Shown here in pieces: positions 1-64,000 of a DNA stretch of 64,000 nucleotides (its first letter is position 1; each line of letters opens with the position of its first letter). This DNA comes from Alphaproteobacteria bacterium (GTDB lineage: Bacteria > Pseudomonadota > Alphaproteobacteria > UBA828), in contig JAJDVB010000141.1 in assembly GCA_022826345.1 (NCBI GenBank), positions 49,252 through 113,251 on the forward strand. Reading direction: 5' to 3'. The position numbers and the translations under genes were made by a program. Under the pieces are notes generated by a model. That model searched no databases, was not told the DNA's origin, and saw nothing but the letters and a program-made list of their open reading frames with translations.

Positions 1-17
1 CTGTCAATCGGTCCGGC

Positions 18-872
18 CTACGCTTGGCGGAGCGTCTGGCGCTGGCGGCCGAGGCCTTCGACTTCGAGCTCCATCACGTCGCCGGGCTCGAGGTAGACCG
101 GCGGCTTCATGCCCATGCCGACGCCGGGCGGGGTGCCGGTCGAGATTAGATCGCCGGCGTCCAGCACCATGAACTGGCTGAGATAGTGCACGAGGTGGGC
201 CACGCCGAAGATCATCGTGGCCGTGCTGCCGGTCTGGCGCACTTCGCCGTTCACCGTGAGCGACATGGCGAGGCTCTGCGGATCGGCAATCTCGTCGGGC
301 GTGACCAGCCACGGCCCGGTGGGGCAGAAGGTCCGGGCCGACTTGCCCTTGATCCAGGTGGGGCCGCGCTGGAGCTGGAAGTCGCGCTCCGAGACATCGT
401 TGCAGATGCAGTACCCGGCGACATGATCGAGCGCCGCCGCCTCGTCGGGCAGATACTCGCAGGTGCGGCCGATCACCACGCCGAGCTCGACCTCCCAGTC
501 GGTCTTCGTGCTGCCGCGGGGGATCAGCACGTCGTCGTCCGGCCCGCTGTAGGAGCTCGGCGCCTTGGAGAAGACCACCGGCTCCGTCGGAATATCCATC
601 CCCGCCTCCTTGGCGTGGTCGGCGAAGTTGAGGCCGATGGCGATGATGTGGCCGGGCCGCGCCACGGGCGGGCCGATCCGCGTGCCGGGATCGACGCTGG
701 GGAAGCGATCGGCGCCTTCGGACAAGGATTTCGCCAGCTGGTTGACACCGCCGCCTTCGAGCCACGCACCGTCGATCTCACCGACAGCCCTCGACACGTC
801 GATGATGGTTCCGTCATCCAGCATCACGGCCGGCCGCTCGGCGCCCGCCTCGCCAACACGCAACAGCTTCAT
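18..872 (-). CDS. fumarylacetoacetate hydrolase (FAH) family protein
   Basis: A 284-residue cytoplasmic protein with a short N-terminal region and a C-terminal FAH catalytic domain. The acidic metal-binding stretch reads [10 protein letters not shown], followed by [21 protein letters not shown] and the glycine-rich TGTPPGVG loop. Family members hydrolyse C-C bonds of beta-dicarbonyl compounds or open ureidoglycolate or diketo-acid substrates with Mg2+ or Mn2+. The sequence does not fix the substrate. The ATG is preceded by a GGAGAGG ribosome-binding site. It is transcribed away from the pyrophosphatase gene, and its 3' neighbour is outside the window, so context does not help. Confidence 0.88.
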
Positions 873-1055
873 CGATCCTCTCCTGGGTCTGAAACCGCGC
901 GCACTATACCAGTGCCCCTGACCGGCACCAGCCCGGTGGGACGGTTGCGTTCAATGCGCGGTTCTGTCATTTTCCCGCGCGCCGGCGGGCCGCCCCGGCG
1001 CACGCACCCGCGTGCACAAGCGCCTTTCTCCCCATCGCTCAACGAGGTTGCCACC

Positions 1056-3149
<2,094 letters not shown>

Positions 3150-3190
3150 TGCGCTTGAGCGCGGAAGGGAGAGGGACGGGGGGAGTTGCC

Positions 3191-3682
3191 TTACTGGCCT
3201 CTCGGGAGCGGCCGGCCGATATTGCCGAAAAGCTGCTCCAGCAGGCCGAGCTCGCGGCCGCGCGTCGCGGTCTCCTCGTCGACCGGCGCGACTGCACGCG
3301 CCTCTTCGGTCGATACCGACGTGACCTCGGCTACGATGCCGCTCTCATCGAAGGCGATCACGATGACGCTTTGGTCGACCAGTTCGGGCGCGTTGAACGC
3401 CTCCGTCTCCGTGCGTCGGCTGATGTAGTACCAGCGCGTGTCGTCGAAGGTTCCCACCGTCGACGGCGTGCCCAGCAGGCGCGCGACCTCCGCGCGGGTC
3501 TGCACGCCGGGCTTGATCTCCGCTAGGGCGTCCGGATCGCTGACATGGCCTTGCTGATGGACGATCGGCGTGCAGCCGGCAACAAGCGCCGCTGCCAACG
3601 CGTAGCCGAGCAAGGCGCGTCCGCCGCGCCAGGCTGGCGCGCGCGCTGGGGCATTCACTGCCTGTCTGCGCCGGAGCCTCAT
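3191..3682 (-). CDS. bamE: outer-membrane assembly lipoprotein BamE (SmpA/OmlA family)
   Basis: A 163-residue lipoprotein. An N-terminal basic and hydrophobic segment ends in a lipobox (LVAGC), so it should be lipidated and sorted to the outer membrane. The BamE domain follows: the helical segment ALAEIKPGVQTRAEVARLLG, then STVGTFDDTRWYYIS. BamE is a small subunit of the BAM complex that folds outer-membrane proteins. The ATG at 3682 has a GGAGG eight bases upstream and is preferred to an in-frame GTG three codons earlier. The gene converges on hppA and diverges from the cytochrome chaperone gene. Confidence 0.9.
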   Translation of the reverse strand: MRLRRRQAVNAPARAPAWRGGRALLGYALAAALVAGCTPIVHQQGHVSDPDALAEIKPGVQTRAEVARLLGTPSTVGTFDDTRWYYISRRTETEAFNAPELVDQSVIVIAFDESGIVAEVTSVSTEEARAVAPVDEETATRGRELGLLEQLFGNIGRPLPRGQ

Positions 3683-3712
3683 GGGAGCCACCTCCGCTCG
3701 CTGAGCCGCGCC

Positions 3713-3741
3713 AAACTGCGCGCGTTGCCGGAGCGTGTCAA
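3713..3741 (-). promoter_or_regulatory. candidate bamE promoter
   Basis: On the minus strand a perfect -35 box TTGACA (3741-3736) is followed after 17 bases by CAGTTT (3718-3713), a weak -10. It lies in the divergent gap and points at bamE. The weak -10 keeps confidence low. Confidence 0.35.
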
Positions 3742-3756
3742 CGGCGCGCGCGGGGT

Positions 3757-4362
3757 ATGGCGGAACGGGCTGTCATGGCGGTCGGGCGCGTCTGGCGCCA
3801 TCTAAAGGGGCGCAAGCGCCGGCGTGAGGCGGCCCGCCGTCTCTACACCGCTGCAGTACGTCAGGCGCGCGATCCGATCCTCTACACCGAGGGCGGGGTT
3901 GCCGACGCGCTCGATGGCCGCTTCGACCTGATCGTGCTGCACGTGGTGCCGGTGATGCGCAGGCTGCGCCAGTGCGGCGAGCCTGGCCGGCAGTTGAGCC
4001 AGGCGCTCTTCGACGTGATGTTCGACGACATGGACCAAAGCCTGCGGGAGATGGGCGTCGGCGACCTGCGCGTCGGCAAGCGGGTGAAGCAGATGGCGCG
4101 CGCCTTCTACGGGCGCGCCAAGGCCTACGACTATGCCTTCGAGCAGGCGCCGGGGGCGGAACGGCACCAAGCCATCGCCGAGGCGCTGGAGCGCAACGTC
4201 TTCAACAACGCGCCGCCGCCCGCCGCCCGCCTTCAGGCGATGGCCGCCTATGTCGAGACGATTCTTGACGCGCTCGACGGCCAAAGTGCAGACGCGCTGC
4301 TCGGCGGCGAGGTTGAGTTGCCGCCGGTGCCCTCGCTGGCTGCTGAGGAGGGCGGTCAGTGA
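3757..4362 (+). CDS. ubiquinol-cytochrome c chaperone family protein (CBP3-like)
   Basis: A 201-residue protein matching the bacterial ubiquinol_cyt_C_chap family. Visible family features are the helix RRREAARRLYTAAVRQARDP, the segment FDLIVLHVVPVMRRL, and LFDVMFDDMDQSLREMGVGDL followed by VGKRVKQMARAFYGR. In mitochondria the homologue Cbp3 assists cytochrome b synthesis and bc1 assembly; in alphaproteobacteria the gene is usually next to the DUF177 gene, as here. No signal peptide is seen, so it is cytoplasmic or peripheral. An in-frame ATG six codons downstream is an alternative start. Its stop overlaps the next start (GTGA). Confidence 0.88.
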   Translation: MAERAVMAVGRVWRHLKGRKRRREAARRLYTAAVRQARDPILYTEGGVADALDGRFDLIVLHVVPVMRRLRQCGEPGRQLSQALFDVMFDDMDQSLREMGVGDLRVGKRVKQMARAFYGRAKAYDYAFEQAPGAERHQAIAEALERNVFNNAPPPAARLQAMAAYVETILDALDGQSADALLGGEVELPPVPSLAAEEGGQ

Positions 4363-4931
4363 GCGCCGATGGGTATGCCCGCGCCGGAGACCGGCGCCTG
4401 GTCACGGCAGACGAGGTGGGCCGCTCCCGCCTCACGCTCGCGTTCGAGGCCGACGAGACGGAGAGGGAGGCGCTCGCGCGCCGCCTGGACCTGCTGGCGT
4501 TGGACGCGCTTACGGCAGAGCTCCGCTTCGAGCCCGCCGGGGAGGCGGACGGTGCCATCCGTGTGAGCGGGACAATCAATGCGCGGCTGGTTCAGAGCTG
4601 CGTCGTGACGCTCGAGCCCGTGCCGCGTTCGGTGAGCGAGCCTGTCTCGGCCCTCTACGCACCGCCCCCCGCCGAGCAGCCCGAGCGCGAGGTCGAAGTC
4701 TTGGCGGAAGGCGACGAGGCCGAGCCACTACCCGAGGACGGCATCGATGTAGGCGCGCTGGTTGCGGAGCATCTCGCCCTCATCCTCGACCCCTATCCGC
4801 GCCATCCAGATGCGCCGGACGGGCCGCTCACCTACGCGGCAGGCGAGGATGGACCCAAGGAGGGTGTGCCGGACGACGATGGAGACACCGGACCCTTCGC
4901 GGCGCTTGGCCAACTCAAAAGCAAGTTGTAA
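4359..4931 (+). CDS. DUF177 (YceD-like) protein
   Basis: A 190-residue acidic protein of the DUF177/YceD family that commonly precedes rpmF. The recognisable core is the segment GTINARLVQSCVVTLEPVP, with its conserved cysteine, followed by a Glu/Asp-rich region and the C-terminal DVGALVAEHLALILDPYPRHP. In plants and bacteria the family has been linked to 23S rRNA accumulation and ribosome biogenesis, which fits the neighbouring L32 gene. It starts at GTG within a GTGA overlap with the upstream gene, suggesting translational coupling. Confidence 0.88.
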   Translation: MSADGYARAGDRRLVTADEVGRSRLTLAFEADETEREALARRLDLLALDALTAELRFEPAGEADGAIRVSGTINARLVQSCVVTLEPVPRSVSEPVSALYAPPPAEQPEREVEVLAEGDEAEPLPEDGIDVGALVAEHLALILDPYPRHPDAPDGPLTYAAGEDGPKEGVPDDDGDTGPFAALGQLKSKL

Positions 4932-4969
4932 TGTGCGACTCTATTGTGTAGTGCCGGCGCAACTGGTGT

Positions 4970-4989
4970 GCCGCCGTTGAAGCGGCGGC
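4970..4989 (+). other. GC-rich hairpin in the rpmF leader
   Basis: A 7-bp perfect stem (GCCGCCG at 4970-4976 pairing with 4983-4989) with a six-base loop lies 36 bases before the rpmF start. There is no T-tract, so it is not an obvious terminator. It could be an mRNA leader structure or an RNase processing point between DUF177 and L32. Confidence 0.4.
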
Positions 4990-5025
4990 GTGGTGCCGGT
5001 GCAGTCAAGCGATGAGAACCTGTCC

Positions 5026-5205
5026 ATGGCCGTCCCGAAGAAGAAAGTGTCCCGCGCCCGCCGCGGCAACCGTCGTTCCCACGACGCGCTGGCCAAGGCC
5101 AACCCGACCGAATGCCCCAATTGCGGCGAGCACAAGCTGCCCCACCACGTGTGTCGGGCCTGCGGCTACTACAGGGGCCGCGAGGTGATCGAGGGCGAGG
5201 CCTAG
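5026..5205 (+). CDS. rpmF: 50S ribosomal protein L32
   Basis: A 59-residue protein beginning [20 protein letters not shown], the invariant L32 N-terminus, followed by a complete zinc-knuckle pair (CPNC and CRAC). It is a structural component of the large ribosomal subunit. The frame is open for 12 codons upstream to a GTG, but homology starts exactly at this ATG. It sits between DUF177 and plsX, the classical order that links ribosome production with phospholipid and fatty-acid synthesis. Confidence 0.98.
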
Positions 5206-5236
5206 CCCCATACCAGGCCGACACGAAGGCCCGCGG

Positions 5237-6289
5237 ATGAGCAAATCGGAGATCGTAATCGCCCTCGATGCAATGGGTGGCGATGGTGCTCCCGACGTGG
5301 TGATCAGGGGCGCCAACATCGCCCGCGTGCGCTATCCGCATCTGCGCTTCAAGTTCTTCGGCAAGGAATCGGCCATCGCTGAGGGCATGGCAAAATTCAA
5401 GCGCCTCAAAGCGGTCAGCTCCATCCACCACGCCGAGGAGGTGATTGCTGACAACGACAAGCTCGTTCAGGTGCTGCGCCAGCGCCAGGCATCGAGCATG
5501 CGGCTCGCCATCGACGCCGTGGGGGAGAATGCGGCCCACGGCGTGGTTTCGGCCGGCAACACCGGCGCGCTCATGGCGCTCGCCAAGGTCACGCTCAAGA
5601 CCCTGCCGGGGATCGGGCGTCCCGCTATGGGGTCGGTCTTCCCCACGGTACGGGGCGAGAGCGTAATGCTCGACCTCGGCGCCAATATCGACTGCGATTC
5701 TGCGACGCTGGCGCAGTTCGCCGTGATGGGCGAGGTCTTCGCACGCAACGTTCTCGGCGTGCGCGAGCCGACGGTGGGCCTGCTCAATATCGGTACCGAG
5801 GAGCTGAAGGGCTCTGAAACGATCCGCACGGCGGCCGCGACGCTTCGGGATTCCGGCCTGCCGATCAAATTCCACGGCTTCGTCGAGGCCGACGACATCG
5901 CCGCCGGCACGGTCGACGTGATCGCCACCGACGGCTTCGCCGGCAACATCGCGCTCAAGTCGGCGGAGGGCACGGCGCGTCTCTATACCGAATATCTCAA
6001 GAGCGCATTCCGGCGTTCGCTGTTCTCACGCCTCGGCTATTTGCTGGCGCGGCCGGCGCTCCGCCTGCTCCGGGAGCGGGTCGACCCCCGCGCGTACAAC
6101 GGCGCCATGTTCCTGGGCGTGAACGGGGTCGTGGTGAAGAGCCACGGCGGCACCGATCACAAGGGCTTCGCCAATGCCATCGGAGTCGCCTTCGACATGG
6201 TGAGCCAAGGGATCAATCCCAAGATCATCGACGAGCTGTCGCGCCTCCAGCTTGCCGCCTTGCCGGAGCCGAAGAGGGCCGCGCTTTAG
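5237..6289 (+). CDS. plsX: phosphate acyltransferase PlsX
   Basis: A 350-residue peripheral membrane enzyme that transfers the acyl chain from acyl-ACP to inorganic phosphate, giving acyl phosphate for the PlsY step of phospholipid synthesis. Family hallmarks are the N-terminal [15 protein letters not shown], the segment [11 protein letters not shown], the NIGTEELKG motif and the C-terminal [14 protein letters not shown]. Length is normal. Thirty-one bases separate it from rpmF, and only two from fabH downstream, so the genes are probably one transcript. Confidence 0.97.
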
Positions 6290-6291
6290 CC

Positions 6292-7263
6292 ATGCGCCGC
6301 TCCCGGCTGGTCGGCTGCGGCGCCTACCTCCCCGAACGCGTGCTCAGCAACGACGAGCTCAGCACGCGCATCGACACCAGCGACGAGTGGATCAAGACCC
6401 GCACCGGCATCAGGCAGCGGCACGTCGCCGCCGATGACCAGCTGACCTCCGACCTCGCCTGCGCGGCAAGCCGGGCGGCACTGGAAGAGGCGGGCGTCAG
6501 CGCGGACGCTCTCGATCTCCTGGTGCTGGCGACGTCCACGCCGGACAACACCTTCCCCGCCACCGCGACCAAGGTGCAGGCAAGACTCGGCATGACCGGC
6601 GGCATTGCCTTCGATGTCCAGGCCGTGTGCGCCGGCTTCGTCTGCGCACTTTCGGTGGCCGACAGCATGGTCCGGAGCGGCGTAGCCGACACGGCACTCA
6701 TCGTGGGCGCCGAAACCTATTCGCGCATCCTCGATTGGGACGACCGCCAGACCTGTGTGCTCTTCGGCGATGGCGCAGGCGCGGCCGTGCTGCGCGCGGA
6801 TACCGGCACCGGGACCACGGCTGACCGGGGCGTGCTCGCGGTTCGCATGCGCTCCGACGGGCGCCATTACCAGGCGCTCTATGTGGATGGCGGGGTCTCC
6901 TCCACCCAGACCGCCGGCTACTTGAGAATGCAGGGACGCGAAGTCTTCCGCCACGCCGTGGCCAACCTGGCGGAGATCGCGGGCGAGGCGCTGGAGGCCG
7001 CCGGTGTCGGCGCCGATGAGGTCGACTGGCTGGTCCCCCATCAGGCCAATCGCCGGATTATCGACGCGACCGGGAAGAAGCTCGGAATTCCTGTGGAGAA
7101 GACCATCGTGACCGTGGACCGCCACGCCAATACCTCCTCCGCCTCCATCCCGCTCGCGCTCAAGGTCGGCATCGACGACGGGCGGATCCGGCCGGGCGAC
7201 CTGCTGGTTGTCGAGGGGATCGGCGGCGGGCTGGTCTGGGGTGCCGGCGTCATTCGTCTCTAA
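6292..7263 (+). CDS. fabH: beta-ketoacyl-ACP synthase III
   Basis: A 323-residue condensing enzyme that starts fatty-acid synthesis by joining acetyl-CoA and malonyl-ACP. The Cys-His-Asn triad is complete: the nucleophile in [12 protein letters not shown], the histidine in [12 protein letters not shown] and the asparagine in [14 protein letters not shown]. The C-terminal [13 protein letters not shown] is canonical. It begins two bases after plsX. Its TAA stop touches the left arm of a long inverted repeat. Confidence 0.97.
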
Positions 7264-7530
7264 GCCCGCAATTCTCACCACGGTCATGGTCTGCGCGGCG
7301 CTGTCCGGCCTACAGAGCAGGAAAGCCGCGAAGCGCGATGCGGGGACATCGGGCGAGCGGCTTGACGCACGCTGTAGGCCGGAGAGCGCCGCCCTTCGGG
7401 TCGCGCCCAGGCGCCCGCCCGCGTCGTCGCGGGCCTCAACCGTATTCCCCGATACGCTTTTCGGCCCGCTCCTAGCGGATCGAACACCTGGACGCGACGC
7501 AGGCCGTGACCCTGGTGAGAATTGCGGGCT
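7263..7530. repeat. 268-bp inverted-repeat element with nested hairpins
   Basis: The outer arms (7263-7280 and 7513-7530) are 18 of 18 complementary, core AGCCCGCAATTCTCACCA. Complementarity continues imperfectly inward: 14 of the next 19 positions (7281-7299 against 7494-7512). Inside there is a second perfect 12-bp inverted repeat (7304-7315 with 7372-7383), and nested within it stems 7323-7329/7357-7363 and 7336-7340/7347-7351. A further short GC hairpin lies near 7417-7434. No protein is encoded. The design resembles a MITE-like or REP-derived element, or a large structured RNA. The left arm begins at the last base of the fabH stop codon. Confidence 0.75.
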
Positions 7531-7589
7531 AAACCGCTGTACCGGCCTAACAATTGTGCATGGGCCCTGGCTCGGCCCGTGCACGACGG

Positions 7590-7618
7590 TTGACGCTTGG
7601 GCGCCGAGGCAGTACCGT
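7590..7618 (+). promoter_or_regulatory. sigma70-type promoter for ihfA
   Basis: TTGACG at 7590-7595, a 17-base spacer, then TACCGT at 7613-7618, thirty bases before the ihfA ATG. It lies downstream of the inverted-repeat element, so ihfA-merR can be transcribed independently of fabH. Confidence 0.55.
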
Positions 7619-7647
7619 GGCGCGGACATAAAGGGAGGCGGGAGACA

Positions 7648-8016
7648 ATGGCCGGGCGAACGGTCACCCGCGCCGATCTCGCCGAGGCTGTCTTCCGCGA
7701 AATCGGCCTGTCACGGAAGGAATCTGCTGATCTGGTCGAATCGGTCCTCGGCCTGATCGCCGACGCGCTCGCGCGCGGCGAGCCGGTGAAGATTTCCTCC
7801 TTCGGCAGCTTCAGCGCGCGGATGAAGGGCCAGCGTATCGGCCGCAATCCCAAGACCGGCGAGGAGGTTCCTATCCTGCCGCGCCGCGTGCTGGTTTTCC
7901 GCGCCTCACACGTGTTGAAGGACCGCATCAATGGCTCGCTCGCGCCCGTCGAGGAGGGCGAGGGCGTGGAGATAGTCCTGGATAGCGAACGGCCCGACGG
8001 GCCGGCCTCTTCCTAG
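7648..8016 (+). CDS. ihfA: integration host factor subunit alpha
   Basis: A 122-residue DNA-bending protein of the HU/IHF family. It opens [22 protein letters not shown] and has the IHF-alpha-type arm [18 protein letters not shown], with the proline that intercalates in DNA within RNPKTGEE. The C-terminal tail after VLKDRING is longer and more acidic than in E. coli IhfA. The ATG follows GGGAGGCGGGAG; the longer in-frame start has no support. IhfA pairs with IhfB, encoded elsewhere. Position after fabH and before a MerR gene is standard in alphaproteobacteria. Confidence 0.95.
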
Positions 8017-8019
8017 GCG

Positions 8020-8433
8020 ATGCCAGGCGCCGAGCCCGCGAGCGCGGGCGTTCCGAAATCGCCGGACGCATTCCGCACCATCGGCGAGGTCTCAGAAGAG
8101 CTCGACGTACCGCAGCACGTACTGCGCTTTTGGGAGACCAAGTTCCCGCAGGTCAGGCCGCTCAAGCGGGGCGGCGGGCGCCGCTACTACCGGCCCGAGG
8201 ATGTGGCGCTGCTGCGCCACATCCGGCACTTGCTTCACGCCGAGGGATATACCGTGCGCGGCGTGCAGAAGCTGCTGCGCGAACGGGCCTCGAGGCCGAG
8301 CGCTCCACCTTTGTTGCCCGATCGGATCGAGGAGGAAAGCCCTCTCGCTCCCGAAGACCGTGCCCGCGCCGCCCAGGTTCTCGACGAGCTCTGCACGCTT
8401 CGCGACCTGCTGCGTGGCCGCACCCGGTCCTGA
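8020..8433 (+). CDS. MerR-family transcriptional regulator
   Basis: A 137-residue regulator with an N-terminal MerR winged helix-turn-helix ([22 protein letters not shown], then [22 protein letters not shown]), and a short coiled-coil-like C-terminus. There is no cysteine cluster of the metal-sensing kind, so the effector is unknown. This is the conserved MerR gene that follows ihfA in alphaproteobacteria. It begins three bases after the ihfA stop and is probably cotranscribed. Confidence 0.93.
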
Positions 8434-8466
8434 CACACTCTCCGCGTCGAGGCCCGGCGCGGACTC

Positions 8467-8497
8467 AGAGCATTTCCGTTTCGCACGGAAACGCTCT
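8467..8497. repeat. REP-like hairpin, first of two
   Basis: Arms 8467-8479 and 8485-8497 are 12 of 13 complementary around a five-base loop (left arm AGAGCATTTCCGT). There is no T-tract. It sits between the convergent merR and ccdA genes, where such palindromes often act as bidirectional transcription-end structures. Confidence 0.6.
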
Positions 8498-8568
8498 CGC
8501 ACTTTATCGCTAACGGCAGCCGGCCTGCGGCCAGCGCCTGCGCGGGCGCGCCGCAGTCGCGGCCTGTC

Positions 8569-8593
8569 GCGCGTCCGTCAAGGACGGACGCGC
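8569..8593. repeat. REP-like hairpin, second of two
   Basis: A perfect 11-bp stem (GCGCGTCCGTC at 8569-8579 with 8583-8593) and a three-base loop. Like the hairpin 100 bases upstream, its right arm runs into GCTCT, so the two may belong to one dispersed repeat family. It is about 30 bases from the ccdA stop. Confidence 0.6.
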
Positions 8594-8620
8594 TCTAAGC
8601 AGAACGGCCGGTATTCCCGG

Positions 8621-9361
8621 TTACCCGATGGCGGCGAGACCGGGGAAGGCTTCGAGCAGCCAGAAGGCGAAGGAGCTGAGGTAGCCGGTGATCAGGGCTG
8701 CCCCCATGGCCACCAGGATGACCCCGGCGCCGATCTGCAATGGCCTGCTGATCCTCCTGATGCGCCGCATGTGGCGGAGGAAGAAGCCGGTGAACGCCGC
8801 CGCGATTAGGAACGGAACTCCGAGCCCCAGCGAATAGACCGCCAGCAGGCCGACGCCGAGGCCGACATCGGCGGAGGTCGCGGTGAGCGTGAGGATGCCG
8901 CCCAGCACCGGGCCTATGCAGGGGGTCCAGCCGAAGGCGAATGCAGCGCCCAGCAGGAACGCGCTCGCCGGCTTGCCGCCTGCGAGACGGCCGGCGAAGC
9001 GCGCCTCGCGCTCGAAGAACGGGATCCTGATCAGGCCTGTGAGATAGACGCCGAAGACGATGATCACCCCGCCTGCGACGTATTCGAAAATCGTCTTGTG
9101 CTGGAGCAGGAAACCGCCTACGGCGCTCGCGCTCGCGCCAAGGGCCACGAAGACCGCCGTGAAGCCGAGGACGAAGAACGCGCTCAGCATCAGCGCCGCC
9201 AGCCGCCGGCGGGAGAGTCCCTCCTCGTCCCGCAGCTCCTCGAGCGAGCCGCCGGCGACGTAGGAGACGTACCCCGGCACCAGCGGCAGCACGCAGGGCG
9301 AGAGGAAGGAAATCAGCCCGGCGGCGAAGACCGAGACGATGCCGATGGCGGAAAGTTCCAT
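8621..9361 (-). CDS. ccdA: CcdA/DsbD-family thiol-disulfide transmembrane transporter
   Basis: A 246-residue membrane protein with about six transmembrane helices. The two redox cysteines of the CcdA core are present, in SPCVLPLVPGY (helix 1) and GWTPCIGPVLGG (helix 4). It carries reducing equivalents from cytoplasmic thioredoxin to periplasmic thiol proteins, typically for cytochrome c maturation. The next minus-strand gene upstream encodes a TlpA-like thioredoxin, a probable periplasmic partner. Confidence 0.93.
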   Translation of the reverse strand: MELSAIGIVSVFAAGLISFLSPCVLPLVPGYVSYVAGGSLEELRDEEGLSRRRLAALMLSAFFVLGFTAVFVALGASASAVGGFLLQHKTIFEYVAGGVIIVFGVYLTGLIRIPFFEREARFAGRLAGGKPASAFLLGAAFAFGWTPCIGPVLGGILTLTATSADVGLGVGLLAVYSLGLGVPFLIAAAFTGFFLRHMRRIRRISRPLQIGAGVILVAMGAALITGYLSSFAFWLLEAFPGLAAIG

Positions 9362-9401
9362 GATCGCCGACCCCGCGAGGGGTGTCCCCGGGCCTGCGCC
9401 G

Positions 9402-9983
9402 CTACTCGACGATGTGGCGCACCAGCTCGATCACGTCCGGGTCGTTCCACTCGCGATCGCCGAGCACACGTGCGACCTCCGCCCCCTCGCCGTCGAAAAA
9501 GACCGTGGCGGGGATGCCGTGCACGCGGAGCGCGCGCCCCGCCTTCATCTTCTCGTCGATGAAGATCGGCAGCGTGGTGAGGTCGTGGTCGTTGTAATAC
9601 CTGCGCACGAGTTCGGCACCGCCGCGATCGAGCGAGAGCGGCAGGATCACCAGGTCATCCCCAAGCTCCCGCTGCAGGGCGTCCATGGTCGGCATCTCGG
9701 CGCGGCAGGGGAAGCACCACGTGGCCCAGAAATGCACGGCGACCGGTGTGCCGCGATAGTCGGCGAGGCTCTTCTCCTCGCCGGCCTCGTCGGTGAAGGC
9801 GATGGGCGGCGGCTCCATCGGCCCGTCGGTCACGACCAGGTTAAGGATCGGGCTGCCGTCGCCGCGCTTGTCGAGGGAGCGCAGCGTCTCTCCATCGGCG
9901 GCAAGCAGGGCGCCGCCGTAAAGTGCTACGCCCATCACCGCCACCGCAGCGCAGAGCCGCCCCAGAATTCCGATACCCTTCAT
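9402..9983 (-). CDS. TlpA-family periplasmic thiol-disulfide oxidoreductase
   Basis: A 193-residue protein with an N-terminal signal or anchor (MKGIGILGRLCAAVAVMGVA) and a thioredoxin fold with the active site WATWCFPCR. The cis-proline is in VHGIPATVFF. The frame extends 55 codons further upstream, but signal-peptide homology and a GGAG site support the ATG at 9983. It should reduce periplasmic disulfides, probably for haem attachment to cytochrome c, with electrons from the adjacent CcdA. Whether the signal is cleaved is not clear. Confidence 0.92.
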   Translation of the reverse strand: MKGIGILGRLCAAVAVMGVALYGGALLAADGETLRSLDKRGDGSPILNLVVTDGPMEPPPIAFTDEAGEEKSLADYRGTPVAVHFWATWCFPCRAEMPTMDALQRELGDDLVILPLSLDRGGAELVRRYYNDHDLTTLPIFIDEKMKAGRALRVHGIPATVFFDGEGAEVARVLGDREWNDPDVIELVRHIVE

Positions 9984-10086
9984 GGCTGTCGCTCCATCTC
10001 TGCCAGCCGTCTGCTCGGGCATAGATAGTAACCTCAGAGCGCCCTGCCTAGCGCGGTCACACGCGCTCACCATGATTTGAAGGACG

Positions 10087-10854
10087 CTAAGCCTGGCCAG
10101 CGCCGGCGACCGCATCGACGGCTGCGCACAGGCGGGCGAGGTCTTCATCGCGCGAGAGGCGGTGGTCCCCGTCCTTCACCAGCTCGACAGTGACGCGCTC
10201 GCCTTCAACCAACTCGGTAATTTGGAGCGCGGTGCGCCAGGGCACGTCCTCGTCGCGCATGCCCTGCAGCAGGTGAAGAGGGCAGCCAAGCGCAATCGGC
10301 TCACGCAGCAGGAGGTGATCGCGCCCCTCCTCGATCAGGTCCATGGTGATCGGATAGGGGTCGTCGCCGTAATCGCAAGGCATCACGATTTCGCCGGTCT
10401 CGGCGAGGGTCCGCCGCCCTTCGTCGTCGAGCGTGGACCAGATAAGGTCCTCGGTGAAATCGGGTGCCGCTGCGACGCCGACGAGGCCGGCGACACGCTC
10501 GGGCCGCGCCAGCGCGAGCAGCAGCACGATCCAGCCGCCCATGCTGGAGCCGACCAGGATTTGTGGACCGCTGGCAATGCTGTCGAGCACGGCCAGCGCG
10601 TCGTCCCGCCACGCGCCGATGGTGCCGTCCCGGAACGCGCCGCCCGATTCACCGTGGCCGGCATAGTCGAAGCGCACGTAGGCGCGGCCTGTGCGGCGAC
10701 AGTGGGCTTCCAGCGCCGTGGCCTTGGTCCCGGTCATGTCTGACATGAAGCCGCCGCAGAACATCACACCCGGCGTGCTGCCCTCCATCGCCCGATAGGC
10801 GATCGCCTCGCGCCCGGCACGTTGCAGCAGCGATGGTGGTGGAAGTTCCTGCAT
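10087..10854 (-). CDS. alpha/beta hydrolase
   Basis: A 255-residue alpha/beta hydrolase. The nucleophile elbow is GSSMGG, the oxyanion region is FCGGFMSDMTGTKA, the acid is likely in GMRDEDVPW and the histidine in KDGDHRLSRDEDL. It resembles the ABHD10/thioesterase-like branch. It lies 67 bases downstream of boxB on the same strand. Hydrolases of this fold occur in aromatic CoA-ester clusters, so a thioesterase or lactonase role is possible, but this is inference from position. Confidence 0.85.
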   Translation of the reverse strand: MQELPPPSLLQRAGREAIAYRAMEGSTPGVMFCGGFMSDMTGTKATALEAHCRRTGRAYVRFDYAGHGESGGAFRDGTIGAWRDDALAVLDSIASGPQILVGSSMGGWIVLLLALARPERVAGLVGVAAAPDFTEDLIWSTLDDEGRRTLAETGEIVMPCDYGDDPYPITMDLIEEGRDHLLLREPIALGCPLHLLQGMRDEDVPWRTALQITELVEGERVTVELVKDGDHRLSRDEDLARLCAAVDAVAGAGQA

Positions 10855-10921
10855 GGGCTACTCGCTCGATCTCGCCGTCGGCCCGCGAACGGCAGGGCTC
10901 CGCTCGGCAAGATCGCCTTCC

Positions 10922-12337
10922 CTAGTGAAATTCGACGTAGCGGTAGTCGAGGGGTTGGCCGTGGATGCCGCGCTTCGGCGGGGCGATCCAGCCGGCCATC
11001 GCGCCGGGCTCGCTTACCGGGTGCATCAGGGATTCGACGAAGGCGCGGTCGGCTGCGCTCGGCAGCCACGCGTCCCGCTTCGCTGCCCAGGCCGCCTCGT
11101 CGACGAGCGTGCCGTCCGGGGCCGCGTGGATGCCGGCGAAGGCGCCGATGTTGCGGTGGAAGGCCCGGTGCGGCAGGCGCAGCTCGAAGTCGATGTCGAA
11201 TGAGCGGATCACCTTGTTGAAGCGGTTGAGGCCGCGCTGGCTGTCCTCGACGTAGGAATCGCGCAGGGTCTCGTTCATCGCCTTGAGCGCCGTCACCTCC
11301 TTGGACCCCACCTTGCCGCTCTCCATGGCGGGCACGGTGACGGTATGCTCCGCGAGCACGTGGTCGTCGTCGATTTTCGTCTCCTGATATCGGCCCTTCA
11401 GCCCCATCGAATAGTAGTTGGCGGCGTTGGTGGATTCCTCAGCGCCAAACAGATCGAGGCAGATCGAATAGTGGAGGTTGACCCACTTCTGCAGCAGCGC
11501 GAGCGGCACGGCGCCATGGGGGCCGACATCGTCGGTGTCGTGCTCGCGCATCTTCTCGCAGGTGCGCTGGACGATGCGCATGACACCGGATTCGCCCACG
11601 AACATGTGGTGCGCTTCCTCGGTCAGCATGAAGCGGCAGGTGCGGGACAGCGGATCGAAGCCCGATTCCGCCAGTGCACAGAGCTGGAACTTGCCGTCGC
11701 GGTCCTGGAAGAAGGTGTACATGAAGAACGAGAGCCAGTCGTCCGTGGGCTCGTTGAAGGCTTCCAGCGTGCGTGGCTTGTCGGCATCGCCCGCGTGGCG
11801 GGCCAGCAATTCCTCGGCCTCCTCGCGCCCGTCGCGGCCGAAGAAGGCGTGCAGCAGATAGACCATCGCCCAGAGGTGGCGGCCTTCCTCCACGTTGACC
11901 TGGTAGAGATTGCGCAGGTCGTAAAGCGAGGGCGCGCTGAGGCCGAGCCGGCACTGCTGCTCCACCGAGGCAGGCTCGGTATCGCCCTGAATGACGATGA
12001 GGCGGCGCAGCTCCGCGCGGTACTCGCCGGGCAGCTCCTGCCACGCGGGCTCGCCCTTGTGGATGCCGAAGTTGATGCGTCGGTCGGGCTCAGGCTCGGC
12101 CAGGAAGATGCCCCAGCGGTAGTCTGGCATCTTGACGTGGCCGAAATGCGCCCAGCCATCCGTGTCGACGCCGATGGCGGTGCGCAAGTAGACGTCGTGC
12201 TGCAGCGCGCCGACGGGGCCGAGCTCGCGCCACCAGTCGAGATAGGCCGGCTGCCAGCGCTCCAGCGCGCGCAGCAGGCGGCGGTCGTCGGCGAGGTTCA
12301 CGTTGTTGGGGATGCGTTCGTTGTAGTCGGCCTGCAT
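10922..12337 (-). CDS. boxB: benzoyl-CoA 2,3-epoxidase oxygenase subunit BoxB
   Basis: A 471-residue soluble diiron oxygenase that epoxidises benzoyl-CoA to 2,3-epoxybenzoyl-CoA in the aerobic benzoyl-CoA (box) pathway. Diiron ligand motifs are visible: EQQCRLG, NVEEGRHLWAMVY and LTEEAHHMFVGE. The C-terminus GIHGQPLDYRYVEFH is family-typical. Length is normal. The ATG has a GGGGAGAG site. It follows boxC by 20 bases. The reductase subunit BoxA is not in the window. Confidence 0.95.
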   Translation of the reverse strand: MQADYNERIPNNVNLADDRRLLRALERWQPAYLDWWRELGPVGALQHDVYLRTAIGVDTDGWAHFGHVKMPDYRWGIFLAEPEPDRRINFGIHKGEPAWQELPGEYRAELRRLIVIQGDTEPASVEQQCRLGLSAPSLYDLRNLYQVNVEEGRHLWAMVYLLHAFFGRDGREEAEELLARHAGDADKPRTLEAFNEPTDDWLSFFMYTFFQDRDGKFQLCALAESGFDPLSRTCRFMLTEEAHHMFVGESGVMRIVQRTCEKMREHDTDDVGPHGAVPLALLQKWVNLHYSICLDLFGAEESTNAANYYSMGLKGRYQETKIDDDHVLAEHTVTVPAMESGKVGSKEVTALKAMNETLRDSYVEDSQRGLNRFNKVIRSFDIDFELRLPHRAFHRNIGAFAGIHAAPDGTLVDEAAWAAKRDAWLPSAADRAFVESLMHPVSEPGAMAGWIAPPKRGIHGQPLDYRYVEFH

Positions 12338-12357
12338 CGGGCTGGTCTCTCCCCGCG

Positions 12358-14007
12358 CTAGACGCGGTTGCGGTCGAAGGTCGGCTGCACGCCCGACCCG
12401 TAGAGCTTGAGGGCGCCGTCGGGGCCCACGGTGTTGGGGCGCTGGAAAATCCAGTTCTGCCAGGCCGAGAGCCGGCCGAAGATCTTGGTCTCCAGGGTTT
12501 CCGGCCCGGCGAAGCGGAGCGACGCCTCCATGCCGCTCAGCGCATCGGGCGAGAACGCCGCGCGCGCCTCGATGGCGATGCGCACCTCGTCCTCCCAGTC
12601 GATGTCATCGGGGATGAAGGTGACGAGCCCCAATGCCTCCGCCATCCCGGCGTCGAGGTCGGCGCCCACGGTGCCGTGCGCTGCCGCGAGCGCTTCATCA
12701 TCGTCGAGGAAGCGGCTGGCAAGGCGCGAGAGCCCGTTCGCCATCGGCAGCGGGCCGGCGTTCATCGCTGTGAGTCGCACCGTCGCCGGCGCCTCGTTCG
12801 AGCCCTCAAAGGTGCCGTCGAGCATGAAGCTCCTGTCGGCCGCGAGCGCGAGCTCCAGCAACGTGCCGGTGAAGCAGGAGCCCGGCTCGATCAGCGCGAC
12901 CAGGCTCCTCGCGCTCACGTCGAGACGCTTCAGGGTGCGCTTGAGGTAGAGGGTGATCTCGCGCACCAGCCAGTCGCCGGCGTTGGCCGCGAGCGCGGCA
13001 TCCGCTGCCGCGACGTGCGCCGCTGCTCCCGTCGTCTTGAGCACCCAGGTGCCGAGCGCCGGCTCGTTGAAGCGCAGGTGCAGGATCGCATCGTCGAGCT
13101 CGCGCGCAAACGCCAGCGGCCAGAAGTTGGCGCCGGCGGCGTGGATCGCGGCGGGCTCGGCAGGCGGCGGCGCATCCGGCGCGCTCACCGTGAGCGTCGC
13201 CGTGCCGCCGGCACGGTCGAGCGCTACCTGGACATGCCGGTAGGCGACAGCATCGTCGGTCAGCGTGCGCTTCAGCGGCGGCAGCACGATGCCGCGTGCA
13301 TCGGCCGGCCGATCCGATGCCTCCGCCAAGGCTGCGGCGCGGGCCGCGACGGCATCGTCGAGGCGTGAGCGCGGCACCAGCTCGTCCACCAGCTTCCAGT
13401 CCAGCGCGCGGCGTCCGCGCACGCCTTCGCCCGTGGTGCAGAAATAATCAGCGCGGTCGCGGCGCACGCATCGCTTGTCGACGACGCGGGTGAGCCCGCC
13501 GGTGCCCGGCAGCACCGCGAGCAGTGGGACCTCGGGCAGCGACACAGCGGTAGAACCGTCGTCCACCAGGACGATGTGATCGGTCGCGAGCGCGAGCTCG
13601 TAGCCGCCGCCCGCCGCCGTGCCGGCGATCACGGTCATCCAACGCTGGCCCGCGTTGGCCGAAGCGTCCTCGATGGCGTTCCGGGTCTCGTTGGTGAACT
13701 TGCAGAAGTTGACCTTATCGATGTGCGACGAGCGCGAGAGCATCGGGATGTTCGCGCCGGCGGAGAACACGCGCTCCTTCGCCGAGGTCAGCACCACCGC
13801 GCGCACCTGCGGATGCTCGAAGCGTAGCCGCTGGACGGCATCCGCGAGCTCGATATCGACGCCGAGATCGTAGGAGTTGAGCTTCAGCGCATAGTCGCCG
13901 GCGATGCCGCCGTTCTCGTCCACGTCGAGCGCAAGCGTGGCGATGGCGCCGTCGATGGCGAGGCGCCAGTGGCGGTACTCGTCGGGGTGGGTCCGGAAGT
14001 CGATCAT
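12358..14007 (-). CDS. boxC: benzoyl-CoA-dihydrodiol lyase (2,3-epoxybenzoyl-CoA dihydrolase) BoxC
   Basis: A 549-residue protein with two crotonase-like halves. It opens IDFRTHPDEYRHWRLAIDG, with the first crotonase segment FSAGANIPML and the loop AGTAAGGGYELALATD. The C-terminus includes FGRLSAWQNWIFQRPN, a hallmark of BoxC. It opens the ring of epoxybenzoyl-CoA with two waters, giving 3,4-dehydroadipyl-CoA semialdehyde and formate. It is the gene just before boxB, with the same orientation, so the two steps are coexpressed. Confidence 0.95.
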   Translation of the reverse strand: MIDFRTHPDEYRHWRLAIDGAIATLALDVDENGGIAGDYALKLNSYDLGVDIELADAVQRLRFEHPQVRAVVLTSAKERVFSAGANIPMLSRSSHIDKVNFCKFTNETRNAIEDASANAGQRWMTVIAGTAAGGGYELALATDHIVLVDDGSTAVSLPEVPLLAVLPGTGGLTRVVDKRCVRRDRADYFCTTGEGVRGRRALDWKLVDELVPRSRLDDAVAARAAALAEASDRPADARGIVLPPLKRTLTDDAVAYRHVQVALDRAGGTATLTVSAPDAPPPAEPAAIHAAGANFWPLAFARELDDAILHLRFNEPALGTWVLKTTGAAAHVAAADAALAANAGDWLVREITLYLKRTLKRLDVSARSLVALIEPGSCFTGTLLELALAADRSFMLDGTFEGSNEAPATVRLTAMNAGPLPMANGLSRLASRFLDDDEALAAAHGTVGADLDAGMAEALGLVTFIPDDIDWEDEVRIAIEARAAFSPDALSGMEASLRFAGPETLETKIFGRLSAWQNWIFQRPNTVGPDGALKLYGSGVQPTFDRNRV

Positions 14008-14117
14008 CGTCCCCGCCGTCTATCGGGCAGCGGCCATCGCGTCCCGACACCGATTGTGCCTTGCGGACTATATGGCGGGCCGCTCTCCGCCATCTACGGG
14101 AATCTTCCCGGCGATCG

Positions 14118-15434
<1,317 letters not shown>

Positions 15435-15579
15435 GGCATCCCTCTTGCGGTGCCGCACCATAGCGCATCCCGCGCCGACGGCATCGCCTGCGTTGACACG
15501 CCCGCGCCCTCAGCGGATAGTCCGGCGCCTGTCGAAGGGGTGCCCGCACCGGCCGCCCGCATCCGTCAGGCACCTGCCC

Positions 15580-16482
15580 ATGTCTCCATCGAATGTCTCA
15601 ACCGACGGTGCCGAGCGTTCCCAGGACCCGGCAACCGTGATTGCCTTCCAGGGGGCGCCGGGCGCCTTCTCCGAGGCCGCTTGCATGGCCCGCTATCCGG
15701 CGATGACCACGCTTCCCTGCAAGACCTTCAGCGATACCTTCGCTGCCGTGACCCAGGGTCACGCCGGCCTCGCCATGATCCCGATCGAGAACTCGGCGGC
15801 GGGCCGCGTGGCCGACATTCACCAGCTCCTGCCTGAATCCAACCTCCACATCGTCGAGGAACACTTCGAGCGCGTGCGCCACAACCTCCTTGCCTGCCCC
15901 GGCGCCGACCCGTCGAAGCTCGAGACCGTGCGCTCGCACGTGCACGCGCTCTCCCAATGCCGCAAGCTCATCGCGCGGCGCGGTCTCGTGCCGATCGTGC
16001 ACGCCGATACGGCAGGCGCTGCCGCCGAGGTGGCGACGACGGGCGACCCGACCAGGGCCGCGATCGCCTCCCAGCTCGCCGCCGAGACCTATGGGCTGGC
16101 CATCGTCGAGGCGAACATCGAGGACGACGCCCACAACACGACGCGCTTCGTGGTGTTGTCGCGGCAGCCGGCCGAACCCGGCGCGGACGCCGGGCCAGTG
16201 ATCACCTCCTTCATGTTCCAGTGCCGCAACGTGCCGGCGGCGCTCTACAAGTGCCTCGGCGGCTTCGCCACCAACGGCGTGAACATGACCAAGCTGGAAA
16301 GCTACATGGTTGACGGCAGCTTTTCGGCGACGGTCTTCTTCGCCGAGGTCGAGGGGCATCCGTCCGAAACCGGATTGGCGCGCGCCCTGAGCGAGCTTGA
16401 CTACTTCTCGCGCGAGGTGCGGATCATGGGCGTCTACCCGGCCCACCCCTACCGCCGCGAGGCCGTCGCCAACAGGCGCTGA
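15580..16482 (+). CDS. pheA: prephenate dehydratase
   Basis: A 300-residue enzyme that decarboxylates and dehydrates prephenate to phenylpyruvate for phenylalanine synthesis. The catalytic domain starts IAFQGAPGAFSEAA, and has IPIENSAAGRVADIH and the conserved NTTRFVVL. A C-terminal ACT domain (FMFQCRNVPAALYKCLGGFA, then LESYMVDGSFSATVFF) should give feedback control by phenylalanine. There is no chorismate mutase domain. The frame is open upstream; the ATG was chosen by domain length. Confidence 0.94.
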   Translation: MSPSNVSTDGAERSQDPATVIAFQGAPGAFSEAACMARYPAMTTLPCKTFSDTFAAVTQGHAGLAMIPIENSAAGRVADIHQLLPESNLHIVEEHFERVRHNLLACPGADPSKLETVRSHVHALSQCRKLIARRGLVPIVHADTAGAAAEVATTGDPTRAAIASQLAAETYGLAIVEANIEDDAHNTTRFVVLSRQPAEPGADAGPVITSFMFQCRNVPAALYKCLGGFATNGVNMTKLESYMVDGSFSATVFFAEVEGHPSETGLARALSELDYFSREVRIMGVYPAHPYRREAVANRR

Positions 16483-16521
16483 CCGGGGCGCCCAGCAGAG
16501 GGATACCGGAGCCAAGCCGAC

Positions 16522-16788
16522 ATGCACGATCCCGCCCTGACGCCGCTACGCTGGACCTTTTCCTGGCCCGTGATCCGCAACTCGCTGATCGTCGGCGCGA
16601 TCGTTGGGACGGTGCTCAACATGATCAACCAGGGCGACCACATCACAGGCGACGGTGCGATCAACTGGTTCAAGCTCGGGCTGACCTATTGCGTACCGTT
16701 CTGCGTCGCCACCTATGGCGCCTTCGCCGCAGCGCGGCTATTCGCGAAGCAGATGCGCGCGAAGAGGGAGGGTAGCGGCGCCAACTGA
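16522..16788 (+). CDS. nrtS: NrtS-like nitrate/nitrite transporter
   Basis: An 88-residue membrane protein with two predicted helices (NSLIVGAIVGTVLNMINQGD and FKLGLTYCVPFCVATYGAF). The sequence VGTVLNMINQGD together with INWFKLGLTYCVPFCVATYGA is the signature of NrtS, a very small nitrate/nitrite transporter family first described in marine bacteria. It has a basic C-terminal tail. It lies 39 bases after pheA. No nitrate reductase or assimilation gene is in the window. Confidence 0.78.
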   Translation: MHDPALTPLRWTFSWPVIRNSLIVGAIVGTVLNMINQGDHITGDGAINWFKLGLTYCVPFCVATYGAFAAARLFAKQMRAKREGSGAN

Positions 16789-16801
16789 TGCGGGCGCGCG
16801 C

Positions 16802-17572
16802 TTACTCCCAGCGCGGATCGCGGCCTTCCCGGTAGGCCTCCATGGCCTCGGCGAAGTCCGGCGCGGCCACGGCGTTGCCTTGCAGCACCAGATACTTGTG
16901 GAAGAAGGCCTCCCACCCGAGGTCGAAACAGTCCAGCAGCATCTGCTTGGAGGCCCGGCACCCGGCCGAGTTGGTACTGGCGTACTCGCTGAGCAAGGCT
17001 TCGAACTCGTCGAAGGCCGTGTCCTCGTCGACCAGGTGATCCACCATGCCGATGCGCTCGGCCTCGGTGCCGTCGATCATGTTGCCCCGGATAATCAACG
17101 ACTTGGCGCGGCCGAGCCCGACGTAGCGCGCAAGGCGGAAGGTGCCTAAGCCGGGGATCAGCCCTTCCTTGATCGCCGGCAGGCCGAGCTGGGCCGAAGG
17201 CGTGCAGACGCGGATGTCGCAGGCCAGCGCCAGTTGCAGGCCGCCGCCGACGGCGTAGCCGTGAATCAGGCAGAGGACGAGCTTGTCCATCGTCTCGAAC
17301 ACCCGGAGCGCCCGGTCCCACATGTCGAAGTAGCTCGGCTCGATCTGCCCGACGGCCAGATCCTTGAGGTCGATTCCGGTGGAGAAAGCACGCCCCGAGC
17401 CGGTAATCGCCACCATGCGGACATCCTCGTCGGCGGCGAGGCGGCCCGCCGCGTCGAGCAGCTCGCGGGTGCCGGTCATGGCGAAGGCGTTGAGTCGTTC
17501 GGGCCGCGTCAACTCCATACGGACAAGCTGGCCTTCGCGCGAAAGCGTTATGGTCTCGTAGTCTGCGGTCAT
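16802..17572 (-). CDS. enoyl-CoA hydratase/isomerase-family protein with altered active site
   Basis: A 256-residue crotonase-fold protein. The oxyanion-hole segments are SGRAFSTGIDLK and HGYAVGGGLQLALACD. The two glutamates of true hydratases (E144 and E164 in the rat enzyme) align with Gln113 and Ala133 (LGLPAIKEGLIPG), so simple hydration is unlikely. Isomerase, hydrolase or decarboxylase activity on a CoA ester is possible. The ATG at 17572 follows AGGGG and fits the family better than one ten codons upstream. The gene stands alone and converges on nrtS. Confidence 0.88.
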   Translation of the reverse strand: MTADYETITLSREGQLVRMELTRPERLNAFAMTGTRELLDAAGRLAADEDVRMVAITGSGRAFSTGIDLKDLAVGQIEPSYFDMWDRALRVFETMDKLVLCLIHGYAVGGGLQLALACDIRVCTPSAQLGLPAIKEGLIPGLGTFRLARYVGLGRAKSLIIRGNMIDGTEAERIGMVDHLVDEDTAFDEFEALLSEYASTNSAGCRASKQMLLDCFDLGWEAFFHKYLVLQGNAVAAPDFAEAMEAYREGRDPRWE

Positions 17573-17712
17573 ATCGGGTGCCCCTGGAATCTGTGCTCGC
17601 AAGACTGCCCGCAGTTTAACCGATCAGCAGCGTGACGCGTGGTGGCGAGCCGTCTGTTCGTTCCCCTTCGCTGTAGCTATCGTATGCACCGGCACTCGAC
17701 GCGACGCGAGCA

Positions 17713-19008
17713 ATGCACAAGACCTCTGCGAGCCGGAGCTTGCACGAGCTCTACCGGGATGATCCCGATCAGGCCGATCGTCTGCTGTTCGGCCGTGTGA
17801 CCCATCCAGACCGACGCGGGTTCCTCAAAGGTGCGGGGCTTGCCGGCATGGCGGCGCTGGTCGGCGGCACCATCCCCTTCCACCGCACCATGCCCGCCCA
17901 CTTCATCCCCGTTGCGCTCGCCGACATGCCCGTCATTCAGGGCAAGGACGGCTTGGTCGTGCTCAACGAGCGGCCGCTGAGCGCGGAGACGCCGGCGCAC
18001 CTGCTCGACGATGCCATCACGCCGACCGAGAGGCATTTCGTCCGCAACAACGGCATCCCGCCCCAGACCGTGGATGCGTCCGCTTGGGCGCTCATCGTCG
18101 ATGGCCTGGTCGAGACCCCGCTCACGCTCGGCATCGGCGATCTGAAGCGCAGATTCGAAGTCGTCACCCGGGTGCTGACGTTGGAGTGCGCAGGCAACGG
18201 CCGCACCTTCTTCGAACCGCCGGCTGACGGTACGCAGTGGACCTATGGCGCCGTCGCCTGCTCGGAGTGGACCGGAGTCCGCCTCGCCGACGTGCTCAAG
18301 GCCGCCGGCGTCAGAGACACCGTCGTCTATACTGCGCACGAGGGCGCGGACACGCACCCCTCCGGCGCGGCGAGCGGACTCCCGATCTCGCGCGGCGTGC
18401 CGATCGCCAAAGCCATGGACCCCGACTCTCTCATCGCCTTTGCCCAGAACGGGCAACCGATCCACCCCATGAACGGCGCGCCGCTTCGCCTGATCGTCCC
18501 CGGATGGCCGGGGGCGTGCTCGCAGAAATGGCTCACGCGGGTCTGGCTGCGCGACCGGGTCCACGACGGAGCGAAGATGACCGGCACCTCCTACCGCGTG
18601 CCGGGCCGCCCGGTGGCGCCGGGCGAGCAGCTGGACGAGACAGACTTCACCATCATCGGGGCAATGCCGGTGAAGTCGCTGATTACGCATCCCGCTACCG
18701 GGCAAAGGTCCCCGGCGCGCGCACTGGACGTGCGCGGGCACGCCTGGGCTGGCGAGCGGACGGTCGATGCGGTCCATCTCTCCATCGATTTTGGCGCGAC
18801 CTGGACCCCCGCCACGCTCGACGAGCCGGTGAACGCCGGCGCCTGGCAGAACTGGCGCGCTGCGATCGAGTTTCCGGGGCCGGGATACTACGAGATCTGG
18901 GCGAGGGCGATGGATTCCGAGGGCATGAGCCAGCCCCACGCCGTCGCCTGGAATCCGAAGGGCTATCTCAACAACGCCATGCATCGGGTGGCCGTCACCG
19001 TCGCCTAG
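17713..19008 (+). CDS. sulfite oxidase-like molybdopterin oxidoreductase, Tat-exported
   Basis: A 431-residue enzyme with a twin-arginine signal (DRRGFLKGAGLAGMAALVGG), so it should be exported folded to the periplasm. The Mo-pterin domain contains the Mo-ligand cysteine in LTLECAGNGR, plus GAVACSEWTGVRLADVL and LRLIVPGWPGACSQKWL. A C-terminal Mo-co dimerisation domain follows (VDAVHLSIDFGATW). It resembles SorA-type sulfite dehydrogenases that oxidise sulfite to sulfate. No cytochrome partner gene (sorB) is adjacent, so the electron acceptor is unknown. Confidence 0.9.
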   Translation: MHKTSASRSLHELYRDDPDQADRLLFGRVTHPDRRGFLKGAGLAGMAALVGGTIPFHRTMPAHFIPVALADMPVIQGKDGLVVLNERPLSAETPAHLLDDAITPTERHFVRNNGIPPQTVDASAWALIVDGLVETPLTLGIGDLKRRFEVVTRVLTLECAGNGRTFFEPPADGTQWTYGAVACSEWTGVRLADVLKAAGVRDTVVYTAHEGADTHPSGAASGLPISRGVPIAKAMDPDSLIAFAQNGQPIHPMNGAPLRLIVPGWPGACSQKWLTRVWLRDRVHDGAKMTGTSYRVPGRPVAPGEQLDETDFTIIGAMPVKSLITHPATGQRSPARALDVRGHAWAGERTVDAVHLSIDFGATWTPATLDEPVNAGAWQNWRAAIEFPGPGYYEIWARAMDSEGMSQPHAVAWNPKGYLNNAMHRVAVTVA

Positions 19009-19095
19009 AGGCCGCCTCGCCGCCCGCTATATTCTTCCGGTGGCGGGCGAAATTGTGTTGCTCACGCGGGCCTGCCACCCCATGTCCGCATCGCC

Positions 19096-20346
19096 ATGAC
19101 CGCGACGCTTCGACAGCTCGCCGGGCTGTTGCTCGGCACGGCGATCCTCTTCACCGGCAACGGGCTGATCAACACGCTGCTGCCCGTGCGGGCCGAGATC
19201 GAGGCCTTCTCGACGCTCGAGATCGGCCTGCTCGGCACGGTCTACTTCGCGGGCTTCATCCTGGGCTGCCTTAACGTGCCCTTCGTGGTGCGCCGCGTCG
19301 GCCACATCAGGACCTTCGCGACGCTCTCCAGCATCATCGCCGCCACGGCGCTCGCCCACGTCTTCCTCATCGACCCGATCGCCTGGGGGGTGCTGCGTCT
19401 CTTCGTGGGTTTCGCCTTCGCCGGTCTCTACGTGGTGATCGAGAGCTGGCTGAACGACCGCGCCACCACCGCCAACCGCGGTGCAGTCATGTCCGCGTAC
19501 ACCTTCATCAGCCTCTGCGTGCTGATGGCAGGGCAATTCCTGCTGACGACGTATGACCCCGGCGGCTTCGAGCTGTTCGCGCTCATCGCCATCTTGATCG
19601 CCATCGCGCTGGTTCCCGTCTCGCTGACCAAGGCGCCGGAGCCGCCCCGGCCCGCGACCATCGGCCTCGACATCGCAGGGCTCTGGCGGCTCTCGCCGGT
19701 GGGATTCATCGGGTGCCTGAGCGTCGGCCTGGTCAACGGCTCGTTCTGGACCCTGGGACCGGTCTTCGCGAGCCGCAGCGGTCTCGACATCGACAATCTG
19801 GTCTACTTCATCGCGGGCGCGACGCTCGCAGGCGCCGTCGCGCAATGGCCACTCGGCCTGGTCTCCGACCGCGTTGACCGGCGCTTCGTGATTGTGGGAG
19901 CAACACTCTGCGCGGCGGCGAGTGGCGTGCTGCTGAGCACATGGGTCGAGCCATCGACCACGCTCCTCATCGGGCTCTCCGCTGCCTTTGGCGGCTTCGC
20001 CATGCCGCTCTACGCAGTGTCCGTGGCGCATGCGAACGACCACGCGGAGGACACGCGCTTCGTGGCGACCGCCGGCGGGCTCCTGCTGGTCTACGGGCTC
20101 GGCGCTTCGCTCGGCCCGCTGATCGCCTCGGCTCTGATGGGGTATTACGGCAGCGGCGGGCTGTTCATGTTCACGACCTCCGTCCACGCGGGGCTGGCGC
20201 TGTTCACCATCGTCCGCCTCGTGATGAGGCCCCGGCCGAAGCAGGACGATCGCGCCGGCTTCGTGGCGGTGCCGCGCACCTCGCCCACCCTCTACGAGCT
20301 GGACCCGCGTTCCGAGACGGAATCGGACGGCGACAAGTCGCCCTAA
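19096..20346 (+). CDS. MFS transporter (YcaD-like)
   Basis: A 416-residue transporter with about twelve hydrophobic helices. The N-terminal half has GLLGTVYFAGFILGC, followed by the A-like motif around VVRRVGHIRTFA, then FVGFAFAGLYVVIESWLND, typical of the YcaD branch. The central loop carries charged residues, and the C-terminus is a hydrophilic tail of about 45 residues. Substrate unknown. It follows the sulfite-oxidase-like gene by 87 bases and may be cotranscribed; sulfite or sulfate export is not supported by sequence alone. Confidence 0.88.
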   Translation: MTATLRQLAGLLLGTAILFTGNGLINTLLPVRAEIEAFSTLEIGLLGTVYFAGFILGCLNVPFVVRRVGHIRTFATLSSIIAATALAHVFLIDPIAWGVLRLFVGFAFAGLYVVIESWLNDRATTANRGAVMSAYTFISLCVLMAGQFLLTTYDPGGFELFALIAILIAIALVPVSLTKAPEPPRPATIGLDIAGLWRLSPVGFIGCLSVGLVNGSFWTLGPVFASRSGLDIDNLVYFIAGATLAGAVAQWPLGLVSDRVDRRFVIVGATLCAAASGVLLSTWVEPSTTLLIGLSAAFGGFAMPLYAVSVAHANDHAEDTRFVATAGGLLLVYGLGASLGPLIASALMGYYGSGGLFMFTTSVHAGLALFTIVRLVMRPRPKQDDRAGFVAVPRTSPTLYELDPRSETESDGDKSP

Positions 20347-20423
20347 TACGGGCATTCTTGCGCGCGATTCAGGCGGACGTCCCAGCGCGTCCCGGCCGAT
20401 CTCGCAAATCGTGAGGAGGCCTC

Positions 20424-21311
20424 TTGACCACGATCTTGGGTTCCGGGCCCGATCGCGGCCGCGTCACCGGCCGCCTCTGGGTGCTCTCGGCCGGGCTCTG
20501 CATGAGCCTCGGCGGGCCGATCATCCGGCTCGCCGACGAGAGCACGCCGTGGCAGTTCCTGTTCTACCGCTCCCTCGGGGCGGCGGCGGTAATCCTGATC
20601 TATTTCCTGGTCACCCGGCGCCCGGTGCTGGAGCTAGTCCGCAGTGCGGGCGTGAACGGCCTTGTGGGCGGTATCGGGCTTGCGGTCGCGTTCACCGGCT
20701 ACGTATGGGGCGTCATGCACTCGACGGTAGCGAACGCACTTTTCCTGATCAGCGCATCGCCTTTGGTTGCGGCCTTCCTCGGATGGATGGTGCTGCGCGA
20801 GCGGGTGGCGCGCTCGATGTGGTTCGCCATGTTCGGCGTGATCGCCGGGGTCACCATCATGATCGGCGAAGGCCTGGCGGAGGCCGACCTGCTGGGCGAC
20901 CTCGCGGCGCTCGCCTCGGCGGCGGGGTTCGCTGGCTTCTCGGTGGCCATCCGGCGCGGCCGGCACACCGACATGTCGCCGACGATCCTGATTGGTGCCG
21001 CGATCACCGCCGCATTCAGCGCGGTAATGGCGGCGGCCAGCGGCACCGGGCTCGCTGCACCAATCGTGGATGTGGGCCTCGCCACCATGTACGGGGTGCT
21101 GGTCATCGGCGCCGGCATCTTCATGCTGACCATCGGGGCAAAGAACGTGCCGGCGGCCGAGCTTCTGGTGCTGTCGCTGACCGAGGTGGTGTTCGCCTCG
21201 ATCTGGGTATGGCTCGCCTTCGGCGAGGTACCGAGCGTCCTCACCCTCGTCGGCGGGCTGATCATTCTCGGCAGCATTGGCGGCCAGGCCTTCGTCGGGA
21301 TGCGGCGATAG
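20424..21311 (+). CDS. EamA/DMT-superfamily transporter
   Basis: A 295-residue inner-membrane protein made of two EamA repeats, about ten helices. The repeats are visible as SLGGPIIRLADESTPWQFLFYRS and, in the second half, GVLVIGAGIFMLTIGAKNVPAAEL. Members export or import small metabolites. The start is TTG, placed behind a strong GAGGAGG at 20413-20419. No other ATG or GTG precedes the first helix. It converges on dinB with a ten-base gap. Confidence 0.9.
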   Translation: MTTILGSGPDRGRVTGRLWVLSAGLCMSLGGPIIRLADESTPWQFLFYRSLGAAAVILIYFLVTRRPVLELVRSAGVNGLVGGIGLAVAFTGYVWGVMHSTVANALFLISASPLVAAFLGWMVLRERVARSMWFAMFGVIAGVTIMIGEGLAEADLLGDLAALASAAGFAGFSVAIRRGRHTDMSPTILIGAAITAAFSAVMAAASGTGLAAPIVDVGLATMYGVLVIGAGIFMLTIGAKNVPAAELLVLSLTEVVFASIWVWLAFGEVPSVLTLVGGLIILGSIGGQAFVGMRR

Positions 21312-21321
21312 CCGCGCCCGC

Positions 21322-22611
21322 TCACTCCACCTTGGAGGGGCCCTGACGCACGAGCTTGGTGCCGAAGCCGCGGCCCCTGACGATGGCGTCCTCCCCGAAT
21401 TTTTCGCGCACTGCATCCACCGCTTTGTCGATCTTCTCCTCCCCAAGCGCGGTAGCGCTGAAGAGATCGCCCTGGACGGCTTCGGCGGCTGGGACGAGGT
21501 CGTGGGCGCCGATGCCGATCAGGCGGAAGGCGCGGCCGTCCGCCTCGCGCGCAAGCAGCGGCTCGGCCGCGCGGAACATCTCGTCCGCCGATTGGGTGGC
21601 GGAGCCCAGCCGGCGGGCCCGGGTGAGGATGCGGAATTCGGCGGTCTTGAGCTTGAGCGTGACGCCGCCGCCGGCGAGGCCGGCCTTCTTCAGGCGCCGT
21701 GCCACCGTCTCGGTCAGGCGCCACAGGATCGGGCGAAGTTTCTCAGGATCGGACAGGTCTTCATCCAGCGTGATCTCCGATGAGATGCTCTTGGTCTCGC
21801 GCTCCGGATTGACCGAGCGGTCGTCCTCACCGCGGGCGCACAAGTGGAGCCGCTTGCCGATCTTGCCGTAGCGGGCGACAAGCGTCGCCTCGTCGAGACG
21901 GGCAAGCTCGCCGATCAGCGTGATGCCGTCGCGGGCGAGACGCCGCTGCATGGCCGCACCGACGCCCCACAGCAGCCCCACCGGCTTGTCGGCGAGGAAG
22001 GCACGGGCCTCGGCCCGGCCGATCACGGCGAAGCCACGCGGCTTGTCGAGATCGGAGGCGATCTTGGCCAGGAACTTGTTGTAGCTGAGACCAATGGAGA
22101 CGGTGATGGAGAGCGCTTTCTCCACCCGGCGCGCGAGGGCCGCGAGCGTCTCGGCCGCGCTCGCGCGGTGCAGCACCTCGGTGCCGGAGAGGTCCATGAA
22201 CGCCTCGTCGATGGAGAGCGGCTCCACCAGCGGCGTGCACTCCAGCATCATCGCGCGGACCTCGCGGCCGACCGCCGCGTACTTCTTCATGTTGGGCTTG
22301 ATGACCTCGGCCTCCGGGCAGGCCTTGAGCGCCTTGAACATCGGCATGGCGGAGCGGACGCCGTAGGTGCGGGCGATGTAGCAGCAGGCGGCGACCACGC
22401 CCCGGTGGCGGCCGCCCACGATCACCGGGCGGTCGCGGAGCTCCGGGCGGTCGCGCTTTTCGATCGCGGCGTAGAAGGCGTCGCAGTCGAGATGGGCGAT
22501 GGAGAGATCGTGAAGCTCGGCGTGGCTCAGGAGGCGCACCGAGCCGCAGGCCGGGCAGGTGCCGGCGGAGCCGAGCGGCCGGTGGCCGCAATCGCGGCAC
22601 AATATCTCCAC
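21322..22611 (-). CDS. dinB: DNA polymerase IV with N-terminal zinc ribbon
   Basis: A 429-residue Y-family translesion polymerase. It starts with a CxxC/CxxC zinc ribbon (CRDCGHRPLGSAGTCPAC), common in alphaproteobacterial DinB, then the catalytic motifs AHLDCDAFYAAIEKRD and EPLSIDEAFMDLSGT. The helix-hairpin-helix region is LLWGVGAAMQRRL. A beta-clamp binding peptide, QGDLF, lies near the C-terminus. The start is GTG. Such polymerases bypass lesions at the cost of fidelity and are usually SOS-induced; I did not identify a LexA box with certainty. Confidence 0.95.
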   Translation of the reverse strand: MEILCRDCGHRPLGSAGTCPACGSVRLLSHAELHDLSIAHLDCDAFYAAIEKRDRPELRDRPVIVGGRHRGVVAACCYIARTYGVRSAMPMFKALKACPEAEVIKPNMKKYAAVGREVRAMMLECTPLVEPLSIDEAFMDLSGTEVLHRASAAETLAALARRVEKALSITVSIGLSYNKFLAKIASDLDKPRGFAVIGRAEARAFLADKPVGLLWGVGAAMQRRLARDGITLIGELARLDEATLVARYGKIGKRLHLCARGEDDRSVNPERETKSISSEITLDEDLSDPEKLRPILWRLTETVARRLKKAGLAGGGVTLKLKTAEFRILTRARRLGSATQSADEMFRAAEPLLAREADGRAFRLIGIGAHDLVPAAEAVQGDLFSATALGEEKIDKAVDAVREKFGEDAIVRGRGFGTKLVRQGPSKVE

Positions 22612-22740
22612 GGGGCGATCATAGGACTCGATCCGGGCCGTGCGAAGGCATAGGGGACGCGCCCCGATGTACGTCGTGCAGACCGGATGCGCGCCCGCAA
22701 ATTTTCCAGTAGGTCTGTGACCTCACCGCTTGGAGGAGCG

Positions 22741-23421
22741 ATGACAATCACATTCCACCTGCTCGACGCGATGGACGAAATCCCCGCGCGGCTCAGGGAA
22801 AATGTCATGGGCGAACTCGAAGCGGCGAAAGAACGGATCGCTCGCTTCGTCCAGATGGATCGTCTCGATGTCGTCGTGGCCGCCGAAGCCTGGGTGATAC
22901 GAGAGTGGGGTCTCTCTGGCCGCGCCAATGGTCCTGGCCGCATCACCATTACGTTGGATCCGGGTTCGTCCCAGCTGAATGATCTGGAGCGGCCTGACAG
23001 GATACTCGCGACACTTGCGCACGAAATGCACCATGTGGCGCGGCTCCGAAGCGGCATCGAGACGTACACGCTGGGCGGCCGCTTCGTCAGCGAAGGCCTT
23101 GCCCAATGCTTCGAGGAGGAGGTCGGCGCGCCGACGCCGTTTTACGCGGTGGCGCTTGACGATGAGTCGTTGAAGCGAATGGCGGACCGCGCCCGCCCGC
23201 TGCTGTCGGCGACCGAGTACGATAACGACAACTGGATGTTCGGCCGAAAGGGCGATCCCGAGTGGCCGCGCCATGCGGGATACTCCCTGGGGTACGCACT
23301 GGTGAGTGCGTGGCTCACCAAGAGAGACGTGTCCGCCATCGACGCCGCGGGCGTTCCGGCCACCGAGATCATCAACGACTGGCTGTCCGGTCGGTTGCCT
23401 GTCTTCGCCGCGTCCGGATAG
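22741..23421 (+). CDS. DUF2268-type putative zinc metallopeptidase
   Basis: A 226-residue protein with the zinc motif LAHEMHHVAR, followed by EGLAQCFEEEVG, the third-ligand region of DUF2268 (HSP33-like) peptidases. The preceding segment ITITLDPGSSQL is also family-typical. It has no signal peptide. Substrate unknown. The ATG lies six bases after GGAGGAGCG; an in-frame ATG 18 codons earlier is less likely. It stands between dinB and the MORN gene, both on the other strand. Confidence 0.85.
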   Translation: MTITFHLLDAMDEIPARLRENVMGELEAAKERIARFVQMDRLDVVVAAEAWVIREWGLSGRANGPGRITITLDPGSSQLNDLERPDRILATLAHEMHHVARLRSGIETYTLGGRFVSEGLAQCFEEEVGAPTPFYAVALDDESLKRMADRARPLLSATEYDNDNWMFGRKGDPEWPRHAGYSLGYALVSAWLTKRDVSAIDAAGVPATEIINDWLSGRLPVFAASG

Positions 23422-23424
23422 CCG

Positions 23425-24609
23425 CTACTCGAAACCGCAGGCTGCGGCCGTCGTCCCGATCGAGGCCCAGCGGCTCGTGCGGTCTCCGAAGCAGCCGTCG
23501 CGCCAGGTGCCCTCGAAGATGGTGCCGTCGGCTTGCGTGTAGGTCCCTTGTCCGTGGGGTCGGCCGTCGCGCCATCCACCCACGTAGCGCGCGCCGTTGG
23601 CCTGGGTGAGCGTCCCTTGGCCGTGCTGCTTGCCGTCCCTTAGCTCGCCCTCGTAGCGGAAGCCGTTGGCCCAATCCAGGACCCCGCGTCCGTGCATCTT
23701 GCCGCCCTGCATGGCGCCGTCGTACACGCCTTCGCCACCGCGAAAGACCAGGCGGCCGCTGCCCGCTGCCTTGCCGTTCGTGCAGAGGCCCGACCAGGTG
23801 AGGGGCTCGTAGTCCCTGCTACCGTAGTTCCACACCTCGCAGGGCTGGTTCTCCGCGATCGACCAGCTCGGGCCCGAGGGCTGAGGAGGCGCTGACGCCT
23901 CGACCGCCGACGGGGTCGTCGTGGTTGGCGTCGAGCGCGGCTGTTGCGCCACCAGTCTCAGGAGCGGTCCGTAGATGTACGACTCATCGCCGCTCTGTGG
24001 GTACGCCACCCTCAACCAGTCTCGCCCCCGGACCTCGCCGGTCACGTGCAGCTCGTCGCCGGCCATCACGGTCCCCACGATGTCGTAGTCGGGGCTGGGG
24101 CCGGTTCTGATATTGGCTGCCTCTCTCGCCGACATCAGGCGATCCACAGGCTTTACCCTGTGACGTCCCCCCAGTGTGGTTTCCAGCGGGACTTCATCGT
24201 CTTGCTCGCTTGCGGCGTCATCAACCGGGAGAGGGTCCTCGGCCCCGCACTTGGCGCGCTCGAAGGAGAAGTGCCCGACGCACGCCCGCGCCTGGTCGCG
24301 GAACCTGGGCAGACAGTCGGCAAGCTCCTGGTTCTCGGCCTCGGTCGCGAACCGGGTGTTCTCCCAGCAGAGCGCGATTTTGCGGTCGATGGTGCCGAGA
24401 CACTGCGCGCGCTGCGCGGGCAGGTCCGTGTACGTATCGCCTTCGATATCGCCGTGCAGGGGCTTGACGATGCGCCCGTCGGGCGTCTCGCACTCGAAGG
24501 GGAAGTTCCGGATTTCCGCTTCCGCGGCCTCAGCCCCAGACCAGAGCATCAGCGCGGCAAGCCCCGCTGCTACCGCTGCCAAGATGCTTATGCCCATGCG
24601 GTGCTGCAT
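23425..24609 (-). CDS. exported protein with SH3 and MORN repeats
   Basis: A protein of about 394 residues. An N-terminal signal peptide (GISILAAVAAGLAALMLWSG, then AEAAEAEI) is followed by a lysozyme-inhibitor-like cysteine region (FPFECETPDGRIV, CLGTIDRKIALCWENTRF). A bacterial SH3 domain comes next (ANIRTGPSPDYDIVGTVMAGDEL), then a low-complexity linker, and finally at least four MORN repeats (YDGAMQGGKMHGRGVLDW, YEGELRDGKQHGQGTL, YVGGWRDGRPHGQGTYTQ, FEGTWRDG). It probably acts in the envelope. The start is uncertain: ATGs at 24609 and 24597 fit the signal peptide, and the frame stays open to about 24768. Confidence 0.8.
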   Translation of the reverse strand: MQHRMGISILAAVAAGLAALMLWSGAEAAEAEIRNFPFECETPDGRIVKPLHGDIEGDTYTDLPAQRAQCLGTIDRKIALCWENTRFATEAENQELADCLPRFRDQARACVGHFSFERAKCGAEDPLPVDDAASEQDDEVPLETTLGGRHRVKPVDRLMSAREAANIRTGPSPDYDIVGTVMAGDELHVTGEVRGRDWLRVAYPQSGDESYIYGPLLRLVAQQPRSTPTTTTPSAVEASAPPQPSGPSWSIAENQPCEVWNYGSRDYEPLTWSGLCTNGKAAGSGRLVFRGGEGVYDGAMQGGKMHGRGVLDWANGFRYEGELRDGKQHGQGTLTQANGARYVGGWRDGRPHGQGTYTQADGTIFEGTWRDGCFGDRTSRWASIGTTAAACGFE

Positions 24610-24748
24610 GTCCTGCACCAGCCTCTGAGCCCGATCTGGTGGCCACCCGGCGAAGGTACGCACCACCATGGCCTGAGTATAGTACAGGTGGCGGCGGCGC
24701 CGAATCCCGGCGGGCATCGCCGCCTGACCCAGAGAAGGAAGGCCGCCG

Positions 24749-25168
24749 ATGGATGCCGACGAGATCATCGCCCGCTACGGGCTGACGCCGCACCCGGAGG
24801 GCGGCCACTACCGCGAAATCTACCGCGCGCAGGCGGAAGACGGCGGACGCGGCGCGGTCACCTCCATCTATTACCTCCTGCGCGCGGGGGAGGTCTCGGC
24901 CTGGCACCGGGTCGATGCGGTGGAGATCTGGTATTACCACGCCGGCGATGTGCTCAGGCTCGCGCTATCGCTCGACGGCGTGGAGACCACGAGTCACCGG
25001 CTGGGCGTGGGTGAAGGTGCCTGGCCGCAGGTTGTGGTTCCCGTCGGTGCCTGGCAGAGCGCGCGACCGGAGGGTGCCTGGACCCTGGTCGGCTGTACCG
25101 TGGCGCCCGCCTTCGAGTTCGCCGGCTTCGAGCTCGCCCCGCCCGGCTGGCAGCCGTGTGGCGCGTAG
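24749..25168 (+). CDS. cupin-fold protein, DUF985 family
   Basis: A 139-residue cupin of the DUF985 family. It opens DADEIIARYGLTPHPEGGHYREIYR, the family N-terminus, with the barrel strands TSIYYLLRAGEVSAWHRVDAVEIWYYHAGD and a C-terminal VGCTVAPAFEFAGFELA. Function is unknown; some eukaryotic and bacterial relatives are annotated as predicted sugar epimerase-like proteins. It is divergent from the MORN gene and convergent with the PLP decarboxylase gene. Confidence 0.88.
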   Translation: MDADEIIARYGLTPHPEGGHYREIYRAQAEDGGRGAVTSIYYLLRAGEVSAWHRVDAVEIWYYHAGDVLRLALSLDGVETTSHRLGVGEGAWPQVVVPVGAWQSARPEGAWTLVGCTVAPAFEFAGFELAPPGWQPCGA

Positions 25169-25189
25169 CGCTTGCGTGGGGAGGCCGGG

Positions 25190-26593
25190 CTAACCGCGCT
25201 CTGCTGCGAAGGCCGCAAGGCGCTCCACGACGAAGCGGAGCGATTCCTCCGTCGTCCTGCGGCTGATGATGCCCAGGCGGATGGCCTCGGGCTCGCCCGG
25301 CCTGAGCGCCTCGGCCCAGGCGAGCACGCCCTCCGCCCGCAGATGCTGGACCGCATCGTCCGCACTGAAGGTGCCGGCCCGCATGGCCGGATGAACGGTG
25401 CAGACGACCGGCAACGGCGTCCGGTTGACGATCTCCCAACCCGCGTCTTGCAGCAGGCGACGCAGCGTGTCGCCCAGCGCCGCTTCCCCCTCGATCCGCT
25501 GCGCCAGTGCCGCCGGCTGAAGAACCGAGGTCAGCACCCTGAGCCCGCTGTTGGCGCGCGAGCCCTGGAGCGACAGGGAGGAGAACTCGTGCTGCTCCAC
25601 CGGCCGGTCGTAGATATTGAACGCGCGCTCCACCGCCTCACGGTGGCGGCTGATGAACATGCCGCACCCGCCCGCACCGAGTGGCACCAGCGTCTTGTGC
25701 GGGTCGAAGATCAGCGAGTCCGCCGCATCGAGGCCGGCGAGGCAGTCCTCGCGCAGCCGTGGCGAGAACGCGGCGATGGCGCCCCACGGCGCATCGACGT
25801 GGAACCAGGCGCCGTGCTCGCGGCACACCGCGCCGATCTCGGCGAGCGGATCAACGATCCCGGACGGCGTCGCGCCGACCGAGCCGACGGCCATGAACGG
25901 CAGGAACGCTCCCGATGCGGCGTCCGCCGCCATCGCGTCCGCGAGCGCACCCACGTCCATGCGGAGGTCGCCGTCCACGGGCACCGTGCGGATCGAGGCG
26001 GTGCCGATCAGGTTGCGCGCGTTCTTCTCGATAGAGAAGTGGGTCTGGGGCGAGACATAGAGCGCCGGCCGCACCGTGAGCGGCAGCGCCCCGTGACGCC
26101 AGTACTCGTAAGGCTCCTCCAGTCCGGTCCCGTCCATGCAAAGCGCCTGGTCGTAGGCGGTGCAGCGCGGGTTGCGGTGCGAGAGCCGGTCGGTGAGCGC
26201 GACGATCATGGCGGTCTGGTTCGCCTCGGTGCCGCATGCGGTGAAGTGCCCGGCCCCGCTTTCGGGATCGATGCCGAAGGTCTCCATGATCAGGTCGACG
26301 CTGTACTGCTCGAAGGCGGCGGATGCCGGATGCTGGCCCCGCACCGCGACGTTCGCGCCGCGGCGGTTGGTCTCGTCCATGGCGGCGATCGAGGTTGCAT
26401 CCGCGTCGATGCAGAAGTAGCCCATGTTCAGCGGGCTGCTGACATCGGTGTCGTAGAGGTCGGCGAGCCGGCGGAAGACCTGCATGAGTCGGTCCACCGG
26501 TATATCGCCGGCGCCAGGGTCGAGGTTGTCGCGCACGAGCGCATAGACCGCCTCGAAGGCCGGGGCGTCGCGGGTCGCAGGCGTTTGCATCAT
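25190..26593 (-). CDS. PLP-dependent group II decarboxylase
   Basis: A 467-residue enzyme of the glutamate/aromatic-amino-acid decarboxylase superfamily. The PLP lysine is in FDPHKTLVPLGAGGCGMF, the ring-stacking region is THFSIEKNARNLIG, and the acidic residue is in FHVDAPWGAIAAF. The segment GHFTACGTEANQTAMIVAL binds phosphate. It lacks the N-terminal sequence typical of bacterial GadB. The substrate amino acid cannot be told from sequence; some relatives act on aspartate, tyrosine or DABA. It is divergent from mucR across an AT-rich gap. Confidence 0.88.
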   Translation of the reverse strand: MMQTPATRDAPAFEAVYALVRDNLDPGAGDIPVDRLMQVFRRLADLYDTDVSSPLNMGYFCIDADATSIAAMDETNRRGANVAVRGQHPASAAFEQYSVDLIMETFGIDPESGAGHFTACGTEANQTAMIVALTDRLSHRNPRCTAYDQALCMDGTGLEEPYEYWRHGALPLTVRPALYVSPQTHFSIEKNARNLIGTASIRTVPVDGDLRMDVGALADAMAADAASGAFLPFMAVGSVGATPSGIVDPLAEIGAVCREHGAWFHVDAPWGAIAAFSPRLREDCLAGLDAADSLIFDPHKTLVPLGAGGCGMFISRHREAVERAFNIYDRPVEQHEFSSLSLQGSRANSGLRVLTSVLQPAALAQRIEGEAALGDTLRRLLQDAGWEIVNRTPLPVVCTVHPAMRAGTFSADDAVQHLRAEGVLAWAEALRPGEPEAIRLGIISRRTTEESLRFVVERLAAFAAERG

Positions 26594-26680
26594 GGCAGGA
26601 ACTCCGTGGTGGCGGGTCGTTGAACGATGCGGAACCGCCCTCTTCTTGTAGCAGCCAAGAGTAGAAGTGAAGATTCGCGA

Positions 26681-26711
26681 TTGACATTTTCAAGCATATC
26701 TTCAATATAAT
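26681..26711 (+). promoter_or_regulatory. promoter for the MucR-family gene
   Basis: A perfect TTGACA (26681-26686) and a perfect TATAAT (26706-26711), spaced by 19 bases, lie 40 bases before the ATG in a locally AT-rich gap (about 26640-26750). The long spacer may make it weak without help. The gap is shared with the divergent decarboxylase gene and is a likely site of MucR-like autoregulation. Confidence 0.6.
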
Positions 26712-26750
26712 CACGATGATTTTCCAGTCACCCATGATAAAGAAACTGAA

Positions 26751-27239
26751 ATGAACGATCAGACTGACAATCCCGGCTCGGACCATGACCTGTTACGCAT
26801 GACTGCAGATGTGGTCACCGCCTACGTCGGCAATAATACAGTGGCGCCGACCGATCTTGCGGAGGTCATTCGCACGGTCCACGCCTCGCTGCGGGAGGCG
26901 CAGGCCGGCGCAACAGCCGTTGCGGCGCCGCCGAAGCCCGCCGTCCCGATCAAGAAATCGATCACGCCCGATTACCTGATCTGCCTCGAAGATGGCCGCG
27001 AGCTGAAGATGCTTAAACGGCATCTCCGTACCACATACAACATGACCCCCGACGAATACCGGGCGAAGTGGGGCTTGGATGCCGACTATCCAATGGTCGC
27101 GCCCAACTACGCGCGGCGGCGGTCGGAGTTTGCCAAGCAGATCGGCCTCGGCCAGAAGCGGCGGAAGGCCGAGACTTCCGAGAGCGACGTGGCCTCGGTC
27201 GAAGGCGGCGCGTCATCCACGGGAGGCGGCACGTATTAG
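26751..27239 (+). CDS. mucR: MucR/Ros-family transcriptional regulator
   Basis: A 162-residue regulator. The core segment ITPDYLICLEDGRELKMLKRH and NMTPDEYRAKWGLDADYPMVAPNY are diagnostic for MucR/Ros, alphaproteobacterial H-NS-like regulators that bind AT-rich DNA. Of the four usual zinc ligands only Cys78 and His91 are clear; the second Cys is Asp81 and the final His positions hold Thr95 and Tyr96, so zinc binding may be altered or absent. The N-terminal 50 residues form the oligomerisation region. The C-terminal tail is Ser/Gly-rich. Confidence 0.93.
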   Translation: MNDQTDNPGSDHDLLRMTADVVTAYVGNNTVAPTDLAEVIRTVHASLREAQAGATAVAAPPKPAVPIKKSITPDYLICLEDGRELKMLKRHLRTTYNMTPDEYRAKWGLDADYPMVAPNYARRRSEFAKQIGLGQKRRKAETSESDVASVEGGASSTGGGTY

Positions 27240-27258
27240 GGGTCCGTCGAGCCCCGCC

Positions 27259-28170
27259 CTAGTCTTCTTTGTCTTCCCTCCGGCCGGTCGTGGTAACCAG
27301 GAAGAGCCCGGCGAACATCAGCACCACCGCGCCCCAGATATAGGCCGACGGCGCGTCGCCAAAGAACCACATGCCGAAACCCATGCCCGACAGTGTGGCC
27401 ACATAGTTGACGGTGGAAAAGATCACCGGACCGGCGCGGCGAATGACCTCGAAAACCAGATAAAACGACACGCAGTTGTTGGCCATCGCGGCGATCGTGG
27501 CCCAGTGGCCAATACCGAATGAGCCGCCGAAGGCCCACCACTCCTCCCCGATCGCAGCCATCACGATGAGCACGTAGCCGGCCGACGCGAGCATCAGGCC
27601 TGCGCCGAGCGCCAGCGAGGTCGTCTGCTGCGGGCGCCAGCGGGCGATCAGCACCGCATTGACCGCATAGGAGAGCGACGGCAACAGGCCGAGCGCCACC
27701 CAGCCGGCCATGCCGGGCGCCGGCAGGCTCGCCTGCGGCACCAGCACCAGAAGGATGCCGGCCAGCCCCAGCAGGATTCCGCCGAAACGCAGCGAGTGGA
27801 ACCGCTCCTGCCTCAGGGTCAAAGCCAGCGCGTAGATCATCACCGGCACCAGCGCGAGGCCCAGAGTGAGCAGGCTCGCCGGCACCTTGTGCGCGAGGTA
27901 GGCGAGCAGCATGTAGGGAAATGAGAGATTCAGCGCCCCGGTGGAGAGGAAGATGCGCATGTGGGGGAAATCGATGGGCGGCAGTCGGCGCAACGCCGCG
28001 GCCAGGAGCAGAAGCGCGCCGCCGCCGCCCAGCGACTGCCAGAAGACATAGGGCAGGAAGGGCACGCCGCCGTCTGCCGCGAAGCGGTTGAGCGATATCG
28101 CCAGCGCGAAGGAGACGCCGAGAGCGAACAGCATCCCGATCAGGAGCGGGCTCGGGCGGGCGGCGGGCAT
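27259..28170 (-). CDS. EamA/DMT-superfamily transporter
   Basis: A 303-residue membrane protein with two EamA domains and about ten helices. The first repeat has SLNRFAADGGVPFLPYVFWQS, and the second ends GAVVLMFAGLFLVTTTGRREDKE. The ATG at 28170 follows GGGAGG. It is unrelated in close sequence to the DMT gene at 20424. Substrate unknown. It stands alone between mucR (convergent) and gcdH (divergent). Confidence 0.9.
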   Translation of the reverse strand: MPAARPSPLLIGMLFALGVSFALAISLNRFAADGGVPFLPYVFWQSLGGGGALLLLAAALRRLPPIDFPHMRIFLSTGALNLSFPYMLLAYLAHKVPASLLTLGLALVPVMIYALALTLRQERFHSLRFGGILLGLAGILLVLVPQASLPAPGMAGWVALGLLPSLSYAVNAVLIARWRPQQTTSLALGAGLMLASAGYVLIVMAAIGEEWWAFGGSFGIGHWATIAAMANNCVSFYLVFEVIRRAGPVIFSTVNYVATLSGMGFGMWFFGDAPSAYIWGAVVLMFAGLFLVTTTGRREDKED

Positions 28171-28271
28171 GAACGGAGCCTCCCACAGGTCGCGGCACTG
28201 CTGCCGAGTGCGGGCAGGCTTGGTGCGCCTATGCCCGGATGCTAGAAAAACGCGTCGCTCAGGAGGGAATC

Positions 28272-29486
28272 ATGGTCCAAACCGCTGCGGCCGCCAAGGC
28301 CGCACCGTCCCGCACGAAACCGGCCTTCCAGTGGGACGATCCATTCCTGCTCGACGATCAGCTCGGCGAGGACGAGCGGCTGGTGCGCGACACCACCCGC
28401 GCCTACGCCCAAAACAAGCTGATGCCGCGCATCCTCGAAGCGAACCGGCACGAGCGCTTCGACCGCGAGATCCTGAACGAGATGGGCGCCCTCGGCCTCC
28501 TGGGCTCGACCATCCAGGGCTATGGTTGCGCCGGCGTGAGCTACGTCTGCTACGGCCTTGCCACGCGGGAGGTGGAGGCGGTCGATTCCGGCTATCGCTC
28601 GGCGATGAGCGTACAATCCAGCCTGGTGATGTATCCCATCGACGCCTACGGCACCGAGGCGCAGAAGCAGCGGTGGCTGCCGAAGCTCGCGACCGGCGAG
28701 GCCGTCGGCTGCTTCGGGCTTACCGAGCCCGATTTCGGTTCCGACCCCGGCGGCATGACGACGCGCGCACGTTCGGTCGACGGCGGATTCCTACTCTCCG
28801 GCGCGAAGAACTGGATCTCCAACTCGCCCATCGCCGATGTCTTCCTGGTCTGGGCCAAGAACGACGAGGGCACGATCCGGGGCTACCTGCTCGAGAAGGG
28901 CATAAAGGGGCTGGCGGCGCCCAAGATCGAGGGCAAATTCTCTCTGCGCGCTTCGGTCACCGGCATGATCCAGATGGACGAGGTGTTCGTGCCGGCGGAG
29001 AACGAGCTTCCCGGCGCGAGCGGGCTCGCAGGCCCCTTCCGTTGCCTCAACCGGGCCCGCTACGGCATCGGCTGGGGCGCGCTCGGGGCTGCCGAGTTCT
29101 GCTGGCGCGCCGCCCGCGACTACACGATGGACCGCCGTCAGTTCGGCCGGCCGCTCGCGGCCAACCAGCTGATCCAGAAGAAGCTCGCCGACATGCAGAC
29201 CGAGATCGCCATCGGCCTGCAGGCTTGCTTGCGCGTCGGCCGGCTCTTCGACGAAGGCCGGGCTACGCCCGAAATGATCTCGCTGATCAAGCGCAACTCC
29301 TGCGGCAAGGCGATCGAAATTGCGCGCGAAGCCCGCGACATGCACGGCGGCAACGGCATCAGCGACGAGTTCCACGTGATCCGCCACGTCATGAACCTGG
29401 AGGCGGTCAACACCTACGAGGGCACCCACGACATCCATGCCCTGATCCTCGGCCGGGCGCAGACCGGCATTCAGGCCTTCGCCTGA
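28272..29486 (+). CDS. gcdH: glutaryl-CoA dehydrogenase (acyl-CoA dehydrogenase family)
   Basis: A 404-residue FAD enzyme. It has [16 protein letters not shown] and [16 protein letters not shown], then [35 protein letters not shown], and the GcdH-type C-terminus [20 protein letters not shown] with the catalytic glutamate. It converts glutaryl-CoA to crotonyl-CoA plus CO2, in lysine and tryptophan breakdown, passing electrons to ETF. The ATG follows AGGAGGG. otnK begins five bases after its stop, an unusual pairing. Confidence 0.93.
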
Positions 29487-29491
29487 CGTCC

Positions 29492-30790
29492 ATGGCGCGG
29501 CGCGGCGGGAAGGGGCGGACAACGAAACTCCTGCTCGGCGCGATCGCCGACGACCTCACCGGCGCGACCGACCTCTGCAACACGCTGGTGGCGGGCGGGA
29601 TGCGCACGGTCCAGGTGATCGGCGTTTCCCGCCCCGAGACCGCGGTGCCCGATGCCGACGCGGTGGTGGTCGCGCTCAAGTCTCGTACCGTGCCGCCTGC
29701 GAAGGCGGTGCGCGAGTCCCGCGCGGCGCTTGCCTGGCTCAAGGAGGGGGGCGCGCGCCAGATCTTCTTCAAGTATTGCTCTACCTTCGATTCCACGCCG
29801 CGCGGCAATATCGGGCCGGTGGCGGATGCGCTGCTGGACGATCTCAGCGCCGACCTCACCATCGCCTGCCCGGCCTTCCCGACCAACGGGCGCACCGTCT
29901 ACAAGGGGCACCTCTTCGTGGGCGATGGGCTGCTCGAGAACTCGGGCATGCGCAACCATCCGCTCACCCCGATGCGGGACTCCAATCTCGTGGCGGTGCT
30001 CGGCGCGCAGACGCCGCGTCCGGTGGGGCTGGTCGGGCACGAGACCGTGCGCAAGGGCGCCGGCGCGATCAGCCGCGCGCTCGGCGGCTTGCGCGAGGCG
30101 GGCACGCGCCATGCCGTCGTCGATGCCATCGCCGATCGCGACCTCGTGGCCATCGGCGCGGCCTGTGCCGATCTGCCGCTCGTCACCGGCGGCTCCGGTG
30201 TTGCCATGGGACTGCCGGCGAACTTCCGGGAGAGGGGCTTACTCCGAGAGGCTGGTGAGGCGGCCACGCTGCCGGCCGCCACCGGCCACGCGGCGGTGAT
30301 CGCCGGCAGTTGCTCGCCGGCGACGCTCGGGCAGATCGAGCACATGGCGGCCACGTGCCCCGCGTTCTTCGTCGATGCCGAGGCGCTCGCCGCGCGCCGG
30401 CGGGTGGCGGCCGAGGCGCTGGCCTGGGCGCAGCCCCGGCTCGCCGACGGGCCGGTGCTGATCTACGCCAGCGCTGCGCCTGCGCGGGTCAGGCGGATTC
30501 AGAAGCGGCTCGGCGCGGAGAAAGCGGGCACGATGATCGAACGCTGCCTCGCCCGCATTGCGACCGGTCTCGTCGATGCCGGCACCGGCCGGCTGGTGGT
30601 GGCGGGCGGCGAGACCGCAGGCGCCGTGGTCGGCGCATTGGGGGTTCAGGCGCTCCGCATCGGGGCAGAGATCGACCCCGGCGTGCCGTGGACCATGAGC
30701 GTCGGCGAGCCCCGGCTGCATCTCGCGCTGAAGTCCGGAAATTTCGGCGCGCCCGATTTCTTCACCCGCGCGTTCGAGGTCTTGCCGTGA
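29492..30790 (+). CDS. otnK: four-carbon acid sugar kinase (3-oxo-tetronate kinase, OtnK-like)
   Basis: A 432-residue kinase of the former DUF1537 family. The N-terminal substrate domain opens LLLGAIADDLTGATDLCNTL and has KYCSTFDSTPRGNIGPVADAL and CPAFPTNGRTVYKGHLFVGD. The C-terminal nucleotide domain has GRLVVAGGETAGAVV. OtnK phosphorylates 3-oxo-tetronate in L-threonate or D-erythronate breakdown. It overlaps the following aldolase gene by 4 nt (GTGA), and that gene encodes the next enzyme, which supports the assignment. The oxidising enzyme (LtnD type) is not adjacent. Confidence 0.92.
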   Translation: MARRGGKGRTTKLLLGAIADDLTGATDLCNTLVAGGMRTVQVIGVSRPETAVPDADAVVVALKSRTVPPAKAVRESRAALAWLKEGGARQIFFKYCSTFDSTPRGNIGPVADALLDDLSADLTIACPAFPTNGRTVYKGHLFVGDGLLENSGMRNHPLTPMRDSNLVAVLGAQTPRPVGLVGHETVRKGAGAISRALGGLREAGTRHAVVDAIADRDLVAIGAACADLPLVTGGSGVAMGLPANFRERGLLREAGEAATLPAATGHAAVIAGSCSPATLGQIEHMAATCPAFFVDAEALAARRRVAAEALAWAQPRLADGPVLIYASAAPARVRRIQKRLGAEKAGTMIERCLARIATGLVDAGTGRLVVAGGETAGAVVGALGVQALRIGAEIDPGVPWTMSVGEPRLHLALKSGNFGAPDFFTRAFEVLP

Positions 30791-31419
30791 GCGAGACGGC
30801 GCTCCGCGAGCAGATCGCCCTGCACGGCGAGTCCCTGTTCACGCGCGGCTACGGTTGCGGCGCGTCGGGCAACATCAGCGTGCTGCTCGACGACGGCATG
30901 CTGGTGACGCCGACCAATTCCTGCCTCGGCCGGCTCGACCCCGCGCGGATCGCGAAGCTAGGGCCGGACGGCACCCATCTCTCCGGCGATCCGCCGTCGA
31001 AGGAGGCGTTCCTGCACCAGTCGATGTACCGGGCGAGGGCGGACGCGCGCGCCATCGTGCACCTGCACAGCACGTGTTCGGTCGCGGTCTCCTGTCTCAC
31101 CGATGTCGATCCCACCGACGTGCTGCCGCCGATCACCGCCTACTACGTCATGCGCGTGGGCCGGCTGCCGCTCATCCCCTACTACCGGCCGGGCGACCGG
31201 GCGCTCGCAGACGCCGTGCACGACGCGGCCCGTACCCACCATGCCGTGCTGCTAGCCAATCACGGCCCCGTGGTGGCGGGGAAGGCGCTGGATGCCGCGG
31301 TCTATGCCGCCGAAGAGCTGGAGGAGACCGCGAAGCTGCACCTGCTGTTGCGAGGCGCGCCGGTGCGTCTTCTCACGGACGAGCAGGTCACCGAACTGAG
31401 AGAGGCGTTCCCGACCTGA
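30787..31419 (+). CDS. otnC: 3-oxo-tetronate 4-phosphate decarboxylase (class II aldolase family)
   Basis: A 210-residue zinc aldolase/epimerase-fold protein. The phosphate-binding segment is GYGCGASGNISVLLDDGMLVTP, and the zinc histidines are in VHLHSTCSVAV and LLANHGPVVAG. With OtnK it converts 3-oxo-tetronate to dihydroxyacetone phosphate and CO2. It starts at GTG, overlapping the otnK stop. Its 3' end faces rplQ, 40 bases away on the other strand. Confidence 0.92.
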   Translation: MSETALREQIALHGESLFTRGYGCGASGNISVLLDDGMLVTPTNSCLGRLDPARIAKLGPDGTHLSGDPPSKEAFLHQSMYRARADARAIVHLHSTCSVAVSCLTDVDPTDVLPPITAYYVMRVGRLPLIPYYRPGDRALADAVHDAARTHHAVLLANHGPVVAGKALDAAVYAAEELEETAKLHLLLRGAPVRLLTDEQVTELREAFPT

Positions 31420-31459
31420 GCCGGGCTCTGTGGAAGGGTCAGTGGCGAAGGCTCGCGGA

Positions 31460-31894
31460 TTACGCGGCCTCGCTCTCCTCTTCCTCCTCCTCATCGTCGC
31501 CCGGCACGGGGCCCGAATCCTTGCCTTTCTCGTCCTCGTCCCGGTCGACCAGCTCGATGATCGCCATGGGTGCGGCGTCGCCGTAGCGGTGACCGGCCTT
31601 CAGCACGCGGGTGTAGCCGCCCGGGCGCTCGGCATAGCGAGGGCCCAGCGTGTCGAAGAGCTTGCGCACGACCGCCTCGTCAACGAGGTAGCTCAGCGCC
31701 TGCCGGCGGGCGTGGAGGTCGCCGCGCTTGCCGAGCGTGATCATGCGCTCGACGACGCCGCGCAGCTCTTTTGCCTTCGGCACCGTGGTCTCAATCTGCT
31801 CGTGCTTGAGCAGCGACGTCGCCATGTTGCGGAACATCGCGCGGCGGTGGCTCGACGTCCGGTTCAGCTTGCGGCGGCCATGTCGATGGCGCAT
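31460..31894 (-). CDS. rplQ: 50S ribosomal protein L17
   Basis: A 144-residue protein that opens [20 protein letters not shown], the invariant L17 N-terminus, followed by [22 protein letters not shown]. The C-terminus carries an unusually acidic tail ([11 protein letters not shown], then DDEEEEEES), longer than in E. coli L17. It is the last gene of the alpha operon, 40 bases after rpoA. It binds the large subunit near the exit tunnel. Confidence 0.98.
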
Positions 31895-31934
31895 GGCGTA
31901 TCCCCCTGCGGCGTGGCTTGAGCGGGTCCGGCCC

Positions 31935-32948
31935 CTAGTAGGGCTCGTCCAGCCTCTTGGCCAGCTCTTCGATGTTCTCAGGCGGCCACTCGGTGAGCTC
32001 CATGCCGAGGTAGAGGCCCATGCCGGCGAGCACGTCCTTAATCTCGTTGAGCGACTTCCGTCCGAAGTTGGGCGTCCGCAGCATTTCGGCTTCGGAATAC
32101 TGCACCAGGTCGCCGATGTAGATGATGTTGTCGTTCTTGAGGCAGTTGGCGGAGCGGACCGAAAGCTCCAGCTCGTCCACCTTGCGCAGCAGGTTCGGGT
32201 TGAACTCGGGCTCGATCGCCTCCTCGGCGCGCGGCAGCTCGCGCGGCTCTTCGAAGTTGATGAAGAGCTGGAGCTGATCCTGGAGGATCCGCGCAGCGAG
32301 CGCGATCGCGTCCTCGGGCGAAACGGTGCCGTTGGTCTCGACCCGCATGGTCAGCTTGTCGTAGTCGGTCACCTGGCCCACGCGGGTGTTGTCCACCTTG
32401 TAGGCGACCTTGCGCACCGGACTGTAGAGCGCATCGACCGGAATCAGACCGATCGGCGCGTCCTCGGGCCGGTTCTGTGCGGCCGGCACATAGCCCTTGC
32501 CGGCCTCGACGGTGAATTCCATTTCGATATTCGTGTTCTCGTCGAGGGTGCAGATCACCACATCGGGATCGACGATCTGGATGCCGTGGCCGGCCTGGAT
32601 CTGCGCCGCCGTAACCTCGCCCGGCCCGGAGGCGCTGAGCGACATCCGCCGGGGTCCTTCACCGTGCATGCGCAGCGCCAGCAGCTTCACGTTGAGCACG
32701 ATATCGGTGATGTCCTCACGCACGCCCTGGAGCGAGGAGAACTCGTGCAGCACGCCGTTGATCTGCATCGACGTGACGGCAGCACCCTGCAGCGACGACA
32801 GCAGGATGCGCCTGAGCCCGTTGCCGAGCGTCATGCCGTAGCCGCGCTCCAGCGGCTCGGCCACGATGCGGGCGAAGCGGGAGCCGTCTCCCTCGGGCGT
32901 CACTTCGAGCTTGTGCGGCTTGATGAGTTCCTGCCAGTTCTTCTTCAT
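31935..32948 (-). CDS. rpoA: DNA-directed RNA polymerase subunit alpha
   Basis: A 337-residue RNA polymerase subunit. The N-terminal assembly domain has [20 protein letters not shown] and [16 protein letters not shown]. The C-terminal DNA-binding domain has [22 protein letters not shown] and [19 protein letters not shown]. It nucleates the core enzyme and contacts UP elements and activators. Length is normal. It sits between rpsK and rplQ as in nearly all bacteria. Confidence 0.99.
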
Positions 32949-33029
32949 GACACAGACTGTCCCGTGTGATGGGTTGTACGCCCGTTGAATGAACGAGGTG
33001 GCGCGCCGCAGCGCGCCGGAACGGTGCCG

Positions 33030-33416
33030 TCAGACGCGCCGCCGTTTCGGCGGCCGGCAGCCATTGTGCGGGATCGGCGTGACGTCGCGGATCGCGGTAA
33101 TCACGAAGCCCGCGCTTTGCAGCGCGCGCAACGCGGATTCACGACCGGACCCTGGTCCCTTGATCTCGACCTCGAGGGACTTGACGCCGTGCTCCGCAGC
33201 CTTGCGGCCGGCTTCCTCGGCCGCCATCTGGGCAGCGTAGGGGGTCGACTTGCGCGAGCCGCGAAAGCCCATGCTGCCGGCCGACGACCAGGCGATCGCG
33301 TTGCCCTGGACGTCGGTGATGGTAATCATCGTGCTGTTGAAGGTGGCGCTGACGTGGGCGATCCCGGAAGAGATGTTCTTCCGCTCGCGGCGCCGCGTGC
33401 GCGTCGGCCTCGCCAT
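33030..33416 (-). CDS. rpsK: 30S ribosomal protein S11
   Basis: A 128-residue small-subunit protein of the platform. It has [18 protein letters not shown], the [22 protein letters not shown] segment core and the C-terminal [18 protein letters not shown], all invariant S11 sequence. It starts at ATG 12 bases after rpsM and is cotranscribed with rpoA, 81 bases downstream. Confidence 0.99.
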
Positions 33417-33428
33417 ACTCGCTGCCCT

Positions 33429-33797
33429 CTATTTCTTCTTGCCCGCGATCGGGCGTGCCGGCCCTTTGCGCGTGCGTGCGTTGGTGTGAGTGCGCTGGCC
33501 GCGCACGGGCAAGCCGCGCCTGTGCCGGAGCCCCCGATAGGTGCCGAGGTCCATCAGGCGCTTGATGTTCATTGCGACCTCACGGCGGAGGTCGCCCTCG
33601 ACCACGTAGCTCTGGTCGATCACCTCGCGGATGCGGATGACCTCCGCATCGCTCAGCTGGCTCACCCGCTTCTCGCTCGGCAGGCCCACCGTCTCGCGAA
33701 TTTGCCGGGCCTTGGTGCGCCCGATCCCGTGAATATAGGTCAACGCGATCTCGACCCGCTTATTGGTCGGGATGTTGACGCCGGCGATACGCGCCAC
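33429..33797 (-). CDS. rpsM: 30S ribosomal protein S13
   Basis: A 122-residue protein opening [19 protein letters not shown], with [14 protein letters not shown] and the C-terminal [19 protein letters not shown]. It forms the head of the 30S subunit and contacts P-site tRNA. It starts at GTG behind a perfect GAGGAGG. It is the first gene of this four-gene operon. secY and adk, its usual upstream neighbours, are missing; instead a low-GC island follows. Confidence 0.99.
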
Positions 33798-33863
33798 GCT
33801 GGGGCCTCCTCATAGGGGAAAGGCGCGCGGCGATGGCTGCGGCGCGCACCCTGGACGGCGCTT

Positions 33864-33892
33864 CGATTACACCGCGCGTGCGCCTGAGTCAA
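33864..33892 (-). promoter_or_regulatory. promoter for the rpsM-rpsK-rpoA-rplQ operon
   Basis: On the minus strand TTGACT (33892-33887), a 17-base spacer, then TAATCG (33869-33864), about 67 bases before the rpsM start. This gives the operon its own promoter just inside the junction with the low-GC island, so the operon need not rely on transcription from upstream. Confidence 0.5.
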
Positions 33893-33952
33893 ATACCACG
33901 TGCCGTCGGTGACACATTCGCACCGAGATCTTCCGTTCTGGGCACGTCTTGC

Positions 33953-34987
33953 TCAACCCGCACGTGGGTTGCTGGACTGTCGAAGGGGTCTGACGTTAGC
34001 ATCGGTACCAGTCGCCGCCGCCTCAGCTGCTGCTGCAGAATCCTCTTGAGGCTCGGCTCTTTGTCTTCGACGTCCGCTTCGGGTAGGCGCTTGATCTGCT
34101 GCATTCCGTTTCTGGCCTTGCTTTGCTTGTCGCTTCGTTGTTACTTCTGGGTTGAGGTAGTGTGACCAACTAACTTTCTCTTCGCTGAGTGGGACAAAAG
34201 CACCTTCTCCGAGTGCGCTACAAAGCGCTTCCAGATCATTTTCGGGCGAAGACACCCGATTAAATAGCACACTTGCCTCCTCTCTGTCAATTACAAAACC
34301 GTGAGATGAATATCCCGAAACCAGATTCTCCATGCTTTCGGGTCTATTGAGATTCTTAGAATACAAGTTTAGTCGAAGACCGTAGTCACTTGCTATTTTG
34401 ATTGCACGAGAGTTCTCTCCGATTTTTAGCGGGTCGATCTGCCCAAATATTGGACTAAGAAGTCCCGCTACCATTGGCGCAGCTGCATCAGCCGCAGCCT
34501 TGAAAGTAACTTGCCCCTCACTCAAATCCTTTATCTCCAGTACAAATCTCTGAAACATAGCCCACGAAGCCGACTCAAGCGTTGAAATCGCGGAGTCCTC
34601 CGTTAGGCCGGAACTACTATTCCACAAATCATCAGACTTGAGTCGCTGCACATCTATCGGTCCCAACTCTCCCAAATCGCCGATTATTATTTCATTGGCG
34701 GCAATTGCGATTAGAGTTCCAGCACTCTTACACCATCCTGGAACAAAAATGCGCACCTCGCCATACATCTGTTGAAGAGCACGCCCCATGCGGTAGGCGG
34801 CATGGGCATCGCCGCCGGAAGTAGTAAGCACTAGCAAAACACTTGGCCGTCTCTTACGCGACCGGATTGTCTGTATGAAATTGTGATCTGCGCCACGCAA
34901 AATCGGCCCATTGTATAGAAACACATCACATTTGTTCTTTTCTCCAAATTTCTTGGCAATTCCCTCTGCCGCACGCAGATCAGACAT
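33953..34987 (-). CDS. Clp-fold serine protease, SDH/SppA-like family
   Basis: A 344-residue protein with a ClpP/crotonase fold of the SDH-type protease family. It has LLVLTTSGGDAHAAYRMGRAL, the nucleophile-serine segment VPGWCKSAGTLIAIAANEII (Ser88) and GDLGELGPIDVQ. The C-terminal 60 residues are Arg/Ala-rich and look disordered. There is no signal peptide, so it is probably cytoplasmic. Base composition is visibly AT-richer than its neighbours, which suggests horizontal gain. The ATG at 34987 follows GAGG closely; an in-frame TTG at 35020, one base after a small ORF, is an alternative. Substrate unknown. Confidence 0.85.
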   Translation of the reverse strand: MSDLRAAEGIAKKFGEKNKCDVFLYNGPILRGADHNFIQTIRSRKRRPSVLLVLTTSGGDAHAAYRMGRALQQMYGEVRIFVPGWCKSAGTLIAIAANEIIIGDLGELGPIDVQRLKSDDLWNSSSGLTEDSAISTLESASWAMFQRFVLEIKDLSEGQVTFKAAADAAAPMVAGLLSPIFGQIDPLKIGENSRAIKIASDYGLRLNLYSKNLNRPESMENLVSGYSSHGFVIDREEASVLFNRVSSPENDLEALCSALGEGAFVPLSEEKVSWSHYLNPEVTTKRQAKQGQKRNAADQAPTRSGRRRQRAEPQEDSAAAAEAAATGTDANVRPLRQSSNPRAG

Positions 34988-35021
34988 TTTCCTCACCGTT
35001 CTCGCGCTGTCCTGTGGCAAT

Positions 35022-35174
35022 TCAGCACTTCTCTCGGGCTGGTAGACACGACCATTTAGTCCGTCCTCCCTTCAATGCCAGAGCCCGCGCAAGTGTATTC
35101 ACGACTTGGTGGGCACCCTCTTGCTTGTCGCCGTACGCTGCCGATCTGCCTAGGGTCTCGGCGTCGCGGGACAC
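35022..35174 (-). CDS. candidate small ORF upstream of the Clp-fold protease
   Basis: A GTG-started frame of 50 codons (MSRDAETLGRSAAYGDKQEG onward, with AHQVVNTLARALALKGGR) ends with TGA two bases before an in-frame TTG of the protease gene, an arrangement that would allow translational coupling. The predicted peptide has an amphipathic helix (VVNTLARALAL), but I recognise no family. It may be a real small protein, the tail of a decayed gene, or chance. Confidence 0.3.
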   Translation of the reverse strand: MSRDAETLGRSAAYGDKQEGAHQVVNTLARALALKGGRTKWSCLPAREKC

Positions 35175-35653
35175 GAGGCTGTGGATGAGGCTCTAATATG
35201 ACACCGCGACAGCCCAAGTACAATTGGCAAAGCGATCTCATCATAGGGCTCATTTCCCACTAAGGCGTCAAGGTGTGCAGCATCGCAGCGCGTTCGAGTT
35301 GGGGCTGGCATCCCGGCTCCGGCATGGGAGAGGCCGGCTGCGCCAACTGTGAACCTTAGCTCCTCGGCAACGAGCGCCGCGCTCATCACGCCCCGTTCGC
35401 ATTCGAATTGCATGGCACGATTCTGGTGCAGGCGCCTTGCGCCGTGCACCGCACCATGGTTCGGGGTGCGGGAGCGTTCAGGTGGGGCGCGCCGGGCGAT
35501 GCGACGCTGTCCACCCAATAGCTGACTCAATGTCACCAATTCGGGTCGAGGCAAGGCCTCACAATATTGTTCAGGATCCAAGAGACGGCGCTGCCTCGCC
35601 GCACCGGCGCGCTTCGTCTAGCATGCGCGCGCCGGCGAGGGGAGGCTCTGTCC
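35175..35653. other. about 480 bp without a supportable gene
   Basis: Between the protease island and the dehydrogenase gene I see open frames in both directions, but none has a convincing start, ribosome-binding site or family signature. A minus-strand frame (35150-35581) contains protein-like text such as NEPYDEIALPIVLGLS but then stops, while a different frame continues as the small ORF below it. That could be a frameshifted remnant. Composition rises back toward the genome average from about 35400. No tRNA, att-like repeat or transposase was found. Confidence 0.5.
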
Positions 35654-36709
35654 ATGGTGCACTATCGAATTGCGGTGATTCCAGGCGATGGCATCGGCAA
35701 CGAGGTCATGCCCGAGGCCATGCGGGTGCTGGAGGCCGCAGGCCGGCGCTTCGATATCGGTTTCGACTGGCAGCACTTCGGCTGGAACTGCGAGACCTAC
35801 GGCAAGACCGGCCGGATGATGCCGGAGGACGGGATTGAGGTGCTGCGCCCGTTCGACGCCATCCTGCTGGGCGCGGTGGGCTTTCCCGGCGTGCCGGACC
35901 ATGTCTCGCTCTGGGGCCTCCTGATTCCGCTGCGCCGGGCCTTCCGCCAATACGTCAACCTGCGCCCGATCAAGCTGCTCAAGGGGGTGACGTCGCCGCT
36001 CGCGGGCCGCACCTCGGCGGACATCGACTTCGTCATCGTCCGTGAGAACAACGAGGGCGAGTACTCAGAGATGGGCGGGCGCATCTACGCGGGTACCGAG
36101 CAGGAGGCGGTGGTGCAGGAGAGCGTCTTCACCCGCCAGGGCGTCGATCGGGTGATGCACTACGCCTTCGAGCTGGCGCGCACCCGGCGGGGCCGCGTGG
36201 CCTCGGCCACCAAGTCCAACGGCATCATCCATACCATGCCGTATTGGGACGAACGCTTCGTGGCCCATGCGGCAGAGTTCCCGGATGTGGAGACCGACAG
36301 CTTCCATATCGACATTCTGAGCGCTCACTTCGTGCAGCATCCGGACTGGTTCGACGTTGTGGTGGGGAGCAACCTCTTCGGTGACATCCTGTCTGATCTC
36401 GGCGCCGCCGTGGCGGGCGGCATGGGGCTGGCACCGGCCGCCAACCTCAACCCGGATCGCGACCATCCCTCCATGTTCGAGCCGGTGCACGGGTCTGCGC
36501 CGGATATCGCCGGCCGCGCCATCGCCAATCCGGTCGCGATGATCTGGACCGGCGCGATGATGGTGGACCATCTAGGCCATGGCGATGCGGCGCGCGCCAT
36601 CGAGGGCGCGATCGAGACGGTACTCGGCGAAGGCGCGCCGCTCACCCCCGACCTGGGCGGCAGCGCCAGCACAGAGGAGGTGGGCCGAGCCGTGGCCGCG
36701 GCGCTCTGA
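35654..36709 (+). CDS. isocitrate/isopropylmalate-type dehydrogenase, tartrate dehydrogenase-like
   Basis: A 351-residue NAD-dependent beta-decarboxylating dehydrogenase. It opens YRIAVIPGDGIGNEVMPEAM; the substrate segment is NLRPIKLLKG, then FVIVRENNEGEYSEMGGRIY, and the NAD/metal region is SNLFGDILSDLGAAVAGGMG with EPVHGSAPDIAG. The ENNEGEYS motif and WGLLIPLRRAFRQYVNLRP resemble tartrate dehydrogenase/decarboxylase (TtuC) rather than LeuB. It acts on a 2-hydroxy-dicarboxylate such as tartrate or malate. It begins just after the low-GC region and stands alone. Confidence 0.88.
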   Translation: MVHYRIAVIPGDGIGNEVMPEAMRVLEAAGRRFDIGFDWQHFGWNCETYGKTGRMMPEDGIEVLRPFDAILLGAVGFPGVPDHVSLWGLLIPLRRAFRQYVNLRPIKLLKGVTSPLAGRTSADIDFVIVRENNEGEYSEMGGRIYAGTEQEAVVQESVFTRQGVDRVMHYAFELARTRRGRVASATKSNGIIHTMPYWDERFVAHAAEFPDVETDSFHIDILSAHFVQHPDWFDVVVGSNLFGDILSDLGAAVAGGMGLAPAANLNPDRDHPSMFEPVHGSAPDIAGRAIANPVAMIWTGAMMVDHLGHGDAARAIEGAIETVLGEGAPLTPDLGGSASTEEVGRAVAAAL

Positions 36710-36743
36710 ACTTGGCGGCCGCAGGCCACAGCACATGAGAACA

Positions 36744-36796
36744 CCGGTCCGCGAAGCGGGCCGGAACGTGCGACCGCGCGCCGCGCCAACGGCGCG
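36744..36796. repeat. two GC hairpins after the dehydrogenase gene
   Basis: The first stem pairs 36744-36752 with 36756-36764 (8 of 9 bases); the second pairs 36782-36787 with 36791-36796 perfectly. Neither is followed by a T-run. The rest of the 36710-36908 gap holds short GAGCGAGCG-type repeats and no gene. They may end transcription of the dehydrogenase in a rho-dependent manner. Confidence 0.45.
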
Positions 36797-36908
36797 AAGC
36801 CAAGCGAGCGGAGCGAGCGCCCGGCGATTGAGGGATTCGAAAAGCCGCCCCGCTTGCGCCATGGCACGGCGGAGGCTAAGTTACATGTAACCAGTGGGAA
36901 GACGATCC

Positions 36909-37136
36909 ATGGCAAGCCTGTCGAAGAGTCCGAAGGCGTCGCACGAGAAGGTTCGCCGGCATCGTGCGCGCCTGCGTGAGCAGGGGCTTCGCCCTCTCCA
37001 AGTCTGGGTGCCCGACACCCGGACACCGGGATTTGCGGAGGAGGCGCGCAGACAGTCGCTGGCCGTGGCCGCGAGCGTGCATGCCAAGGCCGACCAGCGG
37101 TTTGTCGACGCCATCAGCGAGATCGATATCGCGTGA
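36909..37136 (+). CDS. MazE-like antitoxin (DUF3018 family)
   Basis: A 75-residue protein with the family pattern SHEKVRRHRARLREQGLRPLQVWVPDTRTPGF, cut here as KVRRHRARLREQGLRPLQVW followed by VPDTRTPGFAEEARRQS. The N-terminus should form the dimeric DNA-binding part; the C-terminal helix (QRFVDAISEID) should wrap the toxin. Its TGA overlaps the toxin start (GTGA), the usual antitoxin-first order. No strong promoter was seen in the gap upstream. Confidence 0.88.
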   Translation: MASLSKSPKASHEKVRRHRARLREQGLRPLQVWVPDTRTPGFAEEARRQSLAVAASVHAKADQRFVDAISEIDIA

Positions 37137-37459
37137 AGCGGGGCGAGTTGTGGGTCGCTGCCGGCGGCGGTGACTATACGGGCAAGCCAAGACCCGTCGT
37201 GATCGTTCAGGACGACCGCTTCGAGCATTCAAACTCGGTGACGGTCTGTGCATTGACCAGCGACCCGACCGATGCGCCGCTGTTTCGCGTCGTGCTCTCA
37301 CCGAGCCCCGAGAACGGCCTGCACGAGGTCTTCCGGGTCATGGTCGACAAGATCACCACCGTACGCCGGGAGCGTCTCAGTCGATGGATTGGCGTCCTCT
37401 CCGCCAAGGATATGCGAGAGATCGATCGGGCTATTCTCGTCTTCCTGGGCATTGCTTGA
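37133..37459 (+). CDS. MazF/PemK-type endoribonuclease toxin
   Basis: A 108-residue toxin. It opens MKRGELWVAAGGGDYTGKPRPVVIVQDD, i.e. the MazF strand order RGELWVA followed by the GKPRPVVIVQ core; then VTVCALTSDPTD and VMVDKITTVRRERLSRWIGVL. MazF enzymes cut mRNA at short sequence motifs and are neutralised by the partner antitoxin. Start is GTG within the overlap. The catalytic Arg (KPRP) and Thr/Ser region (TSDP) are present, so it looks functional. Confidence 0.9.
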   Translation: MKRGELWVAAGGGDYTGKPRPVVIVQDDRFEHSNSVTVCALTSDPTDAPLFRVVLSPSPENGLHEVFRVMVDKITTVRRERLSRWIGVLSAKDMREIDRAILVFLGIA

Positions 37460-37505
37460 TGGGGCGTGAGGCCCACGGGCCGGTCGTACGCCCCGGCGGG
37501 TTTGC

Positions 37506-37533
37506 TTGACAGCATTGCGGCGGGTGCTAGGGT
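37506..37533 (+). promoter_or_regulatory. sigma70 promoter of the miaB operon
   Basis: A perfect -35 TTGACA (37506-37511), a 16-base spacer and TAGGGT (37528-37533), a common -10 in high-GC alphaproteobacteria. It is 34 bases upstream of the miaB start and should drive miaB-phoH-ybeY-corC-lnt. Confidence 0.7.
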
Positions 37534-37567
37534 CGGTGGCCTCGGATAGGGGCAGGGAGCGGCACGA

Positions 37568-39028
37568 TTGGCGGGCCGCGCGACCTCCGGCGAAGCCCCG
37601 ACACACGGCGAGGCCGTGGCGAAAAAGCTCTACGTCAAGACCTTCGGCTGCCAGATGAACGTCTACGACTCCGCCCGCATGGCGGATGTCCTGGCACCGC
37701 TCGGCTATCGCTCGACAACGGAGATCGAGGACGCCGACCTGGTGGTTCTCAACACCTGCCATATCCGTGAGAAGGCGGCGGAGAAGGTCTATTCCGAGCT
37801 CGGGCGGCTGCGCGCGCTGAAGCAGGCGCGTGAGCGCGGCGGCGGGGAGATGCTGCTCGCGGTCGCCGGCTGTGTCGCCCAGGCCGAGGGCGAGGAGGTT
37901 GCCACACGCGCCCCCTACGTCGATATCGTCGTCGGCCCCCAGGCGTATCACCACCTGCCGTACATGGTGACGCGCGCGAGACGCGAGCGCCGCGCCGCCG
38001 TCGATACCTCCATGCCGGCGGACTCGCGCTTCGACCACCTGCCGGAGGAGCTGGCCGGCCGACAGCCGGGACGGGGCGTCTCGTCCTTCCTCACGATTCA
38101 GGAAGGCTGCGATCGCTTCTGCACCTTCTGCGTCGTGCCCTACACCCGGGGCGCCGAGGAGTCCCGCCCCGCCGCGGATGTCGAAGCCGAGGCACGCCGC
38201 CTCGTCGCCGCAGGCGCCCGCGAGATCGTGCTGCTGGGCCAGAACGTCAACGCCTATCACGGTGCGGCAGACGGGGGCGAAACGGACCTGGCGGGGCTGA
38301 TCGGCCGCTTGGCAGCCATCGAGGGGCTGGAGCGGCTGCGCTACACCACCTCGCATCCGCGCGACATGACGCCGGCGCTGATTGAGGCGCATGGCACGGA
38401 GCCGAAGCTGATGCCCTTCCTGCACCTCCCCGTGCAGTCGGGCTCCGATCGCATCCTCGCCGCCATGAACCGGTGCCATGGTGCCGAGCGTTACTTGCAG
38501 CAGGTGGCGGCACTCCGCGTCGCACAGCCCGAGATCGCGCTTTCCAGCGACTTCATCGTGGGCTTCCCCGGCGAGACCGAGGCGGATTTTGAGGAGACGA
38601 TGGCGCTCGTGCGCGAGGTCGAGTACGCGCAAGCGTTCTCGTTCAAGTACAGCCCGCGCCCCGGCACGCCTGCGGCCGAGCGTGACGACCGTGTGCCGGG
38701 CGAAGTCGCGGCCGAGCGCCTGAGCCGGCTCCAGCGCCTGCTCGACGAGCAGAAGCGGCGCTTCAACGCGAGCATGGTGGGGCGGACGCTTCCAGTGCTC
38801 TTGGAGAGGCACGGCCGCCACCCTGGTCAGGTCTCAGGCCGCACACCCCACATGCAGTGGCTCCACGTGGAGGGCGACGAGGCGTTGATCGGCACCGTCG
38901 CAGAGGCAACCGTGACTGACGCCCCGCCTAACGGCCTCGCGGGCGTTCTGGCGGGCGGCACGGGCGCGATCACTCGGAGCCGCGGTAGCGATGCCGGTCT
39001 GCGTGTCGCAGGAGGCGTTCCCGCGTGA
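37568..39028 (+). CDS. miaB: tRNA-2-methylthio-N6-dimethylallyladenosine synthase
   Basis: A 486-residue radical-SAM methylthiotransferase that modifies A37 of tRNAs reading UNN codons. It has the N-terminal MTTase domain ([20 protein letters not shown], with the three cluster cysteines), the radical-SAM motif [40 protein letters not shown], and a C-terminal TRAM domain. The TTG at 37568 has an AGGGAG site eight bases before it; a GTG 16 codons later ([10 protein letters not shown]) is the alternative start. First gene of a five-gene operon. Confidence 0.96.
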
Positions 39029-40080
39029 GCCGCCCTGCATCCGCGGCGCCGGGCGAGGCCGGCGCGCAACTTCGCTTCGACGACAACACGTTGCTGCCGC
39101 TGCTTTTCGGCGACCACGACCGCCATCTGGTGCGGATTGAGCACGCGCTGGGCGTGGTGCTGCGCTCCCGCGGCAACGAGGTCGCGATCAGCGGCCCGCC
39201 CTCTTCGGTCGCAGCGACGGAAGAGGTGCTGCGCACGCTCTACGACAAACTGAAGCAAGGCCTGCCGATGGGCGGCGGCGAGGTCGAAGGTGCAATCCGC
39301 ATGGCGACCGGGCCGGGCGGCGGAGGTGCGGCGGGGACGGCAAGTCCGCGGGCCGAGCCAGAGCCCGCGCTCACACTCCGCACCCGCAAGCGCCCGGTCA
39401 GCCCGCGCTCGCCACGCCAGGCTGACTATGTACGCGCCATGCAGAACAACGATCTGGTGTTTGGGCTCGGCCCCGCCGGCACCGGCAAGACCTATCTCGC
39501 GGTGGCGATGGCGGTCTCGCTCTACCTCACAGGCCGGGTCGAGCGCATCGTGCTCTCGCGGCCGGCGGTGGAAGCCGGCGAGCGCCTCGGCTTCCTGCCC
39601 GGCGACCTGAAGGACAAGGTAGACCCCTATCTCCGCCCGCTCTACGACGCGCTCTACGACATGTTGCCGGCGGACCTGGTGTCGCGGCGCATCGACTCAG
39701 CGGAGATCGAGATCGCACCGCTCGCCTTCATGCGCGGGCGCACGCTCTCCCAGGCCTTCATCATCCTGGACGAGGCGCAGAACACGACGCCGCTGCAGAT
39801 GAAGATGCTCCTGACCCGGCTTGGCGAGGGTTCGCGCATGGTCGTCACCGGCGACCTCACCCAGGTGGACCTCCCGGCCGGCGCGCAATCGGGCCTCCGC
39901 CATGCCGTCGCGACCCTGGAAGGGATGGGCGAGGTCGCCTTCGTTCGCTTCGGCACTGCCGACGTCATGCGTCACTCGTTGGTGACGCGAATCCTCGAGG
40001 CCTACGACGCCGAAACCCCCGGCGATGATCGAGATCGAGATCAGCCTCCGCGATTCGGCGTGGTCGACCGCTCTTCCTAA
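39025..40080 (+). CDS. phoH: PhoH-family ATPase
   Basis: A 351-residue P-loop protein (YbeZ type). Walker A is [17 protein letters not shown], Walker B is [18 protein letters not shown], with [12 protein letters not shown] as the sensor. An N-terminal KH-like or linker part precedes them. PhoH/YbeZ works with the RNase YbeY in rRNA processing, and ybeY follows here. It starts at GTG overlapping the miaB stop by 4 nt. Confidence 0.96.
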
Positions 40081-40513
40081 CGCCGCTGCCGTGGTCCGGC
40101 GCGCAGCAGCCGCGGCCCTTGGGGTCGAAGCGACTCTGCCCGGTCGCGTGGAGCTCAGCGTGGTGCTGGCGGACGATGCCTTCGTGCGAACGCTGAACAG
40201 GGACTACCGCGGGCAGGACCGCGCGACGGACGTGCTCTCCTTCCCGGTCCACGAGCCGCCGCGCCTCGACCCGCCGCCGGGGGAGATGCCGCTCATGCTG
40301 GGCGACGTGGTGCTCGCCCGCGAGACTGTGCAGCGCGACAGCACTTCGGCCGGCGTTGGCCTCGCCGACCGTGTGAGCCACCTGGTGGTCCATGGTGTGC
40401 TCCATTTGCTCGGCCACGATCACGACGAGCCAGATGCCGAGCGGCGCATGCGCGCCCTCGAATCCAGGACACTTTTGGCACTTGGCTTATGCGATCCCTA
40501 CGTTAACCTGTGA
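40025..40513 (+). CDS. ybeY: endoribonuclease YbeY
   Basis: A 162-residue metal-dependent RNase for 16S rRNA 3'-end maturation and ribosome quality control. It has the zinc motif HLVVHGVLHLLGHDHDEPD and the conserved LNRDYRGQDRATDVLSFP. It overlaps the end of phoH by 56 bases in a different frame, longer than the 4-nt overlaps elsewhere here, yet the N-terminal strand [12 protein letters not shown] is needed for the fold. Confidence 0.96.
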   Translation: MIEIEISLRDSAWSTALPNAAAVVRRAAAAALGVEATLPGRVELSVVLADDAFVRTLNRDYRGQDRATDVLSFPVHEPPRLDPPPGEMPLMLGDVVLARETVQRDSTSAGVGLADRVSHLVVHGVLHLLGHDHDEPDAERRMRALESRTLLALGLCDPYVNL

Positions 40514-40555
40514 GAATCCGAGTTGCCCCGCGGTCACGGGCCGCGGAGCGGAACG

Positions 40556-41482
40556 ATGAGCGAAGACGACAAACCTCCATCTAGCAGCGACAGTTTAGGC
40601 GGCGACCGAAGCGGGCGGGTCCGCGCGTCGGTCGTTGGGCTGATCGGCAACTGGCTGCGCAAGGGGCTTGGCCGCGGCAACGGCGTCTCCTGGCGCGACT
40701 CCCTTGGCGAGATTCTCGAGGAAGAGGAGATCGCCGAGCAGATCAGCCCGCACGAGCGCGACCTGCTGCTCAACCTGCTGCGTTTCGGCAGCCTGACCGC
40801 CGAGGACGCGATGGTACCCCGCAACGACATCACGGCGGTCGAGATCACGGCGCCGCTGGAAGAGGTCGTCGCCACCATCAAGGAGGAGGGCCACTCGCGG
40901 ATGCCGCTCTACCGCGGCAATCTCGACGAAATCGTCGGCATGATTCACATCCGCGATGTCATGGGCCATTGGGGCGGAGACGGTCCCTTCGACTTGGAGG
41001 CGATCCGACGCGAAATTCTGTACGTGCCCGAGTCCATGCCGATCCCCGCCCTCCTCAAAGAGATGCGCGAGACCCGGCTGCACATGGCGGTGATCGTCGA
41101 CGAATACGGCGGCACCCACGGCCTGGTCACCATCGAGGACGTGGTGGAGGAGATCGTCGGCGAGATCGAGGACGAGCACGACGAGATCGAAGCCCCGGCC
41201 CTGATCCGCCTGGACGATGGCGCCTTGGAGGCGGACGCGCGCGTGCGCGTCGACGAGCTGGAGCGCCATCTGGCGGTCCCGCTGCTCGGCGGCGACGAGG
41301 AGGACGCGGTCGATACCCTCGGCGGGCTCGTGTTCACGCTCGCCGAGCGCGTGCCGCGTGTGGGCGAGCGAATATGCCACCCGGCCGGCTTCGCCTTCGA
41401 TGTGCTGGAGGCCGACCCGCGGCGCATCAAGAGGCTGCGAGTCAGCCGCACAGAATCACTCTCGGCGCACGGTCGTCCGTGA
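40556..41482 (+). CDS. corC: CorC/HlyC-type protein with paired CBS domains
   Basis: A 308-residue cytoplasmic protein with two CBS domains (TAEDAMVPRNDITAVEI, then EGHSRMPLYRGNLDEIVGMI, and HMAVIVDEYGGTHGLVTIED) and a C-terminal CorC_HlyC transporter-associated domain (RVDELERHLAVPLL onward). Homologues bind adenine nucleotides and are linked to Mg2+/Co2+ resistance. It sits between ybeY and lnt as in E. coli. Start ATG follows CGGAGCGG. Confidence 0.95.
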   Translation: MSEDDKPPSSSDSLGGDRSGRVRASVVGLIGNWLRKGLGRGNGVSWRDSLGEILEEEEIAEQISPHERDLLLNLLRFGSLTAEDAMVPRNDITAVEITAPLEEVVATIKEEGHSRMPLYRGNLDEIVGMIHIRDVMGHWGGDGPFDLEAIRREILYVPESMPIPALLKEMRETRLHMAVIVDEYGGTHGLVTIEDVVEEIVGEIEDEHDEIEAPALIRLDDGALEADARVRVDELERHLAVPLLGGDEEDAVDTLGGLVFTLAERVPRVGERICHPAGFAFDVLEADPRRIKRLRVSRTESLSAHGRP

Positions 41483-43110
41483 CCGAATACGGGCGCCTCG
41501 CCGCCACGCGGTTTGTGGCGCTGGCGCGTTGGGTCGGCGCCGCATCCGGCTGGCGCCGGTCGGGGATCGCCGCTGGCCTCGGCGCCGTCTCGGCGACCGC
41601 ACTGCCGCCAGGGCACGCGCTCCCGCTGCTGGTGGTCTCGTTCACGGGTCTCGTCTGGTTGATCCACGCCAGCCGCTCGCCGTGGCGGGCTGCCGTCGCA
41701 GGCTGGTGGTTCGGCTTCGCTCACTTTCTCTTCAGCATCTACTGGATCGGCGCCGCCATGTTGACCGATCCCTCCCGCTTCGGCTGGATGGTGGCGCCGG
41801 CGGTGATCGGTCTCTCTGCGGGCTTCGCGCTCTTTCCGGCGTTGGCGGCATTCGCGGCGCGGCTGCCCGCGTTGCCGATCGCGGGCCGCGTGCTCGCCCT
41901 CGCCGTCACCTGGACCGCTGCGGAGTGGCTGCGGGGCAACATCCTGACAGGCTTTCCCATGAACCTGATGGGCACGGTCTGGATGCCATCCGTCGGCATG
42001 ATCCAGTCCGTGGCGGTGGTCGGGGTCTACGGGCTGAGCTTCGTGACGGTGCTCGCTGCGGCGGCACCGGCGGCCCTGACGATACCGCTTGCGGACGAGC
42101 GCCGCGGCCGCCGGCCCTGGCTGTTGCCCGCCGTCGCGTTCGGGCTGCTGGCGGCGATCTGGGTCGGCGGGCAGGTGCGCCTCGCGCTCGCACCCGATCT
42201 GGCGCCGACCGAGGTGAACCTCCGCCTGGTTCAGGCCAACATCGATCAATCGCGGAAGTGGGAAGACGGCGCGCGCGAGGCGGGGCTTGCGCACCATGTC
42301 GTGCTCTCGCACGAGCCGGGGCTCGACGAGACGGACGTCGTGATCTGGCCCGAGACGGCCGTGCCCTTCTTTATGGACGAGAGTGCGACGATCCAGGCAT
42401 TCATCTCGCGGGCCGCACCGCCCGGCGGTTACGTGATTACCGGCGCACCCCGGCGCACGCGTTCGGCGGGGCGCACGATCGCCGTCTGGAACAGCCTGCA
42501 TGCGCTAGGCCCGGCGGAAGCCATCACGGCGTCTTACGACAAGCACCACCTGGTGCCGTTCGGCGAGTACATGCCGCTGCGCGGGCTCATCAATTTGCGG
42601 GCGATTGCGGCGGCTGGAACGGTCGACAGCTCCCCTGGGCCAGGGCCGCGCACACTCAGTCTGCCAGGTGTGCCGCCCTTCAGCCCGCTCATCTGTTACG
42701 AGGCGATCTTCCCCGGCGAGGTTGTGGCCGGCGACGCGACGCCGAACGAACGGCCGCAATGGCTGCTCAACATCACCAACGACGCCTGGTTCGGGCATAC
42801 CGCCGGGCCCTATCAGCACTTCCAGGCGGCGCGCCTCAGGGCCGTGGAGGAGGGCATGCCGCTCGTACGGGCGGCGAACACGGGGATCTCCACCGTCGTC
42901 GATTCCTACGGTCGCGTGGTGGCCCGGCTCGGGCTGGGGGAGATCGGCGTGCTTGACGTGCCGCTGCCGCCCGCGCTCGCGACATCCACGCCGATGGCCC
43001 GGTTCGGGGGATGGATCCTCGCCATCCTCCTGCTCCTCGCCGCGGCTGCGACTCTCGCCATCGGTATTCGGCACTGGTTGCGCAGCGAGCGGCACGGTCA
43101 GGGCGAATAA
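41479..43110 (+). CDS. lnt: apolipoprotein N-acyltransferase
   Basis: A 543-residue membrane protein that adds the third acyl chain to lipoproteins such as BamE. An N-terminal bundle of about six to seven helices is followed by a periplasmic nitrilase-like domain with the catalytic glutamate in DVVIWPETAVPFF, the lysine region YDKHHLVPFGEYMPL and the cysteine in LICYEAIFP, then NITNDAWFG. A last helix is at the C-terminus. Starts at GTG overlapping corC. Its last 13 bases overlap the convergent cdsA. Confidence 0.95.
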   Translation: MTEYGRLAATRFVALARWVGAASGWRRSGIAAGLGAVSATALPPGHALPLLVVSFTGLVWLIHASRSPWRAAVAGWWFGFAHFLFSIYWIGAAMLTDPSRFGWMVAPAVIGLSAGFALFPALAAFAARLPALPIAGRVLALAVTWTAAEWLRGNILTGFPMNLMGTVWMPSVGMIQSVAVVGVYGLSFVTVLAAAAPAALTIPLADERRGRRPWLLPAVAFGLLAAIWVGGQVRLALAPDLAPTEVNLRLVQANIDQSRKWEDGAREAGLAHHVVLSHEPGLDETDVVIWPETAVPFFMDESATIQAFISRAAPPGGYVITGAPRRTRSAGRTIAVWNSLHALGPAEAITASYDKHHLVPFGEYMPLRGLINLRAIAAAGTVDSSPGPGPRTLSLPGVPPFSPLICYEAIFPGEVVAGDATPNERPQWLLNITNDAWFGHTAGPYQHFQAARLRAVEEGMPLVRAANTGISTVVDSYGRVVARLGLGEIGVLDVPLPPALATSTPMARFGGWILAILLLLAAAATLAIGIRHWLRSERHGQGE

Positions 43111-43952
43111 GACCAAGGAGGTACTCCCCCGCTGATCACGGTCGCCAGGATCAACACGAAGGCGGCGGCGGCGAAGGAATCGCCCCGGTCCAGAATGCCG
43201 CCGTGGCCGGGGATCAGACGGCCCGAGTCATCCGCGCCGACGCGTCGCTTGAGGGCGGATTCGGCGAGGTCGCCCATTTGCCCCACAATCGAGCCGAGCA
43301 CGCCGGCCACCGCCAGCACGGCGAGAGTCGGGCGTTCCGCCACCCAGCCGGCGAGCGGCATCAGCCAGCCGAGCAGGATGCTGGCGCCCGCCGCTGCCGC
43401 CACAGCGCCGCAGGCGCCGGCCCAGGTCTTGGCCGGGCTTATGCGGGGTGCGAGGCGGGGGCCGCCGATCGTTCGCCCGGCCAGATACGCGCCGGTATCG
43501 CTCGCCCAGACCACGGCGAACAGCCAGAAGACCGTCGCGCGACCCGTCGCGTCGTCACCGCGCAGTGCGAGCGCGGCGACGACGAGCAGGAGGATGATCC
43601 CGGTGCCCGCCAGGCCCGCCGCGCGCACTCGCAGCCCGCCGCGTTCCGCGCCTGCGACGACGAGAGCAGCCGCTGCAGCGGCTGCTGCTGCCGCAACCGC
43701 TCCGACCATCGCGAAGAGCGCGCAGACCGCAGCCAGCCCTGCGATGCCGACCGCCGCGGCAACATCCGCCGGCGGCCGGCCGAGCAGCCTGCGCCATTCG
43801 AGCCAGGCGAGCACACCTGCTGCCCCCACTGCTGCGATGAAGACGGGGCCGCCCAGGTAGGCCGCACCCAGCGCAACGGGCACGAGCACCGCAGCCGACG
43901 CTGCGCGCAGGCCAAGACCGCCCGCGCCGCCTCCCGCTCGTGGGTCCGTCAT
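43098..43952 (-). CDS. cdsA: phosphatidate cytidylyltransferase
   Basis: A 284-residue polytopic membrane enzyme of the CdsA family, which makes CDP-diacylglycerol from phosphatidate and CTP. It has FAVVWASDTGAYLAGRTIG, RISPAKTWAGACGA and the C-terminal signature SALKRRVGADDSGRLIPGHG then GILDRGDS. In that signature the usual Lys-Asp is Asp-Asp and the hydrophobic residue before the last Asp is Gly. It is not in the usual frr-uppS-cdsA-dxr setting. The long alanine-rich helices (AVAAAAAAAAAALVV) are extreme. It may be a second, divergent CdsA. Confidence 0.88.
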   Translation of the reverse strand: MTDPRAGGGAGGLGLRAASAAVLVPVALGAAYLGGPVFIAAVGAAGVLAWLEWRRLLGRPPADVAAAVGIAGLAAVCALFAMVGAVAAAAAAAAAALVVAGAERGGLRVRAAGLAGTGIILLLVVAALALRGDDATGRATVFWLFAVVWASDTGAYLAGRTIGGPRLAPRISPAKTWAGACGAVAAAAGASILLGWLMPLAGWVAERPTLAVLAVAGVLGSIVGQMGDLAESALKRRVGADDSGRLIPGHGGILDRGDSFAAAAFVLILATVISGGVPPWSYSP

Positions 43953-43974
43953 GCCCGATTCTGCCACATCAATG

Positions 43975-44094
43975 CCACATTCGACGGCCATATCGTCTTG
44001 CGGGTGACGGTGAAGCGCTTCGTCCCTCCCGCTGTCTCCCAAACGACCGGTCGGTCCTCCAGCTGGGGCGGTCCTCGCGACCGCCCCAGTTTTT
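43975..44094 (+). ncRNA. candidate small RNA ending at an orphan terminator
   Basis: The gap between the divergent cdsA and ridA genes holds a strong plus-strand terminator with no plus-strand CDS before it for over 850 bases. The preceding 100 bases contain unpaired-looking, pyrimidine-rich runs (CCCTCCCGC, GTCTCCC, GTCCTCC) that could pair with Shine-Dalgarno sequences, as in several alphaproteobacterial sRNAs. No clear promoter was found, so the 5' end is a guess. Confidence 0.3.
44063..44094 (+). terminator. rho-independent terminator
   Basis: A perfect 11-bp stem (44063-44073 CTGGGGCGGTC with 44079-44089) around a five-base loop, directly followed by five T residues (44090-44094). Only the plus strand has the T-run. 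It lies 121 bases before ridA, so it ends some transcript that starts within the gap or reads through antisense to cdsA. Confidence 0.8.
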
Positions 44095-44215
44095 GGTCGG
44101 CACGGGCAGCCGACGCGTCTTGCACCGACGGCCCTGCCGGGGCTCGTGCGCGCCGTTCCGGCTATGCGGGCGATGGGATAGCATGGCGCCCCTTTGCCGA
44201 CCACGGGACATCGCC

Positions 44216-44650
44216 ATGCCGATCACGCCGATCCACCACATCCCCCTCAAGCCGGAATACCGCAGCCCCTTCAGCGCCGCCTTCGCGGTCGAGGACGCGC
44301 GGCTGTTGCTCTTCTCCGGCTGCGGGCCGATCCCGATCTACCACGCGCACCCGCACGATCCGGTGGCCGAGGCCGAGTGGCTGGCAGGCGGCATCCGCGA
44401 GCAGACCGAAAAGACCTTCGCCAACATCGGCGCCATTCTGGAGGCGGCAGGGGCCGACTTCTCGCAGATCGTCAAGCTAAACATCTACCTCACCGACATG
44501 TCGGGGCAGAACGTCGTGAACGAAATCTCGGCCCGTCATTTCGACCCGGCGAACCCGCCTCCGCGCACCCTCGTCGGCGTGACCGAGCTCGCCCACCCCG
44601 GAATGCTGATTGAGATCGAGGGCACGGTGGCGACGCCGCTCGGAAACTGA
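44216..44650 (+). CDS. RidA/YjgF-family protein
   Basis: A 144-residue member of the RidA family of enamine/imine deaminases. The family C-terminus is visible: VVNEISARHFDPANPPPRTL with the substrate arginine, followed by VGVTELAHPGMLIEIEGTVA. The N-terminal part is longer than RidA and has an insertion (IPIYHAHPHDPVAEAEWLAG), typical of non-archetypal subgroups. It heads a plus-strand set of catabolic-looking genes with a Gfo/Idh dehydrogenase and two amidases, so it may hydrolyse a reactive imine made in that path. Confidence 0.88.
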   Translation: MPITPIHHIPLKPEYRSPFSAAFAVEDARLLLFSGCGPIPIYHAHPHDPVAEAEWLAGGIREQTEKTFANIGAILEAAGADFSQIVKLNIYLTDMSGQNVVNEISARHFDPANPPPRTLVGVTELAHPGMLIEIEGTVATPLGN

Positions 44651-44768
44651 GGAATAGTCCGGCCGTTTGATCGGGTCTGCGGGCGGCGGCACAATAAGCG
44701 ACAAGAAGAACGAGCAACGGCGGAAGACGCGCACCGCCCGGCGGGCGGATGGATAAGGGGAGGCGGTC

Positions 44769-45845
44769 ATGCAGAACGGAGCAATCAAGGTGCTCGTGGT
44801 GGGGGTCGGCAACATGGGGCTCAGCCACGCGCTCGCATACGAAAAGATCGATGGCTTCGAGCTCGTCGGGCTGTGCAGCCGCAGCATTCGCGGGCGCAAC
44901 GACCTGCCGGCCGAGCTGGCATCGCTGCCGCGCTACGAGAACGTCGACGAGGCGCTGGCCGAATCCCGGCCCGATGCGGTCTCGATCAACACGTATCCCA
45001 ACACCCACGAGGAGTTCTGTCTCAAGGCGTTCGACGCGGGCTGCCACGTCTTCGTCGAGAAGCCGCTGGCCACCACCGTGGAGGGTGCCCAGAGGGTAGT
45101 AGACAAGGCGCGCGCCACCGACAAGAAGCTGGTCATCGGCTACATCCTGCGGGTTCACCCCGCCTGGACGGAGTTCATCGCGCGCGCGCAGACCCTCGGC
45201 AAGCCACTGGTCATGCGCATGAACCTCAATCAGCAGAGCCGGGGGCCGGCCTGGAACTGGCACCGCAATCTGATGGAGTCGCTGACGCCGATCGTCGATT
45301 GCGGGGTCCACTACGTGGATGTCATGTGCCAGATGACCGGCGCCCAGCCGGTACGCGTGCACGGCATCGGCGCGCAGCTTACCGACCAGACCAAGGTGCA
45401 GAACTACGGCCACCTCCACGTCGAGTTCGACGACGGCTCGGTGGGCTGGTACGAGGCCGGCTGGGGCCCGATGATGAGCGAGGTCGCGTTCTTCGTGAAG
45501 GACGTGATCGGGCCCAAGGGCTGCGTCAGCATCGTCATGCCGCAGGAGGGGCAGGATCACACGGCCTCCGACGATATCGACTCGCACACCAAGACCAACG
45601 CGCTGCTCTGTCATTCGAGCGAGATCGACGAGGCCAACAACTTCGTGCGAGAGGACGAGTGGGTCGACATGGCCGACGAGCCGACCCACCAGGAGTTGTG
45701 CGATCGCGAGCAGGAATTCCTGCTCAAGGCGATCCGCGAGGACCTGGACCTCTCCGAGCACATGGATAGCGCGGTCAACAGCCTGCGCATCGTCATCGCC
45801 GCCGACGAGAGCATCAAGCGGCGGGAGGCCGTTCATCTCGCCTGA
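44769..45845 (+). CDS. Gfo/Idh/MocA-family NAD(P)-dependent oxidoreductase
   Basis: A 358-residue dehydrogenase. The Rossmann motif is VLVVGVGNMGLSHALAYEK, the active-site region is HVFVEKPLATTVEGAQRVVD, and the C-terminal substrate domain has MESLTPIVDCGVHYVDVMCQ. The histidine and aspartate of that last segment are typical. Substrates are usually sugars, cyclitols or amino-sugar derivatives; the exact one is unknown. 118 bases separate it from the RidA gene, and 80 from the amidase gene. Confidence 0.9.
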   Translation: MQNGAIKVLVVGVGNMGLSHALAYEKIDGFELVGLCSRSIRGRNDLPAELASLPRYENVDEALAESRPDAVSINTYPNTHEEFCLKAFDAGCHVFVEKPLATTVEGAQRVVDKARATDKKLVIGYILRVHPAWTEFIARAQTLGKPLVMRMNLNQQSRGPAWNWHRNLMESLTPIVDCGVHYVDVMCQMTGAQPVRVHGIGAQLTDQTKVQNYGHLHVEFDDGSVGWYEAGWGPMMSEVAFFVKDVIGPKGCVSIVMPQEGQDHTASDDIDSHTKTNALLCHSSEIDEANNFVREDEWVDMADEPTHQELCDREQEFLLKAIREDLDLSEHMDSAVNSLRIVIAADESIKRREAVHLA

Positions 45846-45857
45846 CGAGCGTATCGT

Positions 45858-45887
45858 TGCGAGCGGGCACTTAATGCGAGCGGGCAC
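45858..45887. repeat. 13-base direct repeat before the first amidase gene
   Basis: TGCGAGCGGGCAC occurs at 45858-45870 and again at 45875-45887, four bases apart, so the repeats recur every 17 bases. It may be an operator or simple slippage. It lies 38 bases before the amidase ATG, upstream of the GGGGAGG site. Confidence 0.5.
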
Positions 45888-45925
45888 ATAGTGGGAGGCC
45901 TTGAGAGGCCAAGGGGAGGCACATC

Positions 45926-47353
45926 ATGGCATCGGCAGATCTCGAGCTTTGCTATCTGACGGCGAGCGAGGCGCTGGAGCGCTTCAAGGCGCGCACGCTG
46001 TCGCCCGTGGAGCTGCTGGACGCGCAGATCGCGCGCACGCAGGCAGTCAATCCCAAGCTCAACGCCATCACCTACGATTACTTCGACCGGGCGCGCGAGC
46101 AGGCGCAGAAGGCCGAGGCGAAGTACGCGAAGACCGACGGCCGGCTCCGCGCTCTCGAAGGGGTGACGGTGGGGATCAAGGACTTCCACCCGGTCAAGGG
46201 CGAGATCACGACCATGGGCTCGAAGATCTTCGAGGATTTTCGGCCCGACTACTCGGCGGCGACGGTGGACCGGCTGCTGCGCGCCGGCGGCATCATGCAC
46301 TTGCGCACCACGACGCCCGAGTTCGCCTATTCCGGCAACACCCACAGCCCGCTCTGGGGCATCACGCGCAATCCGTGGAACCTGGACTACACCCCCGGCG
46401 GCTCCTCCGGCGGCGCGGGCGCGGCAGTCGCCGGCGGCATGACGACGCTCGCCGACGGTACGGACGGCGGCGGCTCGATCCGCATCCCGTCATCCGCCTG
46501 CGGCATCTTCGGTTACAAGCCGCCGTTCGGCCGCAACCCGCTGGACCGCGACCATCCGCTGGAAACGATCCTGCATTACGGCCCCATGGTTCGCAGCGTC
46601 GCCGACGCCGCGCTGATGCAGAACGTCATGTCCGGCCCGCATCCGGACGACCTGTGCAGCCTGCCGAACAAGATTCGACTGCCAACCACCTACGACGACA
46701 TTCGGGGCTGGAAGGTCGCCTTCTCCATGAACCTCGGCTACTTCGAGGTCGACCCGGAGGTGCAGGCGAACATGCGGCACGCGGCGGACGTGCTGCGCGG
46801 CCTCGGCTGCGAGGTCGACGAGGTCGATGTCGGCTTCAACTGGGGTGTCCAGGATTGCTGGATGACCTGGTGGGAGGGTCTGTTCGCGGGGATCGCCGGC
46901 CACCTGCTACCCCGCTGGCAGTACGAGATGGACCCCTTCGTGGTCAGGCTGCTTGAGAAGGGCATGACCCACAGCGCCGCGCGCCTCTACCAGTGCCAGG
47001 TATTCCGCGGCTGGATGTGGGAGCAGCTGCAGCCGATCCTCAAGCGCTACAACTTCCTGATCTGCCCGACGCTGGCGGTGCCGTCGGTCAAGGCCGAACA
47101 GGACGACGCGGACCCCAATTTCCAGATCAACGGGGTGCGCGTGATGGCCTATGTCGGCTGGATCTGCACCAACCCCTTCAACCTGCTGAGCCAGTGCCCG
47201 GTGATGAGCGTGCCGACCGGCTTCTCCTCGTTTGGGGTGCCGACCGGTATGCAGGTCGTGGGCCGGCCCTACGACGATCACTCCGTGTTCCGCGCGGCCG
47301 CCGCCTTCGAGGGCGCGACCCAGCCCTGGCAGAGCAAGCGGCCCGCGATCTAG
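45926..47353 (+). CDS. amidase signature family enzyme, copy 1
   Basis: A 475-residue amidase. The Ser-cisSer-Lys triad is visible: lysine in GVTVGIKDFHPVKGEI, and both serines in TPGGSSGGAGAAVAGGM followed by DGTDGGGSIRIPSSACG. Members hydrolyse amides, carbamates or cyclic dimers; the FEAD-like C-terminus gives no substrate. The ATG has a GGGGAGG site. It is followed by a close paralogue in the same orientation, evidence of tandem duplication. Confidence 0.92.
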   Translation: MASADLELCYLTASEALERFKARTLSPVELLDAQIARTQAVNPKLNAITYDYFDRAREQAQKAEAKYAKTDGRLRALEGVTVGIKDFHPVKGEITTMGSKIFEDFRPDYSAATVDRLLRAGGIMHLRTTTPEFAYSGNTHSPLWGITRNPWNLDYTPGGSSGGAGAAVAGGMTTLADGTDGGGSIRIPSSACGIFGYKPPFGRNPLDRDHPLETILHYGPMVRSVADAALMQNVMSGPHPDDLCSLPNKIRLPTTYDDIRGWKVAFSMNLGYFEVDPEVQANMRHAADVLRGLGCEVDEVDVGFNWGVQDCWMTWWEGLFAGIAGHLLPRWQYEMDPFVVRLLEKGMTHSAARLYQCQVFRGWMWEQLQPILKRYNFLICPTLAVPSVKAEQDDADPNFQINGVRVMAYVGWICTNPFNLLSQCPVMSVPTGFSSFGVPTGMQVVGRPYDDHSVFRAAAAFEGATQPWQSKRPAI

Positions 47354-47463
47354 GACGCGCGCAGCACGGCCAAGAGCGGCGGGAAGGATCGTGTACCGCG
47401 CGTAAGCGGCGGAGCCGCATATCCCGGGACGGCGCGCGGCGGTACTGCGGCGGGAGGTGAGTC

Positions 47464-48894
47464 TTGGCATCGGCGGACCTGGAGCTTTGCTATCTCTCGG
47501 CGAGCGAGGCGTTGACGCGCTTCAAGGCGCGCACGCTCTCGCCCGTGGAGCTGCTGGACGCGCAGATCGCGCGCACGCAGGCGGTCAACCCCAAGCTCAA
47601 CGCCATCACCTACGACTACTTCGACCGGGCACGCGAGCAGGCGAAGAAGGCCGAGACGAAATACGGCAAGACCGACGGCCGGCTGCGCGCACTGGAAGGC
47701 GTGCCGGTCGCGATCAAGGACTTCCACACGGTCGAGGGCGAGATCACCACCCTCGGCTCGAAGATCTTCGAGGATTTCAGGCCGGACTACACCGCGCCCA
47801 CGGTGGACCGGCTGCTGCGTGCCGGCGCCATCATGCATATGCGCTCCACATCGCCGGAGTTCGCCCACTCGGGCGCCACCCACAGCCCGCTCTGGGGTGT
47901 CACACGCAACCCGTGGAACCTGGAGTACACCCCAGGCGGCTCCTCCGGCGGCGCGGGCGCGGTGGTCGCCGCCGGCATGGCGACACTTGCCGACGGGACC
48001 GACGGCGGCGGCTCCATCCGCATCCCGGCCGCAGCCTGCGGCCTCTTCGGCTACAAGCCGCCCTTCGGCCGCAACCCGCTGGACCGCGACCATCCCTTCG
48101 AGACCATCCTGCACTACGGCCCGATCGTCCGCACCGTGGCCGATGCCGCGCTGATGCAAAACGTCATGTCCGGCCAACACCCGGAGGACCACCGCTCCCT
48201 GCCGGGCCGGGTCCGATTGCCGGCCAGCTACGAGGGCATCCGCGGCTTCAAGGTCGCCCTCAGCATGGATCTGGGCTACCTCCAGGTCGATCCGGAGGTG
48301 GAGGAGGCGACGCGCCGCGCGGCGGCGATATTCCGGGAGCTCGGCTGCGAGGTGGAGGAGGTCGATCTCGGCTGGGACTACGGCGCCCTCGACATCTGCG
48401 TGACCTGGTGGGAGGGCATCTTTGCGGGCCTCGTCGGCCAGTACCTGCCGCGCTGGCAGTACGAGATGGACCCCTTCGTCGTGAAGCTGGTGGAGCGGGG
48501 CCTCAGGCTCAGCGCCGCCCGCCTCTACCAGTGTTACGAGGCGCGTGGCCGGATGTGGCAACAGCTGCAGCCGATCCTCAAGTCCCACGACATCCTGATC
48601 TGCCCGACGAATACGGTGCCGGCAGTCAAGGCCGACCATGACAATGCGAACCCGGATTTTCGGATCAACGGGGTACGGGTCATGGCTTACGGCGGCTGGA
48701 TCGCGACCTACGGCTTCAATCAGGTGAGCCAATGCCCGGTGATGAGCGTGCCGACCGGGTTCTCCGCCAGCGGCGTGCCGATCGGGATGCAGATCGTGGG
48801 GCGGCCCTATGACGATCATTCCGTGTTCCGCGCTGCTGCCGCGTTCGAGGCCGCGACCCGGCCCTGGCAGAACAAGCGGCCCGCGATCGAATAA
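47464..48894 (+). CDS. amidase signature family enzyme, copy 2
   Basis: A 476-residue paralogue of the preceding amidase, matching it along its whole length with the same catalytic Lys (GVPVAIKDFHTVEGEI) and serines (TPGGSSGGAGAVVAAGM, DGTDGGGSIRIPAAACG). The start is TTG behind GGGAGG and aligns exactly with the ATG of copy 1. Differences are spread over the substrate-side loops (for instance THSPLWGVTRNPWNLEYT versus ITRNPWNLDYT), so specificity may have diverged. Thirty-five bases separate it from the GST gene. Confidence 0.92.
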   Translation: MASADLELCYLSASEALTRFKARTLSPVELLDAQIARTQAVNPKLNAITYDYFDRAREQAKKAETKYGKTDGRLRALEGVPVAIKDFHTVEGEITTLGSKIFEDFRPDYTAPTVDRLLRAGAIMHMRSTSPEFAHSGATHSPLWGVTRNPWNLEYTPGGSSGGAGAVVAAGMATLADGTDGGGSIRIPAAACGLFGYKPPFGRNPLDRDHPFETILHYGPIVRTVADAALMQNVMSGQHPEDHRSLPGRVRLPASYEGIRGFKVALSMDLGYLQVDPEVEEATRRAAAIFRELGCEVEEVDLGWDYGALDICVTWWEGIFAGLVGQYLPRWQYEMDPFVVKLVERGLRLSAARLYQCYEARGRMWQQLQPILKSHDILICPTNTVPAVKADHDNANPDFRINGVRVMAYGGWIATYGFNQVSQCPVMSVPTGFSASGVPIGMQIVGRPYDDHSVFRAAAAFEAATRPWQNKRPAIE

Positions 48895-48929
48895 TAGAAC
48901 GCCGCAGGACGCGCTGAGGAGGAGCGACG

Positions 48930-49559
48930 ATGAAGCTTTACAGTTGGGGGGCAGCGCCCAATCCGCGCCGGGTACTAATCTACATGGCCGAGAAGGGCAT
49001 CGAGATTCCGGTGGTGGAGGCCGGCGAGGGCGCGCATCTCACCGACGACTTCCTCGCCCGCTACGACGGGCGGATCGTGCCGATGCTGGAGCTCGACGAC
49101 GGCACGCAGATCGGCGAGGCGATGGCGATCTGCCGTTATCTGGAGGAGGCGTATCCGGCCCCGCCCCTCTTTGGCGTGAACCGGCGGGACCGCGCGATGG
49201 TGGACATGTGGGAGCGCCGCGCCGAGAACGAGGGCTTCAACGGCGTGGCGGAGGTGTTCCGCAATTCCACCCCCGCCTTCGCTGGCCGCGGGCTGCCGGG
49301 CTTCGAAGAGCCGATCGAGCAGATTTCCGACTTGGTCGAGCGGGGCAAGAAGCGGCTCGCCCGCTTCTACGGGCGCATCGAACGCCAGCTTGCGGACAAC
49401 CGCTTCATCGCAGGCTCTCGTTTCAGCGTCGCCGACATCACTGCGCTCTGCATCGTCGACTTCGCGACCAGGGGGGCTAAGGTCGGGCTGCCGGAGGATC
49501 ACACCAACGCTCGGCGCTGGCACGCCGAGGTCTCCGCCCGCCCGAGCATTGCGGGTTGA
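48930..49559 (+). CDS. glutathione S-transferase
   Basis: A 209-residue cytosolic GST. The thioredoxin-like N-terminal domain opens MKLYSWGAAPNPRRVLIYMAE, with the cis-Pro in GRIVPMLELDDGTQIGEAMAI where the Glu-Ala-Met binds the glutathione gamma-glutamyl group. The all-helical C-terminal domain has NRFIAGSRFSVADITALC. It follows the amidase pair and could detoxify an electrophile from that pathway, though that is inference. It ends 59 bases before xseB. Confidence 0.92.
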   Translation: MKLYSWGAAPNPRRVLIYMAEKGIEIPVVEAGEGAHLTDDFLARYDGRIVPMLELDDGTQIGEAMAICRYLEEAYPAPPLFGVNRRDRAMVDMWERRAENEGFNGVAEVFRNSTPAFAGRGLPGFEEPIEQISDLVERGKKRLARFYGRIERQLADNRFIAGSRFSVADITALCIVDFATRGAKVGLPEDHTNARRWHAEVSARPSIAG

Positions 49560-49618
49560 CTGGAACGCCACAGAGCCTGCGGGTTGCCGCGTATCGGGGC
49601 ACGCCATAGACTCGCTCC

Positions 49619-49867
49619 ATGGGACAGGGCGGCGAGAAGGACGGCGAGGTGCAGACCTTCGAGAGCGCGATGCGCGAGCTCGAAGGGATCGTGCACGAGC
49701 TCGAGGCTGGCGAGACCGGCCTCGAAGCGGCGATCGCGGCCTATGAGCGCGGTGTCAAGCTGAAGACGTTCTGCGAGGAGAAGCTCAGGCAGGCCGAACT
49801 CCGCGTGGAGAAGATCGATAGTGACGCCGCCGGCGCCGTCCGCACGGAGCCGTTCGAGACCGGCTGA
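49619..49867 (+). CDS. xseB: exodeoxyribonuclease VII small subunit
   Basis: An 82-residue acidic helical protein with the XseB core FESAMRELEGIVHELEAGETGLEAAIAAYERG, shown here by FESAMRELEGIVHELEAGE and AYERGVKLKTFCEEKLRQAE. It forms the nuclease together with XseA, encoded elsewhere, and degrades single-stranded DNA. It heads the standard xseB-ispA group; ispA starts nine bases later. Confidence 0.95.
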   Translation: MGQGGEKDGEVQTFESAMRELEGIVHELEAGETGLEAAIAAYERGVKLKTFCEEKLRQAELRVEKIDSDAAGAVRTEPFETG

Positions 49868-49876
49868 GGGTGCCGG

Positions 49877-50764
49877 GTGAGATCGCTGGAGGATGCGCTC
49901 CGCGAGTCCGCGGAGGCCGTAGACCAAGCCCTCGAATCGCTGGTTCCCGCGCCTGACGGTGCCGACGGGCGGCTCTTCGAGGCGATGCGCTATTCTCTCT
50001 TTGCCGGCGGCAAGCGGCTCCGGCCCTTTCTGGTGCTCTCGGGCGCCGACCTCTTCGAGGTGCCGCGCGCCTGGTCCGTCAACACCGCCGCCGCCATCGA
50101 GATGGTGCACACCTACTCGCTGGTCCACGACGACCTGCCCGCGATGGACGACGACGACCTGCGCCGCGGCAAGCCCACCTGCCATATCGCCTTCGACGAG
50201 GCGACCGCGATCCTGGTGGGCGATTCCCTGCTCACCCTCGCCTTCGAGGCGGTGACGACGCCAGCAGGGCATCCGGACGCAGCCGTGCGCGCGGAACTCG
50301 CGTGCGCGCTGGCGCAGGCGGCGGGCGCAGACGGCATGGCCGGCGGCCAGGCCATCGACCTCGCGGCTGAAAGTCGGGATCTTACCCTCGACGAGGTGAT
50401 CCGGCTGCAGCGGCTCAAGACTGGCGCGCTCTTCGGCTTCTCCTGCGAGGCCGGCGCCATCCTCGCGCGGGAGGACGGTGCGGCCCGCAAGGCGCTCCGC
50501 GACTATGCCGCCTGTATCGGGCTCGCGTTCCAGATCGCCGACGACCTGCTCGACCACGAGGGCACGGAGGCCGACCTCGGCAAGGCCGTGGGCAAGGACG
50601 CCGCCGCCGGCAAGGCGACCTTCGTGGGCCTGCTCGGTGCGGAGGAAGCGCGTCAGCGGGCCGAGGCGCTGGTGGACGATGCCGTCGCCGCGCTCAGCGC
50701 CTTCGACGAGAAGGCCGCGCCGCTCCGCGCCGTCGCCCGCTATATCGTGGAGCGCCGCCACTGA
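49877..50764 (+). CDS. ispA: polyprenyl (farnesyl) diphosphate synthase
   Basis: A 295-residue isoprenyl transferase. The first aspartate-rich motif is HDDLPAMDDDDLRRGKPTCH and the second is FQIADDLLDHEGTEADLGK; LFAGGKRLRPFLVL binds isopentenyl diphosphate. It condenses DMAPP and IPP to GPP/FPP for quinone, undecaprenyl and hopanoid synthesis. It starts at GTG. In many alphaproteobacteria dxs follows ispA; here tlyA follows directly. Confidence 0.95.
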   Translation: MRSLEDALRESAEAVDQALESLVPAPDGADGRLFEAMRYSLFAGGKRLRPFLVLSGADLFEVPRAWSVNTAAAIEMVHTYSLVHDDLPAMDDDDLRRGKPTCHIAFDEATAILVGDSLLTLAFEAVTTPAGHPDAAVRAELACALAQAAGADGMAGGQAIDLAAESRDLTLDEVIRLQRLKTGALFGFSCEAGAILAREDGAARKALRDYAACIGLAFQIADDLLDHEGTEADLGKAVGKDAAAGKATFVGLLGAEEARQRAEALVDDAVAALSAFDEKAAPLRAVARYIVERRH

Positions 50765-51513
50765 GCTGCCAGGCGCGGGGCAAGGAGCGGCTCGACACTC
50801 TGCTGGTCGCGCGTGGCCTCGCCGAGACCAGGGCCAAGGCGCAGGCGCTGCTGCTGGCAGGCCGGGTGTACGCCGGCGAGCGCCGGCTCGAAAAGCCCGG
50901 TATGCAGGTCGACTGTGCGCTTCCGCTCACGGTCAGGGGTGCGGATCATCCGTGGGTCTCCCGCGGCGGCATCAAGCTGGATCACGCGCTCACGCATTTC
51001 GGAATCGACCCGAGCGGGCTCACCGCGCTCGATATCGGCGCCTCCACCGGGGGCTTCACCGATGTGCTTTGCCAGCGGGGCGCGCAGCGGGCTTACGCAG
51101 TCGATGTCGGCTACGGCCAGCTTGACGCGCGCCTGCGCGACGATAGCCGCGTCACCGTGCTGGAGCGGACCAACGCGCGTTACCTCTCACGGGAGCAGGT
51201 GCCGGAGCCGATCGACCTCATCGTGTGCGACGCGAGCTTCATCGGCCTGCGCACGATCCTGCCGGCACCGCTCGCGCTCGCGGTCGCCGGCGCGCGCCTC
51301 GTCGCGCTCATCAAGCCGCAGTTCGAGGCCGGGCGCGAACGCGTCGGCAAGGGCGGCATCGTCCGAGACCCCGCCGTTCACGTCGAAGTCTGCGAGACGA
51401 TATGCAACTGGCTCCGTGCGGACGGCTGGCCGGTGATCGGCCTCACGGAAAGCCCGATCAAGGGCCGCGACGGCAATACCGAGTTCCTGATTGCGGCACG
51501 GCGCGAGTCGTAA
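50761..51513 (+). CDS. tlyA: TlyA-family rRNA 2'-O-methyltransferase, apparent CTG start
   Basis: A 250-residue protein with an N-terminal S4 RNA-binding domain (ERLDTLLVARGLAETRAKAQ) and an FtsJ-like methyltransferase domain (LDIGASTGGFTDVL). The K-D-K-E tetrad is present: GGIKLDHAL, CDASFIGL, LIKPQFEAG and GNTEFLI. The first ATG/GTG/TTG in frame is the GTG at 50866, which would cut most of the S4 domain. The frame continues back to a CTG at 50761 that overlaps the ispA stop (CTGA) and has GGAG nine bases upstream, so I take CTG as the start. Confidence 0.85.
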   Translation: MSCQARGKERLDTLLVARGLAETRAKAQALLLAGRVYAGERRLEKPGMQVDCALPLTVRGADHPWVSRGGIKLDHALTHFGIDPSGLTALDIGASTGGFTDVLCQRGAQRAYAVDVGYGQLDARLRDDSRVTVLERTNARYLSREQVPEPIDLIVCDASFIGLRTILPAPLALAVAGARLVALIKPQFEAGRERVGKGGIVRDPAVHVEVCETICNWLRADGWPVIGLTESPIKGRDGNTEFLIAARRES

Positions 51514-51522
51514 GAGTTTCAA

Positions 51523-53619
51523 TCAGTCGAGGGGAAGCAGTTCGACGATCTCGCGTCTGAAGGGAACGTCGTCGTTGCTCGCCGCCGGCCCGTCCAGATC
51601 CTCTGCGTAGCGGCGGCCGGCATAGACCGCGTGGGCGATGGTCGCCGGTGCCAGCGCGTCGCCGATGGTGGTGACCGTTTCGATGCCTGCGTCCTTCCAG
51701 TCCTCGGCGCGCGTGGCAAGCTCGCGGGCGAGGCGGTCCTCCGGTTGGCGCGAGGTGACCAGCACCACCGTATCGGCTTCGATCTCCTCCGTGCGGCCGG
51801 TGAAGACGCAGGAGGCCGTGATGGAACCTTCCGAGACGGCGTCGAGATTCGTGAAGCTGCGGATGGTCACGCCCTTCTCCAGGAGCCGCGTCTGGATGAA
51901 GTGCTGCTCCATCGTGTTCCGGGTCCAGGTCGAAGCCTCGGAAGCCGGCGTCAGGTAGTGAAGCTTGCAACCGTGGTCGGCGAGCAGCTCCGCCAGCACC
52001 CCGCCCATGTAGTAGTGATCGTCGTCCCAAACCACGACGCGCGTCCCCGCCGATGGCAAGGCGCCATCCATGATGTCGCCGGGAGTCAGCACCCGCGCAC
52101 CGGCCGCGATCGGCATGGGCTGCGCCCGGTGGTGGCCGAGACCGTCCGCCCGCCAGCGCGCGCCAGTGGCGACGACGACACGGGGCACGCCGAATTCCAG
52201 CACGGAACCAGCGTCGAGGTCGGAATCGAAGTAGACCGCCACGTTCGGCAGTTGATGAAGCTGCTGCTCGCGGTAGTCGCGGACCCGGCCCCAGGCGGCG
52301 AGCCCCGGCAGCCGGCATTCCCGCGCGACGCGGCCACCGAGCGCCGTGCCCTTCTCCGCCAGCGTCACCTCGTAGCCACGCTTGCCGAGCGCCTGCGCCG
52401 CTTCGAGGCCCGCCGGCCCCGCACCCACGATCAGGACGGGCTTCTCCGATTCGCGCGGCCGGATACGCTCCGGGTGCCAGCCCTTGCGCCACTCCTCGCT
52501 CATGGTCGGGTTCTGGGTGCAGCGGATCGGCGACATGGTGAAGTCGCCCGAGACGCAGATGTTGCAGCCGATGCATTCGCGGATGTCGTCGAGGCGCCCT
52601 TCCTCGATCTTCTTGGGCAGGAAGGGGTCGGCGATGGAGGGTCGGGCGCAGCCGATGAAGTCGGCGATCCCCTTGTTGACGACCGAGACCATTCGATCGG
52701 GTGAGGTGTAGCGCCCGACGACGACGACCGGCTTCGTGGTGAGCGTCTTCACTCCCTGGACGAAGGGCTCCTGCCAGCCTTCATCGCCGAACCGCGACGT
52801 CATGGAATCGTTTGGCCAGGCCGCCAGCGACAGGTCCCAGAGGTCCGGCAGCTCGGCGATTAGGCCGATCAGCTCCTCCACCTCCGCCTTCTCCAGGCCG
52901 CCGGAACCCAGAAGCTCGTCGAGGGCGATCCGGCACGGCACGGCGCAGGTGTCGCCCACGGCATCCCTGGTGTCGCCGATGATCTCTTCCAGCAGGCGCA
53001 CGCGGTTGCGTGGAGACCCGCCGTACTCGTCGCTCCGCCGGTTGTGATGGCGGGAGAGAAAGTGGTGCAGGATGCTGAGCGCGTGGCCGGCGTAGACGTA
53101 GACCAGGTCGAACCCGGCCTGCCGCGCCCTGAGCGCCGCCTCGCGGTGCCAGCGGCGGAGGTCGCGGATGTCCTGCTTGTCCATCGCGCGGGCCTGCAAC
53201 GGCTCGTAGCCGGCGGTCGTGACCGGCATCGCGGACGCGGCGAGCGGCACCTCGCGCGCATAGTGGTTGGCGGCGTGCGGGCCGTTGTGGGCAAGCTCGA
53301 TCCCTGCTAGTGCGCCGAACTCGTGGATGCGGTCCGCGGTCCGCGCCAGCATCGGGATGTCGCGGTCGTCCCAGAGCCGGAGCTCGATGAAGGGGGCCAC
53401 GTCCGACGTGGGGTGGATCTCCACCTCCTCGGTGCAGACCACGGCCCAGCCGCCCTCGGCCTTGACCCCGCGCATCCAGGCGAGCGCCGTGGGGTCGCGG
53501 TGGCCCATGCCGTTGCAGTGCGGCACTTGGAAGAAGCGGTTCTTCGCGGTTACCGGGCCGATCGCGACGGGCTCGAAAAGCACGTCGAAGCGAGGGTCGC
53601 GCTGTGCGCCGCTGGTCAT
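51523..53619 (-). CDS. trimethylamine dehydrogenase-like flavoprotein (old yellow enzyme fused to FAD/NAD domains)
   Basis: A 698-residue iron-sulfur flavoenzyme matching TMADH end to end. The FMN barrel has FQVPHCNG with Cys35, the position of the 6-S-cysteinyl-FMN link. The 4Fe-4S cluster uses Cys349, 352, 355 and 367 (CIGCNICVSGDFTMSPIRC). An ADP-binding domain follows (VLIVGAGPAGLEAAQALG). The aromatic box that binds trimethylammonium is not conserved: Tyr60 is replaced by Glu65 and the Trp355 region by SGDF. It may demethylate or oxidise another amine, such as an N-methylated amino acid. It lies 79 bases after putA. Confidence 0.9.
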   Translation of the reverse strand: MTSGAQRDPRFDVLFEPVAIGPVTAKNRFFQVPHCNGMGHRDPTALAWMRGVKAEGGWAVVCTEEVEIHPTSDVAPFIELRLWDDRDIPMLARTADRIHEFGALAGIELAHNGPHAANHYAREVPLAASAMPVTTAGYEPLQARAMDKQDIRDLRRWHREAALRARQAGFDLVYVYAGHALSILHHFLSRHHNRRSDEYGGSPRNRVRLLEEIIGDTRDAVGDTCAVPCRIALDELLGSGGLEKAEVEELIGLIAELPDLWDLSLAAWPNDSMTSRFGDEGWQEPFVQGVKTLTTKPVVVVGRYTSPDRMVSVVNKGIADFIGCARPSIADPFLPKKIEEGRLDDIRECIGCNICVSGDFTMSPIRCTQNPTMSEEWRKGWHPERIRPRESEKPVLIVGAGPAGLEAAQALGKRGYEVTLAEKGTALGGRVARECRLPGLAAWGRVRDYREQQLHQLPNVAVYFDSDLDAGSVLEFGVPRVVVATGARWRADGLGHHRAQPMPIAAGARVLTPGDIMDGALPSAGTRVVVWDDDHYYMGGVLAELLADHGCKLHYLTPASEASTWTRNTMEQHFIQTRLLEKGVTIRSFTNLDAVSEGSITASCVFTGRTEEIEADTVVLVTSRQPEDRLARELATRAEDWKDAGIETVTTIGDALAPATIAHAVYAGRRYAEDLDGPAASNDDVPFRREIVELLPLD

Positions 53620-53698
53620 ATCTGACCTCCGTAAGTCTTCTGGGGGCAGCTTACGTGATCGCGGCCCGTGCCGTTGAGACCGTCGCGAGAAGTACGGG

Positions 53699-56600
53699 TT
53701 ATCCCCCTGCCGCGGCGAGCAGCGATGCGTTGCCGCCCGCCGCCGTGGTGTCGACGCAGAGGTGGCGCTCCAGCACGTAGCGCTCGGGCGCGTCAGGCTC
53801 CGCGATCAGCGACAGGATCGGACCGGGACGACGCGCGAGCGCGGCGCGCACCGTTGCGAGCACATCCCGATCCGCGACGCAGGCAACGGCGGCGATGCCG
53901 GCCAGGCTGGCGAGCGCGTCGGGCTCGATTTGACCGTCGAGCACGACCACACGCGGATCGGTCGCGTGAGCGGTGAGCGCCGCGCTCGCACCGGCGGCGA
54001 CCGCCACCACGGCGTTTCCCGCCTCGCGGGCCGCCGCGACCTGCGTCTGCACCGCGTCGGCGCCGGGGCCGAGGCAGAGCACCACGCCACGGGGCACGAA
54101 CGAGAACCGGTTGGATTCGCCGGTCGGGCCGGGGAGATCCAGCGGTGCGAAGCGGCCGCCGTCTCCGTGATGCGTCCCCGCCGCGAGGGCGCGGCCGGCG
54201 TCGGCGATGGCGGCGGCGAGCAACGCCTCGTCGATCACCGCGCCCGAGGGCCGGCCGCCGGCGGGAGCGGCACCGGCCGTGAGACGGCCCACGTAGTGCG
54301 GTCCTCCGGCCTTCGGTCCGGTCCCGCTCAGGCCCTCGCCGCCGAAGGGCTGCGAGCCCACCACCGCGCCGATCTGGTTGCGATTGACGTAGATGTTGCC
54401 CGCGCGCACGCGATCGACGATGTGCTGCACGCGATCGTCGATACGCGTGTGCAGGCCGAAGGTGAGGCCATGGCCGGCCTCGTTGACGGCATCGACGACG
54501 GCGTCGATCTCGTCGGCCCCGAATGTGGCGACGTGCAGCACCGGCCCGAAGATTTCCTCTTCGAGCGCCCCGATGCCATCGACCCTCAGCACTGTCGGCG
54601 GCACGAAGGTGCCGTCCCCCGGCGCCGCGAGCCGCTTGAGCAGGCGTCCCTCCCGCTCGGCCTCGGCGCAGTGCGCCTCGATGCGGACCTGCGCGTCCGT
54701 GTCGATCACCGGGCCGATGTCCGTGGCGAGGTCCCAGGGGTCGCCGACGCGAAGCTCGTCCATGGCGCCCAACAGCATGTCCAGAATCCGTTCCTCCACT
54801 TCGCGCTGGATGTAGAGGATGCGCAGCGCCGAGCAGCGCTGGCCGGCGCTCTGGAAGGCGGAGGCGACGATGTCGCGCACCGCCTGCTCGGGCAGCGCGG
54901 TGGAATCCACGATCATCGCGTTGAGCCCGCCGGTCTCGGCGATGAGTGGCGCTTGCGGAGCGAGGTGCCGCGCCATCGCGCGGTCGATGAGCCGGGCGGT
55001 CCCGGTCGAGCCGGTGAAGCAGACGCCGTCGATGCGGGGGTCGGCGACGAGAGCCGCACCCACCGAAGCGCCGCCGCCGGGCAATAGCTGCACTGCCGCG
55101 CGCGGGATGCCGGCCTCGTGCATCAGCGCGACTGCGCGTGCCGCGATCAGCGGCGTCTGCTCCGCCGGCTTGGCGATGACCGCGTTGCCGGCGGCGAGCG
55201 CCCCGAGAACCTGGCCGGAGAAGATGGCGAGCGGAAAGTTCCAGGGCGAGATGCAGGCGATCACGCCGCGCGGGGTGCGGCGGCCCTCACCGCTCAAGCG
55301 CAGTGCTTCGCTCGCATAGAAGCGCGCGAAGTCGCAGGCCTCGCGTACCTCCGCCACACAATCCGGCAAGGTCTTGCCCGCCTCGCGCGCGGCGAGCGCG
55401 AAGAGTTCCGCCGCGTGCTCCTCGTAGAGATCGGCCACGCGGCGGAGACGGCTCGCGCGTTCCTCGACGCTCAGCGACGCCCACGCCGCTGCGCCGCTCC
55501 GGGCCGCCTCCAGGGCCGTTTCGATGTCGGACGGCGCGGCTTGCGTGACGTAGCCCACGATGTCGTCCGGGCGCGCCGGGTTCCGCACCGCCGTACGCTC
55601 GGCGCCAAGGGCTTCGCCTGCGATCATCGGCCCGGCTTCCCAGACCTCGTTACGGATGGGCGCGCGAGCGGCCTCGATGGCATCGACGGTGAGGGGGTCG
55701 GTGAGGTCCCATCCCTTTGCGTTGCAGCGGGCGGGGGCGAAGAGGGCGGGCGGCGCCGCGATGGCCGGGTTCGCGATGGCGCCGCCGAGCTCTTCCACCG
55801 CCGCGACCGGATCGCGCGCGATCTCGTCGGCCGTCACGCTCTCGTCCACGATCCGGTTTACGAACGAGCTGTTGGCGCCGTTCTCCAGCAGGCGGCGGAC
55901 GAGATAGGCGAGCAGGTCGTGATGCGCGCCCACCGGCGCGTAGATGCGGCAGCGCAGGCCATGCGCTCCACGCACCGCCCCGTGCAACGCCTCGCCCATG
56001 CCGTGCAGGCGCTGGAACTCGAAATCCGCGCGTTCGCCCGCCATGTGCAGCACCGCCGCCACCGTGTGCGCGTTGTGGGTCGCGAACTGCGGATAGAGGC
56101 GGTCCGTCATCCCGAGCAGCCGGCGTGCGCAGGCGAGAAAGCAGACATCGGTGCCGGCCTTGCGGGTGAAGACCGGGAAGCCCGCGAGGCCCTGTACCTG
56201 AGCGCGCTTGATTTCGGTATCCCAGTAGGCGCCCTTAACCAGCCGCACCATCATGCGGCGCCCGTGTGCGCCGGCGAGCGCATAGACCCAATTGATGACG
56301 TGCGCGGCCCGCTTTCCGTAGGTCTGCACCACGACGCCGAAGCCGTCCCACCCTGCGAGTGCGGGATCGGCCAGCACCGCCTCGATGACATCGAGCGAGA
56401 GGTCGAGGCGGTCCGCCTCCTCGGCATCGACGTTGAGGCTGATGCCGGCCGACTTGGCGAGCAATGCCAACGCGCCGAGGTGGGCCGCAACCTCCGTCAA
56501 CACCCGGTCACGCTGAGCGAACTCGTAGCGCGGGTGCAGCGCCGAGAGCTTGACCGAGACCCCCGGCCGGTCGCGGATACTCGCGCCCCGGCCGACATCG

Positions 56601-57289
56601 GCGAGCTTGGTGATTGAGTCCGAGTAGGCGAGGTGGTAGCGGCGCGCGTCCGCCTCGGTGCGGGCCGCTTCCCCCAGCATGTCGTAGGAGAAGCTGTAGC
56701 CCTGCGCTTCCTGCTCGGCGGCACGGCCCACGGCCTCGCCGATGTCGCGCCCGAGCACGAACTGGTGCCCAAGCTCGCGCATCGCCTGGGCGACCGCCGC
56801 GCGGATGACCGGCTCGCCCAGCCGCTTGACCGCGCCGTGCAGCGCCCCGGCGAGGCCTTCCTCTGCCTCGCCCAGCACCTTGCCGGTCAGCAGCAGCGCC
56901 CAGGTCGATGCGTTGACCAGCGGCGAGCTCGATTGCCCGAGGTGCGCCGCCCAGTCGGATGCCGCGATCTTGTCCTCGATCAGCGCGTCGATGGTCTCGG
57001 TGTCGGGCACCCGCAGCAGCGCCTCGGCAAGGCACATGAGCGCAACGCCCTCGCGCGACGAGAGCCCGTACTCGGCGAGGAAGCCCTGCATGATCGAGGC
57101 GCTGCCGCCCGCCCGCACGGTGCGGACCAGATCGGCCGCGCGCAAAGAGATGGCGTCCCGGTCGGCCCGTGTGAGGCCCGTGGCCTCGACCATCCGCCCC
57201 ACGGCAACCGCCTCGTCCTCGAGGATGGCGGCGTGCATCGCCGCCCGTATGTCAGTGAGACCCCGTGAGGCGCCGCAGGGTCGGCTCAC
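53699..57289 (-). CDS. putA: bifunctional proline dehydrogenase / P5C dehydrogenase
   Basis: A 1196-residue enzyme that oxidises proline to glutamate. The FAD-linked proline dehydrogenase domain covers roughly residues 170-460 (MMVRLVKGAYWDTEIKRAQV, PQFATHNAHTVAA, ENGANSSFVNRIVDE). The aldehyde dehydrogenase domain covers about 560-990 (ISPWNFPLAIF, GSTGTARLIDRA, catalytic Cys in QSAGQRCSALRIL). A C-terminal ALDH-superfamily-like region follows. There is no ribbon-helix-helix DNA-binding domain. It starts at GTG, overlapping the permease stop by 4 nt, so it belongs to the ABC/hydantoinase operon. Confidence 0.95.
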   Translation of the reverse strand: MSRPCGASRGLTDIRAAMHAAILEDEAVAVGRMVEATGLTRADRDAISLRAADLVRTVRAGGSASIMQGFLAEYGLSSREGVALMCLAEALLRVPDTETIDALIEDKIAASDWAAHLGQSSSPLVNASTWALLLTGKVLGEAEEGLAGALHGAVKRLGEPVIRAAVAQAMRELGHQFVLGRDIGEAVGRAAEQEAQGYSFSYDMLGEAARTEADARRYHLAYSDSITKLADVGRGASIRDRPGVSVKLSALHPRYEFAQRDRVLTEVAAHLGALALLAKSAGISLNVDAEEADRLDLSLDVIEAVLADPALAGWDGFGVVVQTYGKRAAHVINWVYALAGAHGRRMMVRLVKGAYWDTEIKRAQVQGLAGFPVFTRKAGTDVCFLACARRLLGMTDRLYPQFATHNAHTVAAVLHMAGERADFEFQRLHGMGEALHGAVRGAHGLRCRIYAPVGAHHDLLAYLVRRLLENGANSSFVNRIVDESVTADEIARDPVAAVEELGGAIANPAIAAPPALFAPARCNAKGWDLTDPLTVDAIEAARAPIRNEVWEAGPMIAGEALGAERTAVRNPARPDDIVGYVTQAAPSDIETALEAARSGAAAWASLSVEERASRLRRVADLYEEHAAELFALAAREAGKTLPDCVAEVREACDFARFYASEALRLSGEGRRTPRGVIACISPWNFPLAIFSGQVLGALAAGNAVIAKPAEQTPLIAARAVALMHEAGIPRAAVQLLPGGGASVGAALVADPRIDGVCFTGSTGTARLIDRAMARHLAPQAPLIAETGGLNAMIVDSTALPEQAVRDIVASAFQSAGQRCSALRILYIQREVEERILDMLLGAMDELRVGDPWDLATDIGPVIDTDAQVRIEAHCAEAEREGRLLKRLAAPGDGTFVPPTVLRVDGIGALEEEIFGPVLHVATFGADEIDAVVDAVNEAGHGLTFGLHTRIDDRVQHIVDRVRAGNIYVNRNQIGAVVGSQPFGGEGLSGTGPKAGGPHYVGRLTAGAAPAGGRPSGAVIDEALLAAAIADAGRALAAGTHHGDGGRFAPLDLPGPTGESNRFSFVPRGVVLCLGPGADAVQTQVAAAREAGNAVVAVAAGASAALTAHATDPRVVVLDGQIEPDALASLAGIAAVACVADRDVLATVRAALARRPGPILSLIAEPDAPERYVLERHLCVDTTAAGGNASLLAAAGG

Positions 57290-58227
57290 CGCCGCTGGCC
57301 GCCCGCGCTGATCCCGATTGCGGCGAGGATGACCAGCCCCGTGGTAAGGTCGCGGTAGAAGGGATCGGCGTTCAGGATGTTGAAGCCGTTACTGATGAGC
57401 GCCAGGAGGAAGACGCCGCCGAGGCTGCGCCACACCGCGCCGGCACCGCCGTAGATGCTGGTGCCGCCCAGGATGACGGCGGCGATGGCCTGCAACTCCA
57501 TGCCCTGACCGGCCGCAGCCTGGCCCAGCGCCACGCGCGATGTCGCAATGATCGAGGCGAGCCCCGCCGCGAAGCCCGCGATGGCGAAGGTGGCGGTCTT
57601 CACGCGATCCGTGCGGATGCCGGAGAGCACAGCGGCTTCCTCATTGCCGCCGACGGCGAAGACCCGACGCCCGAAGGCGGTCCGCGTCAGCGCGAAGGTC
57701 AGGATCGTGGCGAAGACCGCCATGATCCAGACGGCGATGAAGACGCCACCCGCCTTGTCGCGCCCGAGCCAGGTGAAGGTGTCCAAGCGGACGGAGATCA
57801 GCCGTCCGTCTGAGATGACGATGGCGACGCCCTTGAAGATCAGACTCGTGGCGATGGTTGCGAGGAAGGAGTGCACCCGGAGCGCGTTGATGACGACGCC
57901 GTTCATGGTGCCGAGGATGAGGCCGATGAAGGGCGCCACGAAAAGGCCGACGTAGGGGTCCACACGCAGCGCGATCCAGGCCGACATGACCGAGCCCATG
58001 GAGAAGATCGCCGCCACCGAGAGGTCGAACCCGCCCGCGATGATCACCAGCGTCATCGCCGACGCCATGATCGCGAGCGGCGCGTTCTGGTTGAGGATGT
58101 TCAGCAGGTTGCGGGGCGTCAGGAAGTTCTCGGACAGCATGCTGAGCGCGATGACCAGGAACACGATCATGATCAGGACCGCGTAGGTCTGCAGGAAGCG
58201 GCCGATATGGAAGCTTCCGATCATCAT
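57286..58227 (-). CDS. sugar-type (CUT2) ABC transporter permease
   Basis: A 313-residue inner-membrane permease of the RbsC/AraH class, with about eight to ten helices. The family core is GFDLSVAAIFSMGSVMSAW, NGVVINALRVHSFLATIATS and GRRVFAVGGNEEAAVLSGI, the last resembling the ATPase-contact loop, followed by AIAAVILGGTSIYGGAGAVW. It starts with ATG overlapping the ATPase stop, and ends overlapping putA. Transported compound unknown; CUT2 systems also import non-sugars. Confidence 0.93.
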   Translation of the reverse strand: MMIGSFHIGRFLQTYAVLIMIVFLVIALSMLSENFLTPRNLLNILNQNAPLAIMASAMTLVIIAGGFDLSVAAIFSMGSVMSAWIALRVDPYVGLFVAPFIGLILGTMNGVVINALRVHSFLATIATSLIFKGVAIVISDGRLISVRLDTFTWLGRDKAGGVFIAVWIMAVFATILTFALTRTAFGRRVFAVGGNEEAAVLSGIRTDRVKTATFAIAGFAAGLASIIATSRVALGQAAAGQGMELQAIAAVILGGTSIYGGAGAVWRSLGGVFLLALISNGFNILNADPFYRDLTTGLVILAAIGISAGGQRR

Positions 58228-59738
58228 GCCGCGCCGCGCCGCTGGCTCTGGTGCTGGAAGAGCAGCGCGAGAAGGTCCGCCTCGCTGGATTCCTCCGGGA
58301 TCACTTCTTCCACGATGCGGCCGCCATCGGCCAGATAGGCGCGATGGGCGAGGCCCAGCACCTCCTCGATCTCGCTGGAGATGAGCAGGACGGCGGTGCC
58401 GCTGGCAGCGAGCTCCGCGATCGCGAAATGAATCCGCTCACGGGCGCCCACGTCCACGCCGCGGCTCGGCTCGTCGAGGATCACGATGTCGGGATTCTCC
58501 ATGAGCCACTTGCCGATCAGGACCTTCTGCTGATTGCCGCCGGAAAAGGTCGCGACGTTGCCGTTGGGGTCGGCCGGGCGCACGCGGAAGTGCTCGATCA
58601 GGCTCATGGCGCGCGAGCGTTCGGTGCGGCGGCGCATGACCCCAAGGTGCGCGAAGCGGCCGAGGTGAGGCAAGGTCATGTTGGGCGAGACGCGCATGGT
58701 CAGGATCAGACCCTGCTTGCGGCGGTCCTCCGGCGACATCACCATGCCGAGCGCGGCAGAGCGCCGTATCGAACGCTTCCGATAGACCTCGCCCTTGAGC
58801 CGGACCTCGCCGCCCGTTGCGGGGTCCGCGCCGACGATCGCGCGGGCGATCTCGCTCCTGCCGCTGCCCACGAGGCCGGTGAGGCCCACGATCTCCCCTC
58901 GGCCGACCGAGAGGCTTGCGCCGTTGGCGCCTTGCTCGCTCTCGAGGTCCTCGACTTCCAGGACGGGCTCGGGATTTTCGGGGCGGATCTTCGGCGGGAA
59001 CGGGGTCTCGCTCTTGCCGCCGCCGAGCATCGCCGCGACCAGGCTCGACCGGGTCTCGCCCGAGGCCGGCGCCGTCTTCACGTGCTTGCCGTCGCGCAGC
59101 ACGGTGATCCGGTCGGATACCTCGAGAATGTCGTGGAGGAAGTGCGAGACGTAGATGATCGAGCGTCCTTCGTCTCGCAGCGCCCGCATCGCCGAGTGTA
59201 GCTGCGTCACTTCGTCCCGCGAGAGAGAAGACGTGGGCTCGTCCATCACGATGATCCGCGCATCGCGCGCGAGCGCCCGCAGGATCTCGATCTTCTGCTG
59301 GTCGGCGATGGGGAGCCGGGAGACGATGGCGTTGGGGTCCAGCTGAAAGCCGCTCGCTTCCATCAACGCCGAGAGGCGCTGCGCCTCGCTGCGGCGCAGC
59401 ACGCCCCAGCGCTGGTCTTCCAGGCCGAGGAAGACGTTCTCCGCTACGGTGAGCGCCGGCACGAGCTGGAGCTCCTGGTGCATGATCGCGACGCCCTTGG
59501 AGAGCGCAGACAGGGGGTCCCACGCGCTCGCCCGCTCTCCGAAGACATCGAGCGTGCCCGCGCTCGCCGCGTAGTAGCCGCCGAAGACCTTGCCGAGCGT
59601 CGACTTGCCCGCGCCGTTCTCGCCGATCAGCCCGTGGATTTCGCCCGGCAGGATGTCCACCGAGACGTCGCTGAGGACCCAGACGCCCGCGAAGGCGACG
59701 CCGATCCCGTTGGCTCGTAGCGCCGGCTCGTCAGCCAT
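58224..59738 (-). CDS. sugar-type (CUT2) ABC transporter ATP-binding protein
   Basis: A 504-residue ATPase with two ABC domains, as in RbsA. Domain 1 has Walker A GENGAGKSTLGK, and Walker B IIVMDEPTSSLS; domain 2 has GLVGSGRSE, and signature FSGGNQQKVLIGKW with DIVILDEPSRGVD. Domain 1's LPIADQQKIEI in place of LSGGQ is normal for this class. The frame is open upstream, but homology starts at the ATG at 59738, eight bases after hyuB. Works with the adjacent permease. Confidence 0.94.
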   Translation of the reverse strand: MADEPALRANGIGVAFAGVWVLSDVSVDILPGEIHGLIGENGAGKSTLGKVFGGYYAASAGTLDVFGERASAWDPLSALSKGVAIMHQELQLVPALTVAENVFLGLEDQRWGVLRRSEAQRLSALMEASGFQLDPNAIVSRLPIADQQKIEILRALARDARIIVMDEPTSSLSRDEVTQLHSAMRALRDEGRSIIYVSHFLHDILEVSDRITVLRDGKHVKTAPASGETRSSLVAAMLGGGKSETPFPPKIRPENPEPVLEVEDLESEQGANGASLSVGRGEIVGLTGLVGSGRSEIARAIVGADPATGGEVRLKGEVYRKRSIRRSAALGMVMSPEDRRKQGLILTMRVSPNMTLPHLGRFAHLGVMRRRTERSRAMSLIEHFRVRPADPNGNVATFSGGNQQKVLIGKWLMENPDIVILDEPSRGVDVGARERIHFAIAELAASGTAVLLISSEIEEVLGLAHRAYLADGGRIVEEVIPEESSEADLLALLFQHQSQRRGAA

Positions 59739-59746
59739 AACCGTGG

Positions 59747-61468
59747 TCAGGCGCGTGGCTGCGATCCCTCTTCGTCCACGACGAGGTCCGAGGTGATCCG
59801 GACGCCATAGTCCCTCCAGGCTCCTTCGGGAGAAACGTAACCCCGAAGCACGTCGCGCTGCACCTCCTCGAACGGGCGCGCCTTGGGATCGCCGTTGCCG
59901 CCGCCGCCGCCGGTCCAGGTCTCGACCACCGTGCCGGCGGCGACCGGCCGCGCCCGCATCTTGAGCGGCCCTTCGGCCGACCCATCGGGGTGGGTGATCT
60001 CGACCTTCGGGCCCCGCGCGTCTTTGCCCCCGTTTAGCCCCCAGGCCGGTGTGAGCGAACGCTCGAACCAGAGGGCGCAGTAGCAATCCTCCAGGGTCTT
60101 GTAGCGGCGCAGGACGCCACAGCCGCCGCGGTGCCGCCCCGGCCCACCCGAATCGGGGCGGATGGCGAACTCCTCAAGGCGGACGGGGAACTTCGTCTCC
60201 ATCACCTCGGCGGGGATGTTGCGGAAGCTGCCGTTCACCAGGTTGATGAGTGCGCTCTGGCCGTCGCCGTCGTTGCGCCCGCCCCAGCCGCCGGCGGTCG
60301 CCTCGATGGACATCCACTGGCCCCGCCTGCGATCGACCGAGAAGAAGAGGGAGACCATCGAATCCCCGTAGTGGGCGGCGGTCGAGCGCTCGGGGATCGC
60401 TTCGGAGAGGCAGGAGATGAAGAGGTCCGCCAGCAAGCCCAAGCCGGTGAAGTACCACTCGCAGGCCGCAGGCTCCTTGGCGTTGAAGAGGCAATCGTCC
60501 GGGATGTGGACGGTCATCGTCTCGAATGAGCCGCCGGTGATCGCCCGCTCCGGGTTGATCATCGTCTTGTAGGCGAGGCGCAGCAGGGACACGGTCTGGC
60601 TCGCGCCGCAGTTGACCGAGCCGGGGACGATGCCCGAGGAGCCTTCGAGGTCGACGATCAACTCCTCGCCCTTGACCGTGAGCGTCAGCGCGACCTTCAC
60701 CGGGTCGTCGCCCGCGCCGTCGCTGTCCAAGAAACCTTCCCGGTACCAGGTGCCGTCCTTGATCGCGGCGATCGCCTCGCGGTCCATGCGCCGCGCCTGC
60801 TCGAAGATGCTCGCGCAGGCCGCTCGGTAGGTCTCGATGCCGATACGGTCGAGCAGCTGGGAGAGCCTGCGCTCGCCGGTGCGAACGGCGGCGATCTGGG
60901 CGTCCAGGTCGCCGATGCTCGTGTCCGGCATGCGGGTGTTGAGCCGCAGCAGGTCGAACCACTCGCGGATAGGCTTGCCTTGCGCGACGATGCGAGTCGG
61001 TCCCAGGCGCAGCCCCTCCTGGTAGATGTTCGTGGAGCCCATGACCGTGCCGGGGTCGATGGCGCCGATGTCGTTCCAGTGGGCGCGCGCGGCGCCGAAG
61101 CCGATCAGCTCGCCGCCGAAGAAGATGGGCCCGACCACCGACACGTCATGCAGGTGCGAGCCCTGCATGTAGCTGTCGTTCATGATGAAGACATCACCTG
61201 GGGCGATGTCGTCGCCGTAGTAGTCCATCACGTGGTGGACGTTGGCATCGATGGCGCCAATGAAGAGCGGCACGCCGCTCGATTGCCCCAGCATGTTGCC
61301 GTCGGCGTCCAGCAGCCCGACGGCGCTGTCCCGGCCCTCGTAGATGACCGCCGAGTGAGCGGAGCGCCAGAGCGACGCGTTCATGTCCTCCGCGCAGGAG
61401 ACGACGAAGTTGCGCACGATCTCCGTCGTGACCGGGTCCGCGACGGTGCGCAGCATCGGATCGTTCAT
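59747..61468 (-). CDS. hydantoinase B / oxoprolinase family protein
   Basis: A 573-residue HyuB-type subunit. It opens [21 protein letters not shown], with [20 protein letters not shown], and the metal-region [20 protein letters not shown]; later [21 protein letters not shown] and [17 protein letters not shown]. With HyuA it forms an ATP-dependent ring-opening enzyme acting on hydantoins, N-methylhydantoin, 5-oxoproline or related lactams. Its ATG overlaps the hyuA stop by 4 nt. Confidence 0.92.
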
Positions 61469-63492
61469 GCTCCCGCCTCCTTCGTCATGGAGAGGTGACC
61501 GCCCTCGATCACCGTGGCGTTCCAGCCCGGCGGCACCAGCGTCGTCGCCGTCGATTCCTCGATGATCGCGGGGCCTGCCACGGCATCGCCGATCTCAAGC
61601 CCGTTGCGGTCGAGCACCGGCGTCTTCAGCGGCCGTCCGGCGAAGATGACGTCCCGCTCGCGCGTGGGCCGTGCGGGCTCCGGCGCAGGCGGCGCGGAAT
61701 CCGGTCGCGCCAGCCGGCCGAGCGCAGCCAGGCGGATGTTCGCCATCTCGACACGGTTCTCCGGGCTGGAGTGGCCGTACTGCCGGTCGTATGCCACATC
61801 GAAGCTCTTCCGCACGGCATCCATGTCGATGGTCCCGCTCGGCACTGGGATGGTGAGGACATATTCCTGCCCGTAGTAGCGGAAGTCGATGGCCCGCTCG
61901 AAGGCGATCGCGTCCTCGGCAATCCCTTCGTCCAGCAGGTGCCGGCGGCCATTCTCCTCAAGTCCCGTGAACGCGGCTTCCAGGACCGCGAGCTCCACGA
62001 GGTCCCAGAAGGAATAGAGCGTTTCCTTGTAGTCGCGGCGCACGTCGGTTTGCAGCATGCCCCAGGCGGAGAAGGCGCCGGGGTGCACCGGCACGATCAC
62101 CTCGCGGATCTGCAGCTCCTCGGCGAGCGCGCCCGCCTGCGCCGGGCCTGCGCCGCCGAAGGCGACGAGGGAGAAGTCCCGCGGGTCGATGCCGCGTTGG
62201 ACGGTGATGGTCCTGATCGCATCCGCCATCTTGGCGTTCACGACGTCCACGACACCCTGCGCCATGGTCTCGGTCGTGAGCCCGAACGTCTCGCCGATGG
62301 TCGTGAGCGCCGTAACCGCCGCATCGCGGTCCAGCGCCATTGCGCCGCCGGAGAAATTGGCGCCGTCGAGCCGGCCGAGCACGAGGTTGGCGTCGGAGAC
62401 CGTGGGTTCGGTTCCGCCCAGCCCGTAGCAGGCCGGCCCCGGCATGGAGCCGGCGGACTGGGGGCCGACGCGCATGGCGCCCGCCTCCTCCCACGCGATG
62501 GAGCCGCCGCCCGCGCCGATGACGTGGATGTCCACCACCGACATCTGCACGGGCAGCCCCTCCAGCTTGGCATGGTTGGAGCCGGACGGCAGCCCGTCGA
62601 TGATCAGGCTGGCATCGAAGGAGGTCCCGCCCATGTCGATGCAGATGAGATTGGGCCGCCCGGTTGCGGCCGAAAGCGCCCTGCCGCCGATGGCGCCGCC
62701 CACGGGGCCGGAGAGCAGCGTCTGCAGCGGGGTCTCGCTGGCGGATTCCGCCGTCATCACCCCGCCGTTGGACTGCATGACGTGCAGCCCCCGGCCTTCG
62801 GGCAGGCGATCGCCGAGGCCGCCGATCAGGGTCTCCAGGTATCCCCGCACCACCGGCGCGAGGTAGCTGTCCATCACCGCGGTTGAGGTCCGCTCGAACT
62901 CCCGCCACTCGGGCGAGACCCGGTGAGAGAGCCCGATGGGGATGTCGGGCAGGCGCGCGCGCAGGTACTCGGCGGCCTCTAGCTCGTGCGCCGGGTTCTT
63001 GAAGGAGAACAGGAAGGCGATGGCGATCGCCTCGAAGCCCTCTTCTTTCACGGCGTCGACGAGGCGGTCGAGATCGCTCGTCTCAAGGGGCGCCACGGCC
63101 TCGCCGGTGGCCGCCATCCGCTCCCGCGCCGTGAACGTGTGCTCCAGCGGCGTGAGCGGCTCGGGCTTGTTCCAGCGGATCGAGAAGATCTCGCCGCGGT
63201 CGTTGCCCTGGATCGTGTAGATGTCCCGAAAGTTCTCGGTGGTGAGCAGCGCCACCTTGGCGCCCCGCCGGGTGAGCAGCGCGTTCAGCCCCACCGTCGT
63301 GCCGTGGACGAAGAAATCGATCGCGGCTTCGGTCGGGATCGCCGCCTCGATGCCCCGGAGCACCGCAAGCGCCGGGTCGTCCGGCGTCGAAAGAACCTTC
63401 GCAGCGCCGCAGGCGCCGGTCTTGCAATCCTGATAGACGATATCCGTAAACGTGCCGCCGATATCGGCGGACACCCGATAGTGTCGGGTCAA
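61465..63492 (-). CDS. hydantoinase A / oxoprolinase family protein
   Basis: A 675-residue ATP-dependent subunit with an actin-like fold. It has the N-terminal phosphate motif VSADIGGTFTDIVYQD, FFVHGTTVGLNALLTRRGAK, and the second nucleotide region ICIDMGGTSFDASLIIDG, followed by GAGGGSIAW. It activates the lactam bond by phosphorylation for opening by HyuB. Start taken as TTG at 63492, just after GGGAGGTGG; an upstream in-frame TTG (63513) is less likely. It follows the binding-protein gene across a strong hairpin. Confidence 0.92.
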   Translation of the reverse strand: MTRHYRVSADIGGTFTDIVYQDCKTGACGAAKVLSTPDDPALAVLRGIEAAIPTEAAIDFFVHGTTVGLNALLTRRGAKVALLTTENFRDIYTIQGNDRGEIFSIRWNKPEPLTPLEHTFTARERMAATGEAVAPLETSDLDRLVDAVKEEGFEAIAIAFLFSFKNPAHELEAAEYLRARLPDIPIGLSHRVSPEWREFERTSTAVMDSYLAPVVRGYLETLIGGLGDRLPEGRGLHVMQSNGGVMTAESASETPLQTLLSGPVGGAIGGRALSAATGRPNLICIDMGGTSFDASLIIDGLPSGSNHAKLEGLPVQMSVVDIHVIGAGGGSIAWEEAGAMRVGPQSAGSMPGPACYGLGGTEPTVSDANLVLGRLDGANFSGGAMALDRDAAVTALTTIGETFGLTTETMAQGVVDVVNAKMADAIRTITVQRGIDPRDFSLVAFGGAGPAQAGALAEELQIREVIVPVHPGAFSAWGMLQTDVRRDYKETLYSFWDLVELAVLEAAFTGLEENGRRHLLDEGIAEDAIAFERAIDFRYYGQEYVLTIPVPSGTIDMDAVRKSFDVAYDRQYGHSSPENRVEMANIRLAALGRLARPDSAPPAPEPARPTRERDVIFAGRPLKTPVLDRNGLEIGDAVAGPAIIEESTATTLVPPGWNATVIEGGHLSMTKEAGA

Positions 63493-63520
63493 ATTGCCAC
63501 CTCCCGGCGCCAAACGGCCG

Positions 63521-63545
63521 CTGGAGCCCCCGGAGGGGGCCCCAG
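63521..63545 (-). promoter_or_regulatory. intercistronic hairpin after the binding-protein gene
   Basis: Arms 63521-63531 and 63535-63545 are 10 of 11 complementary with a three-base loop. It lies 14 bases after the binding-protein stop and 28 before the hyuA start, with no T-run. Such hairpins protect the 3' end of binding-protein mRNA and reduce read-through, giving more binding protein than the downstream enzymes. Confidence 0.6.
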
Positions 63546-63559
63546 CAGGTAAACGTCGG

Positions 63560-64000
63560 TTACTGCTCCCACTCGCCCCTGAAGTCGGGGTTGGCGTCGA
63601 GAATAGCCTTGTCGATCATGGCCTGCAGCGGACCCGAGACGTCCATGTTGATGGCGTTGGTCACGGGCTTGCCCTCGATGGCGTTGGCGATCTGCTCCAT
63701 CGCGAGCGCCCCCATGGTCTTGGGGAAGTAAGCGAGGGTTGCGTCCCAGCGCCCTTCGCGGATCGCCTCGATCGAGATCGCCGCAGCGCCGCCGCCGATG
63801 AGGTAGAGGTCGGCTACGGTGTAGCCCTCGGCCTCCAGCGCGATCTCGGCACCCACCAGATGCTGAGCCGTGTGCGCTGTCGGGAATCCCTTGATGAGCA
63901 AGGGCTCCAGGTGATCTGAGATTTTTCTTACCCCAGCGAGGTCGCAGATTTCTGCGGCTCTCGGGTCGGCGAAGAGGGCGATCCGGCGATTTCCACCCCA
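63560..64000 (-). CDS. sugar-type ABC transporter substrate-binding protein (3' part, cut by window edge)
   Basis: The C-terminal 146 residues of a periplasmic binding protein; the frame stays open to the window edge, so the N-terminus and signal peptide lie outside. It has GNRRIALFADPRAAEICDLA, TAQHLVGAEIALEAEG, LIGGGAAAISIEAIREGRWD and ATLAYFPKTMGALAMEQIAN, matching RbsB/CUT2-type proteins (effector-binding lobe 2 with the hinge). It is the probable ligand receptor for the ABC importer encoded at 57286-59738. The ligand is not evident. Confidence 0.85.
   Translation of the reverse strand, partial: WGGNRRIALFADPRAAEICDLAGVRKISDHLEPLLIKGFPTAHTAQHLVGAEIALEAEGYTVADLYLIGGGAAAISIEAIREGRWDATLAYFPKTMGALAMEQIANAIEGKPVTNAINMDVSGPLQAMIDKAILDANPDFRGEWEQ

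Follow-up and report, generated by a model that had tools for sequence, protein, structure and literature searches.

Which compound is taken up and degraded by an operon that joins a CUT2-type importer, an ATP-dependent cyclic-amide hydrolase (HyuAB), the proline-degrading enzyme PutA and a flavin-dependent amine dehydrogenase? The operon lies at the end of the window, the whole stretch of 64,000 nucleotides that was analysed. The original prediction, made from this DNA, was that a cyclic, possibly N-methylated, proline-, oxoproline- or hydantoin-like compound is imported, opened with ATP and broken down to glutamate. Uptake of a cyclic proline-type compound and its opening with ATP still fit, and the genomic context sharpens the substrate to diketopiperazines of proline or hydroxyproline; an N-methylated compound and 5-oxoproline find no support. 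We consider it likely that the operon is a catabolic unit for diketopiperazines of proline, cyclo(Xaa-Pro), joined in some relatives by cyclo(Xaa-Hyp).

Gene organization and conservation

The ORF reading of positions 51523–64000 gave seven coding regions, all on the minus strand (Table 1), as had been predicted. Their coordinates confirm the 4-nt overlaps between HyuA and HyuB (61465–61468), ATPase and permease (58224–58227), and permease and PutA (57286–57289); gaps of 8 nt and 79 nt separate HyuB from the ATPase and PutA from the oxidoreductase, respectively. Pfam and NCBIfam identify Hydantoinase_A, Hydantoinase_B, a two-domain ABC ATPase, a BPD_transp_2 permease and PutA. The TTG start of hyuA follows GGGAGG, and an alternative ORF start is present at 63513. 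A promoter and terminator scan gave no promoter-like site and one terminator-like site, which lies within hyuB and is below the shuffle count.

Table 1. Features of the operon region in window coordinates
Feature	Position	Strand	Support
Sequence unrelated to the relatives' gene, extending the binding-protein frame	63866..64000	-	blastn identity ends at 63865
C-terminal part of CUT2-type periplasmic binding protein, 101 codons and stop	63560..63865	-	98% identity to L002 protein
Stem-loop 3' of the binding-protein stop codon	63517..63549	-	fold z -1.75; 14-pair stem in centroid
hyuA, ATP-binding subunit of ATP-dependent cyclic-amide hydrolase	61465..63492	-	Pfam PF05378, PF01968, PF19278
hyuB, metal-binding ring-hydrolysing subunit	59747..61468	-	Pfam PF02538, 517 bits
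CUT2-type ATPase, one chain with two ABC domains	58224..59738	-	PF00005, two stretches
CUT2-type permease	57286..58227	-	PF02653, 115 bits
putA, proline dehydrogenase / L-glutamate gamma-semialdehyde dehydrogenase, GTG start	53699..57289	-	NF008869, 1418.6 bits (cut-off 747)
Histamine-dehydrogenase-like flavin/4Fe-4S amine dehydrogenase	51523..53619	-	PDB 3k30, 885 bits; 6de6, 884 bits

Conservation was counted in whole loci with flanks of up to 10 kb, namely the best 80 of at least 554; these 80 loci are not independent because many are close relatives. The 86 "target" rows of the neighbour count include six loci twice, and per-locus figures use 80. The seven-gene order, which the original prediction proposed to search for in other genomes, recurs in the closest relatives, L001 and L002, but not in wider ones (2/80 of these best loci). 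A core of binding protein, HyuA, HyuB, ATPase and permease is widely conserved, usually with divergent genes for a GntR regulator and an M24 peptidase; the 80 best loci include 61 with the binding protein, 58 with the permease and 51 with the M24 gene. The 4 kb examined upstream of hyuA in L003 held no binding-protein match. In L001 and L002, a GntR gene and an M24 gene of the Xaa-Pro-dipeptidase-like type are divergent from the binding-protein gene. This pair is likely the key partner of the operon and, in the window's organism, would sit just past the window edge.

HyuAB

Hydantoinase_A and Hydantoinase_B domains score above the Pfam cut-offs (299, 156 and 517 bits), which places HyuAB in the ATP-dependent lactamase (hydantoinase/oxoprolinase) family. 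The Asp residues of DxGGTFTD and DMGGTSFD in HyuA are conserved in 83/83 aligned cluster members, and Asp47, His105, Asp108 and His130 of HyuB in 81/81, the window being included in both. The HyuB metal residues were assigned by motif match to the caprolactamase ligands given in the accessible part of PMC8453981. This enzyme, CapAB from Pseudomonas jessenii (PDB 6yra; same part of PMC8453981), shares the two-subunit architecture, the ATP-site Asp and the Asp-His-Asp-His metal site. However, the window HyuAB is far below the equivalog cut-offs of the NCBIfam caprolactamase models (497 and 271 bits; 1000 each), and, in the window and relatives, HyuAB is accompanied by an importer, an Xaa-Pro dipeptidase and proline genes.

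The subunits are also homologous to those of ATP-dependent N-methylhydantoinase and 5-oxoprolinase. The top PDB match of both HyuA (414 bits) and HyuB (286 bits) is 7hk5, named N-methylhydantoinase. HyuA and HyuB of the window are separate subunits, unlike the single-chain proteins of 1199–1316 residues, presumably 5-oxoprolinase-like from their length. In the HyuA tree, the single-chain proteins of the ten genomes described below form a block apart from the window HyuA.

Dipeptidase genes beside the HyuA clade

Ten genomes gave 78 HyuA-domain matches, of which 13 partial ones (at most 112 bits) and G003:C13:112541 were left out and 64 were kept. Clade limits were set by cuts in the profile score and are consistent with the order in the tree; L151_8468 and L080_4467 were assigned to the sister clade by hand. 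Neighbour profiles were built from clusters of the 80 loci, with thresholds of 200 bits for M24, 180 for the amidohydrolase, 500 for PutA, and 300 for the racemase and dehydratase; the PepQ of L079 was counted by hand.

An Xaa-Pro-dipeptidase-type gene (M24 or amidohydrolase) lies within 8.5 kb of the HyuA gene at 10/10 loci of this clade, which is not a blind rate because the genomes were chosen once their neighbourhoods were known; the wider figure is 57 of the 80 best loci. Within the same distance, such a gene is found at 8/8 loci of the sister clade, 0/35 other HyuA loci and 0/11 single-chain loci. The contrast of 10/10 with 0/46 gives a Fisher p of 2.8e-11, although the M24 profile was derived from these loci and may overlook distant M24 genes at the controls (control L146 scored 135 bits, under the threshold of 200). 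The single-chain locus L020, outside the ten genomes, has a dipeptidase gene because it adjoins a member of this clade.

The dipeptidases beside this HyuAB fall into three types that are non-homologous or distinct: a short M24 protein, an amidohydrolase and PepQ. The short M24 protein of L002 has the PepQ type as its best NCBIfam match (184 bits), under the archaeal-type cut-off of 630. For the amidohydrolase, the best model is Xaa-Pro dipeptidase in 5/5 scanned proteins, at 214–235 bits and under the cut-off of 500. The PepQ of L079, which has its own N-terminal domain and belongs to a different M24 subfamily, exceeds its cut-off (457 against 339 bits). In L067, an aminopeptidase model fits the M24 protein 4 bits better.

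Two other M24 functions were considered. A creatinine/creatine route, with HyuAB and a creatinase-like M24 protein, was rejected because the relatives retain the complete set of five M24 metal ligands (48/48) and creatinase scores far below the dipeptidases (1chm, 56 bits; 1wn1, 187 bits); this route would also leave the proline genes unexplained. The ectoine hydrolase score was 73 bits, that of the PepQ type 184.

Proline and hydroxyproline enzymes

An M24 gene by itself does not prove proline, because the sister clade has dipeptidases and a proline enzyme at 0/14 loci. Beside the present HyuAB, enzymes of four proline/hydroxyproline catabolic families occur in 23 of the 80 best loci, including PutA in 17, the proline-racemase family in 6 and cis-3-hydroxyproline dehydratase in 4. 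Dipeptidase and proline or hydroxyproline enzyme occur together in 18 of the 80 and at least one in 62; the 18 with neither include some short contigs. In the ten genomes, a proline or hydroxyproline enzyme lies within 8.5 kb at 2/10 loci of this clade, and PutA at 1/35 other HyuA loci (L140).

Among the scanned proteins, those above their NCBIfam cut-offs are PutA in the window, L009 and L076, 4-hydroxyproline epimerase in L011 and L048, trans-3-hydroxyproline dehydratase in L011, L026 and L032, and cis-3-hydroxyproline dehydratase in L060. The scanned proteobacterial members thus share their terminal enzymes, above cut-off, with proline and hydroxyproline catabolic operons, but here HyuAB and an Xaa-Pro dipeptidase accompany them.

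The arrangement recurs in Actinobacteria, built from other parts. A Paenarthrobacter plasmid has the order HyuA-HyuB-GAF-amidohydrolase-PutA. A genome from the phylum of Rubrobacter has HyuA-HyuB-M24-binding protein-permease and a divergent gene pair, which encodes a proline-dehydrogenase-domain protein (PutA model 183 bits, under the cut-off) and an aldehyde dehydrogenase. The sample from Actinobacteria is small, since the phylum search from G011 at E 1e-185 matched 3/396 genomes, including two starting genomes.

These neighbours bear on two other substrates. The first is 5-oxoproline, a pyroglutamyl peptide or another plain lactam, with the dipeptidase and PutA reflecting general peptide scavenging. 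The closest characterised relatives do have caprolactam and comparable cyclic amides as substrates, but HyuAB falls short of the caprolactamase cut-offs, and general scavenging would not call for enzymes as specific as the proline and hydroxyproline ones at 23 of the 80 best loci. The earlier suggestion of 5-oxoproline is not borne out by the tree or by the 11/11 single-chain loci without a dipeptidase neighbour, and plain lactams as a whole seem quite improbable. The second is a proline-derived hydantoin or another N-acyl- or N-carbamoyl-proline ring, which HyuAB would open to N-carbamoylproline; the M24 protein or amidohydrolase would then remove the carbamoyl group and PutA would take the proline. 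Relatives such as 7hk5 open hydantoins, and NCS1-type permeases occur beside some members. Nevertheless, the above-cut-off PepQ of L079 and the other dipeptidase types indicate peptides, and proline hydantoin is not known to be a common metabolite; this substrate is unlikely.

Proposed pathway

Microbes commonly produce proline diketopiperazines, which are resistant to ordinary peptidases. In the pathway that we infer, including its substrate, the bond cut and the direction of flow, the CUT2-type importer would take up the intact diketopiperazine ring, and HyuAB would use ATP to activate and hydrolyse the Pro-CO-NH-Xaa amide, giving linear Xaa-Pro. The M24-type Xaa-Pro dipeptidase, whose divergent gene in relatives lies just outside the region matching the window, would release Xaa and proline, and PutA would convert proline to glutamate; hydroxyproline enzymes would replace or supplement PutA in the relatives that have them. 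Only the Pro-CO-NH-Xaa ring amide of cyclo(Xaa-Pro) carries an N-H; therefore, a lactim mechanism would yield Xaa-Pro, the substrate of the dipeptidases. Such a mechanism has been proposed for caprolactamase, according to the accessible part of PMC8453981.

We consider it slightly less likely, but still probable, that in Alphaproteobacteria, Gammaproteobacteria and Actinomycetota at least, the HyuAB clade is an ATP-dependent cyclo(Xaa-Pro/Hyp) hydrolase, served by a CUT2-type diketopiperazine importer (by others elsewhere), and that Xaa-Pro dipeptidases were recruited independently at least three times. The annotation of this clade, now called hydantoinase/oxoprolinase, would then be corrected. 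In gammaproteobacteria, a cyclophilin gene adjoins the cluster. Prolidases need trans Xaa-Pro, and the cyclophilin may convert a cis product to the trans form.

Diketopiperazines are discussed as bacterial signals, and the pathway, if true, would destroy such molecules. It resembles the ring opening of cyclic dipeptides by the diketopiperazine-degrading bacteria of PMC3852281, whose accessible part gives no gene for the diketopiperazine hydrolase, reports two recombinant D-hydantoinases as inactive on nine diketopiperazines, and cites among its references a two-step route of cyclo(Gly-Leu) hydrolase and dipeptidase. No report joining diketopiperazines, HyuAB and prolidase was found among the matches listed in the open literature, subscription papers and bioRxiv being outside this scope. 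If this reading holds, the ring-opening step of diketopiperazine breakdown would gain genes, with ATP as the source of energy, an importer and a predicted scissile bond. Cultured hosts of the relatives' loci, such as Hoeflea, Nitratireductor and Mesorhizobium, would permit direct testing.

The histamine-dehydrogenase-like gene

The last gene had been described as similar to trimethylamine dehydrogenase (TMADH). It does encode an FMN/TMADH-type oxidoreductase, but its closest solved relative, matched over its whole length, is histamine dehydrogenase (885 bits), ahead of TMADH (526 bits); 6l6j scored 698 bits. It keeps the flavin Cys, the 4Fe-4S Cys pattern and the catalytic Tyr, His and Asp. 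Two of the three residues that form the aromatic bowl of TMADH are lost: Trp264 is kept, Trp355 falls in a gap, and Tyr60 is replaced with Glu, where the two histamine dehydrogenases have Gln. The gene is present in 3 of the 80 best loci, is split over two frames near residue 229 in L001 and has no match in the 2.2 kb examined after putA in L004. We regard it as a later add-on specific to the lineage of the closest relatives.

A TMADH-superfamily gene adjoining PutA would be accounted for if this enzyme demethylated an N-methylated proline (stachydrine or N-methylproline) or an N-methyl ring compound before PutA acts. Genes of the MTTB family and the DAO/GCV_T type, which lie upstream in L012 (by Pfam) and in L013, L027 and L049 (by cluster), point the same way. 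However, stachydrine and N-methylproline offer HyuAB no amide ring to open and would not call for an Xaa-Pro dipeptidase; with the altered bowl and the rarity of the gene, this part of the original prediction is very unlikely. Three plasmid-borne relatives of the gene have neither hyuAB nor putA among their annotated neighbours; therefore, the plasmid contexts give no hint of its substrate.

Importer and binding protein

In the reading as a diketopiperazine operon, the importer would carry the cyclic dipeptide. A fused two-domain ATPase and a BPD_transp_2 permease in the window, with a Peripla_BP_4 protein in L002, identify it as CUT2 type. The closest NCBIfam model of the ATPase is AraG (463 bits, cut-off 689), and the permease reaches 224 bits with the ribose permease model (cut-off 398). 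The importer of the window and relatives has the fold and domain make-up of CUT2 sugar importers of the RbsABC type, but in the binding protein of a relative 5/7 of the polar ribose ligands, including both carboxylates, appear to be replaced and the equivalents of Asn13 and Arg141 kept, as judged by eye from a low-identity alignment. Both sequence and fold place ribose and sugar binders nearest to it among solved structures; the fold matches listed include sugar-type binders, the AI-2 receptor LsrB and uncharacterised proteins, and may leave room for a non-sugar ligand. NCS1-type permeases, a family known for hydantoin and allantoin, adjoin some HyuAB members.

The sugar-binder-like fold, and importers that vary from clade to clade, would also suit neighbouring but unrelated modules, namely a CUT2 sugar importer, an orphan HyuAB and a housekeeping putA. 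The apparent replacement of the sugar carboxylate ligands, the 4-nt overlaps and the frequency of the binding protein, permease and M24 genes among the 80 best loci leave this explanation hardly any weight compared with a diketopiperazine operon.

The gene of the CUT2-type binding protein is not simply truncated where the window ends. At the DNA level, it is 91% identical to L001 and L002 as far as 63865, upstream of which the relatives' match is lost. The fragment lacks the N-terminal two thirds and scores 30.3 bits with Peripla_BP_4 (cut-off 35.1), against 143 bits for the full L002 protein. Positions 63866–64000 matched only themselves among the relatives' loci collected by then, had zero matches in the plasmids search, and gave 0 matches in viral_contigs with an exact 31-base probe. 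They could mark the end of an insertion, a rearrangement or a join made in assembly; the gene in the window is broken or misassembled. Downstream of the stop codon, stems of varying sequence occupy the same site in many relatives; a perfect stem of at least 8 pairs lies within 75 nt of the stop in 33/50, where base shuffles predict 0.5.

Organization of the operon

The operon of the original prediction is real but was in part misread. Its seven minus-strand genes and three 4-nt overlaps (HyuA/HyuB, ATPase/permease and permease/PutA) are borne out by the coding-region coordinates, and the gene families are as expected in Pfam and NCBIfam. HyuB and the ATPase are separated by 8 nt, and putA and the last gene by 79 nt. 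A scan of the latter interval found no terminator-like site, which says nothing on transcription. A perfect stem of at least 8 pairs lies right after the binding-protein stop codon in 33 of 50 loci (0.5 expected from base shuffles), and its sequence is not conserved among the 50 loci tested. The two tandem amidase-family genes (PF01425) close to the operon share 89% identity along a 300-nt stretch that begins just upstream of the start of each, indicating a recent duplication.

Features of the operon and of its surroundings; the operon genes are in minus-strand order, from 64000 down to 51523
Feature	Locus	Coordinates	Strand
Unmatched end segment	window	63866-64000	
Binding-protein fragment	window		minus
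hyuA	window		minus
hyuB	window		minus
Two-domain ABC ATPase	window		minus
Permease	window		minus
putA	window		minus
Flavin/Fe-S oxidoreductase (last gene)	window	51523-53619	minus
Amidase-family gene	window	45926-47353	
Amidase-family gene	window	47464-48894	
587-residue protein	L076	13765-15528	
570-residue protein	L078	3900-5612	

In blastn, the window is ~91% identical to its close relatives L001 and L002 from 51.5 kb to 63865, where the match ends. Because the match stops while the binding-protein gene is complete in both relatives, the gene in the window is truncated, by insertion, rearrangement or an assembly join. The reading frame stays open through the last 135 bases, which matched only themselves among the loci compared and had no match in plasmids; an exact probe from them gave 0 hits in viral contigs. 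In the close relative L003, a binding-protein match is absent from the 4 kb upstream of hyuA, and the break differs from that of the window.

Conserved core and the last gene

A HyuA scan of a one-genome-per-species bacterial and archaeal collection gave at least 554 relatives, and the best 80 were kept. The order binding protein-HyuA-HyuB-ATPase-permease is repeated throughout Alphaproteobacteria, with genes for a GntR/FCD regulator and an M24 (Xaa-Pro-dipeptidase-like) peptidase divergent from it; a further small gene, named "GAF-domain protein" in plasmid records, is often beside these two, and the L009 example matched no Pfam family. Among the best 80 loci, the binding protein occurs at 61, the permease at 58, M24 at 51, the GAF-type gene at 44, PutA at 17, an amidohydrolase at 10, a proline-racemase family member at 6 and cis-3-hydroxyproline dehydratase at 4. 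Importers vary by group (CUT2; TonB receptor with NCS1 permease; ABC ATPase with CbiQ; MFS beside an Arthrobacter cluster), and HyuAB, the dipeptidase and proline enzymes recur across groups with differing importers. The predicted seven-gene unit stands as an operon, but its conserved core is smaller and the likely key partner of that core lies outside the window.

The last gene is present in 3/80 loci, all close relatives of the window; in the close relative L004, a match is absent from the 2.2 kb after putA. It had been read as a demethylase like trimethylamine dehydrogenase (TMADH), a reading disfavored by its better, full-length match to histamine dehydrogenases (885 versus 526 bits for TMADH) and by the loss of the TMADH bowl (Tyr60 replaced by Glu, Trp355 unmatched). 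It keeps the flavin Cys, the cluster Cys and the catalytic Tyr/His/Asp. From its sequence, an amine dehydrogenase is likelier than a tertiary-amine demethylase.

Association with dipeptidases and proline enzymes

Ten host genomes contained 78 HyuA-domain matches, of which 64 were examined with flanks. An Xaa-Pro-dipeptidase-type gene lies within 8.5 kb at 10/10 loci of the window's HyuA clade and 8/8 of the sister clade, against 0/35 other HyuA loci and 0/11 single-chain loci, called 5-oxoprolinase-like by their length (10/10 versus 0/46, p = 2.8e-11). Because the ten genomes were picked after their own clade loci had been viewed (the control flanks were unseen beforehand), 57/80 loci is the fairer rate for the window's clade. 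The HyuA groups also separate in the tree; therefore, the dipeptidase is tied to this part of the HyuA family, not to HyuA generally. Proline or hydroxyproline enzymes occur within 8.5 kb at 2/10 window-clade, 0/8 sister, 1/35 other and 0/11 single-chain loci, and the proline link rests on few loci in these ten genomes.

Sister-clade loci carry M24 and an additional HyuB beside HyuA-HyuB. Since a proline enzyme was found at none of 14 such loci, their substrate may differ from that of the window's clade and may be a different cyclic amide. Seven loci in the same genomes (L134, L135, L141, L144, L147, L149 and L151) read HyuA-HyuB-M24-HyuB with the GAF-type gene at the opposite end, and the similar L035 region has an additional Asp/Glu-racemase-family gene.

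The families beside HyuAB comprise three DIPEPTIDASES and four proline families. All five M24 metal ligands are kept in 48/48 proteins. Xaa-Pro dipeptidase models give the L002 M24 protein its highest scores; for the L067 protein, an aminopeptidase model is ahead by 4 bits. In other members, an amidohydrolase unrelated to M24 accompanies or replaces it; among NCBIfam models, an Xaa-Pro dipeptidase fits this amidohydrolase much better than any other, at 214-235 bits (5/5 scanned; cut-off 500). At L079, a PepQ gene placed after HyuB and an NCS1-type permease encodes another M24 subfamily with its own N-terminal domain (457 bits, above the cut-off of 339). The proline families beside the same HyuAB are PutA, 4-hydroxyproline epimerase, trans-3-hydroxyproline dehydratase and cis-3-hydroxyproline dehydratase; all score above cut-off in the scanned members from Alpha- and Gammaproteobacteria. 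A Paenarthrobacter plasmid has the order HyuA-HyuB-GAF-amidohydrolase-PutA with a divergent PutA (370 bits; cut-off 747), and a related Arthrobacter plasmid carries the first four of these genes. A genome belonging to the Rubrobacter phylum has HyuA-HyuB-M24-binding protein-permease opposite an aldehyde dehydrogenase and a protein with a proline-dehydrogenase domain, which scores 183 bits with the PutA model and so falls short of the cut-off.

Several further neighbors were observed. The gammaproteobacterial L076 and L078 proteins between HyuB and PutA had no Pfam match at E 1e-5. A small protein (107-116 aa in 7/8, 133-134 in L057) precedes hyuA in L053, L062, L067, L071 and L072 and follows hyuB in L054, L057 and L059; the two examples scanned (L054, L067) matched no Pfam family. 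Genes for an MTTB-family methyltransferase and DAO/GCV_T-type proteins lie upstream of the module in L012 (Pfam) and L013, L027 and L049 (by cluster), which is suggestive of betaine demethylation.

Proposed mechanism and substrate

Passages of a caprolactamase study identify phosphate-site Asp and Asp-His-Asp-His metal-site residues and propose that the lactam is activated by ATP, possibly as the lactim, and then hydrolyzed at the metal site (PMC8453981). HyuAB of the window's clade resembles caprolactamase in these residues: both phosphate-site aspartates are kept in 83/83 HyuA and the metal site in 81/81 HyuB proteins. In cyclo(Xaa-Pro), the amide at the proline nitrogen is tertiary, and a lactim is possible only for Pro-CO-NH-Xaa. 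Because lactim formation is restricted to that amide, HyuAB would cut it to give Xaa-Pro, the namesake substrate of the neighboring dipeptidases, and the released proline would pass to PutA; we infer this bond choice and flow from established chemistry. The lactim mechanism predicts that cyclo(Pro-Pro) is inert. A proline diketopiperazine is the best-supported substrate and probably the correct one. The enzyme family is already known; what is new is the predicted pathway, a variant open to direct testing.

Diketopiperazine-cleaving strains are reported in PMC3852281, where 15 peptidases had no activity and two recombinant D-hydantoinases were inactive on nine diketopiperazines. Under hydrolase, degradation or catabolism, the searched text of two reviews (PMC12565711, PMC11610984) contained no passage on a ring-opening hydrolase. 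By title and abstract, none of the open-access papers listed linked HyuAB to cyclic dipeptides; the closest among them was PMC3852281.

A cyclophilin-family gene is found beside the regulator at five gammaproteobacterial loci (L054 by Pfam; L059, L063, L074 and L077 by cluster). Both amides of a diketopiperazine ring are cis, and prolidases have been reported to require trans Xaa-Pro. A cyclophilin may therefore suit a cis product met by a trans-requiring prolidase, or its presence may be due to chance. The regulator at these loci is of the HTH-cupin type, and the pair is divergent from TonB receptor-HyuA-HyuB.
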